Part shown: in pieces, positions 1 through 52,125 of the stretch
Numbering within the stretch: the first letter of the stretch is position 1
Layout: each line of letters opens with the position of its first letter
Assembly: GCA_024684085.1 (NCBI GenBank)
Contig: JAIKXM010000002.1
Location: forward strand, 1 to 52,125
From: Lachnospiraceae bacterium
Lineage (GTDB): Bacteria > Bacillota > Clostridia > Lachnospirales > Lachnospiraceae
Length of the DNA stretch: 52,125 bases
Reading direction: 5' to 3'
Made by a program: the position numbers and the translations under genes
Notes under the pieces: model-generated
The model's input: only the letters and a program-made list of their open reading frames with translations
The model's database searches: none
What the model was told of the DNA's origin: nothing

Positions 1-125
1 ACAGCTGGTTTCTGAGCTAAATACAACTCTTGCTTTCCTCTGTATTCATGTATACCTGAGACTAAACCTAGTATTTCACTATCCCATTTGTAATCTTTAT
101 ACTTACCGTAATTAAATTCTCGCAT
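1..125 (-). CDS. Fic family protein, N-terminal fragment
   Basis: Only the first 41 codons are present; the gene runs off the left edge. The start is an ATG at 125 preceded on the minus strand by AAAAGGAG. The N-terminus (MREFNYGKYKDYKWDSEIL, then a glycine-histidine-glutamate stretch and GKQELYL) resembles the opening of clostridial Fic proteins, which carry an N-terminal helical domain before the Fic AMPylation domain. Fic enzymes transfer AMP or other phosphate-containing groups onto target proteins. The catalytic HPFxxGNGR motif lies outside the window, so activity cannot be judged. Repeated sites just upstream suggest a dedicated regulator or autoregulation. The family call comes from this short stretch only. 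Confidence 0.6.
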   Translation of the reverse strand, partial: MREFNYGKYKDYKWDSEILGLVSGIHEYRGKQELYLAQKPA

Positions 126-160
126 AGCGCCACTCCTTTTCACCTAAATTATATCACATA

Positions 161-219
161 TTAGGCGATTATTCGCCTATTCTTTTGCTTATTTTAGGCG
201 ATAAAAGCATGTTTAGGCG
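161..219. promoter_or_regulatory. Iterated TTAGGCG sites and palindrome upstream of the Fic gene
   Basis: TTAGGCG occurs at 161-167, 194-200 and 213-219. The first copy is part of a perfect palindrome, TAGGCGA-TTAT-TCGCCTA, at 162-179. On the minus strand a TATAAT lies just downstream of the palindrome, ahead of the Fic start, so the palindrome falls about where the -35 element would be. This is the layout of a repressor-controlled promoter. That the Fic protein itself (many carry a C-terminal winged helix) binds here is inference. Confidence 0.55.
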
Positions 220-279
220 TTAAGCCTCGTTACATTTATCAATCTTATCCAACTTGTGGTCACGATGACCACAAGTGAC

Positions 280-1587
280 CTAATTCATTATCTTCTTCCT
301 ATAATGCCTATAAACCAGATACGACACCATGCTGTCAAAAGCATTTCCGCCACCAAACATCAGCGCAATTCCAATAAGTGTTGGCGTCCAAACACCTGTC
401 AGGAATAATATGAAGAACACTCCATAATAAATGCTATTGGTAACAACAGATTCCAGTAACATATATTCCGTCTTACCGCGTCCATAGAAGGTCGCATCAA
501 AAACATTCTGATATGCATATAGTACATAAAATCCTAACAGCACCATTACCAAGCCAAAGAGCTTTTCCACATCATCAAATCCAATCACATATCTCATAAA
601 TGGCTTGTAGGCAGGAATCAATACAATCCATAGTAAGCATGTCACAGTTGTAATGAAGAAATAGCCTGGTGTATTGTTCTTTACTGCATTCTCATCTTTA
701 GCTGTTTCCTGCTTGATAAGTTCAGCTAATTGAGTGATTGGAAGTAGGAGCCATCCCCAGATAAAGTTATTAGCAACCCAATATGTTCCCTGCTCTCCAA
801 CCATATTCACCATTCTTGAAACCATAAGCATATAGGCAACATTCCTTACAAATGATTCTAAACCAGAGATTCCTCCAACCTTAAAGAAATCGCTCATCCA
901 ATCGAATGACAATCTCTCCTTAGACCGCAACGGATATCCGCAACTCTGAATCAATACAAATGCTATAACAAACAGCAATAGGTTTGAAATACAATTTGAA
1001 ATGCCAATGCCATTAACCCCAAGCTTCATTGATACTGGAAGATTAGAAACTAGCATCGTATCCAGAATGATGCACATTACTAGTTTTGCTCCGGTCATGA
1101 TATATACCAGCTTATCTTTTCCAATAGATACCAATGCTACCAGAAGGAAGCTGTATAAGATTCCAAATACATTTGCCAAGCATTCAATTCTTATGTACGC
1201 TGCGGACTCCTCAATGATATCCGTAGATACCGCCATAAACCGAAGCAGTGGATTGATAAATGTAGCTACTAATGCTGAGCAAACAGCATATACTCCGAAT
1301 GATACTAATAATCCACTTCTGATTCTGTTCGCAAAAGCCTTCTTATCAGCTAATGCACTTCCCATAAAGAAGTATAGCGGCAATACGATTGCCTCATTAA
1401 TCACTTCATATATCAGGTTAATCCATGACAATTGTCCCGCAATCGAATACGACCATTCTCCGGGAAGTGTTCCAAGGAAAAATGTTCGCAGTGTCGTGTA
1501 TACCGTTGGGCAAAGGCCCATAAATAGTAATGCTATAAATAAGCGGTGATCTATTCTTTTTAACGACTCCCTTACCTTATCAACCAT
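280..1587 (-). CDS. MATE family efflux transporter
   Basis: 435 residues with about 12 hydrophobic segments, the usual size for MATE (multidrug and toxin extrusion) proteins, which exchange cationic drugs or metabolites for Na+ or H+ across the cytoplasmic membrane. The N-terminal MGLCPTVYTTL region, the repeated halves, and the internal GVNGIGISN stretch after a run of membrane helices match the fold. The start ATG has AGAGG seven bases upstream. The gene stands alone between the Fic fragment and a divergent peptidase gene, with a 5' leader of some 60 bases holding a small hairpin. Substrate unknown. It could also be one of the polysaccharide-flippase-like MATE relatives, but length and layout favour an exporter. 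Confidence 0.8.
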   Translation of the reverse strand: MVDKVRESLKRIDHRLFIALLFMGLCPTVYTTLRTFFLGTLPGEWSYSIAGQLSWINLIYEVINEAIVLPLYFFMGSALADKKAFANRIRSGLLVSFGVYAVCSALVATFINPLLRFMAVSTDIIEESAAYIRIECLANVFGILYSFLLVALVSIGKDKLVYIMTGAKLVMCIILDTMLVSNLPVSMKLGVNGIGISNCISNLLLFVIAFVLIQSCGYPLRSKERLSFDWMSDFFKVGGISGLESFVRNVAYMLMVSRMVNMVGEQGTYWVANNFIWGWLLLPITQLAELIKQETAKDENAVKNNTPGYFFITTVTCLLWIVLIPAYKPFMRYVIGFDDVEKLFGLVMVLLGFYVLYAYQNVFDATFYGRGKTEYMLLESVVTNSIYYGVFFILFLTGVWTPTLIGIALMFGGGNAFDSMVSYLVYRHYRKKIMN

Positions 1588-1600
1588 ATAACCTCTAAAT

Positions 1601-1657
1601 GATTTGCCTGTGTCTGCAAATCATCAACCCGCGCATTTATTCTTACACTCAATTATA
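1601..1657 (-). promoter_or_regulatory. Promoter -10 and leader hairpin of the MATE gene
   Basis: On the minus strand a TATAAT lies at 1657-1652 about 65 bases before the MATE start; no good -35 is seen. Between it and the ribosome site is an inverted repeat, GATTTGC with an 8-base loop and GCAAATC (1601-1622), ending a few bases before the AGAGG. Such a hairpin could influence translation; this is inference. Confidence 0.35.
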
Positions 1658-1724
1658 CTCTTTTTCTCTCATTATTTATCTCGTTTAATGACGATTACAT
1701 TTCCTTGTCATCTTTTTTTTTCAA

Positions 1725-1749
1725 ATTGTGCCAACACTGTCGGCACAAT
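1725..1749. promoter_or_regulatory. Inverted repeat, possible operator
   Basis: Perfect 8-base arms ATTGTGCC and GGCACAAT separated by 9 bases, in AT-rich sequence between the MATE and YgjP-like genes. No run of T follows on either strand downstream of an arm, so it is not a standard terminator. It sits about 70 bases upstream of the MATE -10 and 75 bases before the YgjP-side promoter, so a regulator binding here could serve either gene. Confidence 0.35.
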
Positions 1750-1822
1750 CTAAGATAAAAAATATAAGCTCAAACAACTAACAACCCCACCAGACCGTGT
1801 CAAATGCCACCCCAAAATCCGC

Positions 1823-1851
1823 TTGCCCGCGTCTTCCCTCTAATATATAAT
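1823..1851 (+). promoter_or_regulatory. Sigma-A type promoter for the YgjP-like gene
   Basis: TTGCCC (1823-1828), a 17-base spacer and a perfect TATAAT (1846-1851). It points toward the metallopeptidase gene, leaving a leader of about 165 bases that is more GC-rich than the promoter and contains no convincing reading frame. Confidence 0.5.
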
Positions 1852-2025
1852 CCATGTTATTAGAACACAAAATAGTAAAGCCTAATCTGTAAGATATATA
1901 CACTACAGATCGTTCGGCCAACGGCTTCAATGTCATTGACACCGCGCAGCGAACCCTGCCTTCTCGAATGCATATCGCAGATCGCGCAGGCCGCCTGCAT
2001 CAAAACATGAAAGATTAATATAAAA

Positions 2026-2577
2026 ATGAACAGATTTGAATACACGATCATTCGCTCTTCCCGTAAGTCCGTTTCGATCAATATAGACAGAAAAGGTAAT
2101 ATAACCGTACGTGCTCCTCACAGAGTAAGCATACGCAGGATCGAAGCGATCATGGATTCCAAGTCGGACTGGATAGAGAAGACCTTATCAAATCTACCGA
2201 AAGCCGACGAGTCCGAAACTGAAAAGCTGAACGAGCGCGAACTGAAAGACCTTACCGAAGCGGCTCGCAAGGCCATCACAAGAAGAGTTGAATACTATGC
2301 TCCTCTGGTAGGAGTGACCTACAACCGCATATCCATCCGTCATCAGCACACCCGCTGGGGAAGCTGTTCAAAGCAGGGCAATCTCAACTTCAACTGTCTC
2401 CTTGTGCTCATGCCTCCCGAAGTCCTTGACAGCATTGTCGTACACGAGCTCTGTCATCGCCTGGAGATGAATCATTCCAAAGCCTTCTATGATCATGTTC
2501 TCAGAGTATATCCTGATTACAAAAAGTGGCACAAGTGGCTTAACGAACACGGTCGGAAATATCTTGATATGATATAG
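2026..2577 (+). CDS. YgjP/SprT-like zinc metallopeptidase (DUF45)
   Basis: 183 residues, close to the usual length of the YgjP (DUF45, M48-like) family. The zinc-binding motif is HELCH at residues 140-144 (His140, Glu141, His144) with a third ligand candidate at His150 in MNHSKAFYDHV. The family signature RWGSCS is at 110-115, followed by a beta-strand and PPEVLDSIVVHELCH. The N-terminus with repeated IxIxxxGxIxVRAP is also typical. It is a presumed soluble cytoplasmic peptidase; no in vivo substrate is known for this family. Its 3' end faces the MocR gene, with 121 bases between them. Confidence 0.88.
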   Translation: MNRFEYTIIRSSRKSVSINIDRKGNITVRAPHRVSIRRIEAIMDSKSDWIEKTLSNLPKADESETEKLNERELKDLTEAARKAITRRVEYYAPLVGVTYNRISIRHQHTRWGSCSKQGNLNFNCLLVLMPPEVLDSIVVHELCHRLEMNHSKAFYDHVLRVYPDYKKWHKWLNEHGRKYLDMI

Positions 2578-2698
2578 TGCTCCTCTGCAGACGAATATTT
2601 ATATCCGGCTAAACATTATAGGGTATCCGTTTTGTAATCTCGTGCACAGAACGCACGACAACAAAAACTCCCAAATGCCATCATCTTCACCACATACC

Positions 2699-3943
2699 CT
2701 ACATTTCCTTCAGGGCCGCGCGCCTGCGCCTCCTTACACGATTGATATGCCTCTCGAAATCACCGCATCTGATCAGTTCCGCCAGCACAAGCTGATCGAG
2801 CACCGGCACTGTACACGCATAGAATCCGAGTTTTTCTTCAAAATCATCCACAAGACATTCCGGCATTATCATATACCCCACCCTGACCGACGGCGCTATC
2901 GTCTTGGAAAAGGTATTGATATAGATCACCTTAACTTCATCCGTCATGGTAAATATCGCTTCTTCCGGCTTACGCATCACACTGAGCTCCGAATCATAAT
3001 TATCCTCGATGATGATACCGTTCCGTCCTGCTGCCCAATTAATATACTCAAGCTTCTTGCTGATATCTGCCGTTATCCCGCTCGGGTAGCTGTTATAAGG
3101 CGTCACATGCAGAACCGAAGCCCCGCTCTTCTTCAGCGCATCACCTCTGATACCGCTTCTGCCCATGGCTAAGAGCTCGCACTTCGCACCCATCGCTTTG
3201 TACACCTGCAATATCTTCTTATACGAAGGATCTTCCAGCGCGAAAATCCGGTTCCTCCCCAGCATCTGCACTATCATACCATACAGATACTCAGCCCCAG
3301 AGCCGATCACTATCTGCTTAGTCCGGACATCGAATCCCCTGCTGCGCGCCAGATAATCACGTATCTCTTCCCTGAGTTCATGACATCCCCGTCCCGGTGA
3401 CTGCACCAGTATCCGGTCTTCGTAATCCTGCAGCACCTTTCTCACCGTACGTGCAAGGATAGTTCCGGGCAAAAATTCCCGCCCCGCGGTTCCGTCCCCG
3501 GTCGAAGTTACATTCATCCTCGTCCGATCAACATTCGATTTATGATCATCTGCCTTAGATGACACACCTGTCATATTTTCTCCAGTCACTGCGATATTAT
3601 CGCCCCCGTCATGAAGATCACCGTCATGAAGATCACCGCCATGAGGATCATCGCCGCGAGGCTCGTCTCTAACATATGCGCTATCACTCCCGTAAAAGTC
3701 CTCGCTTCGATATATAACATAAGTCCCGCTCCGCATACGCCCTTCAGCATAACCCTCGTCATAGAGTAGATTCAATGCATGCTCAACGGTTATCAGACTC
3801 AAGCCCGTATCTGCGGCTATCGTGCGTTTTGAAGGAAGCTTGCTCCCGAAAGGATATACCTTCCTGACAATATCCTTTACAAGATGCCTGTATAATTGAA
3901 TATATGCCGGTTCTTCCGATCTTAAATCTATCAAATAGTTCAT
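2699..3943 (-). CDS. MocR/PdxR-type GntR regulator with truncated aminotransferase domain
   Basis: 414 residues. An N-terminal GntR winged helix (about 8-78, with KLPSKRTIAADTGLS) is joined by a linker of about 80 residues to a fold-type I aminotransferase-like domain. The PLP lysine is Lys347 in NTFSKTIAP, with Asp314 in the EDNYDSE motif and an arginine (SVRVG) for the phosphate. MocR proteins are usually about 460-490 residues; this one stops at HINRVRRRRRAALKEM, so roughly the last 75 residues, holding the C-terminal small subdomain and the usual carboxylate-binding arginine, are missing. The linker has four copies of a short Gly-Asp-His-rich repeat. It is divergent from an ECF S-component and probably regulates it; vitamin B6 or a related compound is the likely effector by family analogy. 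It may be a decaying gene. Confidence 0.8.
   Translation of the reverse strand: MNYLIDLRSEEPAYIQLYRHLVKDIVRKVYPFGSKLPSKRTIAADTGLSLITVEHALNLLYDEGYAEGRMRSGTYVIYRSEDFYGSDSAYVRDEPRGDDPHGGDLHDGDLHDGGDNIAVTGENMTGVSSKADDHKSNVDRTRMNVTSTGDGTAGREFLPGTILARTVRKVLQDYEDRILVQSPGRGCHELREEIRDYLARSRGFDVRTKQIVIGSGAEYLYGMIVQMLGRNRIFALEDPSYKKILQVYKAMGAKCELLAMGRSGIRGDALKKSGASVLHVTPYNSYPSGITADISKKLEYINWAAGRNGIIIEDNYDSELSVMRKPEEAIFTMTDEVKVIYINTFSKTIAPSVRVGYMIMPECLVDDFEEKLGFYACTVPVLDQLVLAELIRCGDFERHINRVRRRRRAALKEM
3605..3665 (-). repeat. 15-bp tandem repeat in the MocR linker
   Basis: About four units of 15 bp (core CATGAAGATCACCG with variants) encode an acidic, His-Gly-rich stretch around residues 94-115 of the MocR protein. 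The unit is a multiple of three, so copy number can change without breaking the frame. The linker between the DNA-binding and PLP domains is where length variation is tolerated in this family. Confidence 0.7.
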
Positions 3944-3983
3944 CTGGTCTTATATTATTTCTCCTTTCTGGTTATTTCTATAT

Positions 3984-4022
3984 GGTCAAATTGATTGTAT
4001 TCTTTCTTTGACCCGTTGTAAA
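3984..4022 (-). promoter_or_regulatory. Promoter of the MocR gene with overlapping inverted-repeat operator
   Basis: On the minus strand TTTACA (4022-4017), a 17-base spacer and TACAAT (3999-3994) form a good promoter for the regulator. Inverted arms GGTCAAA and TTTGACC (3984-3990 and 4007-4013, 16 bases apart) bracket the -10. This suggests autoregulation and perhaps control of the divergent transporter; binding by the MocR protein is inferred from position only. Confidence 0.55.
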
Positions 4023-4176
4023 GACTAAGGACAGGAATGGTATTCGGACCGGCATTTACATACCACGGTAATAATTCATCAGGCGATCGCTCTGTGCCAC
4101 CGGCATATGAGACATGATACAACAGCTTATTCCTTCATCCGGCTGACGAGTCAAAAAAGAAAAGGGGATTGATATT

Positions 4177-4695
4177 ATGGCAATTACAGACAACTCAACA
4201 ATTAAGAAGATCACTATCTCAGGTGTTCTGATGGCATTGATCATAGCCGTCAGCAGTTTCGGCATCCCGGTTCCCGGAGGACATCTCTATCTCTCGGATG
4301 TTATAATATGTACGGCAGCTCTGTTGCTGGGACCCGTAGAATCAATGATCATCGGCGGTATAGGAACTTTTCTCGGTGATATGATATTCTATCCTGCGCC
4401 GATGTTCGTCTCTCTTGCGACTCACGGACTGCAGGCACTGGTCATCTCACTTTGTGCACACAGGCTCTTCCCTAAACATAAGCTTGCAGGCGCTATAGTG
4501 GGCGTCACCCTCGGCGGTATCATCATGGTCACAGGCTATACTTTGGGAAAAATATATGTCTACAGTACCTTCGAATATGCTATGATCAAGTTACCGTACG
4601 AAATAGCTCAGGCTCTGTTAGGTGCGGTTGCCGGTGTACTCATCAGTCGCAACAAAGTGATCCGCAGCTATTTCAACAATATCACCAAACAGTAG
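4177..4695 (+). CDS. ECF transporter S component, probable vitamin or precursor uptake
   Basis: 172 residues with five to six membrane helices. The opening LMALIIAVSSFGIPVPGGH, followed by YLSDVIICTAALLLGP and GGIGTFLGDMIF, is the pattern of small substrate-binding (S) subunits of energy-coupling factor transporters, which share a separate EcfAAT motor. The PxxGGHxYLxD pattern is seen in S-components assigned to thiamine-pyrimidine (HmpT-like) and vitamin B6 (PdxU-like) uptake. The divergent MocR-type regulator favours a B6 vitamer, but this is context only. The start ATG at 4177 has AAGGGG ten bases upstream. No EcfAAT genes are in the window. Confidence 0.78.
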   Translation: MAITDNSTIKKITISGVLMALIIAVSSFGIPVPGGHLYLSDVIICTAALLLGPVESMIIGGIGTFLGDMIFYPAPMFVSLATHGLQALVISLCAHRLFPKHKLAGAIVGVTLGGIIMVTGYTLGKIYVYSTFEYAMIKLPYEIAQALLGAVAGVLISRNKVIRSYFNNITKQ

Positions 4696-4741
4696 GGGAC
4701 TGTATATCAGTCAACTATAAAAACGAAGCTATAATCTACAT

Positions 4742-4770
4742 AGGAGGCAGGCGGCATCGTATATTGCCGC
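4742..4770 (+). promoter_or_regulatory. Distant ribosome site bridged by a hairpin before the DUF436 gene
   Basis: A perfect AGGAGG (4742-4747) lies 32 bases before the only plausible in-frame ATG (4780). Between them is an inverted repeat GCGGCA-(8)-TGCCGC (4751-4770). If folded, it would leave about 12 unpaired bases between the ribosome site and the start, close to normal spacing. No in-frame alternative start was found in that gap. Confidence 0.5.
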
Positions 4771-4779
4771 ATTACGATC

Positions 4780-5352
4780 ATGGAAAAAGAATTCTATAAG
4801 CAATTAAAGTATCAGGCTTTTGAGGTCTGTCAAGAGATATGCGAAAGAGCTAAATTAAAAAAAGAGCAGATCCTCGTAGTCGGCTGTTCTTCTTCGGAAG
4901 TCATCGGCGACAGAATAGGCAGCAATTCAAGTCTTGAAGTGGCTGAAGCTGTATTCGACGGGATCCACGAGGCTGCCTCCCAAAAAGGCGTCTATATAGC
5001 AGCGCAGTGTTGCGAACACCTTAACCGCGCCATCATAATCGAAGCCGCTGCCGTTCCCGGTTCAGAGATCGTCAATGTGGTACCTCAGCCCAAGGCCGGC
5101 GGTTCCTTCGCTACCAATGCATACCGCAAGTTCGATCATCCGGTTGCGCTTGAGGAGATCAGGGCCGATGCCGGACTTGATATAGGCGACACTTTTATCG
5201 GAATGCATCTTAAAAGAGTAGCCGTTCCTCTCAGACTCGATCATCATAATATAGGTGAAGCGCACATTACTGCCGCAAGGGTACGTCCCAAGTATATCGG
5301 CGGCGAGAGAGCCTGCTACGATCCGGAGTTGTCATATGACTCAAGACGCTAA
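4780..5352 (+). CDS. DUF436/TIGR01440 (YwlG, UPF0340) family protein
   Basis: 190 residues, matching the usual length of this conserved Firmicutes family of unknown function. Recognisable stretches are GCSSSEVIGDRIGSNSS near residues 35-51, the AAQCCEHLNRA segment around 72-82, VPQPKAGGSFATNAYR, and the histidine- and arginine-rich end (LDHHNIGEAHITAARVRPKYIGG). Paired cysteines and histidines suggest a ligand- or metal-binding enzyme, but no activity is established. It follows the ECF gene by 85 bases, so it may be cotranscribed with it, and its last 17 bases overlap the next gene, implying translational coupling. Confidence 0.85.
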   Translation: MEKEFYKQLKYQAFEVCQEICERAKLKKEQILVVGCSSSEVIGDRIGSNSSLEVAEAVFDGIHEAASQKGVYIAAQCCEHLNRAIIIEAAAVPGSEIVNVVPQPKAGGSFATNAYRKFDHPVALEEIRADAGLDIGDTFIGMHLKRVAVPLRLDHHNIGEAHITAARVRPKYIGGERACYDPELSYDSRR

Positions 5353-5650
5353 ACCGAAGGAGCACTATTGCTATATGGTCCGTTGCTCCGATGGCACACT
5401 CTATACAGGGTACACCAACGATTATAAGAGCAGACTTGCCAAGCACAACAGCGGTCGTGGTGCCAAATATACCGCCACGCGCAAGCCTGTAACTCTTGTC
5501 TTCCTTCAGCGTTTCGATACCAAGGAAGATGCCATGCGCCGTGAATATGAGATCAAGCATAGATTAAGCAAAAAAGACAAAGAAGCCCTTATCTCTTCTC
5601 CTCTTAATCTGATCGATCGGATAGCCGCAATCCGGCCAAACGAAGAGTAA
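5336..5650 (+). CDS. GIY-YIG nuclease superfamily protein (YhbQ-like)
   Basis: The chosen ATG at 5336 gives 104 residues, the normal size for small YhbQ-like GIY-YIG proteins. A CGGAG sits about ten bases upstream, inside the end of the DUF436 gene. The GIY-YIG motif appears as CYMVRCSDGTLYTGYTND, followed by the conserved arginine (KSRLAKHNSGRGAKYT) and the glutamate region (AMRREYEIKHRLSKKDK). Related proteins cleave or bind branched DNA; some are implicated in repair. A longer reading frame begins at 5255 but would only add a tail read through the neighbouring gene. A strong hairpin follows at 5679. Confidence 0.88.
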   Translation: MTQDAKPKEHYCYMVRCSDGTLYTGYTNDYKSRLAKHNSGRGAKYTATRKPVTLVFLQRFDTKEDAMRREYEIKHRLSKKDKEALISSPLNLIDRIAAIRPNEE

Positions 5651-5678
5651 TTAATATGCCGACAAGGCGCGCATATAC

Positions 5679-5719
5679 AAGAATCGGAATAAAGCTTTTA
5701 AGGCCTTATTCCGATTCTT
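5679..5719. terminator. Strong hairpin between convergent genes
   Basis: Perfect 14-base arms AAGAATCGGAATAA and TTATTCCGATTCTT with a 13-base loop, between the GIY-YIG gene and the 3' end of the GGDEF/EAL gene. Position and symmetry suggest a two-way transcription stop, although neither side has a long T run. Confidence 0.6.
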
Positions 5720-5747
5720 ATATTATTCACTGTTTAACTGTTACTGC

Positions 5748-8700
5748 TCAAACCGACTTCTCTTCAGCGCTCTTCTGATGATGCATATATTGCTTGTTAA
5801 GATACATTCGCCGGTCTGCTTCCTTAAGAAGCTTATTCACATCCATCTTACTACCCGACTTGACCACACAGCCAAGGGCTACACTGATATCTTCCTGATC
5901 AAGGCTCTCTCTCAATCTGCGAATCATACAATCGGCATCCAGACCGGGCAGGATCTCTTTTACTATGAGGAATTCGTCTCCACCTATACGATATACATTA
6001 TCAGCACCCATAAGATTACTCATTATCCTGGCAGCCGACTTGATCAGCTCATCGCCGGCATCATGTCCCATAGTATCATTGATCTTCTTAAGCCCGTTAA
6101 CATCACCGTATATAACGATATAATTCCCATCTTTTTTTGCAGCTTCGAAAGCAGGAGCAAGTGCTCTTCTGTTCATTACCCCCGTCATTGAATCATGGAA
6201 TCCGATGGTATCCATCTTCCTCACGATATCTCTGCTCCGTAAGAGGAATATGATGAACGGTGCAAGAAATTCAAGAGCCATTCTGAGATCATCAAGCTTG
6301 TCAGGGTTGGGATTATCCACTCCCAGGAATCCGATAGTCTTAACGCCACGTCTGAGTGCGACAATAACACTACGTTCAATCCCCTCATTGATGAAGGTAT
6401 CCTTAAGTTCTTCCAGACCTCCCTCAAGATCATCATGAGATCTGATCACCACCGAGGATGCTCTGTCAAAACTATCGAAGAAAGGCCTTGTAACAGATGA
6501 AGACACCTCACTCATCTTCTCCTTATAGGAATCAGATCTGTCCTTACCCCATGAATAAGTCTCTGACGTTACCCAATCACCCTTCTCTTCGAATATATGC
6601 ACTCTCTCCGCATCGAACTCTCTGCCTATCTTATCCAGAAAACTCCTGATTCCTGCCTCGGGAGAAGTCTCGCAAAGAGCCTGCCTGATCATATCATTGA
6701 TCGTCTTCTCACGATAGATATAATCGTCTCTCTCTTTTTGCTGATTCATATAATTCTGCAGGCAGAAAGATATGGAGAACTTAACCGATCTGCCATCCCA
6801 CGGTATCAGCGTATCCTTCATGACATAATCTTTGCCATTCTTGGGATTGTGATTATTCCATGAATAAAATCCGCTTCTGTTTAACCGGGCATTAGGACAA
6901 TCATCGCAAGGTGCATCATATCCGTTTATCAACTTATAACACTTGCATCCGGAATAATCATAATCTTCCGGCAATCCGGCCTCCCTGAGCCCCATTTTAT
7001 TGATATAATACAGATCATAATTGAGAGGATCACTGATGACTATCCTCAGATCCGTATCGTCGAACTTCTCTCTTTCGAGATTGATCCTCTCAAGCGCATA
7101 GAGATCCCGGGCATAATTGATCTTCTCGGCTATACCGAGTCGCTCAAATAACAGCCCCATCATTGAATCTATACTCTGAGTCTCCGACCTGAGTGTATAG
7201 CTGTAATGCATACTGATATCACACTTATAGCCGTCAATATCATGAATATTGCGAAGATCTTCTATACTCTTTTCGCACATTTCTCTTGATCGCGCTATAT
7301 CTGCCATCTTATCAAGCATGACGAATCGTGCGCCATCCATGTGTGCCACCACCGCATCCAGAGGGGTCGTAGACCGGAGTATCCCCGCAACCTTTCGCAG
7401 GAGCTTTTCTCCTACCGCATCTCCATACCTCTTACGCATCTCGTCATATGTGGGAATATAAGCAATGACAGATATAAAGTTCTGCCCGTTTTTCCTGTAA
7501 TTATCATCGAACTGCATTAGTATATTAATCAGTCCGCTGTAATTCAGCATACCGGTCAACGGATCTATATAATGCATGCTCTCCGGATCATCAGACAGAT
7601 CGGTATCTCGCTCCAGATCTCTGAAGTATCCCAACAGTCCGATTATCTCACCATCTCTGTATATCGGAATCTTGCTGGCCGTAATGGTCTTAAGTTCGCC
7701 CTTGATCATACACTTGCCTATAGAGTCGATCACACGCTCGCCGCTAAGCACCCTGCACTCATCATTCCTGTAAGGATCTTCATCTATATGCCAACCGACT
7801 TCCTCATCGGTCTTACCGTAGATCTCATTGATATGTTTGATACCGTATGCATCGAGAAAAGACTGCGAAGCTCCCATGAACCTTCTGTACTTATCCTTCC
7901 AGAAATAACATACCGGCGAACTACTGATAAGATTACGCCACAATTCGCCATCCATATCCCAGGCATCTCCCTCAGTCTTAAGGTAAGAGCCTTCCAACGA
8001 ATCAGCAAGACGCTCAACAAGTCTCTTTCTGTATGCCTCACTATTGAGCAGATCGTCTCTCTGTAATATCATAATGGGACTGTTCTCAATTCCCAGCCCG
8101 ACAGCCGCAACGGCCGTCACCCATCTGTATATTCCGTCAGCCCTTCTGACCCTGAAAGACTGAGTGACAAAGTTCTTACCTGATCTGTCGACCTTATCAT
8201 AGATATTGGCAGGTGTAACAAACTCAATATAGTCATCAATATCCTTAGGATGGATATTCTCCTTGGCGAACTCTCTGTAATACTTCACTATGCCTTTGAT
8301 CGTGTCGCCGGCTTTTTCCCAAATATTGGAAGTCGACAGTATCCTGATCTCATCCTGCTCGGCATCCAGCAGATACACATCGCTATATAATGCCGTGAAC
8401 TGCCTGGTCATACCGTCAAGCACTTTCAGATCATTCTGTTCATCACTGTGAGTCGCATTGATCATCTCAAAACGGTGAACACTTCTCTCATCATAGATCG
8501 CCAGCGTCTTAATACTGACAGAGATATATTCGCCATGCTCCACATAGGTGAAGCTCTCCGCTTCTCCGCTTGACCTTGCCTTATCGCTGTACTGTCTGAA
8601 CCGTGATATGTAGTAAGAATTGGTCCTCCCTATATAACTGTCAAAGTCCTCAAAGCTCCTTATACCTATAGTAGAAAGCTCATTAAGAAAAGCATCATTA

Positions 8701-10469
8701 AGACACAGTGTCTTGAAAATGACACCATCGTCATATATCAATGCGACCGGGCTTGTGATATTAATATCTTCAAGTCCCGAATCACACATAAGACCTTTCT
8801 CCCAGGTCTCCTCTATCTCAATGCCGAAATCGCGACAATGCTGGAAGGTATCCTCTATCGCCATGGGCTTACCATAGTAATATCCCTGAATCCTCTCACA
8901 GCCTATAGTCTTCAGGAACTCAACCTCTTCCTCTGTCTCTGCGCCTTCCGTCAATGTATGTATCCCCAGCCTCTTAGCCATAGAGACAATGGATCTTAAG
9001 ATCTCCTTTCCCTGATCGTTAAGATTCCTTAGGAACATCATATCTATCTTGATCTCATCAAAGGTGAACTCCTTAAGGATATTAAGTGTTGAATAACCGC
9101 TTCCGAAGTCATCCATCCACACTTCATAGCCATATTTGTGAAGCCTGTCGATCTCTTCCTTCATTCTCACCTTATCGGCCATAAGGGTAGATTCGGTGAT
9201 CTCACAACATATAAGATTCCTGCTTATGTGGTACCTTTCGACCATCTCCTCCAGAGTCTCAAAGGGCTGTCCCACAAGGAAATCCATTCTTGAGAAATTG
9301 ATCGAAACCGGAGCAACAATAACCCCCTCATCCATCCTCCTCCTAAGATCCTTGCAGGCCTGTTCTATAACGTAATGATCCAGTTTATGGATGATATTCT
9401 CCTGCTCAAGAATAGGAATAAAAACAGCCGGTGAGAGGAAACCATATGTCGGATCTATCCATCTCGTCAGAGCTTCCATACTGCACATTTTGCCCGTAAG
9501 CGTTCTGACTACAGGCTGGTAATATATCTGGATATATCCCGAGGCTATCGCCTTATCCAGATTCCTCGATATATAAGATCTCAGCTCATATTCACGTTTC
9601 AACTGAGAATTAAACTCAATAATATTAACGGCAAGATTATCTCGTATGGAATCACTGGCCATCTTCGCCTGATCACAGGCTGTAAGCGCCGTTATCTCCC
9701 TGTCGCCTTCGCCAAATCTTCGTATGCCCACCTTGATATTGACAGGCACCGTCTCCGAAAGCCCCCTTACGGCATCACGCACTTTTATAAGCCTTTCTTC
9801 CAGATCCTTATCCAAAACATAGGCCACAAAGATATCAGCAGAGAACCTTGATATTATCCCACCTTCAAATTCTTTGGAAAGTATATCTGCCACAGACTTA
9901 AGGCATTCGTCACCGGCTTCAAGTCCGAAAGCGGTATTGTACATCTTGAACTTGCTGATATTCAGATGAAAAAGAGCATAACTGTCGTCAATACCGTTAC
10001 GCAGAAGCTCGCTCCTCTTCTCGTTGACGGCATCAAGGAAATGGCGCATGCCGATAAGACCGGTCAGCGGATCGGAAACATATGTATTATTCTTATTACT
10101 GATACTGACTATGAATGCCAGATATACATCCCCATAAGCCTCAGACCCTGACAGCCGTCCGTATTCCTCCACATATCTCACATCCCCGTTCTTGGATCTG
10201 ATCCTGTAAGATATATGCTCGAAATAGTTGTCATGAACCTTCCTCTGCTCAGAAATATTGTTATGTACATTTTCATAATCATCCGGATATATCATTCCGC
10301 TGAATGTCCCACCGGTATACTCCACGAATTCGTCAAAATCAGCACATCCGAATATTGATACAACTTCCTCATTGGCATATATTATCCGCTCTGAATCGTC
10401 GGCCTTATATGCAAATACTCCCCCCGGAAGTGCATCATAATACCTGTTTATCTCATAATGATCTGCCAT
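5748..10469 (-). CDS. Giant multi-domain GGDEF/EAL cyclic-di-GMP protein
   Basis: About 1,573 residues, with no clear membrane segment. Order: PAS (about 10-125); degenerate GGDEF with RFSADIF in place of the active motif; EAL phosphodiesterase with intact MEALTRW, DDFGSGYS, IKID and EGAETEEE motifs; PAS domains; a second degenerate GGDEF (MDGARF); a PAS-like segment with four cysteines (GCKCYK...CDDC); GAF; and a C-terminal GGDEF with perfect RIGGDEF near residue 1498. The position for the RxxD inhibitory site reads MGAD, so product inhibition there is unlikely. It should both make and break cyclic-di-GMP. The ATG at 10469 is preferred because GGGGGA lies seven bases before it; an ATG two codons upstream (10475) is too close to it. 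Confidence 0.9.
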   Translation of the reverse strand: MADHYEINRYYDALPGGVFAYKADDSERIIYANEEVVSIFGCADFDEFVEYTGGTFSGMIYPDDYENVHNNISEQRKVHDNYFEHISYRIRSKNGDVRYVEEYGRLSGSEAYGDVYLAFIVSISNKNNTYVSDPLTGLIGMRHFLDAVNEKRSELLRNGIDDSYALFHLNISKFKMYNTAFGLEAGDECLKSVADILSKEFEGGIISRFSADIFVAYVLDKDLEERLIKVRDAVRGLSETVPVNIKVGIRRFGEGDREITALTACDQAKMASDSIRDNLAVNIIEFNSQLKREYELRSYISRNLDKAIASGYIQIYYQPVVRTLTGKMCSMEALTRWIDPTYGFLSPAVFIPILEQENIIHKLDHYVIEQACKDLRRRMDEGVIVAPVSINFSRMDFLVGQPFETLEEMVERYHISRNLICCEITESTLMADKVRMKEEIDRLHKYGYEVWMDDFGSGYSTLNILKEFTFDEIKIDMMFLRNLNDQGKEILRSIVSMAKRLGIHTLTEGAETEEEVEFLKTIGCERIQGYYYGKPMAIEDTFQHCRDFGIEIEETWEKGLMCDSGLEDINITSPVALIYDDGVIFKTLCLNDAFLNELSTIGIRSFEDFDSYIGRTNSYYISRFRQYSDKARSSGEAESFTYVEHGEYISVSIKTLAIYDERSVHRFEMINATHSDEQNDLKVLDGMTRQFTALYSDVYLLDAEQDEIRILSTSNIWEKAGDTIKGIVKYYREFAKENIHPKDIDDYIEFVTPANIYDKVDRSGKNFVTQSFRVRRADGIYRWVTAVAAVGLGIENSPIMILQRDDLLNSEAYRKRLVERLADSLEGSYLKTEGDAWDMDGELWRNLISSSPVCYFWKDKYRRFMGASQSFLDAYGIKHINEIYGKTDEEVGWHIDEDPYRNDECRVLSGERVIDSIGKCMIKGELKTITASKIPIYRDGEIIGLLGYFRDLERDTDLSDDPESMHYIDPLTGMLNYSGLINILMQFDDNYRKNGQNFISVIAYIPTYDEMRKRYGDAVGEKLLRKVAGILRSTTPLDAVVAHMDGARFVMLDKMADIARSREMCEKSIEDLRNIHDIDGYKCDISMHYSYTLRSETQSIDSMMGLLFERLGIAEKINYARDLYALERINLEREKFDDTDLRIVISDPLNYDLYYINKMGLREAGLPEDYDYSGCKCYKLINGYDAPCDDCPNARLNRSGFYSWNNHNPKNGKDYVMKDTLIPWDGRSVKFSISFCLQNYMNQQKERDDYIYREKTINDMIRQALCETSPEAGIRSFLDKIGREFDAERVHIFEEKGDWVTSETYSWGKDRSDSYKEKMSEVSSSVTRPFFDSFDRASSVVIRSHDDLEGGLEELKDTFINEGIERSVIVALRRGVKTIGFLGVDNPNPDKLDDLRMALEFLAPFIIFLLRSRDIVRKMDTIGFHDSMTGVMNRRALAPAFEAAKKDGNYIVIYGDVNGLKKINDTMGHDAGDELIKSAARIMSNLMGADNVYRIGGDEFLIVKEILPGLDADCMIRRLRESLDQEDISVALGCVVKSGSKMDVNKLLKEADRRMYLNKQYMHHQKSAEEKSV

Positions 10470-10647
10470 CTGCATATCCCCCTAATATCCCCCATCTGTG
10501 CCTTCGTGGCCCGGAGATGGAAGATCTCTCTTACTGCATTAAAAATGACTTCGCCAAAAAAGATAATCCACTATTTAATAATACCACATGTACGGATTTC
10601 TGTGGGAAATAACTCTTGAGGACGGGCCGGCCGGAGTGCCAAGGGGT

Positions 10648-11559
10648 TCAGTTATCGGAACGGGCGGCTGTGATAACAGAATGGAGATGCAAGACTGCGG
10701 GATTGATACTGTCTTCCATCCAGTCCATCTCAAAATCAAGATTCTCCGTAGTGCCGTCCTCCTTGATAAGAGGAACTATCCGAAGAGTCTCATCCGACTG
10801 ATACAGTCGTACGGCGTATTCCGGCATGATACTGATACCGAGTCCCGTACTTATCATCAGCATAAGCGTCTCAGGATTACCTTCCATTGCCACAATATTG
10901 GGATAATAGCCGCCTCTTTCATATATGAGCAGCGACTCCTCCATCTGATCGAGCGGTCGTCCCGAGGGCTCCATCATGATAAAGCTCTCATTTTCAAGAT
11001 CTCTATATGTGAGACTGTCCCTTCCTGCCAGCGGATGAGCCTCCGGAAGGACTGCCATAACAGGATAACTGGCAAGATATACCGACTTCATATTCTGATG
11101 ATCCCTGATCTTGGGAGACAGTGTCATGATCACGTCGCACTCACCTCTCTTCAATTCCTCAAAGAGTATACTGGTATTATCGCTTATAAGATTGATCTTA
11201 ATAGAGGGATAGGCTTCATGAAAATCTCTCAGTGAACGGACAAAATCCTTCTGCCCGAAGCCTTTGGCATATCCTATGGTCACCTCGCCCTCTACGCCCT
11301 CCGACACAAGGCGGGCAAGCCTTATGGCATCATCACTTCTGGCAACTATGGCTCTGGCTTCCTTAAGATATACCTTACCCGCTGCCGTGAGCTCCACATG
11401 ATGTCTGTCTCTTATAAAGAGGGGTACTCCTACGGTAGTCTCCAGAGCCTTGATCTGCTGTGTCATCGCTGTCTGACTTATGAAACAGTCGGCTGCCGCT
11501 CTGGTAAAATTCAAAGTCTCCGCCAGACTAATGAAATAATGTAACTGATTAAGATTCAT
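10648..11559 (-). CDS. LysR family transcriptional regulator
   Basis: 303 residues, the standard LysR length. The N-terminal winged helix reads MNLNQLHYFISLAETLNFTRAAA, then SQTAMTQQIKALE, and is followed by a periplasmic-binding-like effector domain (EVTIGYAKGF onward; GLGISIMPEYAV near the C-terminus). GGGAGGA precedes the ATG by about ten bases. It is transcribed away from the tryptophan-synthase-like gene, and a LysR-type dyad stands at about -65 of that gene's promoter, so it very probably activates it. The effector is unknown. The leader toward its own promoter carries degenerate GATGCA-type repeats. Confidence 0.9.
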   Translation of the reverse strand: MNLNQLHYFISLAETLNFTRAAADCFISQTAMTQQIKALETTVGVPLFIRDRHHVELTAAGKVYLKEARAIVARSDDAIRLARLVSEGVEGEVTIGYAKGFGQKDFVRSLRDFHEAYPSIKINLISDNTSILFEELKRGECDVIMTLSPKIRDHQNMKSVYLASYPVMAVLPEAHPLAGRDSLTYRDLENESFIMMEPSGRPLDQMEESLLIYERGGYYPNIVAMEGNPETLMLMISTGLGISIMPEYAVRLYQSDETLRIVPLIKEDGTTENLDFEMDWMEDSINPAVLHLHSVITAARSDN

Positions 11560-11607
11560 TATCCGAGTTCCTCCCGAGTATCATTATCGCCTTCGCATCT
11601 TCTGCGT

Positions 11608-11678
11608 CTTGCATCTCCCCTACGCACTCTGCATCTTTTGCATCTTGCATCTCCCTACGCACTCTGCATTTTCTGCGT
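11608..11678. repeat. Direct repeat of about 36 bp in the lysR leader
   Basis: The segment starting CTTGCATCTCCC and continuing TACGCACTCTGCAT occurs twice head to tail (11608-11643 and 11644-11678) and breaks up into smaller GCATCT/TGCGTCT units on both sides, from about 11590 to 11710. A reading frame across it on the plus strand is low-complexity and not believable as a gene. On the minus strand it is the untranslated leader of lysR. Confidence 0.65.
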
Positions 11679-11801
11679 TTCCCCTCTCTTCTGCGCCTTC
11701 TGTATTCTCTTCGTCGTACGTATCTTCCATATCCTCTGCTACGTTTTTTTTCGTTTATGTTATATCATTCCGCATCACTGCTGTATCATATATCCGATCT
11801 T

Positions 11802-11872
11802 GTAATAAGTTAATCTTATTACGCAAGTACATTTTATCATTTTACAGTACTCAAAATCAATCTTATAATAAG
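11802..11872 (+). promoter_or_regulatory. trpB2 promoter with LysR-type binding sites
   Basis: TTTACA (11841-11846), a 17-base spacer and TATAAT (11864-11869) form a near-ideal promoter. A perfect dyad GTAATAAG-N5-CTTATTAC (11802-11822) is centred about 64 bases before the expected start of transcription, the classic LysR recognition site. A second site made of the same half-sequences, CTTAT-A-ATAAG (11862-11872), overlaps the -10, as activation sites do. The divergent lysR gene is the obvious candidate regulator. Confidence 0.75.
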
Positions 11873-11956
11873 TAAAGGTTGAGTCGCATGATTACAACAC
11901 AGTGAGACCGAACCATACATTCAGTCGAAGTATTTTTACGATAAGGAGAGAAAAAA

Positions 11957-13330
11957 ATGGCAGAAGAAAAAATACCCTATAAAATATATCTTAGTGAAGA
12001 CGAGATCCCTAAGCAGTGGTACAACGTAAGATCCGATATGAAGACAAAACCGGCTCCGCTTCTTAATCCGGGCACGGGTCAGCCGATGGGCTACGAAGAC
12101 TTAAGACCTGTTTTCTGTGATGAACTCATCAAGCAGGAATTGGATAATGACACACCTTATATCGATATCCCTCAGGAAATCCAGGATTTCTATAAGATGT
12201 ACAGGCCGGCACCTCTTGTACGTGCTTACTGTCTTGAGAAGGCTCTCGGGACTCCCGCCAAGATCTACTACAAATTCGAAGGTAACAACACAAGCGGAAG
12301 CCACAAGCTCAATTCCGCTATCGTTCAGGCTTACTACGCTAAGCAGCAGGGACTTAAGGGTGTTACAACAGAGACAGGTGCAGGTCAGTGGGGTACAGCT
12401 CTTTCAATGGCATGTGCATATATGGGACTTGACTGTAAGGTATACATGGTTAAGGTATCTTACGAGCAGAAGCCTTTCCGTCGTGAGGTTATGAGAACTT
12501 ACGGCGCAACGGTTACACCTTCTCCCTCAATGGATACGGAAGTAGGACGCAAGATCAACGAAGCTCATCCCGGAACAACAGGAAGTCTTGGATGCGCAAT
12601 TTCGGAAGCTGTTGAAGTTGCCACACATAATGAAGGTTACAGATATGTTCTCGGAAGCGTACTTAATCAGGTACTTCTTCACCAGACAGTTATCGGACTT
12701 GAAGCAAAGGCAGCTCTTGATAAATATAACGTAGTTCCCGATATCATCATCGGATGTGCAGGCGGCGGTTCTAACCTCGGCGGTCTTATCTCACCTTTCA
12801 TGGGCGAGAAGTTAAGAGGCGAAAGAGATTACAGGATCATTGCAGTAGAGCCCGCAAGCTGTCCCAGTTTCACAAGAGGTGTATATGCATATGACTTCTG
12901 TGACACCGGAATGGTATGTCCTCTTGCCAAGATGTATACACTCGGCAGCAACTTCATTCCTTCAGCCAATCACGCAGGCGGCTTGAGATATCACGGCATG
13001 AGCCCTATTCTTTCACAGCTCTATGATGACGGATATCTTGAGGCAGTTTCGGTTGAGCAGACATCTGTATTCGAAGCAGCTCAGAGATTTGCAAGAGTTG
13101 AAGGTATCCTTCCCGCTCCCGAGAGCAGCCACGCTATTAAGGTTGCTATCGACGAAGCACTTAAGTGCAAGGAGACAGGCGAGGAGAAGACCATCCTCTT
13201 CGGTCTTACGGGAACAGGTTATTTCGATATGGTTGCTTACGGCAAGTTCAACGATGGCGAGATGAACGACTACATCCCTACAGACGAAGAACTTCAGAAG
13301 AGCTTCGCAACACTTCCCAAGATCGGTTAA
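11957..13330 (+). CDS. TrpB2-type tryptophan synthase beta-like protein
   Basis: 457 residues, the length of the TrpB2 subfamily (TIGR01415), longer than TrpB1 (about 400). The PLP lysine is Lys117 in GSHKLNSA, ETGAGQWG follows near 139-146, and the phosphate-binding glycines are in CAGGGSNLGG. The N-terminal extension with WYN and PAPLLNPGTGQP, and RPAPLVRAYCLEKALG, are TrpB2 hallmarks. The enzyme condenses indole or a related acceptor with serine; TrpB2 is often unlinked from trpA, as here, and may salvage indole. AAGGAGAG precedes the ATG. It appears to be a single-gene transcript driven by a LysR-controlled promoter and ended by two hairpins. Confidence 0.92.
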   Translation: MAEEKIPYKIYLSEDEIPKQWYNVRSDMKTKPAPLLNPGTGQPMGYEDLRPVFCDELIKQELDNDTPYIDIPQEIQDFYKMYRPAPLVRAYCLEKALGTPAKIYYKFEGNNTSGSHKLNSAIVQAYYAKQQGLKGVTTETGAGQWGTALSMACAYMGLDCKVYMVKVSYEQKPFRREVMRTYGATVTPSPSMDTEVGRKINEAHPGTTGSLGCAISEAVEVATHNEGYRYVLGSVLNQVLLHQTVIGLEAKAALDKYNVVPDIIIGCAGGGSNLGGLISPFMGEKLRGERDYRIIAVEPASCPSFTRGVYAYDFCDTGMVCPLAKMYTLGSNFIPSANHAGGLRYHGMSPILSQLYDDGYLEAVSVEQTSVFEAAQRFARVEGILPAPESSHAIKVAIDEALKCKETGEEKTILFGLTGTGYFDMVAYGKFNDGEMNDYIPTDEELQKSFATLPKIG

Positions 13331-13415
13331 AAAACGACCACCGATATTATGACACCGGTGTCACAAATACAGGATGACGCCGGCAGACTGTTCATTCGCA
13401 TAACATAAGATTGAT

Positions 13416-13491
13416 CGAGCAGGGAGACTCCCCTGCTCGGCGATAATACTGTAGGACACTGAAAAGCTAATGCTTTTCGGTGTCCTACAGT
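13416..13491 (+). terminator. Tandem hairpins downstream of trpB2
   Basis: First hairpin: CGAGCAGGG / CCCTGCTCG (13416-13439). Second: a 20-base-pair stem from ACTGTAGGACAC to GTGTCCTACAGT with a TAAT loop (13448-13491), followed by CATTTTAA. Together they should stop trpB2 transcription. The remaining bases up to 13630 hold nothing recognisable. Confidence 0.7.
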
Positions 13492-13630
13492 CATTTTAAC
13501 TCTTGGATGACAATCAATGTCTATCCTGTAATCTCTTATGCAGATCAGATGCACCATATAACACATCCGTTACAGTCACTACGCCCGGATCGATCACATC
13601 TGAGCGAAAGCGACGTCTCGGTCAATATAT

Positions 13631-14212
13631 TCACCGAAACACCCTTTCCGTCAATTTCATTATCTCATGGAGATATCCCGTATCGCGGCAGACATCGCCA
13701 CTCTCTATGGAATGATTACCATAAGGATAGATATATAACTCTGCCCCTGTGGCACCCGCTTTGCTTTTTATGACACGTGTGTCAGACAGAGGATCCGACT
13801 CACCGTAGAAGGCTATGACTTTTTCTCCGGCGTGATCGAAAGTCTCCTCCACCGGTGTATACCAGATCTGCTTAGCATCGATACCGTACTCTTCGGCAAA
13901 ACGTGCCAGTACGACCGTCCCGATACTCTTACCTATCAGCACAACATCAGCATACTCCGTGAAATCGATATCCTTCAGCTGTTCACAGGCTTGTCTGTAA
14001 GCATCTTCTGCCGCCTTACGCAAGAGTCCATCATCACCTTTGACGCCAACAGGCATATCATGATATTCTACATCCCTGACCTCATAGCCATATTGATACG
14101 CCATCTCAACCGCATAATACAATAACGGCTTGCCCTTATGATATCCTATCCCGGGGAAGATGACCGCTATCTTCCTGTCGTTCTTATCCTTGCATTCTGC
14201 ATCAACACTCAT
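13631..14212 (-). CDS. Alpha/beta hydrolase, small
   Basis: 193 residues from the ATG at 14212, which has GAGG six bases upstream. ATGs at 14236 and 14224 are in frame, but the first lies one base after the preceding stop with a poor ribosome site. The nucleophile elbow is GKSIGT, the acid is likely the Asp in YGESDPLSD, and the histidine is in YGNHSIESG near the end, so the catalytic triad is complete. The HGxP region is replaced by FPGIGYHKGKPLLYY. It belongs to a family of short cytoplasmic hydrolases annotated only as alpha/beta hydrolase or phosphoglycolate-phosphatase-like; the substrate is unknown. It follows the two coiled-coil genes and may be in their transcript. Confidence 0.75.
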   Translation of the reverse strand: MSVDAECKDKNDRKIAVIFPGIGYHKGKPLLYYAVEMAYQYGYEVRDVEYHDMPVGVKGDDGLLRKAAEDAYRQACEQLKDIDFTEYADVVLIGKSIGTVVLARFAEEYGIDAKQIWYTPVEETFDHAGEKVIAFYGESDPLSDTRVIKSKAGATGAELYIYPYGNHSIESGDVCRDTGYLHEIMKLTERVFR

Positions 14213-14237
14213 ATCGTTCCTCATAGCCTTTTTCATT

Positions 14238-15311
14238 CTAACCCTGCAGATCTATTGCAAGCCCGCATCCCTGCATCGGATCAATGGCAACAGTTCCCGG
14301 CATTGGACTTCCCCAAACTGTTCCCGGTAACGAATTAACGTTAGCCGCTCCCAATACTGCGCCGGTGCCACCCGAATCCTGCATAAACTTCATCATACCC
14401 TTGAGATAATCCATATCCGCTTTCATCATGGCCTTCTGCTCAGATGCCCTGTGATGCCGCTTCAATTCTTCGAGTTCCTCTTCACTCATATGAGGATCGA
14501 TAACTTCCATGGCTTCTAGTGCTTCCATGGCTTCCTCAAGTTCTCTCAGCTCTTCTACGGCTCCAAGCGCTTCCATGGCTTCTTCCGGTTCTCTCAGTTC
14601 TTCTACGGCTTCATGCAGCATCTGCTGTCTCTCTTCGAAGATCGCATCCTCTTTATCGGAGAGTTTTTCTTCCTCACGGGCTATAACGGCATCCCTAAGG
14701 CCTCTTGCAGCTTCCTTCTGTTTATCAGCCTTCTCATCCGCACGTCGGGTATGCTCCACCAATTCTTCCAATTCCAGATGATGCTTCTTCTTCCTCGCTG
14801 CCATCTCCATCCGCTTGGCGTGGATAAGCGCCAGTTGAAGTTCTTCCTGATTACCTTTCCCGGAAGCTATCTGTCGCTTGACCTCGAGCACCTTCCGCTT
14901 GGCGGCAATGACCGCCTGTCCTGCGCTGACCGATGTCTTGGCGCGCTGTATCCGCGTAGCAACATCCTTGCAATTATATTTCACCGGCTTACTGTATTCT
15001 TCCTTGTCTCCGCAATCATTATCTCCGAAGAGCTCACGGAATATAGACTCACTGTCAACAGGATCCGTACCAAGTATCCCGCTGTTTTTCTCCTGCTTAT
15101 TATTGAGTTCTCGCAGAAGTTCACGGGTCTGAGTCAGTTGCTGCTTCCTGGCCTGTTCCTGTCGCTGCCTGAGATCATATATAGCCCATGAAGGTTCGGA
15201 CTCACTTCTGTTCACCTGCCGGTCTTTGGCCGCATATCCATATGTCATGCACATACCATCACCACGCATCATGAAGGGATACGCGCCACTCGCATAATTT
15301 GAAATATTCAT
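14238..15311 (-). CDS. Coiled-coil protein with Glu/Leu repeats, unknown function
   Basis: 357 residues. GGAGGGATAGAC precedes the ATG. The N-terminal 50 residues are tyrosine- and glycine-rich (MNISNYASGAYPFM). Then comes a lysine-rich helical core (ATRIQRAKTSVSAGQAVIAAKRKVLEVKRQI) with ARKKKHHLELEELVE, and a highly charged stretch with an imperfect repeat, AVEELREPEEAMEALG then AVEELRELEEAMEALE. The C-terminus is glycine-rich without charge. No signal peptide or membrane segment is seen. I recognise the type as a protein common in Lachnospiraceae but with no assigned role. It lies 20 bases after the next gene, behind a sigma-28 promoter, so a role in motility or cell-surface assembly is inferred. 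Confidence 0.7.
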   Translation of the reverse strand: MNISNYASGAYPFMMRGDGMCMTYGYAAKDRQVNRSESEPSWAIYDLRQRQEQARKQQLTQTRELLRELNNKQEKNSGILGTDPVDSESIFRELFGDNDCGDKEEYSKPVKYNCKDVATRIQRAKTSVSAGQAVIAAKRKVLEVKRQIASGKGNQEELQLALIHAKRMEMAARKKKHHLELEELVEHTRRADEKADKQKEAARGLRDAVIAREEEKLSDKEDAIFEERQQMLHEAVEELREPEEAMEALGAVEELRELEEAMEALEAMEVIDPHMSEEELEELKRHHRASEQKAMMKADMDYLKGMMKFMQDSGGTGAVLGAANVNSLPGTVWGSPMPGTVAIDPMQGCGLAIDLQG

Positions 15312-15331
15312 GTCTATCCCTCCGATCCTTC

Positions 15332-16252
15332 TTAACCACGGAAATCAATATGCGCACCGACAGCAGTGTCAGAACCGCTCATAACGCGCCGCGAAGCGAT
15401 GTCATAAGAGTAAGAGCTCACCATCGATATGAGTTCTTCCATAGAAGAGGCCTCTATCGTAACATATTCCTTATTATCCCCGACAGGCACATTGCCACCA
15501 TCTGTATCCGCTTCAGGCATATCTCTGTCCCTCAGCTCTTCCGGACGGACATTCTCTTCTGCCGCTTTCTTAAGCCGCTCTTCACGAAGTTCCTTCTCAG
15601 CCTTCTTCTTCTCCTTCGCTTTCAGTTCCTTCTTCTGAGCCGCTTTCTTCTCTATCGACTTCTTCTGCGCATCCAGAGATTTCTCCACTGTTGCAAAAAA
15701 GCTCTCATTGCCGTTAGAATCGACCGATACACCAAAGTTCTTGGTACCTATACCTGTTGATGCCAGACTGTTCTTAGCCTCAGACAGCTTCATCTCAGAC
15801 ATAGCGATAATGGCCTCGTATTTCTTACGATAGGCTTCGTCTGTCGCCATCCGTTCCAGCTTCTCGTCGTCAATGAGCAGTACCATCTTATTGGCATTAC
15901 CATAAGACGCAGCATTGGCATGAACCTGCGCCTTAAGATCCTTACTCACGGCGATAAACTCGATATTATGATACCGAGCCTTCAGCTTGTCATAATAAGC
16001 CTTCGCCTTATCCGAGAGCTTCACATCACCGATAGTATTACCGTATTCTGTTTGCCTTGGAACAAGAGAACTTGTCGATTCGATAAAAGAACAATCTTTT
16101 GTCCTGATATCAGATACCCCATTGCTCTTAGCAGTCTTAGGATCCGCCACGCCATATGAGGTCTTTGATGCCTGACCCGGAACTTCCTTCTTACCGGATC
16201 TCCATGCCTGATCTGTCTTCTGATACGAAGAAATACCATACATTCCTGCCAT
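15332..16252 (-). CDS. DUF6033-like protein, sigma-28 controlled
   Basis: 306 residues. A perfect AAGGAGG precedes the ATG. The opening MAGMYGISSYQKTDQAWR is followed by LSDKAKAYYDKLKARYHNIEFIAVSKDLK, a globular segment rich in small residues (VLLIDDEKLERMATDEAYRKKYE), a long basic-acidic coiled coil (about 195-235), and a tail that ends YDIASRRVMSGSDTAVG then HIDFRG. This architecture resembles a Lachnospiraceae family labelled DUF6033; the label is from memory. No secretion signal is visible. A near-perfect sigma-28 promoter upstream places it in the flagellar late-gene regulon, although its function is unknown. Likely the first gene of a three-gene transcript with its two downstream neighbours. 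Confidence 0.72.
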   Translation of the reverse strand: MAGMYGISSYQKTDQAWRSGKKEVPGQASKTSYGVADPKTAKSNGVSDIRTKDCSFIESTSSLVPRQTEYGNTIGDVKLSDKAKAYYDKLKARYHNIEFIAVSKDLKAQVHANAASYGNANKMVLLIDDEKLERMATDEAYRKKYEAIIAMSEMKLSEAKNSLASTGIGTKNFGVSVDSNGNESFFATVEKSLDAQKKSIEKKAAQKKELKAKEKKKAEKELREERLKKAAEENVRPEELRDRDMPEADTDGGNVPVGDNKEYVTIEASSMEELISMVSSYSYDIASRRVMSGSDTAVGAHIDFRG

Positions 16253-16326
16253 AGTTTCTACCTCCTTGTAGATAATATGAAATCCATTTCCGTCAACTTC
16301 AGATAAGGATACTTATCTTAATTGTT

Positions 16327-16353
16327 ATATCGGCAGTTTAGTATTAATAATTA
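16327..16353 (-). promoter_or_regulatory. Sigma-28 (SigD) promoter of the coiled-coil operon
   Basis: On the minus strand GCCGATAT (16334-16327) matches the sigma-28 -10 at all eight positions, and TAAT (16353-16350) 15 bases upstream matches the TAAA -35 at three of four. The start of transcription would be about 70 bases before the gene at 16252. Confidence 0.7.
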
Positions 16354-16388
16354 ACCGTGAAATTGCAGTCTACTGTATGTTTAGGGAA

Positions 16389-17039
16389 TCAATTGTCGCC
16401 TTTGAGATAATCATGTATATCAATGATTCCGGCTTCACTCTTCACTTCAAGCGCCGGAACTTCCTCGATCATCCTTGCGATGCCGGTCCGCTTGTCTACA
16501 TAGAAATGCACGAATGCTCCCGTATAGCTTCGGAAAACAACCTCATATTCGGTTTCCGTTCCTTCGCCCATCTCCACATACATGACCGCCGAACCCTCTT
16601 CGGCCACGCTCCAATCGTAATTGGTATGGCAATAATTGCTGACTCCTTCATATGCCATATCCTCCGTTACCGAACGATCGTCAGCCTTATTTTCTTCGCT
16701 ACTCACACTTGATTCATCAGCCTTATCATCTTCGCTGTTCCCGCTTGCTTCGTCAGCCTTATCATCTTCGCTGTTCTCAGTTACTTCGACAGCCTTATCA
16801 TCTTCGCTATTCCCGTTTGCCTCGTCAGCCTTATCATCTTCGCTGTTCTCAGTTACTTCAACAGCCGTTACTACGTTGTCAGCATTCGTCTCGCCATCAT
16901 GAAACGGATCATCATATTGAGTTATATCCACCTCCTGAAGTTCGACTTCCTCCTTGGAGCCGCACCCCTGCAACATTAGATTTAATGACATTACTGTCAT
17001 AATTAAATATGCCGTTCTTTTACAAAATCTTTTATTCAA
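16389..17039 (-). CDS. Lipoprotein with 12-residue acidic repeats
   Basis: 216 residues. The signal peptide is MNKRFCKRTAYLIMTVMS, ending in lipobox LQGC with the lipidated cysteine at residue 26. After a short spacer come five to six 12-residue acidic repeats built on NSEDDKADE (about 59-124), which probably form an extended stalk. The C-terminal 90 residues (MAYEGVSNYCHTNYDWS, then EYEVVFRSYTGAFVHFYVDKRTGIARMIEE) look like a small beta-rich domain. It should be anchored on the outer face of the membrane. No close family is recognised. Upstream a TATAAT overlaps the 3' end region of the neighbouring HTH gene, suggesting it has its own promoter. Confidence 0.75.
   Translation of the reverse strand: MNKRFCKRTAYLIMTVMSLNLMLQGCGSKEEVELQEVDITQYDDPFHDGETNADNVVTAVEVTENSEDDKADEANGNSEDDKAVEVTENSEDDKADEASGNSEDDKADESSVSSEENKADDRSVTEDMAYEGVSNYCHTNYDWSVAEEGSAVMYVEMGEGTETEYEVVFRSYTGAFVHFYVDKRTGIARMIEEVPALEVKSEAGIIDIHDYLKGDN
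16668..16865 (-). repeat. 36-bp tandem repeat in the lipoprotein gene
   Basis: Five to six in-frame units of 36 bp around GCCTTATCATCTTCGCT (plus-strand reading), encoding NSEDDKA-type blocks. The second and third positions of the unit alternate (ADEASG/AVEVTE), giving a two-level pattern that points to growth by duplication of pairs of units. Confidence 0.8.
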
Positions 17040-17091
17040 ACCCTTATCTCTCCTTTTATTCCTATGTTGATAAATGATATTATATCAATAA

Positions 17092-17889
17092 TTACCACTG
17101 ATTTTTGAGAATTTCGCCTTTTAAATATAGATTTCCTTTGATGTTTTCCCTTATTGGAGAGAGCTGTCCCTCCTTAACCATATATGATAGGTTCTGCCTT
17201 GAACATTCCAGAAGATCACAACTTTCAGTTGTATCTAATAAATTCTTTTGCACAAAGAGTACGAGATCACTTTTTGTAAGCGGAATTGTTTCTCCCGCTT
17301 CATAAATTGCTTTCTTGTCTATGTCAATTGAATCGTTAAAGGTGATAAAGTATCCACCGGTCCCAACCTTACATGAATCGAAAAGTCTCTTGTTATTCAA
17401 GACTTTATCTACCTTATCGAGCTTTGTAAGCTTTTTCATATCAACCTTTTTAACAGAATTATCTTCAAAAAAGCAAAGTATATTTGAATCATCAAGAACA
17501 GCACAGTCCGTGAGATTAGTGCTTCTTCTTTTTTGTGCAAACTCAGGGAGTTCATTGATTTTCTTTATGTAAAGACTATCCTGTGAACACCTTCCGCCTG
17601 AAAGTTCTAAAAACTTCATCTCATCATAAGCTTTCATTTTATGGTTTGTCAAAATAGAATTTATATTTTGCCTTCCACTTGGTATTATGCGCGCTTTAAC
17701 CCACATCAGGCTGAACTCCCTTGAGATGGTAAAAATCCCCCTTTTCACATGATTCATAAAAAGGAGTGGTGCAGACCATTCATCCAGGTAGTCCTGAAGT
17801 TCTATAATAAACGAGTGTTCTTTTTCATAATAGATCAGAGTCCCAACAGACATATTGTTCTCTTCATCAACAATTTCAAAGTATTTCAT
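17092..17889 (-). CDS. DUF2442-HTH partner protein of the HipA-like kinase
   Basis: 265 residues. AAAGGT precedes the ATG by about ten bases. The N-terminal 120 residues are unassigned. Residues 124-200 resemble DUF2442: a short strand run (NLTDCAVLDDSNILCFFEDN), KKVDMKKLTKL, then LFDSCKVGTGGYFITFNDSIDIDKKAIYEAGE. Residues about 215-262 look like a helix-turn-helix of excisionase type (CDLLECSRQNLSYMVKEGQL, then an arginine-rich wing). The gene begins 23 bases after the kinase gene and is clearly cotranscribed. A DNA-binding partner encoded with a HipA-type kinase suggests an antitoxin or regulator that binds the upstream palindrome; this is inference. Lower GC than the neighbouring genes suggests horizontal transfer. 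Confidence 0.6.
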   Translation of the reverse strand: MKYFEIVDEENNMSVGTLIYYEKEHSFIIELQDYLDEWSAPLLFMNHVKRGIFTISREFSLMWVKARIIPSGRQNINSILTNHKMKAYDEMKFLELSGGRCSQDSLYIKKINELPEFAQKRRSTNLTDCAVLDDSNILCFFEDNSVKKVDMKKLTKLDKVDKVLNNKRLFDSCKVGTGGYFITFNDSIDIDKKAIYEAGETIPLTKSDLVLFVQKNLLDTTESCDLLECSRQNLSYMVKEGQLSPIRENIKGNLYLKGEILKNQW

Positions 17890-17912
17890 GCGCCGTTACC
17901 TTTCATTGTCTC

Positions 17913-18728
17913 TTAGGCCAAGCTTTCAAAAAAAAGATATCTTTCATAAATCATGTTCCAGATTTTATCTAAAAATACATCTGACAGAACACCATTAAGA
18001 TCACTAAAAAGATAATCCCGATCCTCTAAAGAAAGCTTTCCTGTAAAAACCTCCTTCGGTCTTTTAATCAGTTTCAAATTCTCAAGACATGAATAACTTC
18101 CGATGAAGTTTTGGCATTTCTTATCATCCATTATGTCAAATCCTTCAGCGTCTTTATCTGTCATGCAGGTATAGATCAGAGATAGACCGTGATCAAATAA
18201 AGGTGCAAACCTTATCGTGTGTGCTCTTGCATTTCTAAGAATCTCGATATTTGCTCCGCGTCTATCTCTATTGAGGATGATGAAGTCTAGTGCAATCATC
18301 TGATTTATATATTGTTCAAATCCCTGCCTTACACAGAATTCATAGTGTGACTCACCTTTTTCTGAATTACTTCTATAAAAGTCATCCATAGCCAGTTTGC
18401 TTTCACCTCTGTTTTTAAAGTCAAAAGAAGAACATAGGTAAGTACTATAAATTCTGTTGTCCACTTCTATATCAGCATATACAAGCTCATAGCTTAAGTG
18501 TTCAACCCCAAGGATAGTCAAAAGTCTGTCAACTATTATCTCGTTCACACATTCATGACCAACAACTCCTCTTTCCGAATCAAAATTTGAGAGCTTATAA
18601 TACTTCTTTTTCCCATCAATTGTTGATTCTGACTTAAGGAAGGTGCCTGCTGTCCCACTTGAATTTCTGACATGTGACCATTTTAAATACGTTAAATCCT
18701 GCTTTTCTCTTATTACTTTTTTATCCAT
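17913..18728 (-). CDS. HipA/CtkA-like Ser/Thr kinase
   Basis: 271 residues, shorter than HipA (about 440) and near the size of CtkA-type kinases that lack the HipA N-subdomain. A glycine loop (SSGTAGTF, 23-30) is followed by YYKLS with Lys45, and the catalytic loop is LNRDRRGAN (152-160; Asp155 catalytic, Asn160 metal ligand). The metal-binding Asp is Asp179 in APLFDHGLSL, so the kinase core looks complete. HipA kinases phosphorylate glutamyl-tRNA synthetase and induce dormancy; related kinases have other targets. AGGAGAATC gives a strong ribosome site. It is the first gene of a two-gene unit whose promoter region carries a perfect palindrome, a toxin-antitoxin-like layout with the kinase first. 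Confidence 0.68.
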   Translation of the reverse strand: MDKKVIREKQDLTYLKWSHVRNSSGTAGTFLKSESTIDGKKKYYKLSNFDSERGVVGHECVNEIIVDRLLTILGVEHLSYELVYADIEVDNRIYSTYLCSSFDFKNRGESKLAMDDFYRSNSEKGESHYEFCVRQGFEQYINQMIALDFIILNRDRRGANIEILRNARAHTIRFAPLFDHGLSLIYTCMTDKDAEGFDIMDDKKCQNFIGSYSCLENLKLIKRPKEVFTGKLSLEDRDYLFSDLNGVLSDVFLDKIWNMIYERYLFFESLA

Positions 18729-18738
18729 GATTCTCCTT

Positions 18739-18760
18739 TTATTTGACGCACGTCAAATAA
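18739..18760. promoter_or_regulatory. Perfect palindrome (operator) before the HipA-like kinase
   Basis: Ten-base arms TTATTTGACG and CGTCAAATAA flank a two-base centre (CA). The palindrome ends right at the AAAAGGAG ribosome site, about ten bases before the start codon. A protein bound here would block transcription or initiation, as in autoregulated toxin-antitoxin units. Confidence 0.65.
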
Positions 18761-18878
18761 AAATACAAAATTCGTACAATAGTCACTCAAAAGAACGGAG
18801 ATATCTACCTTATGGAGCTTGACACCCGGTAATTACACGACTTTTAGGATAAAAATCTCATCCCATGTAATCTTCCTC

Positions 18879-18907
18879 TTGACTATCGAACATATGTTTG
18901 CTATATT
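18879..18907 (+). promoter_or_regulatory. SOS promoter with LexA box
   Basis: TTGACT (18879-18884), a 17-base spacer and TATATT (18902-18907) form a good promoter. The spacer contains CGAACATATGTTTG (18887-18900), which fits the Gram-positive LexA/DinR consensus CGAACRNRYGTTYG at every position. It drives the HAD-polymerase operon. Confidence 0.88.
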
Positions 18908-18959
18908 AGTTTACACACAGCCGGAATCGATCGGCTGAGGAAAGGAGATGAGTTTTTTC

Positions 18960-19295
18960 ATGGAACATATGATAATTGCGGTGGATTTTGACGGAACTCT
19001 CTGTTACAGTAACTGGCCGGAACTCGGCGAACCCAACAGGCCTCTCATAGAATATCTCCGTGCGCAGCGGGCCTCAGGCAATAAACTCATTCTCTGGACC
19101 TGCAGAGCGGGCGAGGCTCTTGATCAGGCAGTCTTATGGTGTCATGAACAGCATCTCGAATTTGATGCCGTCAACGACAATCTTCCTGAGGTCATCGAGA
19201 TGTACGGTAATAACTCTCGCAAGATCACTTGTGACTATTATATTGACGATCGTGCTCTATATCCAAAGATAACAGATCTTCAGAGGGCGATATGA
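18960..19295 (+). CDS. HAD-like hydrolase, SOS operon
   Basis: 111 residues from the ATG at 18960, which has AAAGGAGATGAG at suitable distance; an ATG at 18948 overlaps that ribosome site and is less likely. The HAD motif I is VDFDGTLC with Asp9 and Asp11, motif II is the threonine in ILWTCRAG, and the C-terminus has the acidic pair YYIDDRA. The small size without a cap matches short HAD proteins often annotated as hydrolase or polynucleotide-kinase-related in phages. It is the first gene behind a LexA box and overlaps the polymerase start by four bases (ATGA type), so it is SOS-induced and coupled. Perhaps it cleans damaged nucleotides; that is conjecture. Confidence 0.75.
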   Translation: MEHMIIAVDFDGTLCYSNWPELGEPNRPLIEYLRAQRASGNKLILWTCRAGEALDQAVLWCHEQHLEFDAVNDNLPEVIEMYGNNSRKITCDYYIDDRALYPKITDLQRAI

Positions 19296-20698
19296 ATGCA
19301 GAACTTAAGACTTACATAGCCATAGATATGAAGAGCTTCTATGCCTCGGTAGAATGTGTCGCCAGAGGACTGGATCCCCTTAAGGCCAGACTGTTGGTCG
19401 CAGATCCCGACAGATCGGATCAGACCATCTGTCTTGCAGTGTCACCTGCACTGAAGGCACTAGGTGTCCCCGGCAGACCCAGACTATTCGAAGCCAAGCA
19501 GGCCATCCGAAGATATGAGAGCATACATCATACGCGGATAGACTATATAATAGCTGTCCCCCGTATGGCCGAATATGAGAAGGTATCGGCATCTATATAC
19601 GGCATATATCTCAAGTACGTATCATCCGATGATATTCACGTATACAGCATAGATGAATGCTTCATTGATTGTACGCCATATCTACACCTCTACGATAAGA
19701 CAGCCGCTAAACATAAACGGCATCCCGCACATATAATGGCCCTCACCATGATAAGGGATATATTACGACATACCGGCATTACCGCAACTGTAGGCATCGG
19801 CACCAATCTGTATCTTGCCAAGGTGGCAATGGATATCGTAGCCAAGAAGGCTCCTCCGGACAGGGACGGAGTCCGCATAGCTTCTCTTACGGAAGATTCT
19901 TACAAGCTTCTTCTATGGGAGCACAGACCTCTTACCGATTTTTGGCAGGTCGGACGCGGGAAAGCTACTCGACTTGAAGGCAATCATATGTATACGATGG
20001 GAGATATCGCGGAACGAACTCAATGGGATGAGGAATGGTTCTATAAGACTTTCGGAATTGATGCTGAGATACTGATCGACCATGCATGGGGCATAGAACC
20101 CGTTACAATGCACGACATCAAGCATTACAAAAGTGACAGCCACTCGCTGTCCAACGGTCAGGTACTGCCACGTCCCTACCTTTATGATGAAGCATGCATT
20201 GTTCTGCGTGAGATGATCGACATACTATGCTGCGATATGTATAAAAAGGGAGTTGTATCGACTAAGTTCACATGGTGGATCAGCTATGACTATAAGAGTC
20301 TTGAATACTGTCCCGAGTATAACGGACGACTGGCCATTGACTGGTATGGCAGATTACATCCGGCACACTCCAATGGAACCGTTAATCTATCCATAGCGAC
20401 CAACACATCCGGTATCATAACCGATAAGATCATGCAGGATGTCGACAGGAAAGCCGATCACAGACTTCTGTTTCGCAGATTAGGTATATGTGCCTGCGAT
20501 ATAACTTCGGATAACGGTTACTATCAGATGGATATGTTCACGGATTATGTGATGCTGAGCAAAGAACAACAGTTACACTCTGCGCTTTTGGATGTGCGGA
20601 ATCGTTACGGGGCTAATGCTCTCCTTAAAGGAACCAATCTATTGGAAGGTGCAACAACAATAGAACGTAATCAGCAGATCGGAGGTCACAGAGCTTAG
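19292..20698 (+). CDS. Y-family DNA polymerase (UmuC/DinP type)
   Basis: 468 residues, slightly longer than DinB and of the UmuC/UvrX type found in Firmicutes and their mobile elements. Catalytic residues are Asp12 in AIDMKSFYASVE, the Glu ending that motif, and the Asp-Glu pair in YSIDECFID near 118. It ends in a little-finger region with LFRRLGICACDI and QQIGGHRA. It should carry out error-prone synthesis across DNA lesions in the cytoplasm. The ATG overlaps the HAD gene, so both are coupled and under the LexA box at 18887. A small basic protein gene follows after 124 bases. Confidence 0.92.
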   Translation: MNAELKTYIAIDMKSFYASVECVARGLDPLKARLLVADPDRSDQTICLAVSPALKALGVPGRPRLFEAKQAIRRYESIHHTRIDYIIAVPRMAEYEKVSASIYGIYLKYVSSDDIHVYSIDECFIDCTPYLHLYDKTAAKHKRHPAHIMALTMIRDILRHTGITATVGIGTNLYLAKVAMDIVAKKAPPDRDGVRIASLTEDSYKLLLWEHRPLTDFWQVGRGKATRLEGNHMYTMGDIAERTQWDEEWFYKTFGIDAEILIDHAWGIEPVTMHDIKHYKSDSHSLSNGQVLPRPYLYDEACIVLREMIDILCCDMYKKGVVSTKFTWWISYDYKSLEYCPEYNGRLAIDWYGRLHPAHSNGTVNLSIATNTSGIITDKIMQDVDRKADHRLLFRRLGICACDITSDNGYYQMDMFTDYVMLSKEQQLHSALLDVRNRYGANALLKGTNLLEGATTIERNQQIGGHRA

Positions 20699-20822
20699 AG
20701 TTAAACAACTGCATGATCTAAGATTCGCAGACACAAGGCTACAGGGATCAGATCTCAACTGCACAGAGGCTGAACACCGGCAGTTACACACCTTGAACAA
20801 GAAGAAATTGGAGATGATATAG
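20685..20822 (+). other. 46-codon open frame without a standard start, between polymerase and small protein gene
   Basis: In the frame +1 to the polymerase a stop-free run from 20664 to the TAG at 20820-20822 reads VTELRVKQLHDLRFADTR and continues charged and helical to the end. Its stop abuts the next ATG exactly, and GGAGG lies at its beginning (20681-20685). There is no ATG, GTG or TTG in the expected start position. It may be a small gene that has lost its start, or part of a frameshifted polymerase extension. Confidence 0.3.
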
Positions 20823-21077
20823 ATGAATGACAGATTTAATGACTTGTCAGTGCCCCCTTCTTTTCCATATAAGAAGGTCTATGAGAAGGGTAAGCCTGCG
20901 CATGAAAAAGGTGACAGTTTCAGTATCCGACATCCGTCGATGGATCATGGCAAACGTGCCAAGATATTCAGCCCGTTCGATGCTCTAAAAGGATTCAGCG
21001 ACGAGCTTAAGAAAACCGGGTTGGAAGTAACCGAGAGCTTCCGTGAGGATACGGAAGAGATAACGGAATATCCGTAG
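20823..21077 (+). CDS. Small basic protein linked to Y-family polymerase (YolD-like role)
   Basis: 84 residues, with GGAG ahead of the ATG. The conserved core is HGKRAKIFSPFDALKGFSDELKK, a pattern familiar from small proteins encoded after UmuC-type polymerases in Firmicutes, where YolD-like proteins are thought to act with the polymerase. The C-terminus is acidic. As the last gene of the SOS operon it likely acts in the same damage response. Sequence-level assignment to YolD itself is not certain. Confidence 0.7.
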   Translation: MNDRFNDLSVPPSFPYKKVYEKGKPAHEKGDSFSIRHPSMDHGKRAKIFSPFDALKGFSDELKKTGLEVTESFREDTEEITEYP

Positions 21078-21089
21078 TCAATACACTCA

Positions 21090-21578
21090 TTAATACAGTT
21101 CCTTGATAAAGAACATATTCATGCTTCCATGCCCTATAACTTCCGGCTGTTCTATCTCAGTATATCCGCTTTTAATATAGATATGAACAGCCTCACGAAG
21201 TACATCATGAGTCTCAAGATACGATCTGCGGAATCCGGCCTGACGCATCTTATCTTCTATAAAAGAGATCATCTTATAACCCGATCCCGAGCCCTTAGCC
21301 TCACTACACAGATAGAGTTTCTGAAGCTCGGCAGTATCTTCCGAATCATAGAATCTTGAGAAGCCGATCCCACCCAGGACTCTGTCCTTCTCATCTACAA
21401 CCACATAGTACTTGGCATCTTCTCTACCGTATACTTCAGTCAGATGATCCAGGGCTTCATCATAATAAGCCGTTCCGGGGATATCAAGTCCATACCTCTT
21501 AAGATTATCCCTGATTATCGAAGCAATTACTGCATTATCTCTTTCTTCCAATTCTCTAAATCTCAAACTCCCCACCAC
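21090..21578 (-). CDS. GNAT family N-acetyltransferase
   Basis: 162 residues, the standard GNAT size. The acetyl-CoA site is seen in ELQKLYLCSEAKGSGSGYKMISFIED (about 84-109), preceded by VLGGIGFSRFYDS and followed by the C-terminal YIKSGYTEIEQPEVIGHGSMNMFFIK. The start is not clear: tandem GTGs and a TTG lie close after AAGGAG, and the outermost GTG at 21578 is listed. It sits 12 bases after bioY and should share its transcript. The acceptor substrate is unknown. Confidence 0.82.
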   Translation of the reverse strand: MVGSLRFRELEERDNAVIASIIRDNLKRYGLDIPGTAYYDEALDHLTEVYGREDAKYYVVVDEKDRVLGGIGFSRFYDSEDTAELQKLYLCSEAKGSGSGYKMISFIEDKMRQAGFRRSYLETHDVLREAVHIYIKSGYTEIEQPEVIGHGSMNMFFIKELY

Positions 21579-21590
21579 TCCTTATGGCCG

Positions 21591-22163
21591 TTATACAAGT
21601 CCCAACCTGCTCAGAGGCTTACGTATCATCGGTCCGACTATATTGGCGATAATGATCTTGCCTATATCAAACGGTATAAAAGGTATCACACAGACAGACA
21701 GGGCATATTCCCACGTACACTCCATCTGGTATACGAACCAGACTGTGCCCAACGCATAGAGAACTCCTGTTGCCAGCACCCCCGCAATTATCATAATTAG
21801 CGTCCTGATAAGAGGACTCTTCATCTTCTTCACATAGAGGAATACAATCCCCAATATAAGTAACATCGGGAAGAATCCGACAAGATATCCGCCTGTCGGT
21901 CCTGCCAGCTTAGCTATCCCACCGGAATATCCGGAAAAAACAGGAAGACCTGCTATTCCGATCAGCATATATACAGCAAGACTCAACATTGCGTCCCCTA
22001 CACTCAGAATATAAACCGCTATATACAATACCAGATTGGTAAGACTTACGGGTATTGGCCCGATCGGAACTGAGATCGGCGCAAACAGACATATGATCGC
22101 TGCCATAAGACCACACAGCACATACCTGTATATATTGCTTTTTCCTTCATTATCCTTATTCAT
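21591..22163 (-). CDS. bioY: BioY, biotin ECF transporter S component
   Basis: 190 residues from the ATG at 22163, which has GGAG nine bases upstream (an ATG at 22178 has its ribosome site too close). Six hydrophobic helices, with BioY signatures: AAIICLFAPISVPIGPIPVSLTN near the N-terminus and GxAGLPVFSGYSGGIAKLAGPTGGYLVGF in the middle. It binds biotin in the membrane and works with the shared EcfAAT module or alone at lower rate. The upstream promoter has an overlapping BirA-type site, the expected control of bioY. A GNAT gene follows in the same transcript. Confidence 0.92.
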   Translation of the reverse strand: MNKDNEGKSNIYRYVLCGLMAAIICLFAPISVPIGPIPVSLTNLVLYIAVYILSVGDAMLSLAVYMLIGIAGLPVFSGYSGGIAKLAGPTGGYLVGFFPMLLILGIVFLYVKKMKSPLIRTLIMIIAGVLATGVLYALGTVWFVYQMECTWEYALSVCVIPFIPFDIGKIIIANIVGPMIRKPLSRLGLV

Positions 22164-22201
22164 ATTACCACACTCCATCCTTTCGTACAGATTCTAAACC
22201 G

Positions 22202-22255
22202 ATTATCACACCTTTTTTCTTAATTGTCAACCTGCAATGTATAGATGGGTAACAA
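22202..22255 (-). promoter_or_regulatory. bioY promoter with overlapping BirA box
   Basis: On the minus strand TTGACA (22230-22225), a 17-base spacer and GATAAT (22207-22202) form a strong promoter. The half-sites TTGTCAACC (22224-22232) and GGGTAACAA (22247-22255), 14 bases apart, each match the BirA consensus TTGTTAACC / GGTTAACAA at eight of nine positions, and the first one covers the -35. Biotin-loaded BirA would shut off bioY. Confidence 0.8.
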
Positions 22256-22350
22256 TTGCGGTATGTAACGGGTAACAATTGTAGCATGCAGCCGGGTAAC
22301 AATTGTAGCATGCAGCCGGGTAACAATTGTAATGTGTAGACAGGTAACAA
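22247..22350. repeat. Five-copy 24-bp iteron array upstream of bioY
   Basis: GGGTAACAATTG recurs at 22247, 22270, 22294 and 22318, with a partial fifth copy (AGGTAACAAG) at 22341, spaced 23-24 bp. The middle units are nearly identical (GTAGCATGCAGCC between cores). Each core is one BirA half-site, and the period equals the distance between the two half-sites of the BirA box, so the array looks like an expansion of that operator. A reading frame across it on the minus strand is not credible as a gene. Confidence 0.8.
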
Positions 22351-22445
22351 GCTAAGTTTAGGACCACTCTGCCTCAAAACTCCCATCAGCAGAATCCTGA
22401 TACCGATTCTGACGACAGAGTTATATCTAACGCCACACATGAAGT

Positions 22446-22491
22446 GAGGGTGCAGGAATCGGCCTCATGAATACCGCATTCCTACACCCTC
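22446..22491. terminator. Hairpin downstream of the FliD-like gene
   Basis: Arms GAGGGTG-C-AGGAATCGG and CCG-CATTCCT-A-CACCCTC with a loop of about 11 bases and one mismatch. It follows the stop of the FliD-like gene on the minus strand. No clear T run, so termination strength is uncertain. Confidence 0.5.
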
Positions 22492-22508
22492 CACTATGTA
22501 TAAACCTA

Positions 22509-23867
22509 TCAACAATAATCATTAAACATCAATCCGGCATAAGCGCTTGCCACATACGGGCTTAAGAAATTCTTACCCGGATTCTTATACTCAACTACCT
22601 TCTTATTGAGGTAGTTGATAGGATTGATCGATACCTGCTTGCTCTTACGCATCATGGTATCGGCGAATCCCTTCAGAGCCTTAGCTCCAACCTCATCCTC
22701 ATCAGTCAAGATCGACACATACAGCTTGTCCTTATTAAGAACAAACCTTCCGTTGTCATCCATCTCTATTCCAAGGCCTTCCATTCCGGCTCGATAATAA
22801 GAAGCTGCCGACTTGATCTCATCCAGAAGGGCATTAGCCCTTGTCTGATTATCGGAATAGCTGCTTACGGCATCCATAAAGTGATTGATTCCTGCGAAGA
22901 AATTATCTATATTCTCCACCGCAGCTTCAGTATCCGGCTTAAGACCTATACGAACCGTCTCGCCTTCCATGGAACTCACTCCATTAAGAGTGATCTCAAA
23001 ATTCTTCTCTAACACGAATGTGTTATCGGGAACGCTGACCTCTATTCCGTTAATATTCATAACGGCATTGGATGCCTCACGTACCACACTGTCGATTCCG
23101 AGATACTCTACCGAGCCGCTACCTCTTCTGCCTCCGGCATCTCTTATATTGAAGACTCGTGTGCTCTCACCTGAATGAACACCCACCTGTGTAGACTCTA
23201 TTCTAAGAGCGGCATTACCCTCACCGTCCTCTTCAACACTCGAAGTAAGACGAATATCAGCATTATTGATCAATCTACTGAGTCGTTGCTGTATATCAAA
23301 ATTGGTATCATTCACACGTATACCATATTGGAACTCATAACCCTGGCCATTGACCGACAGGTCGAAGGTATAATCTCCGGGTTCAATAGCCCTCTCGTTC
23401 TTGGGAAGGAACTTACCTTGATTAACCTGCGCCGAAGCCAGTCTTAGCACTTCAATATCGTAGGTCGGAGATTCAACTTCACCACTCGGTACATTCCCAT
23501 CGCTGTCAGGTCTGTCACCGATCAGTGCCTGATCTTCTATACCTACATAGGTGGCTGACAGAATATTCTCATTGGTAGAATATACGATCTTACCATCCAA
23601 CTGTATACTGTTGGAATTGCCTGCAGTCTCAGTAATAGTATTCTGCAACAGACGCGATTCTTCCTTGAGACCTACAATATATTCTCTCGTCTCGCCATTA
23701 TTCTCGATCTTGTAAAGGGGAGCTTCTTTGTTCAACTTCGCCATAGAATTAGTGATGCTCTTAAGCTCACTGCGCTTATGAGTATCATACTTGGTATCGC
23801 TCTTCTTTGGCGCGTATGTAGTTAGATATTGATTATAGACGGCGTTTAAAGCCATTGAATATGCCAT
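22509..23867 (-). CDS. FliD-like filament-cap paralogue
   Basis: 452 residues from the ATG at 23867, which has GGAGG eight bases upstream; a longer frame starts at 23918 but has no good ribosome site. The N-terminus MAYSMALNAVYNQYLTTYA lacks the usual FliD opening (MSSGLDT). The middle has the FliD-like pattern of a beta-rich region with SVNGQGYEFQYGIRVND and VMNINGIEVSVPDNTF, and the C-terminus has the helical NIDNFFAGINHFMDAVSSYSDNQ segment. It resembles a second FliD or hook-associated protein present in some Lachnospiraceae besides the canonical one at 29692. Its location outside the flagellar cluster is unusual. Secretion through the flagellar export system is assumed, not shown. Confidence 0.6.
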   Translation of the reverse strand: MAYSMALNAVYNQYLTTYAPKKSDTKYDTHKRSELKSITNSMAKLNKEAPLYKIENNGETREYIVGLKEESRLLQNTITETAGNSNSIQLDGKIVYSTNENILSATYVGIEDQALIGDRPDSDGNVPSGEVESPTYDIEVLRLASAQVNQGKFLPKNERAIEPGDYTFDLSVNGQGYEFQYGIRVNDTNFDIQQRLSRLINNADIRLTSSVEEDGEGNAALRIESTQVGVHSGESTRVFNIRDAGGRRGSGSVEYLGIDSVVREASNAVMNINGIEVSVPDNTFVLEKNFEITLNGVSSMEGETVRIGLKPDTEAAVENIDNFFAGINHFMDAVSSYSDNQTRANALLDEIKSAASYYRAGMEGLGIEMDDNGRFVLNKDKLYVSILTDEDEVGAKALKGFADTMMRKSKQVSINPINYLNKKVVEYKNPGKNFLSPYVASAYAGLMFNDYC

Positions 23868-24083
23868 ACCTGCCCCTCCTTTCTTCCATGATCGAAGTAA
23901 CACTCCTTGTGTAGACATGTTGGCCCACTTTTAAGCTATTTTTACAAATCTAGCGTACCACTTTTTTGTCAAGACTTCAATAGCTATACTGATATTCATA
24001 AAAGTTCATCTATTACAACAATTCCTATGCAAGAGTCCCCTTGATCCGATAATCCGGACATACAATGCAACCCTTTATTCCGC

Positions 24084-24124
24084 AAAAAAAGGCGACCGCT
24101 GATCACATCCGACCACCAATCGCC
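24084..24124 (-). terminator. Intrinsic terminator of the D-2-hydroxyacid dehydrogenase gene
   Basis: Minus strand: GGCGATTG pairs with CGGTCGCC (24124-24091, with two G-U pairs) and is followed by seven T residues (24090-24084). It lies 45 bases beyond the stop codon. The rest of the 250-base gap up to 23919 shows no gene, only a TTGACA that might serve the FliD-like gene without a clear -10. Confidence 0.75.
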
Positions 24125-24168
24125 ATTTTGAAATCTCACGATGTATACCCTACATAAGCAGATCCTTA

Positions 24169-25155
24169 TCAGATGTCATTGCCTGTCTGTACACCGGCCA
24201 GAGCATCCTTCATATTGTTGAGAGTCGTCTCCGCGATAGCTGCAAGCGCCTCCAATGTAAAGAACCCCTGATGCGAAGTCATCATTACATTAGGGAAAGA
24301 CAGAAGTCTTGCCGTTACGGAATGCTGCATTATCTCATCCGACCGATCTTCATATACATTACCGGTCTCTTCTTCGTACACATCAAGGCCGATACCAAGG
24401 AACTTATTAAGACGTATTCCCTCTATCAGCTCATCGGTATTGATAAGTGCTCCTCTGGAAGTATTGACCAGAATAACACCGTCCTTCATCTTCTTAATGC
24501 TCTCGATATTGATCATATGATATGTTGAATCAAGCAACGGACAATGAAGGGATATAAGATCGCTTCGTTCCAGAAGTTCATCAAGAGATACATATTCTAC
24601 AAAATCGGCAAGATTGGGATTCTGATATACATCATATGCGATCACATTCATACCGAATCCTTTGCAGATCCTGCACATAGCCGCACCGATCTTACCGGTT
24701 CCCACGATACCTGCGGTCTTACCATAGAGCTGCACGCCCCTCAATCCCTTAAGAGTATAGTCATTCTCGCGTACTTTATTATAAGCCTTATACAATCTTC
24801 TGTTCACTGCCATTGCAAGTGCCATTGCATGCTCAGCTACAGATTCGGGAGAATACGCCGGAACTCTCTTAACAACTATCCCAAGTTCCTTGGCCTTAGC
24901 CGAATCAACGTTATTGAAGCCGGCACATCTCATAAGTACTGCCTTAACTCCGCATTCTGCGAGTATCTCAAGAGTCGGAGCCGATACATCGGCACTTACG
25001 AAAGCGCATACTGCATCATATCCTTTGGCAATAGGCGCTGTTCTGGGTTCCAGTTCATGCTCGATATAATCGATCTCAATATCCGGGAACCCTTCCAGGA
25101 CTGAATCAAATGACTTCTGATCATATGTCTTTGCTGCATAAAATAATAACTTCAA
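24169..25155 (-). CDS. D-lactate / D-2-hydroxyacid dehydrogenase
   Basis: 328 residues, the normal length of NAD-dependent D-lactate dehydrogenases. The Rossmann motif is GIVGTGKIGAAM (about 148-159), the catalytic arginine is in NTSRGALI, the acidic residue is in LDVYEEETG and the histidine in MTSHQGFFT, so the active site is complete. It reduces pyruvate to D-lactate (or a related 2-oxoacid) and reoxidises NADH in fermentation. Start is a TTG with GGAGGG eight bases upstream. It follows the glycogen debranching gene by about 70 bases and could be cotranscribed, linking carbohydrate storage use to fermentation. Confidence 0.88.
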   Translation of the reverse strand: MKLLFYAAKTYDQKSFDSVLEGFPDIEIDYIEHELEPRTAPIAKGYDAVCAFVSADVSAPTLEILAECGVKAVLMRCAGFNNVDSAKAKELGIVVKRVPAYSPESVAEHAMALAMAVNRRLYKAYNKVRENDYTLKGLRGVQLYGKTAGIVGTGKIGAAMCRICKGFGMNVIAYDVYQNPNLADFVEYVSLDELLERSDLISLHCPLLDSTYHMINIESIKKMKDGVILVNTSRGALINTDELIEGIRLNKFLGIGLDVYEEETGNVYEDRSDEIMQHSVTARLLSFPNVMMTSHQGFFTLEALAAIAETTLNNMKDALAGVQTGNDI

Positions 25156-25227
25156 TTGTACACCCTCCTTATCTATATACCCTAAGCCTTCGATCGTGCC
25201 CGTCTCTAAAGGCCGACTCCAAGGCCG

Positions 25228-27369
25228 TTACATCTCCTTATAAGTCTCCATGACCATAACGGTTCTCGGGGGAATGCTGATCTCGCTGTGAACAACGATC
25301 TTATCCTGAACAACACTCTGTTCATTGGATGTATCGATCGTCAGATAGAACTTATATCCTTCCGGAGGATCCGGCAGGGTTACCGTCTGATACTCCCAAT
25401 ATGAATTGATCGCAAGATACACCAGCTCATCTTTCCCCACATGATTCTGTCCGGCATACATGATGCCCACATAGTGATGATTGTCACCAAAGTCAGGCCA
25501 GAAAGGATTCAGTCCGTGCTGGCTGATACATGGATATCCAAGCGAACACTTTTCCGTATCTATACGGATCACTCTGTGCATCTTACGATACCAGATCAGA
25601 TACTGGAAAAATGTGAAGAGATCATGATTGGTCTCAAGCTGAGTCCAGTCAAGCCACGAGATCTTATTATCCTGACAGTAACCGTTATTATTACCATACT
25701 GGGTATTACCGAACTCATCACCCGCAAGGAACATCGGTATTCCACGACTTAACATCAGTGTAACGATGGCATTCTTAACAAGTCTTCTTCTCAATGAATT
25801 AACTTCTTCGTTATCCGTCTCGCCCTCTACACCACAGTTCCAACTGTAGTTATCATTGGCTCCGTCCGTATTATTCCAGCCGTTAGCCTCATTATGCTTA
25901 TAATTGTATGCATACAGATCATGAAGCGTGAATCCGTCATGGCAGGTGATGAAATTAACCGAAGCAAAGTGGCCTCTCGTCTCCGGCAGATATATATCCG
26001 GCGATCCCGAGATACGATTGGCAGCTATCTGCTCCATATGATTATCGCCCTTCAGAAAAGCTCTTACATCATCTCTGTATTTACCGTTCCATTCCACCCA
26101 TCTGTTCCATGAAGGGAAAGTACCTACCTGATACATTCCGCCTGCGTCCCATGCCTCGGCTATAAGCTTGACATTACCAAGGATAGGATCAAAGGCAAGC
26201 GACTCAAGAAGCGGTGGCTTGCTCATGGGTGAACCGTCTTCATTACGACCGAGAATGGATGCAAGATCGAATCGGAACCCGTCTATTCTGTATGCCACCA
26301 CCCAATACCTGAGGCAGTCCAAGATCATCTGTCTCACTATAGGATGATTGCAGTTAAGAGTATTGCCACAACCGGAGAAGTTATAGTAATGGCCTTCCGG
26401 CGTCAGCATATAATAGATATTATTATCAAGTCCCTTGAAAGAGAATACAGGTCCGAGCTCATTACCTTCCGCAGTATGATTGAATACTACATCCAAAAAG
26501 ACCTCGATACCCACATCGTTGAAGCTCTTAATAAGCCTCTTAAGCTCATTACCCTCTTTGTTGTATTCGGGTTTTGAACAATATGCCGTATTGGGAGAAA
26601 AATAATTAACCGTATTATATCCCCAATAATCTATAAGATGCTGTCCCTCATATTCTCTGTGATCATGCATCTCATCAAACTCGAATATAGGCATCAGCTC
26701 AACTGCGGTAACACCCAATTCCTTAAGATAAGGTATCTTCTCTCTTATACCTTCAAATGTTCCGGGGAACTTCACCTTGGAAGAAGGATCCATCGTAAAT
26801 CCTCTTACATGAAGTTCGTATATGATCAGATCTTCCATGGGAGTCAGCGGCTGTTTGCTGTCTTCCCAGTCAAAATCATTGGTTACCACTCTTGCCCTGT
26901 AACCGCTGTAATCCTTCTCATTACCGTCAACGCCCCACTCTCTAAGGCCTGCAACAGCCTTCGCATAAGGATCGAGCAATATATTATTCTTGTCAAAAAG
27001 CAGGCCCTTGGAAGGATTGTATGGGCCATCCATTCTGTAAGCATATTCCAGATTATCCATATCCAGACCGAATACGATCATGGAATAACAGTTACCGATT
27101 CGATAAGACTCAGGGAAAGGAAGAACGGCAAAAGGTTCTTTCTTCTTCCTGTGATATAAGAGCAGCTCACAAGCTGTAGCCTGCAGACTGTGAATCGTGA
27201 AATTGATTCCGCCGGGAATTACCGTGGCACCGTTGATCTCGTAGAAGCCCGGTCTCACCTCATAGCCGTCTATCATATCCATCGGTTTAAGATTGATATG
27301 CTGATTACCGACACTATTCAGATTGTCATGTCTTACACTTCCCACAGGTGTAGTTATATTTGGTTGCAT
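25228..27369 (-). CDS. glgX: Glycogen debranching enzyme GlgX (isoamylase type)
   Basis: 713 residues, matching GlgX/isoamylase. An N-terminal CBM48-like domain (about 30-140) precedes a GH13 catalytic barrel. Catalytic regions visible: DVVFNHTAEG (region I), YRIDGFRFDLAS with the nucleophile Asp, LIAEAWDAGG with the acid Glu, and FITCHDGFT with the last conserved Asp. It removes alpha-1,6 branches from glycogen or amylopectin limit dextrins. GAGG precedes the ATG. The gene has its own promoter overlapping the end of glf and a leader of about 200 bases with no recognised structure. No glycogen synthase or phosphorylase genes are in the window. Confidence 0.92.
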   Translation of the reverse strand: MQPNITTPVGSVRHDNLNSVGNQHINLKPMDMIDGYEVRPGFYEINGATVIPGGINFTIHSLQATACELLLYHRKKKEPFAVLPFPESYRIGNCYSMIVFGLDMDNLEYAYRMDGPYNPSKGLLFDKNNILLDPYAKAVAGLREWGVDGNEKDYSGYRARVVTNDFDWEDSKQPLTPMEDLIIYELHVRGFTMDPSSKVKFPGTFEGIREKIPYLKELGVTAVELMPIFEFDEMHDHREYEGQHLIDYWGYNTVNYFSPNTAYCSKPEYNKEGNELKRLIKSFNDVGIEVFLDVVFNHTAEGNELGPVFSFKGLDNNIYYMLTPEGHYYNFSGCGNTLNCNHPIVRQMILDCLRYWVVAYRIDGFRFDLASILGRNEDGSPMSKPPLLESLAFDPILGNVKLIAEAWDAGGMYQVGTFPSWNRWVEWNGKYRDDVRAFLKGDNHMEQIAANRISGSPDIYLPETRGHFASVNFITCHDGFTLHDLYAYNYKHNEANGWNNTDGANDNYSWNCGVEGETDNEEVNSLRRRLVKNAIVTLMLSRGIPMFLAGDEFGNTQYGNNNGYCQDNKISWLDWTQLETNHDLFTFFQYLIWYRKMHRVIRIDTEKCSLGYPCISQHGLNPFWPDFGDNHHYVGIMYAGQNHVGKDELVYLAINSYWEYQTVTLPDPPEGYKFYLTIDTSNEQSVVQDKIVVHSEISIPPRTVMVMETYKEM

Positions 27370-27584
27370 ACTATCATCCTCATTTCTTACGAAACACTTC
27401 TATAACCCCAGACTACATCCTTAATAACGTTAACCAACAGCAAAATGCATACCCACTGATCCCAATCACCATGCCTCTGTCAATGCAACATAACGATCAG
27501 GACAATACTTACGATCGATCTGACGTCTGTCACCCAAGTCTTCATTCCCTATTCACCTCTCGGGTTCTGACAGTCGATTTGACA

Positions 27585-27612
27585 ATCATACCATAATCAG
27601 GGCAATTGTCAA
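27585..27612 (-). promoter_or_regulatory. glgX promoter within a long inverted repeat
   Basis: Minus strand: TTGACA (27612-27607), a 16-base spacer and TATGAT (27590-27585). Perfect 9-base arms TTTGACAAT and ATTGTCAAA (27578-27586 and 27605-27613) bracket the promoter, covering both the -35 and -10, which suggests a repressor. The -35 lies inside the end of the glf gene. Confidence 0.65.
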
Positions 27613-28721
27613 AGCCCTAATTCACGGTCTGCAAGATCAAGACTCTCGATTATGGTCTTATCCATATCATAATACTTATACTGACCAAGGCGCCCGCCAA
27701 AGATTATCTTATCTTCTCCGCCTGCCAGTTCCGCATACTTCTTATACAATTCATTATTCCTGTCATCATTAATGGGATAATAAGGTTCATCCCCCGGCTT
27801 CCACGTAGCAGGATACTCTCTTGTAACAACCGTATCCTTCTGTTTGCCGAATTCAAAATACTTATGCTCTATCACTCTCGTGTAGGGAATATCAGCCTCT
27901 GTATAATTGATAACGGCATTACCCTGATAATTCTCTACACCCTCCATTACTTCCGTCTCGAATCTTAAGCTTCTGTACTCAAGCCTTCCGTAACAGTAGT
28001 CATAATACTCATCTATCGTACCTGTATATATGATCTTACCGAATTCATTGCCACCCATTCCGGCTTCACAGTAATCCTTATATGACACTCCTGTCAGAAC
28101 TTCCGTTCCTTCCAGCATACGCTCCACTACGGCTGTATATCCGCCGATAGGTATGCCCTGATATCTGTCATTGAAGTAATTATTGTCATAAGTGAACCTT
28201 AAGGGTAATCTCCTTATTATAAAAGAGGGGAGTTCGGTACATTCTCTGCCCCACTGCTTCTGAGTATATCCCTTGATCAACTTCTCATACACATCCGTTC
28301 CAACAAGCGATAATGCCTGCTCTTCCAGATTGGCAGGCTCTGTGATATTAAGCTCTGCGATCTGCTCTGCTATCTTACGCTTAGCCTCTTCGGGAGTCTT
28401 AACTCCCCACATCTGTGCAAAAGTATTCATATTGAACGGAAGATTATATATCTCATCCTTATAGAACGCTACTGGTGAATTGATATAATTATTAAATTCA
28501 GCGTATCTGTTGATATAATCCCATGCTCTCTTATCACTTGTGTGAAAGATATGCGCGCCATACTTATGTACATTAATATCATTGCACTTCTCGGTATAGA
28601 TATTGCCTGCAATATGTTCTCTCTTATCTATACAAAGACAAGTCTTCCCCGCTTCCTTCATACGTGAAGCGAACACTGCACCAAAAAGTCCCGCTCCAAC
28701 GATCAGATAATCATATCTCAT
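27609..28721 (-). CDS. glf: UDP-galactopyranose mutase
   Basis: 370 residues, the usual length of Glf. The FAD-binding motif VGAGLFGAVFASRM opens the protein, then GKTCLCIDKREHIAGNIY, YGAHIFHT, FNMNTFAQMWG, and the WGRECTELPSFIIRRLPLR region that contacts the UDP-sugar. The C-terminal GRLGQYKYYDMDKTI is also characteristic. It interconverts UDP-galactopyranose and UDP-galactofuranose, feeding galactofuranose into cell-surface polysaccharides. GGAGGTAGAGA precedes the ATG. No glycosyltransferases are near, so it serves a pathway encoded elsewhere. Confidence 0.95.
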   Translation of the reverse strand: MRYDYLIVGAGLFGAVFASRMKEAGKTCLCIDKREHIAGNIYTEKCNDINVHKYGAHIFHTSDKRAWDYINRYAEFNNYINSPVAFYKDEIYNLPFNMNTFAQMWGVKTPEEAKRKIAEQIAELNITEPANLEEQALSLVGTDVYEKLIKGYTQKQWGRECTELPSFIIRRLPLRFTYDNNYFNDRYQGIPIGGYTAVVERMLEGTEVLTGVSYKDYCEAGMGGNEFGKIIYTGTIDEYYDYCYGRLEYRSLRFETEVMEGVENYQGNAVINYTEADIPYTRVIEHKYFEFGKQKDTVVTREYPATWKPGDEPYYPINDDRNNELYKKYAELAGGEDKIIFGGRLGQYKYYDMDKTIIESLDLADRELGL

Positions 28722-28743
28722 TCTCTACCTCCGCCGTACACCG

Positions 28744-28795
28744 GTTTAAAAATAATAAAAGGTCTCATTCTTACCTCCGGTAAGCCTTTGAGACC
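28744..28795 (-). terminator. Terminator of the flaG-fliD-fliS operon
   Basis: Minus strand: GGTCTCA pairs with TGAGACC (28795-28789 and 28767-28761), with an inner CTTACC/GGTAAG stem, then a T-rich tail (28760-28744). It lies just beyond the last flagellar chaperone gene. Confidence 0.8.
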
Positions 28796-28816
28796 CTTCT
28801 ATTATATAATATTTCT

Positions 28817-29290
28817 TCACTTTTTGGTATCCATGAATTGCGCTGACACCGCCTGAAGACCGTTTGAGGTCTTATAATAATCAAAAGCGACTGTTGACGC
28901 ATTCTTCCTGTTGGAGATTTCCTTCTTCTCCCTTAAGATCTTGTTCTCTATTCCCATCTTATTACGGACTTCTATAGCTTGAATCGACGCACTTTTATCA
29001 GTAATGGCCGCAATAAGCTCCTGTATCTCCCTGATCTCCTCTGTGTACTCATCCTTCTTCTCATTGAGTTCCTTACGGACATTCTCATATAATGTCTCGA
29101 ACCCGTTATCCAATTTGATGAGAGCTGTGATAAGTCGATCCTTGTCTGTCATATTGCGATCCAACACATCAAAGTCGGCATCGGAACTTATAAGCTCAGC
29201 CTGTTCCTTACTCTTAGCCTCTATCGCCTTAAGTATCTCAAGCTTCTGGGAGAGACTTTCTCTCAGTATCTGCATATAATTATCCAGCAT
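28817..29290 (-). CDS. FliT/FlgN-like flagellar chaperone
   Basis: 157 residues, almost entirely helical: MLDNYMQILRESLSQKLEILKAIEAKSKEQAELI, DKDRLITALIKLDNGFETLYENVRKELNEKKDEYTEEI, ending in a short non-helical tail. Size, coiled coil and position straight after fliS (its start overlaps the fliS stop as TAATG) point to an export chaperone for FliD or the hook-associated proteins, as FliT is in enterics. A FlgN-like identity is equally possible, as sequence is weakly conserved in this group. It is the last gene of the operon. Confidence 0.6.
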   Translation of the reverse strand: MLDNYMQILRESLSQKLEILKAIEAKSKEQAELISSDADFDVLDRNMTDKDRLITALIKLDNGFETLYENVRKELNEKKDEYTEEIREIQELIAAITDKSASIQAIEVRNKMGIENKILREKKEISNRKNASTVAFDYYKTSNGLQAVSAQFMDTKK

Positions 29291-29673
29291 TACATAGCTC
29301 CCTTATTACGATTTGTCTTCATAACCTCTATCCATGTATCTCTCATGGATCTGAGATGAGTAAGAACCTCTTCGAGGATCTCGGGATCCTTATGGATATT
29401 GGCTTCCAGTAATCTCTTCAAAAGATATACATATACTCTGTCGAAGTCTTCCGCTACCGGATAATTATGATCTAATGTTGATCTGAACTCTTCGATGATA
29501 CGTTCTACACGTATAATATTATTGTGAGCCTTCATTACGTCTTTCTTCTCTATAGCCATCACTGCTATATTACAGAACTTGATTGCTCCTTCATAGAGCA
29601 TTAATGTTAGCTCAGCCGGTGATGCCGTAAGTACCTTGCTGTTATTATAATGTGTATACCCGTTTTGTACCAT
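29290..29673 (-). CDS. fliS: Flagellar secretion chaperone FliS
   Basis: 127 residues, standard for FliS. Signature opening GYTHYNNSKVLTASPAELTLMLYEGAIKFCNIA, followed by the helical bundle with NIIRVERIIEEFRSTLDHNYPVAEDF. It binds the C-terminus of flagellin in the cytoplasm, keeping it unfolded for export. A full GGAGG precedes the ATG. The order fliD-fliS-chaperone is the common one. Confidence 0.93.
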   Translation of the reverse strand: MVQNGYTHYNNSKVLTASPAELTLMLYEGAIKFCNIAVMAIEKKDVMKAHNNIIRVERIIEEFRSTLDHNYPVAEDFDRVYVYLLKRLLEANIHKDPEILEEVLTHLRSMRDTWIEVMKTNRNKGAM

Positions 29674-29691
29674 CTGAGATACCTCCGTTTT

Positions 29692-31173
29692 TTAATTATT
29701 GAACAGCCCTGAAATAGCATTCTGCTTGCCTTCAAGCTGAGTAAGTGCAGTCTCCATACGGGTGAACTTCTTGTAATAGAAATCTTCCCATGTATCTACC
29801 TTAGTCTGCTGATTGGCAATCTTACGAGTATATTCATCATACTCTGATTTCATAAGCTTGTCATTATATACCGTGAAAGCCGAACTGTTGTCGGTTCTCT
29901 TCATAAGATTATCGACCGTATCATACATATTACGTGTAAGAGTGGCAAAAAACTCTGCGACTCCATCCGGATCAGAAGCGATAGCTGCCTTAAGCATATC
30001 TGTCTTAGTAGATGTAGCCGTATCATCCTCATCACCGTCTATATGATAAGTGCTCTTTTCATTCTCAGCCGAACTGAAGTATCCGAGGGTTCCGATACCG
30101 AAGGAATCAAGATATTTCCTGCTTCCGTCGCTCATCTCAACACCGGAATACATTACTTTCTTCATAGACTCCATTATATTGCCAAGTGTAGAATCACTCT
30201 TAAGAAGTGCGGACTTGATCTTGTCTTCCCATTCCTTGATCTCGTCTTCTTCCATGGCTTCTTTTTCGTCGTCCGAAAGCATCTTGTACTTATAAGCAGA
30301 TTCGGCATTATACAGCTTATCTATCTCTGTGATAAGCGAATTGTATTCTTTGATAAAGTCCTTAACCATCTTATAGATACCCTCGGTATCATTGGTGGTA
30401 GTGAGAACTATCTCTTCGTCAGTCTCATGATTGATCGATACTGTAAGACCGTTAACGTCAAAAGCATTGGTGCTTCCGGTATACTCAACACCGTTAAGCT
30501 CGATAGCCGCGTCCGTAGCAGCGATCCTTACACCCTGTCCTGCTCCGATCCCAAGTGTGCTGAGCACATCCTGATCGCCGCCAAGCTGGAAATCATTCTC
30601 GGTTCCCAAACCTGATGCACTTATATAAGCTCTCTGATTCTTCTCATCGAAGTTGACAGTTACGCCTGACTCTCTTATCTTCTTAACCACATCATCAACG
30701 GTCGTATCAGCTGTAACATCTATGCTTAGAGGTTCATTGCTGCCGTTCTTGATCGTTATGGTCTTGGTCTCGTCTGCACCTATCTCCATAAGATCACTAA
30801 GTTTTGTAGAAGATGTTACCTTGAATCCTGCGTCTAACTTAGCGCCGGTAAGATAACCGCTTCGTGCCATACTCGTAACCTTAAGAGACTGCACACAATT
30901 GGCCGCGTTACTGCCTGTGACCACGCTTACTGCGTCGGATGAAGCCTTTGTGGTCTTCTTAATATAATCAGACTTGGTACGCATGTTGCTCAAAGTCTTA
31001 CTGTAGAAAGAATATATCTTGGTATTCAGACCCTTCCATGCGTCCTGTGTCCATGATAATTTCTTCTGATCTTTTTCAAGATTTGTTTTTTTAACGGATT
31101 TAGCTTTGACCAGTTCAGCTACGATAGAATCCGTATCAAGTCCTGAACTCATTCCGGATAATTTAATTGCCAT
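29692..31173 (-). CDS. fliD: Flagellar filament cap protein FliD
   Basis: 493 residues. The N-terminal MSSGLDTDSIVAELVKAKS and the C-terminal helical region (SEYDEYTRKIANQQTKVDTWEDFYYKKFTRMETALTQL) are the conserved FliD ends that form the cap's leg domains; the middle carries the variable head with GVEYTGSTNAFDVNGLTVS. The protein caps the growing filament and helps flagellin assembly. AAAGGAG precedes the ATG. It lies after flaG and before fliS, all downstream of a sigma-28-like promoter. Confidence 0.93.
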   Translation of the reverse strand: MAIKLSGMSSGLDTDSIVAELVKAKSVKKTNLEKDQKKLSWTQDAWKGLNTKIYSFYSKTLSNMRTKSDYIKKTTKASSDAVSVVTGSNAANCVQSLKVTSMARSGYLTGAKLDAGFKVTSSTKLSDLMEIGADETKTITIKNGSNEPLSIDVTADTTVDDVVKKIRESGVTVNFDEKNQRAYISASGLGTENDFQLGGDQDVLSTLGIGAGQGVRIAATDAAIELNGVEYTGSTNAFDVNGLTVSINHETDEEIVLTTTNDTEGIYKMVKDFIKEYNSLITEIDKLYNAESAYKYKMLSDDEKEAMEEDEIKEWEDKIKSALLKSDSTLGNIMESMKKVMYSGVEMSDGSRKYLDSFGIGTLGYFSSAENEKSTYHIDGDEDDTATSTKTDMLKAAIASDPDGVAEFFATLTRNMYDTVDNLMKRTDNSSAFTVYNDKLMKSEYDEYTRKIANQQTKVDTWEDFYYKKFTRMETALTQLEGKQNAISGLFNN

Positions 31174-31255
31174 ATCTTACTCCTTTCGACATCCATGTCT
31201 CTATGCGGATCAATTACTGTTACATTACCGTACGGGGCAGATATCCCGCGAACGA

Positions 31256-31681
31256 TCATCTCTTCTCATCAACTAAGATTCCGGCCATCTCCCATACCTT
31301 GGCAATCATATCCAGGGTCTTCTCGGGAGGAAGTTCCTTAATGATCTCTTTAGACTGTCTGTCAATGATCTTAATGGTTACTCTGTTGGTATCATCATGA
31401 AAACCATATACAACTTCAGAGTTGCTCATCTTACGATTCATATCATCAACAGCCTTGCGAAGAGCTTCATTATCATTCGGCTTCTGCTCTGATGTATAGT
31501 CCTGTCCCTTGGTATCGGATTCGTTAGCCTTGGCTATAGCGGGTGTGTTCTCATCCACCTTGGGTGTTGCCGAGAATGTATTCTCGTCAGAAAGGCTGAC
31601 ATTTTCCACTTTAACCGGCTGGATCTTAACCTGAGACTGTACCTGTGCCGATGTAATACTTCCGATTGGTTCGAGTGCCAT
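31256..31681 (-). CDS. flaG: FlaG family flagellar protein
   Basis: 141 residues from the ATG at 31681, which has GGAGGTGAT five bases upstream; the longer frame from 31705 has a weak site. The core is LRKAVDDMNRKMSNSEVVYGFHDDTNRVTIKIIDRQSKEIIKELPPEK, the FlaG domain, here with an 80-residue N-terminal extension rich in polar residues. FlaG affects filament length in other bacteria; the mechanism is unclear. It is the first gene after the csrA terminator and the first target of the sigma-28-like promoter there. Confidence 0.88.
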   Translation of the reverse strand: MALEPIGSITSAQVQSQVKIQPVKVENVSLSDENTFSATPKVDENTPAIAKANESDTKGQDYTSEQKPNDNEALRKAVDDMNRKMSNSEVVYGFHDDTNRVTIKIIDRQSKEIIKELPPEKTLDMIAKVWEMAGILVDEKR

Positions 31682-31785
31682 ATGAATCACCTCCATGCTC
31701 CTCATCGTTTACCTTATTCCTGTTCATGAGAAATCCGCGGTTTTTCTCAAAAACAGGAATAAATTCCTAAGGAATCTACAATTGC

Positions 31786-31822
31786 AACAAAAAAAGGTTA
31801 GCAGATAGTCCTGCTAACCTTT
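31786..31822 (-). terminator. Intrinsic terminator downstream of csrA
   Basis: Minus strand: AAAGGTTAGCAG and CTGCTAACCTTT, perfect 12-base arms (31822-31793) with a 6-base loop, followed by a run of T. It should stop transcripts coming from flgM through csrA, separating them from flaG-fliD. Confidence 0.88.
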
Positions 31823-31849
31823 ATATCGGAACTTTTTACAAAATACTTA
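31823..31849 (-). promoter_or_regulatory. Sigma-28-like promoter for flaG-fliD-fliS
   Basis: Minus strand TCCGATAT (31830-31823), seven of eight matches to GCCGATAT, with TAAG (31849-31846) 15 bases upstream, three of four matches to TAAA. The -10 directly abuts the first arm of the csrA terminator, so transcription would begin about six bases into that arm (near 31816). Confidence 0.6.
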
Positions 31850-31895
31850 ACATCTCTTCAAGAATCTCTTGAAAAAATTATAAGATTCCATATTC

Positions 31896-32117
31896 TTACT
31901 TCTTAAAGAAATCTGCCAGAGCCTCGAGACCCTCTGTGCCGGTAGATGCCTTGTTGGATTCCTGAATCTGGAGATATACTTCCTTGCGGTATACGGGAAT
32001 CTCCTTGGGAGCTGAGATACCTATCTTAACCTGATCACCCTTCACATCGAGGATAGTCACCTCAATGTTATTGTTGATCACAAGTGCTTCATTCTTCTTA
32101 CGTGATAATGCCAGCAT
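31896..32117 (-). CDS. csrA: Carbon storage regulator CsrA
   Basis: 73 residues, canonical length with a short tail. [48 protein letters not shown] contains the conserved RNA-binding strands 1 and 5. In Firmicutes CsrA represses flagellin translation and is held in check by FliW. It starts one base after the fliW stop, with AGGAGG inside the end of fliW, so the two are coupled. An intrinsic terminator follows at 31822. Confidence 0.95.
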
Positions 32118-32118
32118 A

Positions 32119-32586
32119 CTACACCTCCTGACTCTCGTTCTTCATCTTCTCTAATATATCATATATAGGGAAGCGAACAGGATATTGATCTGAATCAACG
32201 ATCACCTGACAGGCCTTGCACTTATCAGCATTGATAACAAAGGGAGCCTGAAGGTTAACCGACATATTCTTGATGTCCTTGGGAACTGTAAGTGTTACAA
32301 GTACAAGTACCGATTCGGGATTGATACCGCCTATAGGTGCAAGAAGATCGTCCTCCACTACAGGATTGTAATCAGGATCCACAACTAAGGGATTCATAAC
32401 AGGCATTGCAAAAGCGGGTTCCTGCATAGACTGCATCCACTGAATGGCACTTCCGACTCCTTTCTCCGAATCATGAATAAGCGCAAAATCCGTCAAATCC
32501 GGGAAGCCGACTATTCCGCCGGGAAAATGTATAATCTTCTCATCGGCTATGTCAATTTCTCCAAAAATCTTCGTAATGATTCTCAT
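32119..32586 (-). CDS. fliW: Flagellar assembly factor FliW
   Basis: 155 residues, the normal length. Signature segments are [24 protein letters not shown] and [39 protein letters not shown]. FliW binds CsrA and flagellin; when flagellin is secreted FliW is freed to sequester CsrA, which derepresses flagellin. Gene order flgL-fliW-csrA matches other Firmicutes. TGGAGGGA precedes the ATG. Confidence 0.95.
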
Positions 32587-32602
32587 ATATTCCCTCCATT
32601 TT

Positions 32603-34219
32603 TTAAATATAGTTCATTAAGCTGGTCTGCATTATCTTACCCACACTCATGAGTGCTGCCTGATAAGTAAGTTCGGCGCCGCTTAACTGAATCGCAACAT
32701 CTGTAAGATCCACATCTTCATTGTCTGACTGGAGAGTCTCGAAATTGGTCTTCTGTGACATCAGTCTGTTCTTAACAAGATCCAGCTTCATCTCTCTTGT
32801 ACCACAATTGGTAGTAGCATAGTTAACATTATCAAGATGCTTCTGCATATTGGTGATATTATTCTCAAAACATTTCTGACACTTTTCCTTAAGGAAGGTC
32901 AGAGCTTTCTCTGCAGCATCCACCTGATTGTTAATGACCGAATACTCTGAATCATTCTCGCTGTAACCTGATCTTATGCTCTTAAGTCTCTCTATGGTAG
33001 CCTCCATGTCGACAACGTCCTGCATAGAGCTTATCATATCATCAACATCTCTGCCGATCGCATGAGCGAAGACTTCATCAGCTGTGGTATTGACTCTTAT
33101 GGACTGATTGAGACCCACGTCATATTCTATAGACTGTTTCTCCTTAAGTCCTCTCAGATAGTCCTGATTGTAATATACCCATGCAGCCGGATCAGCTTCT
33201 GTCTGATCGGTACATGCGAAATAATGCTCGGGTCTAAGATCCCCCTTATCCCATATACTCTTCTGATATGTGATCTGTATCTCAGATTCATCTGTCGCTG
33301 ATGTCATTATATCATCTTTTAGGTTCATTAGCTTCTGATATGCACTTTTTGTCATAAGAAGTTCACCCGTATCGGGTATGAGCACATATCTGTCCACCGG
33401 TTCGTTGCCTGCTGCGATCGCCTCTTCATTGGCCTTATCATAGTCTGCAAGTATCTGATAAGGGCTCGGATCATCATTAACAGAGATCACTTCCGTATTG
33501 GCTGCCGTATTAAAAGGCACATAACTGTCTGTAGCGACATCATATGTTGATATCTGAGGAATGAGTCCTGCTTCACCGTCAAGATTCGAGTAAGCCAGTC
33601 TCATTCTGTATATCTCATTCTCTTCAATATTCTGCTCTACGGTATTATTATACTCTGCGGTATTGAAGTTAACTTCATTGATATTATTGATATCACGACT
33701 GTTGATATATTTCACGGTAGACAGATCCGAGCCGTGAAGCTGTTCAGTGATCGAATACTTCTTAGTCTCACCCTTAGTGAACATAAGAGTCGTCTCTGTT
33801 CTGTATCCCGTGAATACGCTTCTGCCGGCATTATCCGCATTACCCGTTGCATATACTTCATCATGAAGCTGACGGATATTATCAAGGATTGTCTGCCTGT
33901 CTGTAGTCGTAAGCTTCTCTGAAGTTCCCTTGGTACACTGCTCGATAACATCTGTCAGAACATCTGACACTGTTGTCAGTGAATCCTCGGTGATCTGCAT
34001 CCAGCTCTCCGCATCAGGTATGTTCTTCTCATAATACTGGGTAACCTGCGCCACATTGGTCCTGAGTCTCAAAGCTCTGATAGCGATGATGGGATCATCC
34101 GAAGGACGGTTGATCTTCTTCTCAGTGGACATCTGATTGTTCAGCTTATCCTGCAGCACCTTATTGCTGTTGATATTACTTATTGAATTGTTCTGTATTA
34201 CCTTATTGGTTATTCTCAT
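32603..34219 (-). CDS. flgL: Hook-filament junction protein FlgL, enlarged
   Basis: 538 residues from the ATG at 34219 with AGAGGTG six bases upstream; a GTG three codons earlier is not needed. The N-terminus MRITNKVIQNNSISNINSNKV and the GYRTETTLMF and C-terminal TDVAIQLSGAELTYQAALMSVGKIMQTSLMNYI helices fit the FlgL/flagellin-like ends. FlgL is commonly about 300 residues; here an inserted central domain of about 250 residues (around 160-410) makes it almost twice as long. FlgL joins the hook to the filament together with FlgK. It overlaps nothing and lies 33 bases after flgK2. Confidence 0.88.
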   Translation of the reverse strand: MRITNKVIQNNSISNINSNKVLQDKLNNQMSTEKKINRPSDDPIIAIRALRLRTNVAQVTQYYEKNIPDAESWMQITEDSLTTVSDVLTDVIEQCTKGTSEKLTTTDRQTILDNIRQLHDEVYATGNADNAGRSVFTGYRTETTLMFTKGETKKYSITEQLHGSDLSTVKYINSRDINNINEVNFNTAEYNNTVEQNIEENEIYRMRLAYSNLDGEAGLIPQISTYDVATDSYVPFNTAANTEVISVNDDPSPYQILADYDKANEEAIAAGNEPVDRYVLIPDTGELLMTKSAYQKLMNLKDDIMTSATDESEIQITYQKSIWDKGDLRPEHYFACTDQTEADPAAWVYYNQDYLRGLKEKQSIEYDVGLNQSIRVNTTADEVFAHAIGRDVDDMISSMQDVVDMEATIERLKSIRSGYSENDSEYSVINNQVDAAEKALTFLKEKCQKCFENNITNMQKHLDNVNYATTNCGTREMKLDLVKNRLMSQKTNFETLQSDNEDVDLTDVAIQLSGAELTYQAALMSVGKIMQTSLMNYI

Positions 34220-34252
34220 AGGGGGCACCTCTTTAGTTACCGTTCACGGATA

Positions 34253-36178
34253 TTATACTCCCGTCTCACGGATAAGCCTGTCGTATACTTCAGTCAGAGT
34301 CTGTATCATCTTGGATGCCAGTGTGTAAGCATTCTGATATTTGATAAGGTTAACCGCTTCATCGTCATTATCAACACCGGAGATGGATATTCTCTGATTG
34401 TCGATAGACTTGCCAATGTTGGTATAATTCTCGCAGAAGGTATTGGCGTTCTTGCCGTTAAGAGCCACATCCGATAAGATACAGGTCAGGAACTCCTGAG
34501 TGGCAGCGCCACGATAGCTTGCTATATTCTTGTCGCTTACCATGTTGATCAGTCTGCCTATATTATCATATTCATCGGTTCCTGCTGCCCTGTCTGCCTT
34601 GGTAGCAAGAAGATCCGCATTATCTATCATGGAAGTCAGCGCCGCGAAGTTACGGGCTGTAAGTCTGTAATAACTGTCATCCTCCATATTAATGGTCTCT
34701 GCCAGTCTGTTACCGTTCGCATCCTTGGTATTGTACCTGCTCGTGAACTGGTACTGTTCCCTGTCCGTAGCGTGATCGCCTGTGAACAGAAGGCATCCGG
34801 GATTGCCGTCCTTGGTATAACCTTCCATCAATATATCATTAAAAGCTGCGGAGAAGATACGTACCCATTCATTGAGCTGCTGCTGATAGTAAGGAACTCC
34901 CTGATATGAAAGAGCATATCCGATCTCGCACTCTTTTCCGACTTTATTATCAGTAAGCGGCATGCCGGAATCCGTCTCATCAATAGTCAGTGTGTAGGTA
35001 CATACACCGTCTGCACTATATGAGTAACTCCAGCTGTCGTAATAGTATTCCTGATTGGCTAAGGTTATCTTACCGCCTGTATCGGAAAGTGTCGTCTTAT
35101 TAAGATCCATCAGATAGTCTTCATACACCTGAATGGTAACTTCTCTGAGATAATGGCCTTCCGAATCTCTCTGACTGTCGCCTGACACTGAGATTATCTC
35201 CCCTCTGAAGTTCTCTGCGTTATTACCGTCACGCATCTGTATAAGACCTTCAAGTTCTCCTCCGAGACTCTTGTTATATAAGTTGAACTCATCGCCCAAA
35301 GCGCCTGTATTGGTATTGACTACCCAATATACATCATACAGACCGCTTACATCCGACTGATTGACCTTTTCTTTGTCAGCTCTTGCAACACATGCAAGAC
35401 TGTTATAATCATCGGTATCTACCAGTATCTGTCCTCCGGCGATCGTTACGATGAAGTTGAAGGCTCCCGTCTCTCTGCTCGGATCATTGGGATCTGTAAT
35501 AGGAAATTCCTTGGCACTGATCTCAACGATGGCAGACAACTGATCGAGAAGAAGTGTTCTCTTATCTCTAAGCTCGTTAGCCTTGCTGCCTGACAATTCT
35601 ATAACATTGATCTGCTTATTGATGGTAGCGATCTCACTTGCAAGTGAATTGATCTCATCTATCTTAAGCTTGATCTCGGAATTGACATCTTCCTGAACCT
35701 GATCCATGGAATTGGCCATTGAGTTGAAGTACTCACACAGGTTAGCTGCAAATCCCATGAACTGTGCCTTTGTGGAATCGCTGGAAGGATTCTTCTTAAC
35801 CTCTGCAAGTGAATCCATCATCTCCTGGAATACGGTATTGAAACCTTCGATCGTGGAATCATCTCTGAAGTAATCCTCGATCTGTGTCATATAATACTGC
35901 TTCATACTGTATTCACCGGTCTTGGTATTGTTATGCCAGTACTTGGCATCATAAAAGTCATCATGTATACGTTCGATCGAGATGGTCTCAACACCTGCGC
36001 CGGCACAACCGTATCTCGTCCATACTCTTAAGGCTTCGGCCGCCTCGGAATTAACCTGCTGACGGCTGTAACCTTCCGTCTCCGCATTGGCGATATTATT
36101 GGCGGTAGTATTTAGTGCCGCATCGGCATTAAGTAAACCTTTATATGCTATATTCAGTCCTAAGAATTGCGACGGCAT
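34253..36178 (-). CDS. flgK: Hook-associated protein FlgK, second paralogue
   Basis: 641 residues from the ATG at 36178 with AAAGGTGG before it; a GTG two codons upstream is possible. MPSQFLGLNIAYKGLLNADAALNTTANNIANAETEGYSRQQV is a flagellar rod/hook N-terminal motif, and the C-terminal KYQNAYTLASKMIQTLTEVYDRLIRETGV closes the D0 domain. It differs from the neighbouring FlgK in the middle, with a larger variable region. Two adjacent flgK-like genes suggest a divided or duplicated junction structure. Confidence 0.85.
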   Translation of the reverse strand: MPSQFLGLNIAYKGLLNADAALNTTANNIANAETEGYSRQQVNSEAAEALRVWTRYGCAGAGVETISIERIHDDFYDAKYWHNNTKTGEYSMKQYYMTQIEDYFRDDSTIEGFNTVFQEMMDSLAEVKKNPSSDSTKAQFMGFAANLCEYFNSMANSMDQVQEDVNSEIKLKIDEINSLASEIATINKQINVIELSGSKANELRDKRTLLLDQLSAIVEISAKEFPITDPNDPSRETGAFNFIVTIAGGQILVDTDDYNSLACVARADKEKVNQSDVSGLYDVYWVVNTNTGALGDEFNLYNKSLGGELEGLIQMRDGNNAENFRGEIISVSGDSQRDSEGHYLREVTIQVYEDYLMDLNKTTLSDTGGKITLANQEYYYDSWSYSYSADGVCTYTLTIDETDSGMPLTDNKVGKECEIGYALSYQGVPYYQQQLNEWVRIFSAAFNDILMEGYTKDGNPGCLLFTGDHATDREQYQFTSRYNTKDANGNRLAETINMEDDSYYRLTARNFAALTSMIDNADLLATKADRAAGTDEYDNIGRLINMVSDKNIASYRGAATQEFLTCILSDVALNGKNANTFCENYTNIGKSIDNQRISISGVDNDDEAVNLIKYQNAYTLASKMIQTLTEVYDRLIRETGV

Positions 36179-36265
36179 ATCCACACCACCTTTCTGTTAT
36201 TCTGCAGTATTCAGTTCCCGGGCAACCGGTCACAGAATATATTACTTCCCTTCATTAACGAACTG

Positions 36266-37975
36266 TTACATTCCTAAAGTATTGATGATATGTTCAAGCA
36301 TCTCGCTGACAACATTGATATATCTTGATGAAGCATTGTATGCATTCTGAAAACGTATCATCATCGTAAGTTCTTCGTCCTGGGATACTCCGATGATCTG
36401 CTCTCTTGCAGAATCCGTAGCTCCCACTGTTTTATCCTGACTGTCAAGAATTGACTTATATACGTAACCTGAATTGGCTACCTGACTTACAAGATCGCTG
36501 TAGTAATCTATGTAAGATGACTTCTTCTTAACATTGGGATTAAGGGTCGAATCCTCCGCTTCGAAGGCATCCTTGATCTTCTCCATCGTCGTGTAATCAA
36601 CCGAGCCGTCAGCCGTTACGAACCCTAACTTGGTAGGCTGCTGTAAGAGCTTGGCATTGATCTGCATATTGGTAACGGTATAAAGGGTCTCATTGATATC
36701 CTGATCTTCCGCAATATAGTCAACCGTATAAGTATAAGTTCCGTCCGCATTGGCTGTAAGGACCGGTGATGCACCGTATCCGTCGGAAGCTATCTTCTGG
36801 AATATCTGGATGGGATTGCCGCTCTCATCCAGCAGATAAGTACTCGAAGGATTAAGTTCCTTGGCTGCTATTGCGGTCTCGCTTATGATATTGTTGATGG
36901 TCGTTGCTATATTATGAACCAGCTGATCGAATTCGGACTGGATATTCATACATACCGACTGCGATACCTGATTGGTATAATTCTCTTCCAGAAGATCCGT
37001 GAAGTTGGCCTTATGATCGCCTCTTGCCAGCAATACCGACTTAAGTGATCCTATATCGGTATTAAGGTCGGAAGATATAACTCTTGACATATCGAAGACT
37101 TCCGCCTTCTTAGCCTCTTCCTGACTGAATATCTTATTATGATTCTCATCATATCCGTACTTGGCGTTCTTCTCCCAGAAAGGTGTAACAAAACCTGTCT
37201 TGGGATCTTCATAGGTAAGCATCTTATATGCGATCTCACCTCTTACAAGATCTTCGCCTTCAAGCTGAACCCAGACCGTATTATCAAGGTCTTCCGAATA
37301 GCTTATATTGGCAAGTCCGGCAAGTTCATCGAGCAATGCATTACGCTGATCTCTTAAGTCATTGGCCTGCTCAATTCCGCTACATTCAATATTACGGATC
37401 TGGTCGTTAAGTGTCTTAAGACTGTCAGCGATCTTATTGATCCTGTCAACGTTGTCGATAACAGTTACATTAAGACTCTTCTGATAATCAGAAATACCGT
37501 CGTATACGGAATTAGCTCTGGCAAGGAACTCCGAACATCTCTCTACGAAGAGGCCCTGTGTAACGGCGCTGGCGGGATCCTTGGCAAGTTCCTGAACGGA
37601 CACCCAGAGATCGTTGATAGATTCCTGGAATGATTCACCGTTCATCTCGTCAAGAAGGTATTCTATTTCAGTAAGAGCATCCGAAGATATATTGTAGAAT
37701 CCCTGACGTCCGACTTCGCGTCTGTAGGTATCATCCAGGAATGTATCTCTTACCTGTCTCGTCTTGGAATAAACAACACCAAGACCTATTTGTTGCTTAG
37801 CAACAGCCCTGGTGTCTGATTGAAGTGTATTATACACCGAAGTTCCGGTAAGAATCTGCTGACGTGTATATCCGGTCGTATCGGCATTAGATACGTTATG
37901 TGCAGTTGTATTGAGAGAGTTCTGACTTGTCTGCAAGCCCGAAACACCAATGTAAAAACTTCCCATTAACGGCAT
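36266..37975 (-). CDS. flgK: Hook-associated protein FlgK, first paralogue
   Basis: 569 residues, the usual FlgK size. N-terminus MPLMGSFYIGVSGLQTSQNSLNTTAHNVSNADTTGYTRQQ is the classic FlgK/hook motif (with NxSNADTxGYxRQ), and the C-terminal RFQNAYNASSRYINVVSEMLEHIINTLGM matches. It makes the first hook-filament junction ring. GAGG lies nine bases before the ATG. It follows flgN by 27 bases, the chaperone and its client being encoded together. Confidence 0.95.
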   Translation of the reverse strand: MPLMGSFYIGVSGLQTSQNSLNTTAHNVSNADTTGYTRQQILTGTSVYNTLQSDTRAVAKQQIGLGVVYSKTRQVRDTFLDDTYRREVGRQGFYNISSDALTEIEYLLDEMNGESFQESINDLWVSVQELAKDPASAVTQGLFVERCSEFLARANSVYDGISDYQKSLNVTVIDNVDRINKIADSLKTLNDQIRNIECSGIEQANDLRDQRNALLDELAGLANISYSEDLDNTVWVQLEGEDLVRGEIAYKMLTYEDPKTGFVTPFWEKNAKYGYDENHNKIFSQEEAKKAEVFDMSRVISSDLNTDIGSLKSVLLARGDHKANFTDLLEENYTNQVSQSVCMNIQSEFDQLVHNIATTINNIISETAIAAKELNPSSTYLLDESGNPIQIFQKIASDGYGASPVLTANADGTYTYTVDYIAEDQDINETLYTVTNMQINAKLLQQPTKLGFVTADGSVDYTTMEKIKDAFEAEDSTLNPNVKKKSSYIDYYSDLVSQVANSGYVYKSILDSQDKTVGATDSAREQIIGVSQDEELTMMIRFQNAYNASSRYINVVSEMLEHIINTLGM

Positions 37976-38002
37976 AGGCTATTACCTCATCGGATATCAA
38001 CA

Positions 38003-38521
38003 TTACTGCTTGGCATCAAACACTCCCATGTCTCCTCCCATCATAGTTCCGGAAGTATAAGCACCGGAATTATAATTGGCTGTTTCGGGAGCGGCCTTGT
38101 AGGCCTGAATAACATTCATGTCAAACTGAACCATCTCAAGTGAGGACTCAATGAGCATACGATTCTGCTCATTGACTCTCTTCATCTGAGCGATTGTGTC
38201 AGTCAGCTTGTCGTAAACAGTTGCCAGCCTCTTCTGCTCTTCAGGTCTGTTCTTAAGCATCTCGATCAGATCTACAAGCTTAAGGCTCTTAACATCCGTG
38301 TTAATCACATTGGCAATGTCTTGCATGTTCACCTGACGTTCTTTGTCAAGGCGATTGATCTTAGTGACGATTTCCTGTTCATCATCCGTGATCTTTGAAA
38401 GGGTCTCCAGATCGGCGCTAATGATAACTGGTGTCTTCTTCATGGAGAGTTCTACCAATCGACCATATTGTTCATTAACAGTCTCTAAATTGATCATTAA
38501 TTCTTCCATTAAGCTTGCCAC
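38003..38521 (-). CDS. flgN: FlgN-type flagellar chaperone
   Basis: 172 residues. Start is GTG at 38521 with GGAGG seven bases upstream; the ATG four codons later is too far from that site. The protein is a helical bundle: LMEELMINLETVNEQYGRLVELSMKKTPVIISADLETLSKITDDEQEIVTKINRLDK, with a glycine-rich flexible tail (GAYTSGTMMGGDMG). Position between flgM and flgK and the FlgN-type ExxxYxxLxELxxxKxxxI pattern support a FlgK/FlgL export chaperone. Confidence 0.88.
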   Translation of the reverse strand: MASLMEELMINLETVNEQYGRLVELSMKKTPVIISADLETLSKITDDEQEIVTKINRLDKERQVNMQDIANVINTDVKSLKLVDLIEMLKNRPEEQKRLATVYDKLTDTIAQMKRVNEQNRMLIESSLEMVQFDMNVIQAYKAAPETANYNSGAYTSGTMMGGDMGVFDAKQ

Positions 38522-38536
38522 CAGATATCCTCCTCA

Positions 38537-38812
38537 TTAAATAGCGCTGTAACCGGCGATGAGCTTGTCTGCCAGGCTCTCGCTGTCTACACTGTAATTT
38601 CCACTGTTGATACGGTTCCTGATTGACTCTACCAGATTCTCTCTGATATCGGGGGCTGCATTAACAGCCTTCTTGGCAATCTGGATATCCTTACCTGCAT
38701 TGGAGATCTGCAGCTGATCAGAGAAGCTTCCCTTTACGTCCGTTTTCATCTGACGTGTGGTGTTGTTCTGTGCGTATATCTGTTGCACCTGATTATATGC
38801 TTCTATTCGCAT
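38537..38812 (-). CDS. flgM: Anti-sigma-28 factor FlgM
   Basis: 91 residues, standard for FlgM. The disordered N-terminal half is followed by the sigma-binding C-terminus RENLVESIRNRINSGNYSVDSESLADKLIAGYSAI, a textbook FlgM pattern (RxxKVxxIKxxIxxGxYxVDxxxVAxKMI). FlgM holds sigma-28 inactive until hook completion, then is secreted. GAAGGAGGAG precedes the ATG. A sigma-28 promoter drives its own operon, a feedback loop. Confidence 0.95.
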   Translation of the reverse strand: MRIEAYNQVQQIYAQNNTTRQMKTDVKGSFSDQLQISNAGKDIQIAKKAVNAAPDIRENLVESIRNRINSGNYSVDSESLADKLIAGYSAI

Positions 38813-38855
38813 AATGCTCCTCCTTCTAAGAGTGTTATTAATGGTTTCATTATTT

Positions 38856-38882
38856 TTATCGACACTTTAGCCGGATACTTTA
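38856..38882 (-). promoter_or_regulatory. Sigma-28 promoter of the flgM operon
   Basis: Minus strand TAAA (38882-38879), exactly 15 bases, then GTCGATAA (38863-38856), one mismatch from the sigma-28 -10 GCCGATAA. Transcription would begin about 35-40 bases before flgM and run through csrA. Confidence 0.85.
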
Positions 38883-38912
38883 GAGCATTTTACAAAAAAC
38901 TCCAAAAACTTT

Positions 38913-38960
38913 TTTTGGCATCCCGTTATCCTGTTTATCAAGGACTTCGGGATGCCAAAA
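38913..38960 (-). terminator. Terminator hairpin after the DegV-kinase gene
   Basis: Perfect 13-base arms TTTTGGCATCCCG and CGGGATGCCAAAA with an inner AGTCCT/AGGAT pairing. On the minus strand it is followed by A then T runs. It separates the signalling cluster from the flgM promoter. Confidence 0.65.
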
Positions 38961-38967
38961 CTATGCT

Positions 38968-39070
38968 GATCATATTGATCATATCGATCCTTCTGATCAT
39001 ATATATTCTGCTGATAACACTGATCACGTAAAATACCCGGATCCTGCCAACTGTGCAGATCCTGCGGATC
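38968..39070 (-). repeat. Nine-bp GATC-bearing repeat, in frame past the kinase stop
   Basis: GATC occurs at 38968, 38977, 38986, 38995, 39022, 39040, 39058 and 39067, all separated by multiples of nine. On the minus strand the frame is the one of the kinase gene beyond its TAG (39082-39080) and reads blocks such as YDQ, KDR, RDQ, WQD; the last codons before the stop (PYNQ) have the same pattern. An uninterrupted frame continues to 38867, giving about 70 further codons. Confidence 0.65.
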
Positions 39071-39079
39071 ACGCATATT

Positions 39080-41761
39080 CTACTGATTATACGGATTCTT
39101 CTTAAAATAGGTTACGGCAAATGAACCGACACCTACCATACCGCTCACGGACACCGAAGACCGGTGTACATACAATCGATCCGACTGGATATAATGCGTC
39201 ATCTCCTGTTTGATCTCTTCAACCTGTCTTGCATTAAGTCCGGAATAATTATATATGATAGGCCTGTCAGTATCTATCGCGCTCTTATGCCACATGTTGC
39301 GTTTGATATGCTTGCGGATCGCATTATCCGTATCCGTCTCGAAGCCAAGCGTCATATGGATCTTATTACGTCCTATATGAACCGAAGGTCTTACATGCAT
39401 ATAGCCGAGTAACCTTCCGACCAAAGGTCCCATCGAACCTATTCTCTGGAAATACGCCGTTGAAGGGATGACCGCATTCATATCCACATAATACTTAAGA
39501 CCATTGATCATCTCGATGATCTCGTCCGCGCTCTTACCTTCGCCTGCCATCTCAACCGCAGCCAGTACAAGTATGCCGATACCGCCGGATACATTGTTAC
39601 TGTCAATAACACTTACATGATCGAATCCTTCGGCAGCCTTCATCGCATTGGAGTAACATGATCCGAAACGGCTTCCCGTTGCTATATGAATTATCTCCTC
39701 CGCCTCATCCAGACCGTTACCGAAGAACTGCTCATATTCATCAATGCTCGCCGATTCGGGCACTATCTCGCCCTTCTGAACATATTCCGCGATATTGGAA
39801 GAATAATTGATCTCAAGCGAATCAACGAACTTGCCCCTTGCGGTTCTAACATAGATATCCATCACCCTTATACCCAGACTCTCAATAAGCGATGTGGGCA
39901 GATCGGAAGTTCTGTCCGTTGTGATAAGTATGGAACGTTTCCTCTCTTTTGCAAAAGAGGGGACCACTCCCTTCATGGATTCCGTCATCTCCTCAGACTT
40001 GTAGCTGACCAACTCATCCGGAAGATATTCGACCATAAGTCTGTCTAACATCTTGGCCTCTACGGGTTTCTGGAGTGTATTGTCGAAACCGCCCGAAGCT
40101 CCCTTTAGCATATCACTGTTTATTGACAGTCCTGTCAGTGCGATAATGACCGCATTGTTACTCATACCGCCCTTCTGATTGCGGATCTCCTTAAGCAATT
40201 CCGCTCCGTTCATACCGGGCATAATATAATCGGTAAATATAATATCGTACGATGTCTCTCTTGTAAGCTGGAGAGCCGTCTTACCGTCAGTTGCCTCATC
40301 TACGGTCATCTTGCTCGGCTCAAGCAGTTTCTGTATGATACGCCTGTTGATCTCATCGTCATCGATGACCAGTATGCGGGCTCTCGGAGCCTCGAAGGTC
40401 TTCTGATAAGCCTCAACTTCGTCATCTTTTTCAATGAAGTCTTCCGTATCACCGATGAGTTCTTCACCGACATAGCCCTGATCCAGAATGACGGTGAAGG
40501 TACTTCCCTTGGTATATATACTGTCGACCGTTATCTCACCGCCCATAAGACTTACGAGCTCTCTGGTGATGGCAAGTCCGAGTCCGTTACCTTCGATCTT
40601 ACTGTTGATATTACGATCGAACTGACGGTAACTGTCGAAGAGACTGCCGATATTCTCTTTCTTGATACCTATACCGGTATCTGTTACGGTGATCTTAAGC
40701 TTGACCTTATTGGCTGTTTTCTCAAGGGCATAGACCTCGAGGCGGACCATACCTTCGGGAGTATACTTAACACCGTTGGTCAGAAGGTTAAGTACTATCT
40801 GTATCAGTCTTCGTTCGTCACCTATCATTGTTGCCGGAAGCGACGGATCGACCATGGCTTCAAGTTTAAGCTTCTTCTCCTCCGCACGTGATTTGATAAG
40901 ACCTAAGATCTCCTTAAAGAGCTCCCTCGTATTATACTCATTATTGACCAGTTCCATACTGTTGTTACTGATCTGAGAGAGATCCATGATATCATTAACG
41001 AGATTCAGCAGGAGCTTGGCTGAACGCTTGATAGTCATCGAATTAACGAGCGTCTCGGGCTCACAGCTGTCTCTTAAGATTATCTCATTAAGACCTACCA
41101 TCGCATTGATGGGGTTCCTTATCTCATGGCTGAAGTTCGCATAAAAGCGTTCTCTTGAATGTGCAAGTTCCTCAAGTCTCTCCTCATTCTCATCACTTTT
41201 ACGCTTCTGATATTCGAACAGCTTGTACTGGAAGATAAAGAGGAAGCCTGCGGTGATACCGACAACCGTAACAGCGAATACATTGTCAAGATACAAGGTT
41301 CCTTCCCTGACTCCTCTTGCTAAAAGCGTGGGATAATGGAATGCCACATAGTAGCAGGTCACATCAATGATCGTATTGAAGATCACGAAGAACCGGAGTG
41401 CTTTGCCGTCATACATAAGGAATATATAATACATTCCCATCGCGAACCATATGCCCATTCCGCCTTCGACTCCGCCTGATGCGAAGAATATGCTTGGAAG
41501 CGCAATAAGGATCAAACCCACACCGACTATATTGATAGCCAGGTTAACGGCCTTGTTCCTGATCACCATATACTGAGCCAGAGTAATAATGCCAAGTATC
41601 AACAATATGCAGATTATAACCGGTATACGGGTCGCTACTACGAGTTCCTCCAAAAGTGACGCTATTGTCACCACCTGCGCCTCAACACAGATTATTCTGA
41701 AGATCTTCTCCCGTATGCTCAGATCGTCGCTTGCGACCATTTTCTTCATATACTTCAGCAT
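39080..41761 (-). CDS. Membrane hybrid histidine kinase-receiver fused to a DegV domain
   Basis: 893 residues. Five to six membrane helices (about 25-185), a HisKA domain with His212 in NFSHEIRNPINAM, a HATPase_c domain (N-box near 326, DTGIGI near 361, GNGLGLAI near 391), a receiver (465-580) with phospho-acceptor Asp511 in FTDYIMPGMNG, and a C-terminal DegV-like domain (about 610-880: ITTDRTSDLP, then VPESASIDEY, VIDSNNVSGGIG, IGSMGPLVGRLLG). DegV proteins bind fatty acids and feed fatty-acid kinase; fused here, the domain may sense or buffer acyl chains. I know of no standard family with this order. AAGGAG precedes the ATG. Last gene of the signalling cluster. Confidence 0.85.
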   Translation of the reverse strand: MLKYMKKMVASDDLSIREKIFRIICVEAQVVTIASLLEELVVATRIPVIICILLILGIITLAQYMVIRNKAVNLAINIVGVGLILIALPSIFFASGGVEGGMGIWFAMGMYYIFLMYDGKALRFFVIFNTIIDVTCYYVAFHYPTLLARGVREGTLYLDNVFAVTVVGITAGFLFIFQYKLFEYQKRKSDENEERLEELAHSRERFYANFSHEIRNPINAMVGLNEIILRDSCEPETLVNSMTIKRSAKLLLNLVNDIMDLSQISNNSMELVNNEYNTRELFKEILGLIKSRAEEKKLKLEAMVDPSLPATMIGDERRLIQIVLNLLTNGVKYTPEGMVRLEVYALEKTANKVKLKITVTDTGIGIKKENIGSLFDSYRQFDRNINSKIEGNGLGLAITRELVSLMGGEITVDSIYTKGSTFTVILDQGYVGEELIGDTEDFIEKDDEVEAYQKTFEAPRARILVIDDDEINRRIIQKLLEPSKMTVDEATDGKTALQLTRETSYDIIFTDYIMPGMNGAELLKEIRNQKGGMSNNAVIIALTGLSINSDMLKGASGGFDNTLQKPVEAKMLDRLMVEYLPDELVSYKSEEMTESMKGVVPSFAKERKRSILITTDRTSDLPTSLIESLGIRVMDIYVRTARGKFVDSLEINYSSNIAEYVQKGEIVPESASIDEYEQFFGNGLDEAEEIIHIATGSRFGSCYSNAMKAAEGFDHVSVIDSNNVSGGIGILVLAAVEMAGEGKSADEIIEMINGLKYYVDMNAVIPSTAYFQRIGSMGPLVGRLLGYMHVRPSVHIGRNKIHMTLGFETDTDNAIRKHIKRNMWHKSAIDTDRPIIYNYSGLNARQVEEIKQEMTHYIQSDRLYVHRSSVSVSGMVGVGSFAVTYFKKNPYNQ

Positions 41762-41859
41762 AAGTTATCTCCTTATAAGAGCATATTTATATCTTACTTA
41801 ATGAGGTCGTATGCAGGTTCCAATATTGTCATGCAGATCACACACGACAACTGAAAACA

Positions 41860-44586
41860 CTAACGCCATTTGTTCTTATCCCTGATCTCATTAAGCGCTT
41901 CGGATGCGGACATGAAATCCGACATCTCAACCTTCTTACGTATACTTCCAAGCTGTTTCTTGAGATTGATGCCGTTATAGCTGCACTGCTCCAGCTTATC
42001 GAGTATAACATTCATATTGTCTGCTTCGAAGGTGAATGCCGCCTCTTCGAACTCCTTAACGGCTTCAGCGAATTCATCTTCCGAAAGAGGTAACAGGGTG
42101 TCATCCGGTTCTTCTTCAGCGCCATCGCCCGGCGCGATAACAGAGTTGGACTGAAGCATCTCAAGTACTCTTCCGTACTCTTCCATCATCCTGTCATGGC
42201 CTGCCTTAATGAACTCTATATCCCCGCTCTTACCCGCCAGTTCAAGACCCTTGGCGAGATTAGAGAGATTGATCGCACCTATGCTCATCATCGAACTCTT
42301 AAGTGCATGTACCTGAATGGTATAATTCTCCCAGTCTTCCTTCTCGAAGAGCATATTGATCTGAACTCTGTTCTCCTGTCCTCCGCTCCTGTGCATCTTG
42401 AGGATATCGAGATAATTGTCCCATGAACCGCAGTAAGCGATACCCTTATTGATATCCAGATCGCCGATCTTAACAGGACCGTTAGCCGACTCTCCTGTAT
42501 GAGAAGCTTTTCTCTCCTGATCGAAGATATACTTGATCTTCTTGCCGGGTATGAACTTCTTGAGTATCCTCTCAAGTCCGGATATCTCGATGGGCTTGGA
42601 CTGGAAGTCATCAAATCCTTCCTTAATGAACATCTCACGCATACCGGCAACCGCATTGGCGGTAAGTGCCACGATCGGGACATTTTTGTAATAGATATTG
42701 TCCATGGCTCTGATGCGATGGAAACACTCAACGCCATCCATCTCCGGCATCATATGATCCATGAATACAAAGTCATAATCCTTGCTCGTTATCTTCTTAA
42801 GCGCTTCGGAACCGCTTGATGCGGTGGTCACTCTTACCTGATAAGGCTGTAAGAGTCCCTGAAGCACCTTAACATTCATGTAGCTGTCATCGACCACCAG
42901 GATATGTGCACCGGGTGCGATGAACTTGCCGAGCTTATGGGTAGACAGGCTGTGTCCGACCAAACGGCTGTTGATCGCATTCACAACAGGCACAACGTAG
43001 AGAGGTCTGTATATCGAGATGATGGCATTATTAGTGATACCCATCTCTTCGCCGTAAGATATGGCGACGAATACACTCGTCTCATTGGTAAGACTGTCGA
43101 AGTATTCCTTCTCTTCCTGATACTCCCTGTAACCCGTGAATACCCAGTATCTGCTGTCCTGTTCAAGCCTTCGCTTCACTTCGTCGATCGAAGAAGCCAC
43201 ATAAGACTTGGTATCTATCTTCGGTCCTATCGAGATGAAGTTATTCCTTACCTCTTCTGCCATCATCTTATTGGCAAAAAAGCTGTCATTCACGTACATG
43301 AGGAGCCTGTAACCTTCCGTATCGGGCTTATATACAATGGGCTCTTCTTCGACAACTGCCTGCGGGATGACGAACTGAATCTCCGATCCTTTTCCATATT
43401 CGGAGTTAACTGTTATGAAGCCTCCCATCAGCTCGATGATAGCCTGTGCGATGGAGAGTCCGAGTCCGACACCATTCTCCTGACGGTTACGCTGGCTGTT
43501 AAGCTGAGTGAATCCCGAGAATATCCTTCCGATACTCTCCTGCTTCATTCCGATACCGGTATCCTTGACGGTAACGCAGAGATTGATACCGTATTCCTCA
43601 ACTCTGTAATCCACGATAAGCTTGATATAGCCTTCAGTAGTGAACTTGATGGCATTATCCACAAGACTCATGATGACTCGTCTTATCTTCTGCTCATCGC
43701 CCCTTAATCCCGACGGTATATCGATGTTACAATCAACATAGAAACCGATATTCTTGTCCATTGCCTTAGGCAGATTGAGATTGATGACATCATTGATGGT
43801 CGATGTGATATTATAGGTATCCTCCACCAGCTCGATCTTGCCCATCTGCAATTCGGAGAAGTCGAGGATATCTGTAACGACCGACAGCAGATTCTTGCCG
43901 GCCGACTGGATATTGATGAGATTCTCTCTTGTCTCGGGCTCGAAACTGTCACGAAGGGCGATCTCACTTATACCGCAGATGGTATTGATAGGTGTCCTTA
44001 ACTCATGCGAAACATTGGCAAGGAAATCATCCTTACTACGCTGCGTCAGTTTCAGCTCTTCGATGGTCTCAAGAAGTCCTATCTTATTATTCTGTTCCTC
44101 ACCCACAAGGAAGTAGACAACATAGATAGTCAGGTAGATCGCAAGTATATTCATGATCAGCTGTAAGACATCACCCGTGTCATCTATGGGGATAGTCTTA
44201 CCGATGAACAGATGGTATACATAGAGGATGACGGTTCCGATACCGGGCAATATCAGCAGTCTCGGCATCTCAAGAAGTCCTATAAGGATGATCAGCACCA
44301 CGAAGCTTACCAGAATATCCTGAATATGCTTCGCCTCTATGCCAAAGAAGACCATACTGATCTCCATCAGCATGCCCATCAGCACACTCCGCACCTGAAA
44401 AGTACCGATCTTAAACAGGAGGAATATCCACATCGTCACAAGAAATGCATGAATGGGATATTGGATCCACAACTTCCCATGGTTGTATTCTATGACACAG
44501 GTGCAAATGGCATATACCGAAAAGACCGTAAGGATCAGATATTCAATTCTTCTCTGTCTTATTCTGTCGTAATCTTTATTGCTCAT
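41860..44586 (-). CDS. Hybrid histidine kinase with two receivers and HPt
   Basis: 908 residues. Five to six membrane helices within 1-165, HisKA with His194 in NVSHELRTPINTI, HATPase_c (DTGIGM, GVGLGLSIAQ), a divergent receiver-like region without a clear phospho-Asp (about 430-550), a canonical receiver with Asp in FMDHMMPEMDG, and an HPt domain with the acceptor His in VHALKSSMMSIGA. The acidic C-terminus (LSEDEFAEAVKEFEEAAF) may be a further helical docking domain. It can carry a full phosphorelay from His to Asp to His. Its start overlaps the CheA-like gene by 11 bases, so they are coupled. Confidence 0.85.
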   Translation of the reverse strand: MSNKDYDRIRQRRIEYLILTVFSVYAICTCVIEYNHGKLWIQYPIHAFLVTMWIFLLFKIGTFQVRSVLMGMLMEISMVFFGIEAKHIQDILVSFVVLIILIGLLEMPRLLILPGIGTVILYVYHLFIGKTIPIDDTGDVLQLIMNILAIYLTIYVVYFLVGEEQNNKIGLLETIEELKLTQRSKDDFLANVSHELRTPINTICGISEIALRDSFEPETRENLINIQSAGKNLLSVVTDILDFSELQMGKIELVEDTYNITSTINDVINLNLPKAMDKNIGFYVDCNIDIPSGLRGDEQKIRRVIMSLVDNAIKFTTEGYIKLIVDYRVEEYGINLCVTVKDTGIGMKQESIGRIFSGFTQLNSQRNRQENGVGLGLSIAQAIIELMGGFITVNSEYGKGSEIQFVIPQAVVEEEPIVYKPDTEGYRLLMYVNDSFFANKMMAEEVRNNFISIGPKIDTKSYVASSIDEVKRRLEQDSRYWVFTGYREYQEEKEYFDSLTNETSVFVAISYGEEMGITNNAIISIYRPLYVVPVVNAINSRLVGHSLSTHKLGKFIAPGAHILVVDDSYMNVKVLQGLLQPYQVRVTTASSGSEALKKITSKDYDFVFMDHMMPEMDGVECFHRIRAMDNIYYKNVPIVALTANAVAGMREMFIKEGFDDFQSKPIEISGLERILKKFIPGKKIKYIFDQERKASHTGESANGPVKIGDLDINKGIAYCGSWDNYLDILKMHRSGGQENRVQINMLFEKEDWENYTIQVHALKSSMMSIGAINLSNLAKGLELAGKSGDIEFIKAGHDRMMEEYGRVLEMLQSNSVIAPGDGAEEEPDDTLLPLSEDEFAEAVKEFEEAAFTFEADNMNVILDKLEQCSYNGINLKKQLGSIRKKVEMSDFMSASEALNEIRDKNKWR

Positions 44587-46285
44587 CGATCGATCTCCGT
44601 TTGTCGTTATCGCCGCTCAAAGGTATGACCATCCACATCGTCGTACCCTTGCCCAGTTCACTCTCTATCCTGAGGCTTCCGCCTATCTCGGCAAGATTGT
44701 GTACCACTACATCCATACCGACACCTCTGCCGGAGTATTCCGTAACCTCTTCATTGGTTGAGAATCCGGGAAGAGTGACCAGCATATACGCTTCCTCATC
44801 GGAATATTCTCTGCCGGCAGCTTCACTCTCTATAAGCCCCTTCTCAAGAGCCTTCTTAAGGATTGCTTCACGATCAAGGCCTCTTCCGTCGTCAGCCACG
44901 CAGATATACAGGCTGTCATCTCTGTCCTCGGCCGAGAGGATGACCGTCCCCTTTGGATCTTTGCCTGCCGCGATCCTCTCATTGGCAGGTTCTATACCGT
45001 GATCCACACAGTTACGCAGCATATGCATGAGTGGATCCGATATATGCTCTATGATATTCTTGTCAACTTCTATATCCTCGCCCTGTATCACAAGTTCCGC
45101 TTCCCTGTGAAGCTTCCTTGTAACATCGAAGATGACCCTGTTCATCTTAAGGAAGAGTCCCGTCAGAGGCACCATCCTCATGCGGATCACCACATCGAGC
45201 ATGGCATTGTAAGTCTCCCGCACTTTTTTAACAGAGCTGCATATGTCGTCGCCCGATTCTACTCTGCCGCGGATCAGCCCGATCAGCTCTTCTTCCACCG
45301 TACCTAACTGTCCGCATATATCCATAAGCGCATTCATCTTATTCACTTCAACGCTTATATAAGAAGTCCTCTCCATCCTGATGGGCTTGTCGGATATATG
45401 TCCTCGCTCATTGCCGGATCTGGTATTGGGAATGACATAATCGCCGGGCGAGAACCTGGCAGTCGCAAGACCTTCTCTCACTCCCGCGAACTCGTCCGCC
45501 CTTATTTTCTCTATGGTTACCGACTCAACTTCATAAGAGCTGTCGTTAATGGTCTTCTCTATCTTCTCGACATCGGCCGTAGCCCTTAGATATATCCTAA
45601 AGCCTTCGGAGAGTATCGTTGCCGCCGTCGACTCATCAGAGATGATATTCTCCGGAATATATCTCATATCCTCGGCTATGACCCTGAGCGCATATATAGC
45701 CTTATACGCATATACATTCGCCATCTTGGTATCTGCCTTGAACTTAACATCTATCCTGTAAAAAGAGCCCGAAGCTGACTTGACGGGAGCAATATAGAAT
45801 CTCGCAGGTGCATTACTGACACTTGTGTCACTTTTCTTTTCTGCTGCATTATCCGTCTCTTCATTACCCTTACAAACAGATTTAACCGAATTAAGATAAG
45901 CATCCAGCTCTTCCACAAGCCTTACGGCTCTGCCGTCTGCCTCTCTTCCTTCGGTCAGTTTATCCATCTCACTCTTGATATAATCAAGCGCATCCATCAC
46001 ATGCGAAGCAAGCTCCTCAGTGTCCAGGGATGTTATATGAGATTCCCTTATATAATAAAAAATATCTTCAAGTCGATGAGATACCTCGGTTATTCCGTCC
46101 AGCATCATCATCCCCGAAGATCCCTTAATGGTATGCATGGCGCGAAAAATCTCATTGACCGTATCAGGGTCAAAGCTTTTACTGTCCTTATTCTCGAGAA
46201 CCAGCTCCTGAATACGCTCTACCAGACGGCTGTTCTCATAGATATACATATCCAGCATACCTTCAGTATTGAATTGTGATCCCAT
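44576..46285 (-). CDS. CheA-type histidine kinase without CheW-like domain
   Basis: 569 residues. P1 HPt domain with His51 in AMHTIKGSSGMM; a linker or P2-like region (about 150-290); the P3 dimerisation helices (MNALMDICGQLGTVEEELIG); the P4 ATPase with HMLRNCVDHGIE, DDGRGLDREAIL and GRGVGMDVV. Typical CheA is about 650-700 residues and ends in a CheW-like P5 domain that couples it to receptors; here the protein stops right after P4 (TTMWMVIPLS). Without P5 it is unlikely to sit in a chemoreceptor array, so it may act in the local phosphorelay. AAGGAGGGG precedes the ATG. Confidence 0.88.
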   Translation of the reverse strand: MGSQFNTEGMLDMYIYENSRLVERIQELVLENKDSKSFDPDTVNEIFRAMHTIKGSSGMMMLDGITEVSHRLEDIFYYIRESHITSLDTEELASHVMDALDYIKSEMDKLTEGREADGRAVRLVEELDAYLNSVKSVCKGNEETDNAAEKKSDTSVSNAPARFYIAPVKSASGSFYRIDVKFKADTKMANVYAYKAIYALRVIAEDMRYIPENIISDESTAATILSEGFRIYLRATADVEKIEKTINDSSYEVESVTIEKIRADEFAGVREGLATARFSPGDYVIPNTRSGNERGHISDKPIRMERTSYISVEVNKMNALMDICGQLGTVEEELIGLIRGRVESGDDICSSVKKVRETYNAMLDVVIRMRMVPLTGLFLKMNRVIFDVTRKLHREAELVIQGEDIEVDKNIIEHISDPLMHMLRNCVDHGIEPANERIAAGKDPKGTVILSAEDRDDSLYICVADDGRGLDREAILKKALEKGLIESEAAGREYSDEEAYMLVTLPGFSTNEEVTEYSGRGVGMDVVVHNLAEIGGSLRIESELGKGTTMWMVIPLSGDNDKRRSIDEQ

Positions 46286-46421
46286 AACCCCTCCTTGTAT
46301 CCCGGATCATGCAACGCTTGCATCACACGACCTGTCGTACAGACCTGATCCGTCTGCACGGTATATGGATCTGACAGGATTCCCCAACCCTACAGTAACG
46401 ATCGATCCATTGTCTTAACGA

Positions 46422-46820
46422 TCAGTCTTCGATAAGCCCAAGCTTGGTAAGAGCTTCTTCGAACTTCTCCTTGTTGATCGGCTTGGCGGAATAAATGGTA
46501 CAGCCGAGATCAAAGGCCATCTTAACATTTTTCTCATCATTAAGCGCCGTTGCAATTATGATCTTCGATGCTTTATCATCCGTGATCCCTTTCTCCTTCT
46601 CCAGATTACGTATTCCGATAAGTGCCTGATATCCGTCCATGACCGGCATCATGATATCAAGACATACCAGATCGTAGGGATCATTCTCTTCCAATGCCAT
46701 CATGAAGGCATCAACGGCCTCCATACCGTCGACCGTGACATCGCAATCACCATACTTGGATAAGAAGTTCATCATGAACTTCCTGGTGACAAAATCATCC
46801 TCAGCCAATAATATTCTCAT
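46422..46820 (-). CDS. Free-standing CheY-like receiver
   Basis: 132 residues from the ATG at 46820, with GAGGAGG upstream (a longer frame begins at 46841). Acidic pocket LLAEDD, phospho-Asp55 in LVCLDIMMPVMDG, conserved Thr/Ala and Lys in SAKPINKE, so it is phosphorylatable. No output domain. Position next to CheB and CheA suggests it receives phosphate from the CheA-like kinase, possibly standing in for the receiver that the CheB protein lacks. Confidence 0.9.
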   Translation of the reverse strand: MRILLAEDDFVTRKFMMNFLSKYGDCDVTVDGMEAVDAFMMALEENDPYDLVCLDIMMPVMDGYQALIGIRNLEKEKGITDDKASKIIIATALNDEKNVKMAFDLGCTIYSAKPINKEKFEEALTKLGLIED

Positions 46821-46988
46821 TTTCTCCTCCTCTGTAAACATAAGTCCGTCTCTGACTTAATGTTGTCGGATGTCCGTTTTTGTAATCCCGCTTATAACGC
46901 ACAACTGCAAAACCGGTTCCTAATACTACTCCCTGATCATAACCTCTACACTTTTAATCCCCATTTTCACAACCGATATCATTAACTG

Positions 46989-47585
46989 TTATATTGACGA
47001 CATGATCTTCCCCGGAATATCCTTCAGACTCAACTGATATTGAACCGCTCCCACTTCATAAGCCACCCTCGGCATTCCGTATACTATACAGCTATCCTCG
47101 TCCTGACCTATCGTAAGGGCTCCTCTCTGTCTCATCTTCAGAAGTTCTCTCGCTCCGTCAGATCCCATTCCGGTAAGGATCACTCCTATAGCCTGATCTC
47201 CCGCTTCATTGGCCACCGAATCAAACAGTGCTCCTACCGAAGGTCTGTGTCCGTTCACGCGTTCATCTTCCTTGATCTCAACCACAAATCCATGTGAGTC
47301 CTTCCTGATACGCATCTGACAGTCGCCACCCGGGGCAAGTAATGCAAGACCCGGAGTAACACGGTCACCGTTGACGGCCTCCCTCACTTCAAAAACGCAC
47401 TGATCATCCAGTCTCTTGGCGAACAATCCCGTAAAGCCCTCAGGCATATGCTGTACCATAACTATCCCCGGGATATCTCTTCCCAATCCCTTAAGGACTT
47501 CAAGGATGGCATCGGTCCCTCCTGTGGATGCACCGATGGCTATTATTCTATTATTCAGACTGACATCATTATTCTTGAATGGCAT
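46989..47585 (-). CDS. CheB-type methylesterase lacking a receiver domain
   Basis: 198 residues from the ATG at 47585, which has GGAG nine bases upstream; a longer frame starts at 47615. The catalytic triad is seen: Ser20 in IGASTGG, His in VQHMPEGF (near 50), Asp in LTGMGSDGA. CheB usually has an N-terminal receiver; only the esterase half is present. It would demethylate receptor glutamates, but no receptor, CheR or CheW gene lies in this window. The adjacent single receiver (46422) could be its detached partner; this is inference. Confidence 0.88.
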   Translation of the reverse strand: MPFKNNDVSLNNRIIAIGASTGGTDAILEVLKGLGRDIPGIVMVQHMPEGFTGLFAKRLDDQCVFEVREAVNGDRVTPGLALLAPGGDCQMRIRKDSHGFVVEIKEDERVNGHRPSVGALFDSVANEAGDQAIGVILTGMGSDGARELLKMRQRGALTIGQDEDSCIVYGMPRVAYEVGAVQYQLSLKDIPGKIMSSI

Positions 47586-47670
47586 ATTATTACGCTCCAA
47601 ATCCATCCGCAGCATTCTGCCTTTGTATCTCCCCCATCTTCACTTCCAATCATGACAACTGCACCATAAG

Positions 47671-48780
47671 TCAATGTAACTGCCTGTATATCTTACAGCA
47701 TATATCGAATATCACCGGATTGAACTTGACTCCGCATTCGGCCTTGAGCATATCCAATGCTTCCTCTCTTGTATAAGAGACCCTGTATGCTCTGTCTGCC
47801 GTAAGTGCACAATACATGCTAACGAAGGCCACTATCTGGGCAGAGAGAGGGATCTGATCGCCCATTTTTTTATCAGGATAACCTGTTCCATCCCAGTTCT
47901 CATGATGATAATGCGCTATATCGACAGCCATTCTGACGAAATCATTATAATCCTGAGATAAAGCTATATCGGTGAGTATCTTGGCACCGATAGTGGTATG
48001 CGTCTCAATGACTCTCCGCTCGCCGTCGCTTATGGGTTCCGGCTTCTGCAATATCTCCTTGGCTATGGCAACATTGCCGATATCACATAACGGAGCCGCC
48101 ATCTCTATGGTCTCCACAAAAGTATCGTCTATTATTCCCACATAGGACTCAGCGATCTGAAGCGCCTGCGCCACCATCTTGCAATTATACTGAAGCCTGT
48201 CAATATACTTATCCTCATAGAGAGAATTATTACGTGCCAGATTCACAAGAGCATAGAGAATGGTCTTCTTCTCACTCTCTATCTGCTTAAGCTGATTGCC
48301 CAGCGACAACTGCAATCTCGTATTGGTCTCCTGAAGGCTTTTTCTCGTCTCATGGAACTTCAGCTGAACCCCTACTCTTGCCTTGACCACTTCAGGGATA
48401 AACGGCTTGGTGATATAATCTTCACCGCCTATCTCAAAGCCCTTGATTATATCATCCACCTCATCAAAAGCAGATATGAAGATAATGGGAATATCCCTGG
48501 TATTAACATCACTCTTGATTATGCCTGCGAACTCAAAACCATCCATCTCCGGCATTGACACATCTGTCATTATCAGATTGGGAAGAGTACGCTGAAGTAT
48601 CTTCAATGCCTGAACACCGTTCTCGGCAAGTATCGGCTGATATCCCATATCTGCGATGATGTTACGCAGAACGAATCTGTTGACCTCCACATCATCTATG
48701 ATAAGCACTCTCCCGACGTTGGGAATGCTCGTATTCTCTGCCGGATTGTTATCCGCGCCATTAACAATAATATCTTCCAT
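47671..48780 (-). CDS. Response regulator with degenerate HD-GYP domain
   Basis: 369 residues: receiver (25-140) with Asp73 in IMTDVSMPEMDG, a helical linker, then an HD-GYP domain. The second part is intact (HTTIG at 261-265 and HHENWDGTGYP at 292-302), but the HD pair reads CDIGN (232-236) instead of HDIGK, and the preceding histidine region reads KYIDR. Thus at least one metal ligand is replaced and cyclic-di-GMP hydrolysis is doubtful; a regulatory or binding role is more likely. AGGAG precedes the ATG. It follows the PAS kinase gene by 86 bases. Confidence 0.85.
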   Translation of the reverse strand: MEDIIVNGADNNPAENTSIPNVGRVLIIDDVEVNRFVLRNIIADMGYQPILAENGVQALKILQRTLPNLIMTDVSMPEMDGFEFAGIIKSDVNTRDIPIIFISAFDEVDDIIKGFEIGGEDYITKPFIPEVVKARVGVQLKFHETRKSLQETNTRLQLSLGNQLKQIESEKKTILYALVNLARNNSLYEDKYIDRLQYNCKMVAQALQIAESYVGIIDDTFVETIEMAAPLCDIGNVAIAKEILQKPEPISDGERRVIETHTTIGAKILTDIALSQDYNDFVRMAVDIAHYHHENWDGTGYPDKKMGDQIPLSAQIVAFVSMYCALTADRAYRVSYTREEALDMLKAECGVKFNPVIFDICCKIYRQLH

Positions 48781-48826
48781 TTTTCTCTCCTGGGCATGGT
48801 AATACTACATCTTCGTATGACCGGTC

Positions 48827-48960
48827 ATCTATAAGGGTGCCAAACACTGCCACCTTCTCGATAGACTTAGGGATGTTCTCCTTCCGAACAGCCATCTATA
48901 AGGGCATCAAGCGCCGCCGCCTCCTCGATAGCCTTAAGGGAGTTTTCCTTCTGAACGGCC
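48827..48960. repeat. 67-bp tandem duplication at the 3' end of the PAS kinase gene
   Basis: The block from 48894 to 48960 (kinase end) is repeated at 48827-48893, with about 52 of 67 positions identical by eye. Since 67 is not a multiple of three, the copy is out of frame and the kinase frame ends after only nine codons in it (GCSEGEHP). Confidence 0.75.
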
Positions 48961-50309
48961 ATTTTAAGCTTCAGCACCTGCACCTTGACTTCATGCGGCG
49001 CACCGTCAGTCAGCTGTTTGATCGCATCCGCGTAAGCCTCCGCCTTGTCCCATGTCGACATATCGATACACAGATTAAGCTTGACCAGACGCTTATGGAT
49101 CTCGGCCCGATTCTCCTCAGAACCGAAGCGCCTTGCTATCTCGGCCTCTTTATCGAACTCTGACAGGCTCTTGAAATACGGGAGATACTGACCCGCATTC
49201 GCAGCCGTAACACTGACACCGCCCGGCAGATCAAGCCAGATCGAGAAGTTGAACATCGTCCCCTTACCAAGTTCACTCTCTACCGAAATGGCTCCGCCCA
49301 TCAGTTCCACCAACTGTTTGCTGATGCATAACCCAAGCCCTGTTCCGCCATATCGCCTTGAGATCGAAGCATCCACCTGTGAAAAACTCTTGAACAGGTG
49401 ATCCTGATCCTTCTTATCTATACCAATGCCTGTATCGACCACCATGAAGAACAGCTCAATACGTCCGTTAACAGTCTTCGTCGTAATGGCTTCCAGCATT
49501 ATCTTACCGACCGAGGTGAACTTCGTGGCATTGGATAAGAGATTATTGAGGATCTGTGCAACTCTCAATTCATCTCCCACGAGCACCTCCGGAATATCCG
49601 GCGAAATCGATATGAACAGATTAAGGCCTTTCTCCTGTATCTTATTGATATGATTGGATCTGACATATTCGATCATATCCCTGAAGGAGAACTCTCTTCT
49701 CTCAAGCTGGAACTTACCCGCCTCAAGCTTGGAGAAATCGAGGATATTATTAATGAGAGAATGCATATCTGTGCATCCTCTCTCAATAAGTCTTAAGGTC
49801 TTGATCATATCCTGATCTTTGGTCATCATGAGCAATTCCTGAGTATTGCCCTGAATACCGTTAACAGGAGTCCTCAGTTCATGAGTCACATTAGCCACGA
49901 ACTCGCTCTTCATCCTGTCAACATCAGTAGTATTGTTCTTCAGTCTGTTCAGTTCTTTTTCAATGGCATCATACCCGGACACATCATTGACCAGACAGAT
50001 ATATATTCCGTGAGGATCCATTGCGAATCTGCCCCTCACCTTGAAGCATGTCTGATTCTTACGATATGCCATCAGTGTCACTTCTTCATTGCCACGTTCA
50101 ATATTCAGTTCGCACTTATCCTTGGAATTGCTGAAATAAGCAGGGAAGATCACGCCTATATTGAGATCTGTGCAGTTCTCATATCCGAGACTTACAAGGG
50201 CAGATCTGTTGGCATACAACACCTTGCCGACCGTATCAAAATAGATAATGATCTCATTAGCCGCTTCGGCCAGTACCCTGGTATCCTTATCTAATTCGAA
50301 TATATCCAT
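48867..50309 (-). CDS. PAS-domain histidine kinase
   Basis: 480 residues, no membrane segment. PAS domain (about 10-115), HisKA with His143 in NVTHELRTPVNGI, HATPase_c with ATP-binding motifs (DTGIGI, RYGGTGLGLCISK), and a C-terminal helical segment (about 380-470). It is cytoplasmic and should sense an internal signal. It has no receiver of its own, so it probably hands phosphate to neighbouring receivers. The start ATG directly follows the HPt gene's stop, so the two are coupled. Its 3' end sits on a 67-bp tandem duplication. Confidence 0.88.
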   Translation of the reverse strand: MDIFELDKDTRVLAEAANEIIIYFDTVGKVLYANRSALVSLGYENCTDLNIGVIFPAYFSNSKDKCELNIERGNEEVTLMAYRKNQTCFKVRGRFAMDPHGIYICLVNDVSGYDAIEKELNRLKNNTTDVDRMKSEFVANVTHELRTPVNGIQGNTQELLMMTKDQDMIKTLRLIERGCTDMHSLINNILDFSKLEAGKFQLERREFSFRDMIEYVRSNHINKIQEKGLNLFISISPDIPEVLVGDELRVAQILNNLLSNATKFTSVGKIMLEAITTKTVNGRIELFFMVVDTGIGIDKKDQDHLFKSFSQVDASISRRYGGTGLGLCISKQLVELMGGAISVESELGKGTMFNFSIWLDLPGGVSVTAANAGQYLPYFKSLSEFDKEAEIARRFGSEENRAEIHKRLVKLNLCIDMSTWDKAEAYADAIKQLTDGAPHEVKVQVLKLKMAVQKENSLKAIEEAAALDALIDGCSEGEHP

Positions 50310-50678
50310 TTACAGCTCCCTGATGAGGTCTACATATTCCTTGTTAACTTCCGACAGATTCTCTATCAACGCATTAACCTTCTCAATATCGAGCTCGTCA
50401 TATGCCTTGTCGCGCAACTGTTCAGCCAGCTGTGTTGTCACACCTGCCACAACATTAAGACCTAAATTGATAGCAAGTCCCTTCATATTATGCGCAGCGA
50501 CAAAAGCCGACTCAGCATCCCGGTCGGCAATTGAAGTTCTGATCTCTTCAAAACTGTTATCCTCTGCATATGTCTTGAGGAAGTTAATATACATATCCTC
50601 CATATCAAGGAAACGATGAAGCGCTCCGCCGTAATCAACACCTTTTTTAACTAATTCATCTTTAATATTAATGTCCAT
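50310..50678 (-). CDS. Stand-alone HPt phosphotransfer protein
   Basis: 122 residues. The HPt motif is AHNMKGLAINLGL with His63 as acceptor, in a four-helix bundle typical of HPt proteins. It could shuttle phosphoryl groups between the hybrid kinases and the free receivers of the cluster. It is the first gene of the cluster; AGGAG precedes the ATG and the stop abuts the next start. Confidence 0.88.
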   Translation of the reverse strand: MDINIKDELVKKGVDYGGALHRFLDMEDMYINFLKTYAEDNSFEEIRTSIADRDAESAFVAAHNMKGLAINLGLNVVAGVTTQLAEQLRDKAYDELDIEKVNALIENLSEVNKEYVDLIREL

Positions 50679-51057
50679 ATCTCACTCCTGTAAGCAACCT
50701 ACCCCAGTTAATTAATTATAGATTATATAGGCTTAATTATCAAGCCAAATTGCGTTAATTTTGTCTATTATCTGAAATCTTTTTCGCGTTTACATTTTTG
50801 TGCGATTATTCCTCTTGAGATCCGGCAATCGGAGCAGAACTTGCTTTCCTTTTTTATTGTATTCGGCAATGAGCATTTCTATCTTGCAAAGATGTTAGGC
50901 TCCGATATCTATTTAAGAAACAAGAGTTACTATATAGTGCATTAGGAGTTACGCCTCTTTCCGCGAAAGCATAGTTATGTAACACGGGAATGCAGGTTAC
51001 CTAAAGCGAATATAAAACTGTCGATGAAATCCACTCTGAGAACGCTGAATAGCCTAC
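50679..51057. other. Intergenic region before the signalling cluster
   Basis: About 380 bases, AT-rich. A TATAAT (minus 50727-50722) and a small inverted repeat GGCTT-AATTATC-AAGCC lie upstream of the HPt gene, and GCCTATAT there is one base from a sigma-28 -10 but has no matching TAAA. On the plus strand a stop-free run ends at about 50943 (reading VFGNEHFYLAKMLGSDIY) but has no credible start or ribosome site. Nothing else is recognised. Confidence 0.3.
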
Positions 51058-52125
51058 TCAGTTTTCATTCACCTTCCAGTACCCGCGAGTTCCGTCTACT
51101 CTCTCCAATCGCTTTTGTGCCTTCAGATCATCCATTGCCCGCTGTACTGTACTTCTCGACACATCCAGAACATCTGCCAGCTCTTTTTGAGTAATATGCG
51201 GATTAGATTCCACCTTTTCAAGAATATTTTTGTATAGTTCCTGCCCATTAGACTCAAGATTAGCTTCATTAGCGTCATGATTAGCATCAATCGGCTTCAT
51301 ATTAGCCTCATTGTTTGAAGCTAATGCTTTTGGACCAAACGGTATAACAATCCTGAAAACATCACCCTCCGTCAGGATTGGCTCCGCATGGGAATACAGC
51401 TTCGTATACTTGTAAAGGTTTCTCATACCGGATCCCAAAGTATCAGCACGGCCAATATTCACGAAGAAGCTGGACAAAAGCGGATTTTTAGGATACGGCG
51501 AAAACTCCGTGATGCTGAGCGGTCCGTTAAACTTCGACTTGCTCCAGTTCTCCGTACGGAGCTGATCCTTCTCTATGATCAATTTTGCCGGGAAAGCATT
51601 GGAATAGTCGCGATGGATCAGTATATTGCTGATCACTTCACGTGCAATGCGCACCCTGGCATCAACACTTATATCATTATCAAGAACATGCCGGTTATCC
51701 ATATGCTTCAGGCAGAAATCCATAAGCCTGTCATAAGCTTCGATCAGGTTCACATCTACCATATCCCGGTCATCATACCGGTCGATGTTATCCACACGAT
51801 ATATAGCATCTGTTATATAACCGGGCACACATGTTTTTATGACTTCCGGCTTTCCGAACAGAAGGACAGCTGCAAGATTAAAACCGCTCTCCCCGGTAAC
51901 CATGTTCTGAACATAAAGACCGGCGGAGCGCATTATCTCCATATCATCCATGCTCTTCCAAGGATGCTTCTCCTGATCCTGTTTCCTGGCAAGCTCACGA
52001 ACCTTATCCATAAGCTCAAGCTTCAAATGTGATTCATTTGCGTAAGGCAGGATCTGCTGCTCCCGGTATTCCGATGATTTGCGGGATATGATCTCGGCTA
52101 CACGGTCATTCTTATCCGTTACATC
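51058..52125 (-). CDS. AlbA/Schlafen-type ATP-binding transcriptional regulator, partial
   Basis: The frame is open to the right edge, so the N-terminus (probably with the AlbA_2 DNA-binding domain) lies outside the window; 355 codons are seen. The HATPase_c_4-like part is clear: REVISNILIHRDYSNAFPAKLIIEKD, then FFVNIGRADTLGSGMRNLYKY. A linker with several NEAN-type units is followed by a winged helix (ITQKELADVLDVSRSTVQRAMDDL). A TTG at 52026 could be read as a start but the frame continues above it without stop. Such proteins are widespread regulators of unknown targets, also called RecG-like. Not linked to the cluster. Confidence 0.8.
   Translation of the reverse strand, partial: DVTDKNDRVAEIISRKSSEYREQQILPYANESHLKLELMDKVRELARKQDQEKHPWKSMDDMEIMRSAGLYVQNMVTGESGFNLAAVLLFGKPEVIKTCVPGYITDAIYRVDNIDRYDDRDMVDVNLIEAYDRLMDFCLKHMDNRHVLDNDISVDARVRIAREVISNILIHRDYSNAFPAKLIIEKDQLRTENWSKSKFNGPLSITEFSPYPKNPLLSSFFVNIGRADTLGSGMRNLYKYTKLYSHAEPILTEGDVFRIVIPFGPKALASNNEANMKPIDANHDANEANLESNGQELYKNILEKVESNPHITQKELADVLDVSRSTVQRAMDDLKAQKRLERVDGTRGYWKVNEN

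Follow-up and report, generated by a model that had tools for sequence, protein, structure and literature searches.

A DegV domain fused to a hybrid histidine kinase in a candidate two-kinase phosphorelay of Lachnospiraceae

A hybrid kinase gene with a DegV domain lies between a second hybrid kinase gene and flgM

The window, a stretch of 52,125 nucleotides from a Lachnospiraceae bacterium, carries on its minus strand genes for Hpt, a histidine kinase (HK), a REC-HD-GYP regulator, a CheB domain, a CheY-like protein, a CheA-like protein, two hybrid kinases that we call A and B, FlgM and FlgN, in that order by Pfam matches. The features that concern us are as follows.

50310..50678, minus strand: Hpt gene (Pfam)
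48867..50309, minus strand: HK gene (Pfam)
47671..48780, minus strand: REC-HD-GYP response regulator, with an HD pair that reads CD and the GYP motif kept (Pfam; motif reading)
46989..47615, minus strand: CheB-domain gene (Pfam)
46422..46841, minus strand: CheY-like single-domain response regulator (Pfam)
44576..46285, minus strand: CheA-like kinase with Hpt, P2 and HATPase, without a CheW match (Pfam)
41860..44586, minus strand: kinase A, an HK-REC-Hpt hybrid kinase of 908 amino acids, the constant partner 5' of B (Pfam; relatives)
42223..42396, minus strand: Hpt of A, H760 (Pfam, 19.9 bits, below the cut-off of 24.6; H760 in 32/32 partners)
39080..41761, minus strand: kinase B, an HK-REC-DegV hybrid histidine kinase of 893 amino acids (open reading frame with ATG start; Pfam; relatives)
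41192..41761, minus strand: N-terminal membrane region of B, residues 1-190 (without Pfam match; hydropathy)
40964..41155, minus strand: HisKA of B, phospho-acceptor H212 (Pfam; H212 the same in 35/35 rows)
40481..40822, minus strand: HATPase_c of B (Pfam)
40046..40375, minus strand: receiver of B, D511 (Pfam; D511 the same in 35/35 rows)
39101..39931, minus strand: DegV domain of B, residues 611-887 (Pfam, NCBIfam, tree, residue alignment)
38537..38812, minus strand: FlgM anti-sigma-28, the first flagellar gene past B (open reading frame, Pfam)

Beyond FlgN lie two FlgK-like genes (translations read by eye, without a family search), followed by a flagellin-N protein, FliW, FlaG, FliD and FliS. 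Kinases A and B are separated by 98 bases. The original prediction correctly placed flgM downstream of B, at a distance of 200 bases that we measured as 267 (38812 versus 39080).

Kinase B is by sequence an intact hybrid kinase with a full-length DegV domain

All four domains of B scored above their Pfam cut-offs, namely HisKA at residues 203-266 (50.1 bits, cut-off 26.9), HATPase_c at 314-427 (91.5 bits, cut-off 26.4), Response_reg at 463-572 (82.7 bits, cut-off 30.2) and DegV (PF02645) at 611-887 (94.9 bits, cut-off 27), which confirms the order membrane region-HisKA-HATPase-receiver-DegV first read from the letters. The PF02645 search, which had been proposed as a check on that reading, matched DegV nearly end to end (model positions 2-279 of 280). 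The NCBIfam DegV model TIGR00762 barely exceeded its cut-off (101.1 versus 99.7 bits), solved DegV structures match the C-terminal part of B (2dt8, E 5.2e-15; 4x9x, E 2.8e-14), and the peptides ITTDRTSDLP, VIDSNNVSGG and GSMGPLVGR, quoted earlier as marks of the domain, are present in the translation. In an alignment of 35 rows including the window, H212, N325, N329, G363, G365 and D511 are invariant, two of which (His212 and Asp511) had been singled out at the outset. By sequence, B is a hybrid histidine kinase whose HisKA histidine, HATPase boxes and receiver aspartate are intact.

The membrane region at the N-terminus of B matched no Pfam family, and a simple hydropathy scan found four hydrophobic segments in the window and six in one relative. 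Among NCBIfam models, the HK-REC core of B scored best to those of multi-step hybrid kinases (BarA, TorS and ArcB), with all of these scores far below the curated cut-offs.

DegV fusions are constantly paired with a second hybrid kinase

The genome survey for HisKA-REC-DegV proteins that the original prediction had called for identified a recurrent module rather than a one-off. Sixty stretches were fetched around fusions, two of which (L142 and L143) are L067 and L068 again, leaving 58 loci with 59 fusion genes. A relative of A lies immediately 5' of the fusion in 41/41 cases in the first 40 loci, with a gap of -100 to 46 bases, and in 17/18 of the later distinct fusions, a count that takes in L145 (partner cut by the contig start), L139 (split partner) and L137 (B in pieces). 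The A-type partner is thus immediately 5' in 58/59 distinct fetched fusions as well as in the window, and the sole fusion without a visible partner (L148) runs off its contig. As a control, eight DegV-less hybrid kinases of the genus (L156-L163), a mixed set in which three score closer to B and five closer to A, were read in their surroundings, and a second A- or B-like gene was found in 0/8 of these stretches.

Both A and B keep their catalytic residues in every aligned row. Across 55 pairs, the distance matrix of A correlates with that of B at an r of 0.80, compared to 0.116 for the best of 2000 permutations, although the permutations keep shared genome descent, which adds to this r. Nearest neighbours agree between A and B in 38 of the 55 pairs overall and in 12/21 within the genus. 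Five pairs lie outside the correlation (L092, L137, L139, L145 and L148), and the partners of L061, L084 and L092 lie outside the partner alignment. We consider it highly probable that A and B act as one relay.

Their co-occurrence could also mean that the DegV domain is a protein-protein module that joins A to B and binds no ligand, a proposal with which the absence of such a partner beside the DegV-less control kinases agrees. We return to it below with the residues of the domain itself.

Nearly all resolvable pairs carry one Hpt domain, on either of the two genes

In 45 fetched pairs and in the window only A has an Hpt domain, and in 11 pairs only B does, such that 57/58 resolvable pairs, including the window, have exactly one. 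In the remaining pair, L137, Hpt was detected on neither gene, and B is in pieces there; L098 (B cut by the contig end) and L148 (partner out of view) are not resolvable. Twelve longer fusions (1114-1162 amino acids) carry the Hpt after DegV, and their 11 visible partners are 676-699 amino acids long with no Hpt seen. By Pfam, most of the Hpt domains score close to the cut-off or under it. Pfam recognized Hpt in both longer fusions scanned, in one of them just below the cut-off, a HALKSS motif is invariant in the Hpt of the six longer fusions aligned, and 32/32 aligned partners share the Hpt histidine of A, which is H760 in the window. In a tree of the HK-REC core, from which L098 was omitted, the 12 rows with Hpt on B form one side of a branch with an SH-aLRT of 97.

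A relay shared by both kinases would predict that the Hpt relocates without being lost, and the pairs, as far as their sequences can tell, show the one-Hpt-per-pair arrangement of a His-Asp-His-Asp phosphorelay. The one-Hpt rule, together with a single relocation, provides a natural way to test how two kinases share one relay.

Fused DegV domains lack key residues that FakB uses

We compared 60 fused DegV domains, including that of the window, with 24 stand-alone DegV proteins, a non-random set made up of five encoded by the genome of the window and 19 taken from the top-scoring loci in other families (drawn from L109-L131, minus loci without a DegV frame of <450 amino acids). A single branch with an SH-aLRT of 100 splits the fused from the stand-alone domains. 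Residues were mapped to FakB1 numbering through motif order and the equal spacing of R173-P189-R205 (776-792-808 in the window) rather than through structure. According to two papers on FakB1, Thr62 and His270 serve the fatty-acid carboxylate, Arg173 the kinase reaction, and Arg205 the binding of FakA and the membrane (PMC8892158, PMC9136124). FakB1 is also described as having a lid, with Ala177, Trp180, Val181, Leu184 and Leu185, that enters the membrane.

The window keeps none of the four functional residues, with P668, S776, E808 and M875 at the positions of T62, R173, R205 and H270, respectively. The complete triad equivalent to R173, R205 and H270 occurs in 24/24 stand-alone domains versus 0/60 fused domains; 39 of the 60 fused domains have none of this triad, 15 have R173 only, six have R205 only, and even two of the three together occur in 0/60. 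The His270 position is histidine in 24/24 stand-alone domains and in 0/60 fused domains, where it is asparagine in 53/60. The Thr62 position is threonine in 24/24 stand-alone domains, compared to threonine in 11/60 and serine in 29/60 fused domains (S or T in 40/60). At the Ser95 position, the column placement of which is less sure, 35/60 fused domains have S or T and the window has G. The Ser171 column is G in 22/24 stand-alone domains, and neither the Ser95 nor the Ser171 position settles the matter. A serine at 869 is present in 58/60 fused domains. The majority of fused domains keep the family positions D620, D647, S725, P792, G809 and G877.

The lid gave mixed evidence, in that two of five hydrophobic positions appear to have been lost. 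The Ala177 position is hydrophobic in 30% of fused versus 83% of stand-alone domains and the Trp180 position in 18% versus 100%, while the Val181 position is hydrophobic in 98% versus 42%, the Leu184 position in 70% versus 100%, and the Leu185 position in 100% of both sets. The corresponding residues in the window are L780, R783, L784, Y787 and M788.

In the sole pair with a dS <1 (L064/L065), dN/dS is 0.084 in DegV, to be compared with 0.066 in the kinase core, 0.074 in the receiver and 0.125 in the membrane region, and the DegV domain is judged on these values to be under purifying selection. When the DegV domain of the window was modelled by itself with AlphaFold from a single sequence, the pLDDT was 41, which is too poor to judge a pocket.

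The genome of the window also encodes a FakA homologue (G000:C3:4220-4867) and, on the contig of that homologue, a stand-alone DegV (G000:C3:1146-1988), in addition to four further stand-alone DegVs. Since the canonical Fak system is present separately, the fused DegV is very unlikely to be its client and would be extra to it. A FakA-client role was also rejected on the residues at the R173, R205 and H270 positions, and taking both lines together we are largely confident that the fused domain is not a FakA client. Fused DegV and FakB share the whole-domain profile match, above the curated cut-offs of PF02645 and TIGR00762, whereas the window type is fused to a hybrid kinase, has at most one of Arg173, Arg205 and His270, and stands separately on the tree.

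These residues bear on the original prediction that the domain gates the relay with acyl chains, as a FakB-like sensor reporting the lipid state of the membrane. The full-length profile match, the family positions kept by most fused domains, the serine or threonine that two-thirds of them (40/60) have in place of Thr62 and the three lid positions that are largely hydrophobic, with Val181 more so than in stand-alone proteins, are all consistent with a fatty-acid sensor, and another sensor kinase, SaeS, is described as controlled by fatty acids (PMC5539427). However, His270 is never histidine in the fused domains, Arg173 and Arg205 are mostly gone, the Ala177 and Trp180 lid positions are mostly non-hydrophobic, and the window has none of the four residues. 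Gating by acyl chains bound as in FakB is thus weakened, with T62, R173, R205 and H270 changed in most fused domains and the lid mixed, and we regard a FakB-like membrane acyl sensor as rather unlikely. It is a special case of the ligand-binding explanation that we favour below.

The loss of ligand residues would also suit a ligand-free module joining A and B. Such a module does not by itself explain why new residues at and around the old ligand site are nearly fixed (Asn 875 in 53/60, Ser 869 in 58/60), although an interface could account for both, and overall we consider a purely structural role improbable.

A permuted relative places DegV ahead of the membrane segments

DegV follows the receiver in 59/60 fusions, the window included, which is the usual place of an output domain, and the domain could therefore be an output switched by the adjoining receiver that, for example, binds or releases a lipid or a protein upon phosphorylation of D511. 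In the remaining fusion, L098 (genome G258), DegV is N-terminal (residues 19-289); six hydrophobic segments come next, then HisKA (511-576), HATPase (623-738) and REC (773-886), after which the contig ends. Its DegV domain groups with those of the other fusions on the tree, and the partner in this locus belongs to the short type without Hpt. A DegV domain placed either ahead of the membrane helices or behind the receiver is likelier to be a regulatory input than a receiver output. The N-terminal location in L098, distant from the receiver, disfavours a pure output role and would suit a cytosolic input that can change its place. The 12 fusions with Hpt after DegV make DegV an internal domain, and the constant second kinase with Hpt favours a relay. 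We therefore hold out little prospect for DegV as the output of the adjoining receiver.

Neighbouring regulators differ between lineages

The flgM neighbour behind the proposed motility link is real in the window and eight relatives and fails as a generality: FlgM was found near the fusion in 8/58 distinct loci (L059-L066, of the same genus), and on the DegV tree these and the window form a single starred clade with nine members. We consequently rejected flgM linkage as a general feature of the module; the constant feature is the second kinase.

CheA-like genes were present in 13 of the first 40 loci and 14/58 overall, with all of these loci inside an 18-row clade that contains the window. The CheA of the window lacks a CheW match, and its gene overlaps that of A without an intervening MCP gene; L059 and L060 have both a CheW domain and an MCP gene. 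HD-GYP regulators were found by motif search (5 kb upstream and 3 kb downstream) near 20/59 fusions, so the output is not uniform and HD-GYP was rejected as a universal output; other loci carry a single receiver or a GGDEF regulator. In the flagellar loci that were read (the window, L062, L064 and L066), the HD pair is CD and the GYP motif is retained, which makes enzyme activity of the regulator doubtful.

Comparison with known systems and a proposed mechanism

The claim that the domain order is unfamiliar was borne out to the extent that we found no publication on it, and no report of a histidine kinase-DegV fusion, among the open-licence PMC papers in the matches listed. Those checked for DegV concern ordinary degV genes. 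Automatic annotations of such fusions may exist.

The Che3 system of Rhodospirillum centenum comprises the hybrid kinases CheA3 and CheS3 and CheY3, with phosphate flow between the kinases (PMC3868531). It resembles our locus in part, since a Che-like cluster there likewise combines a pair of hybrid kinases with a single-domain regulator, but it is described without DegV, CheA3 is itself a hybrid, and its cluster has CheW genes, whereas both hybrids here are HisKA-type and share one Hpt per pair. In the Caulobacter ShkA-ShpA-TacA pathway, a hybrid kinase acts on a regulator through a phosphotransfer protein (PMC7010744). This is likewise a hybrid-kinase relay, and an extra domain of the ShkA kinase senses an intracellular small molecule; that sensor, however, is a pseudo-receiver that binds c-di-GMP, and the phosphotransferase is a separate protein (PMC7010744). 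In Staphylococcus aureus, fatty acids inhibit signalling by the sensor kinase SaeS (PMC5539427), and FakB and SaeS are separate proteins in that organism, with no fusion.

The multi-step kinases BarA, TorS and ArcB resemble our pair in the HK-REC core of B, though below the curated cut-offs, and in the HK-REC-Hpt order of A. None of these kinases is known to carry DegV or to depend on a partner with which it shares a single Hpt. What appears new here is an unreported domain in a candidate hybrid-kinase phosphorelay, the obligate pairing and the movable Hpt.

We propose that A (HK-REC-Hpt) and B (HK-REC-DegV) would constitute one two-kinase phosphorelay in which phosphoryl groups pass from the HisKA domains to the receivers, from there to the one Hpt that the pair shares, and finally to separate response regulators, which may be stand-alone receivers or receivers with HD-GYP or GGDEF. 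DegV would be a cytosolic regulatory domain, derived from a FakB-like fatty-acid binder that has departed from Fak metabolism, and a ligand bound to it would set the kinase/phosphatase balance of B. In the window lineage, the genes of the relay lie with those for a CheA-like protein, a CheY-like protein and an HD-GYP regulator just before flgM, and this gene company makes flagellar output or late flagellar gene expression its likely target. The domains, the pairing, the one Hpt per pair, the co-variation of A and B and the loss of FakB residues can be read from the sequences; the route of phosphoryl transfer, the role of DegV as a ligand sensor and the target are inferred from them.

We give this explanation as a whole, a relay of two kinases in which DegV has taken on the role of a regulatory ligand-binding domain, an even chance of being correct, and the assignment of DegV as a ligand-binding input seems equally balanced between right and wrong. 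A free fatty acid is a doubtful candidate for the ligand. We tentatively raise, as a reading less likely than not, a new class of intracellular sensor in which a carrier has turned into a receptor that gates an obligate kinase pair with a movable Hpt; its ligand would be a different one, probably uncharged and hydrophobic, in view of the change from His to Asn at the carboxylate site and the loss of the Fak arginines. If the proposal is true, signalling would be a role without precedent for the DegV fold among the literature matches listed, and a cytosolic ligand would have a new way to enter a phosphorelay.

The module is recurrent in the family and appears rare elsewhere

Whole-B matches extending to query residue 885 or beyond were found in 15/20 genomes of the genus. 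Across 299 genomes of the family, a survey in which up to eight candidates were scored per genome and fetched for a subset only, the DegV part lies in open frames of at least 700 amino acids in at least 46 genomes by our own count among the matches listed. For the wider searches we used a profile from 15 fused DegV domains. Fused and stand-alone domains overlap in profile bits (266-419 and up to 270, respectively), so the score is insufficient to split them, and the open frame does so. Among the matches listed, fusions outside the family were found in one genome (G545) of the order sample (295 genomes) and in three genomes of one genus (G886, G645 and G719) of the class sample (391 genomes), while the phylum sample gave no fusion outside the family in 398 genomes at E 1e-75 or better. 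These samples partly overlap, and the fusion appears to be rare outside the family. A scan of contigs of the genomes identified 12 loci, none of which reached the DegV domain (furthest matched residue 633).

Some genomes carry the module in multiple copies. Being recurrent in the family and sometimes multi-copy, it may, if the proposal is true, be a main route for internal-metabolite sensing that sets motility or c-di-GMP, and, if the new sensor class is real, paralogues in one genome would be parallel channels with different ligands or outputs. When one fused DegV domain was compared by tblastn with plasmids, 21 records matched, with a best identity of 28.8% in the best 15 of the 21, and the matches are annotated DegV proteins or unannotated stretches.

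Genes neighbouring the kinase pair

The features of the window considered here are as follows.

34253-36184 and 36266-37975: two differing FlgK-like genes, in tandem
41860-44586, (-) strand: kinase A (HK-REC-Hpt), directly upstream of the DegV kinase B (HK-REC-DegV)
44576-46285, (-) strand: CheA-like kinase matching Hpt, P2 and HATPase
47671-48780, (-) strand: HD-GYP regulator, HD pair changed to CD, GYP motif intact

A domain search of the CheA-like kinase returned neither a CheW nor an H-kinase_dim match, and neither was matched in the CheA-like kinases of the genus loci L062, L063, L064 and L066. Both are retained in those of L059, L060, L067 and L073, with an MCP gene adjoining the CheA-like gene in L059 and L060. 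The window protein is a CheA detached from receptors and adjoining the A/B kinase pair. The HD-to-CD change with a conserved GYP motif recurs in L062, L064 and L066, and, judging from these motifs, the regulator may be a binding protein rather than an enzyme. Relatives of both FlgK-like genes occur in the same order in seven of the eight genus loci (L059-L066), the stretch of the eighth, L061, stopping before the second gene.

DegV domains outside the fusions

Stand-alone DegVs from loci L109-L131, outside the window's family, scored 210-270 bits against the fused-domain profile, and the window genome's own stand-alone DegVs scored 67-113 bits. The FakB triad (equivalents of FakB1 Arg173, Arg205 and His270) was present in all 19 aligned stand-alone DegVs from L109-L131. 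The DegVs of this set of loci are possibly closer to the ancestor. DegV matches inside open frames of 580-601 aa in five sampled genomes (G431, G489, G622, G700 and G745) could represent a further fusion or tandem.

Variation in kinase architecture

Residues about 430-555 of A, between HATPase and REC, had no Pfam match; ShkA-type kinases carry a pseudo-receiver at the corresponding position (PMC7010744). In the L137 pair (5035-10169), Hpt was looked for on both genes and detected on neither. Its DegV kinase is split into two pieces, so this pair is perhaps decaying. L098 (5431-8304) encodes a permuted fusion, with DegV N-terminal, ahead of the kinase membrane helices.
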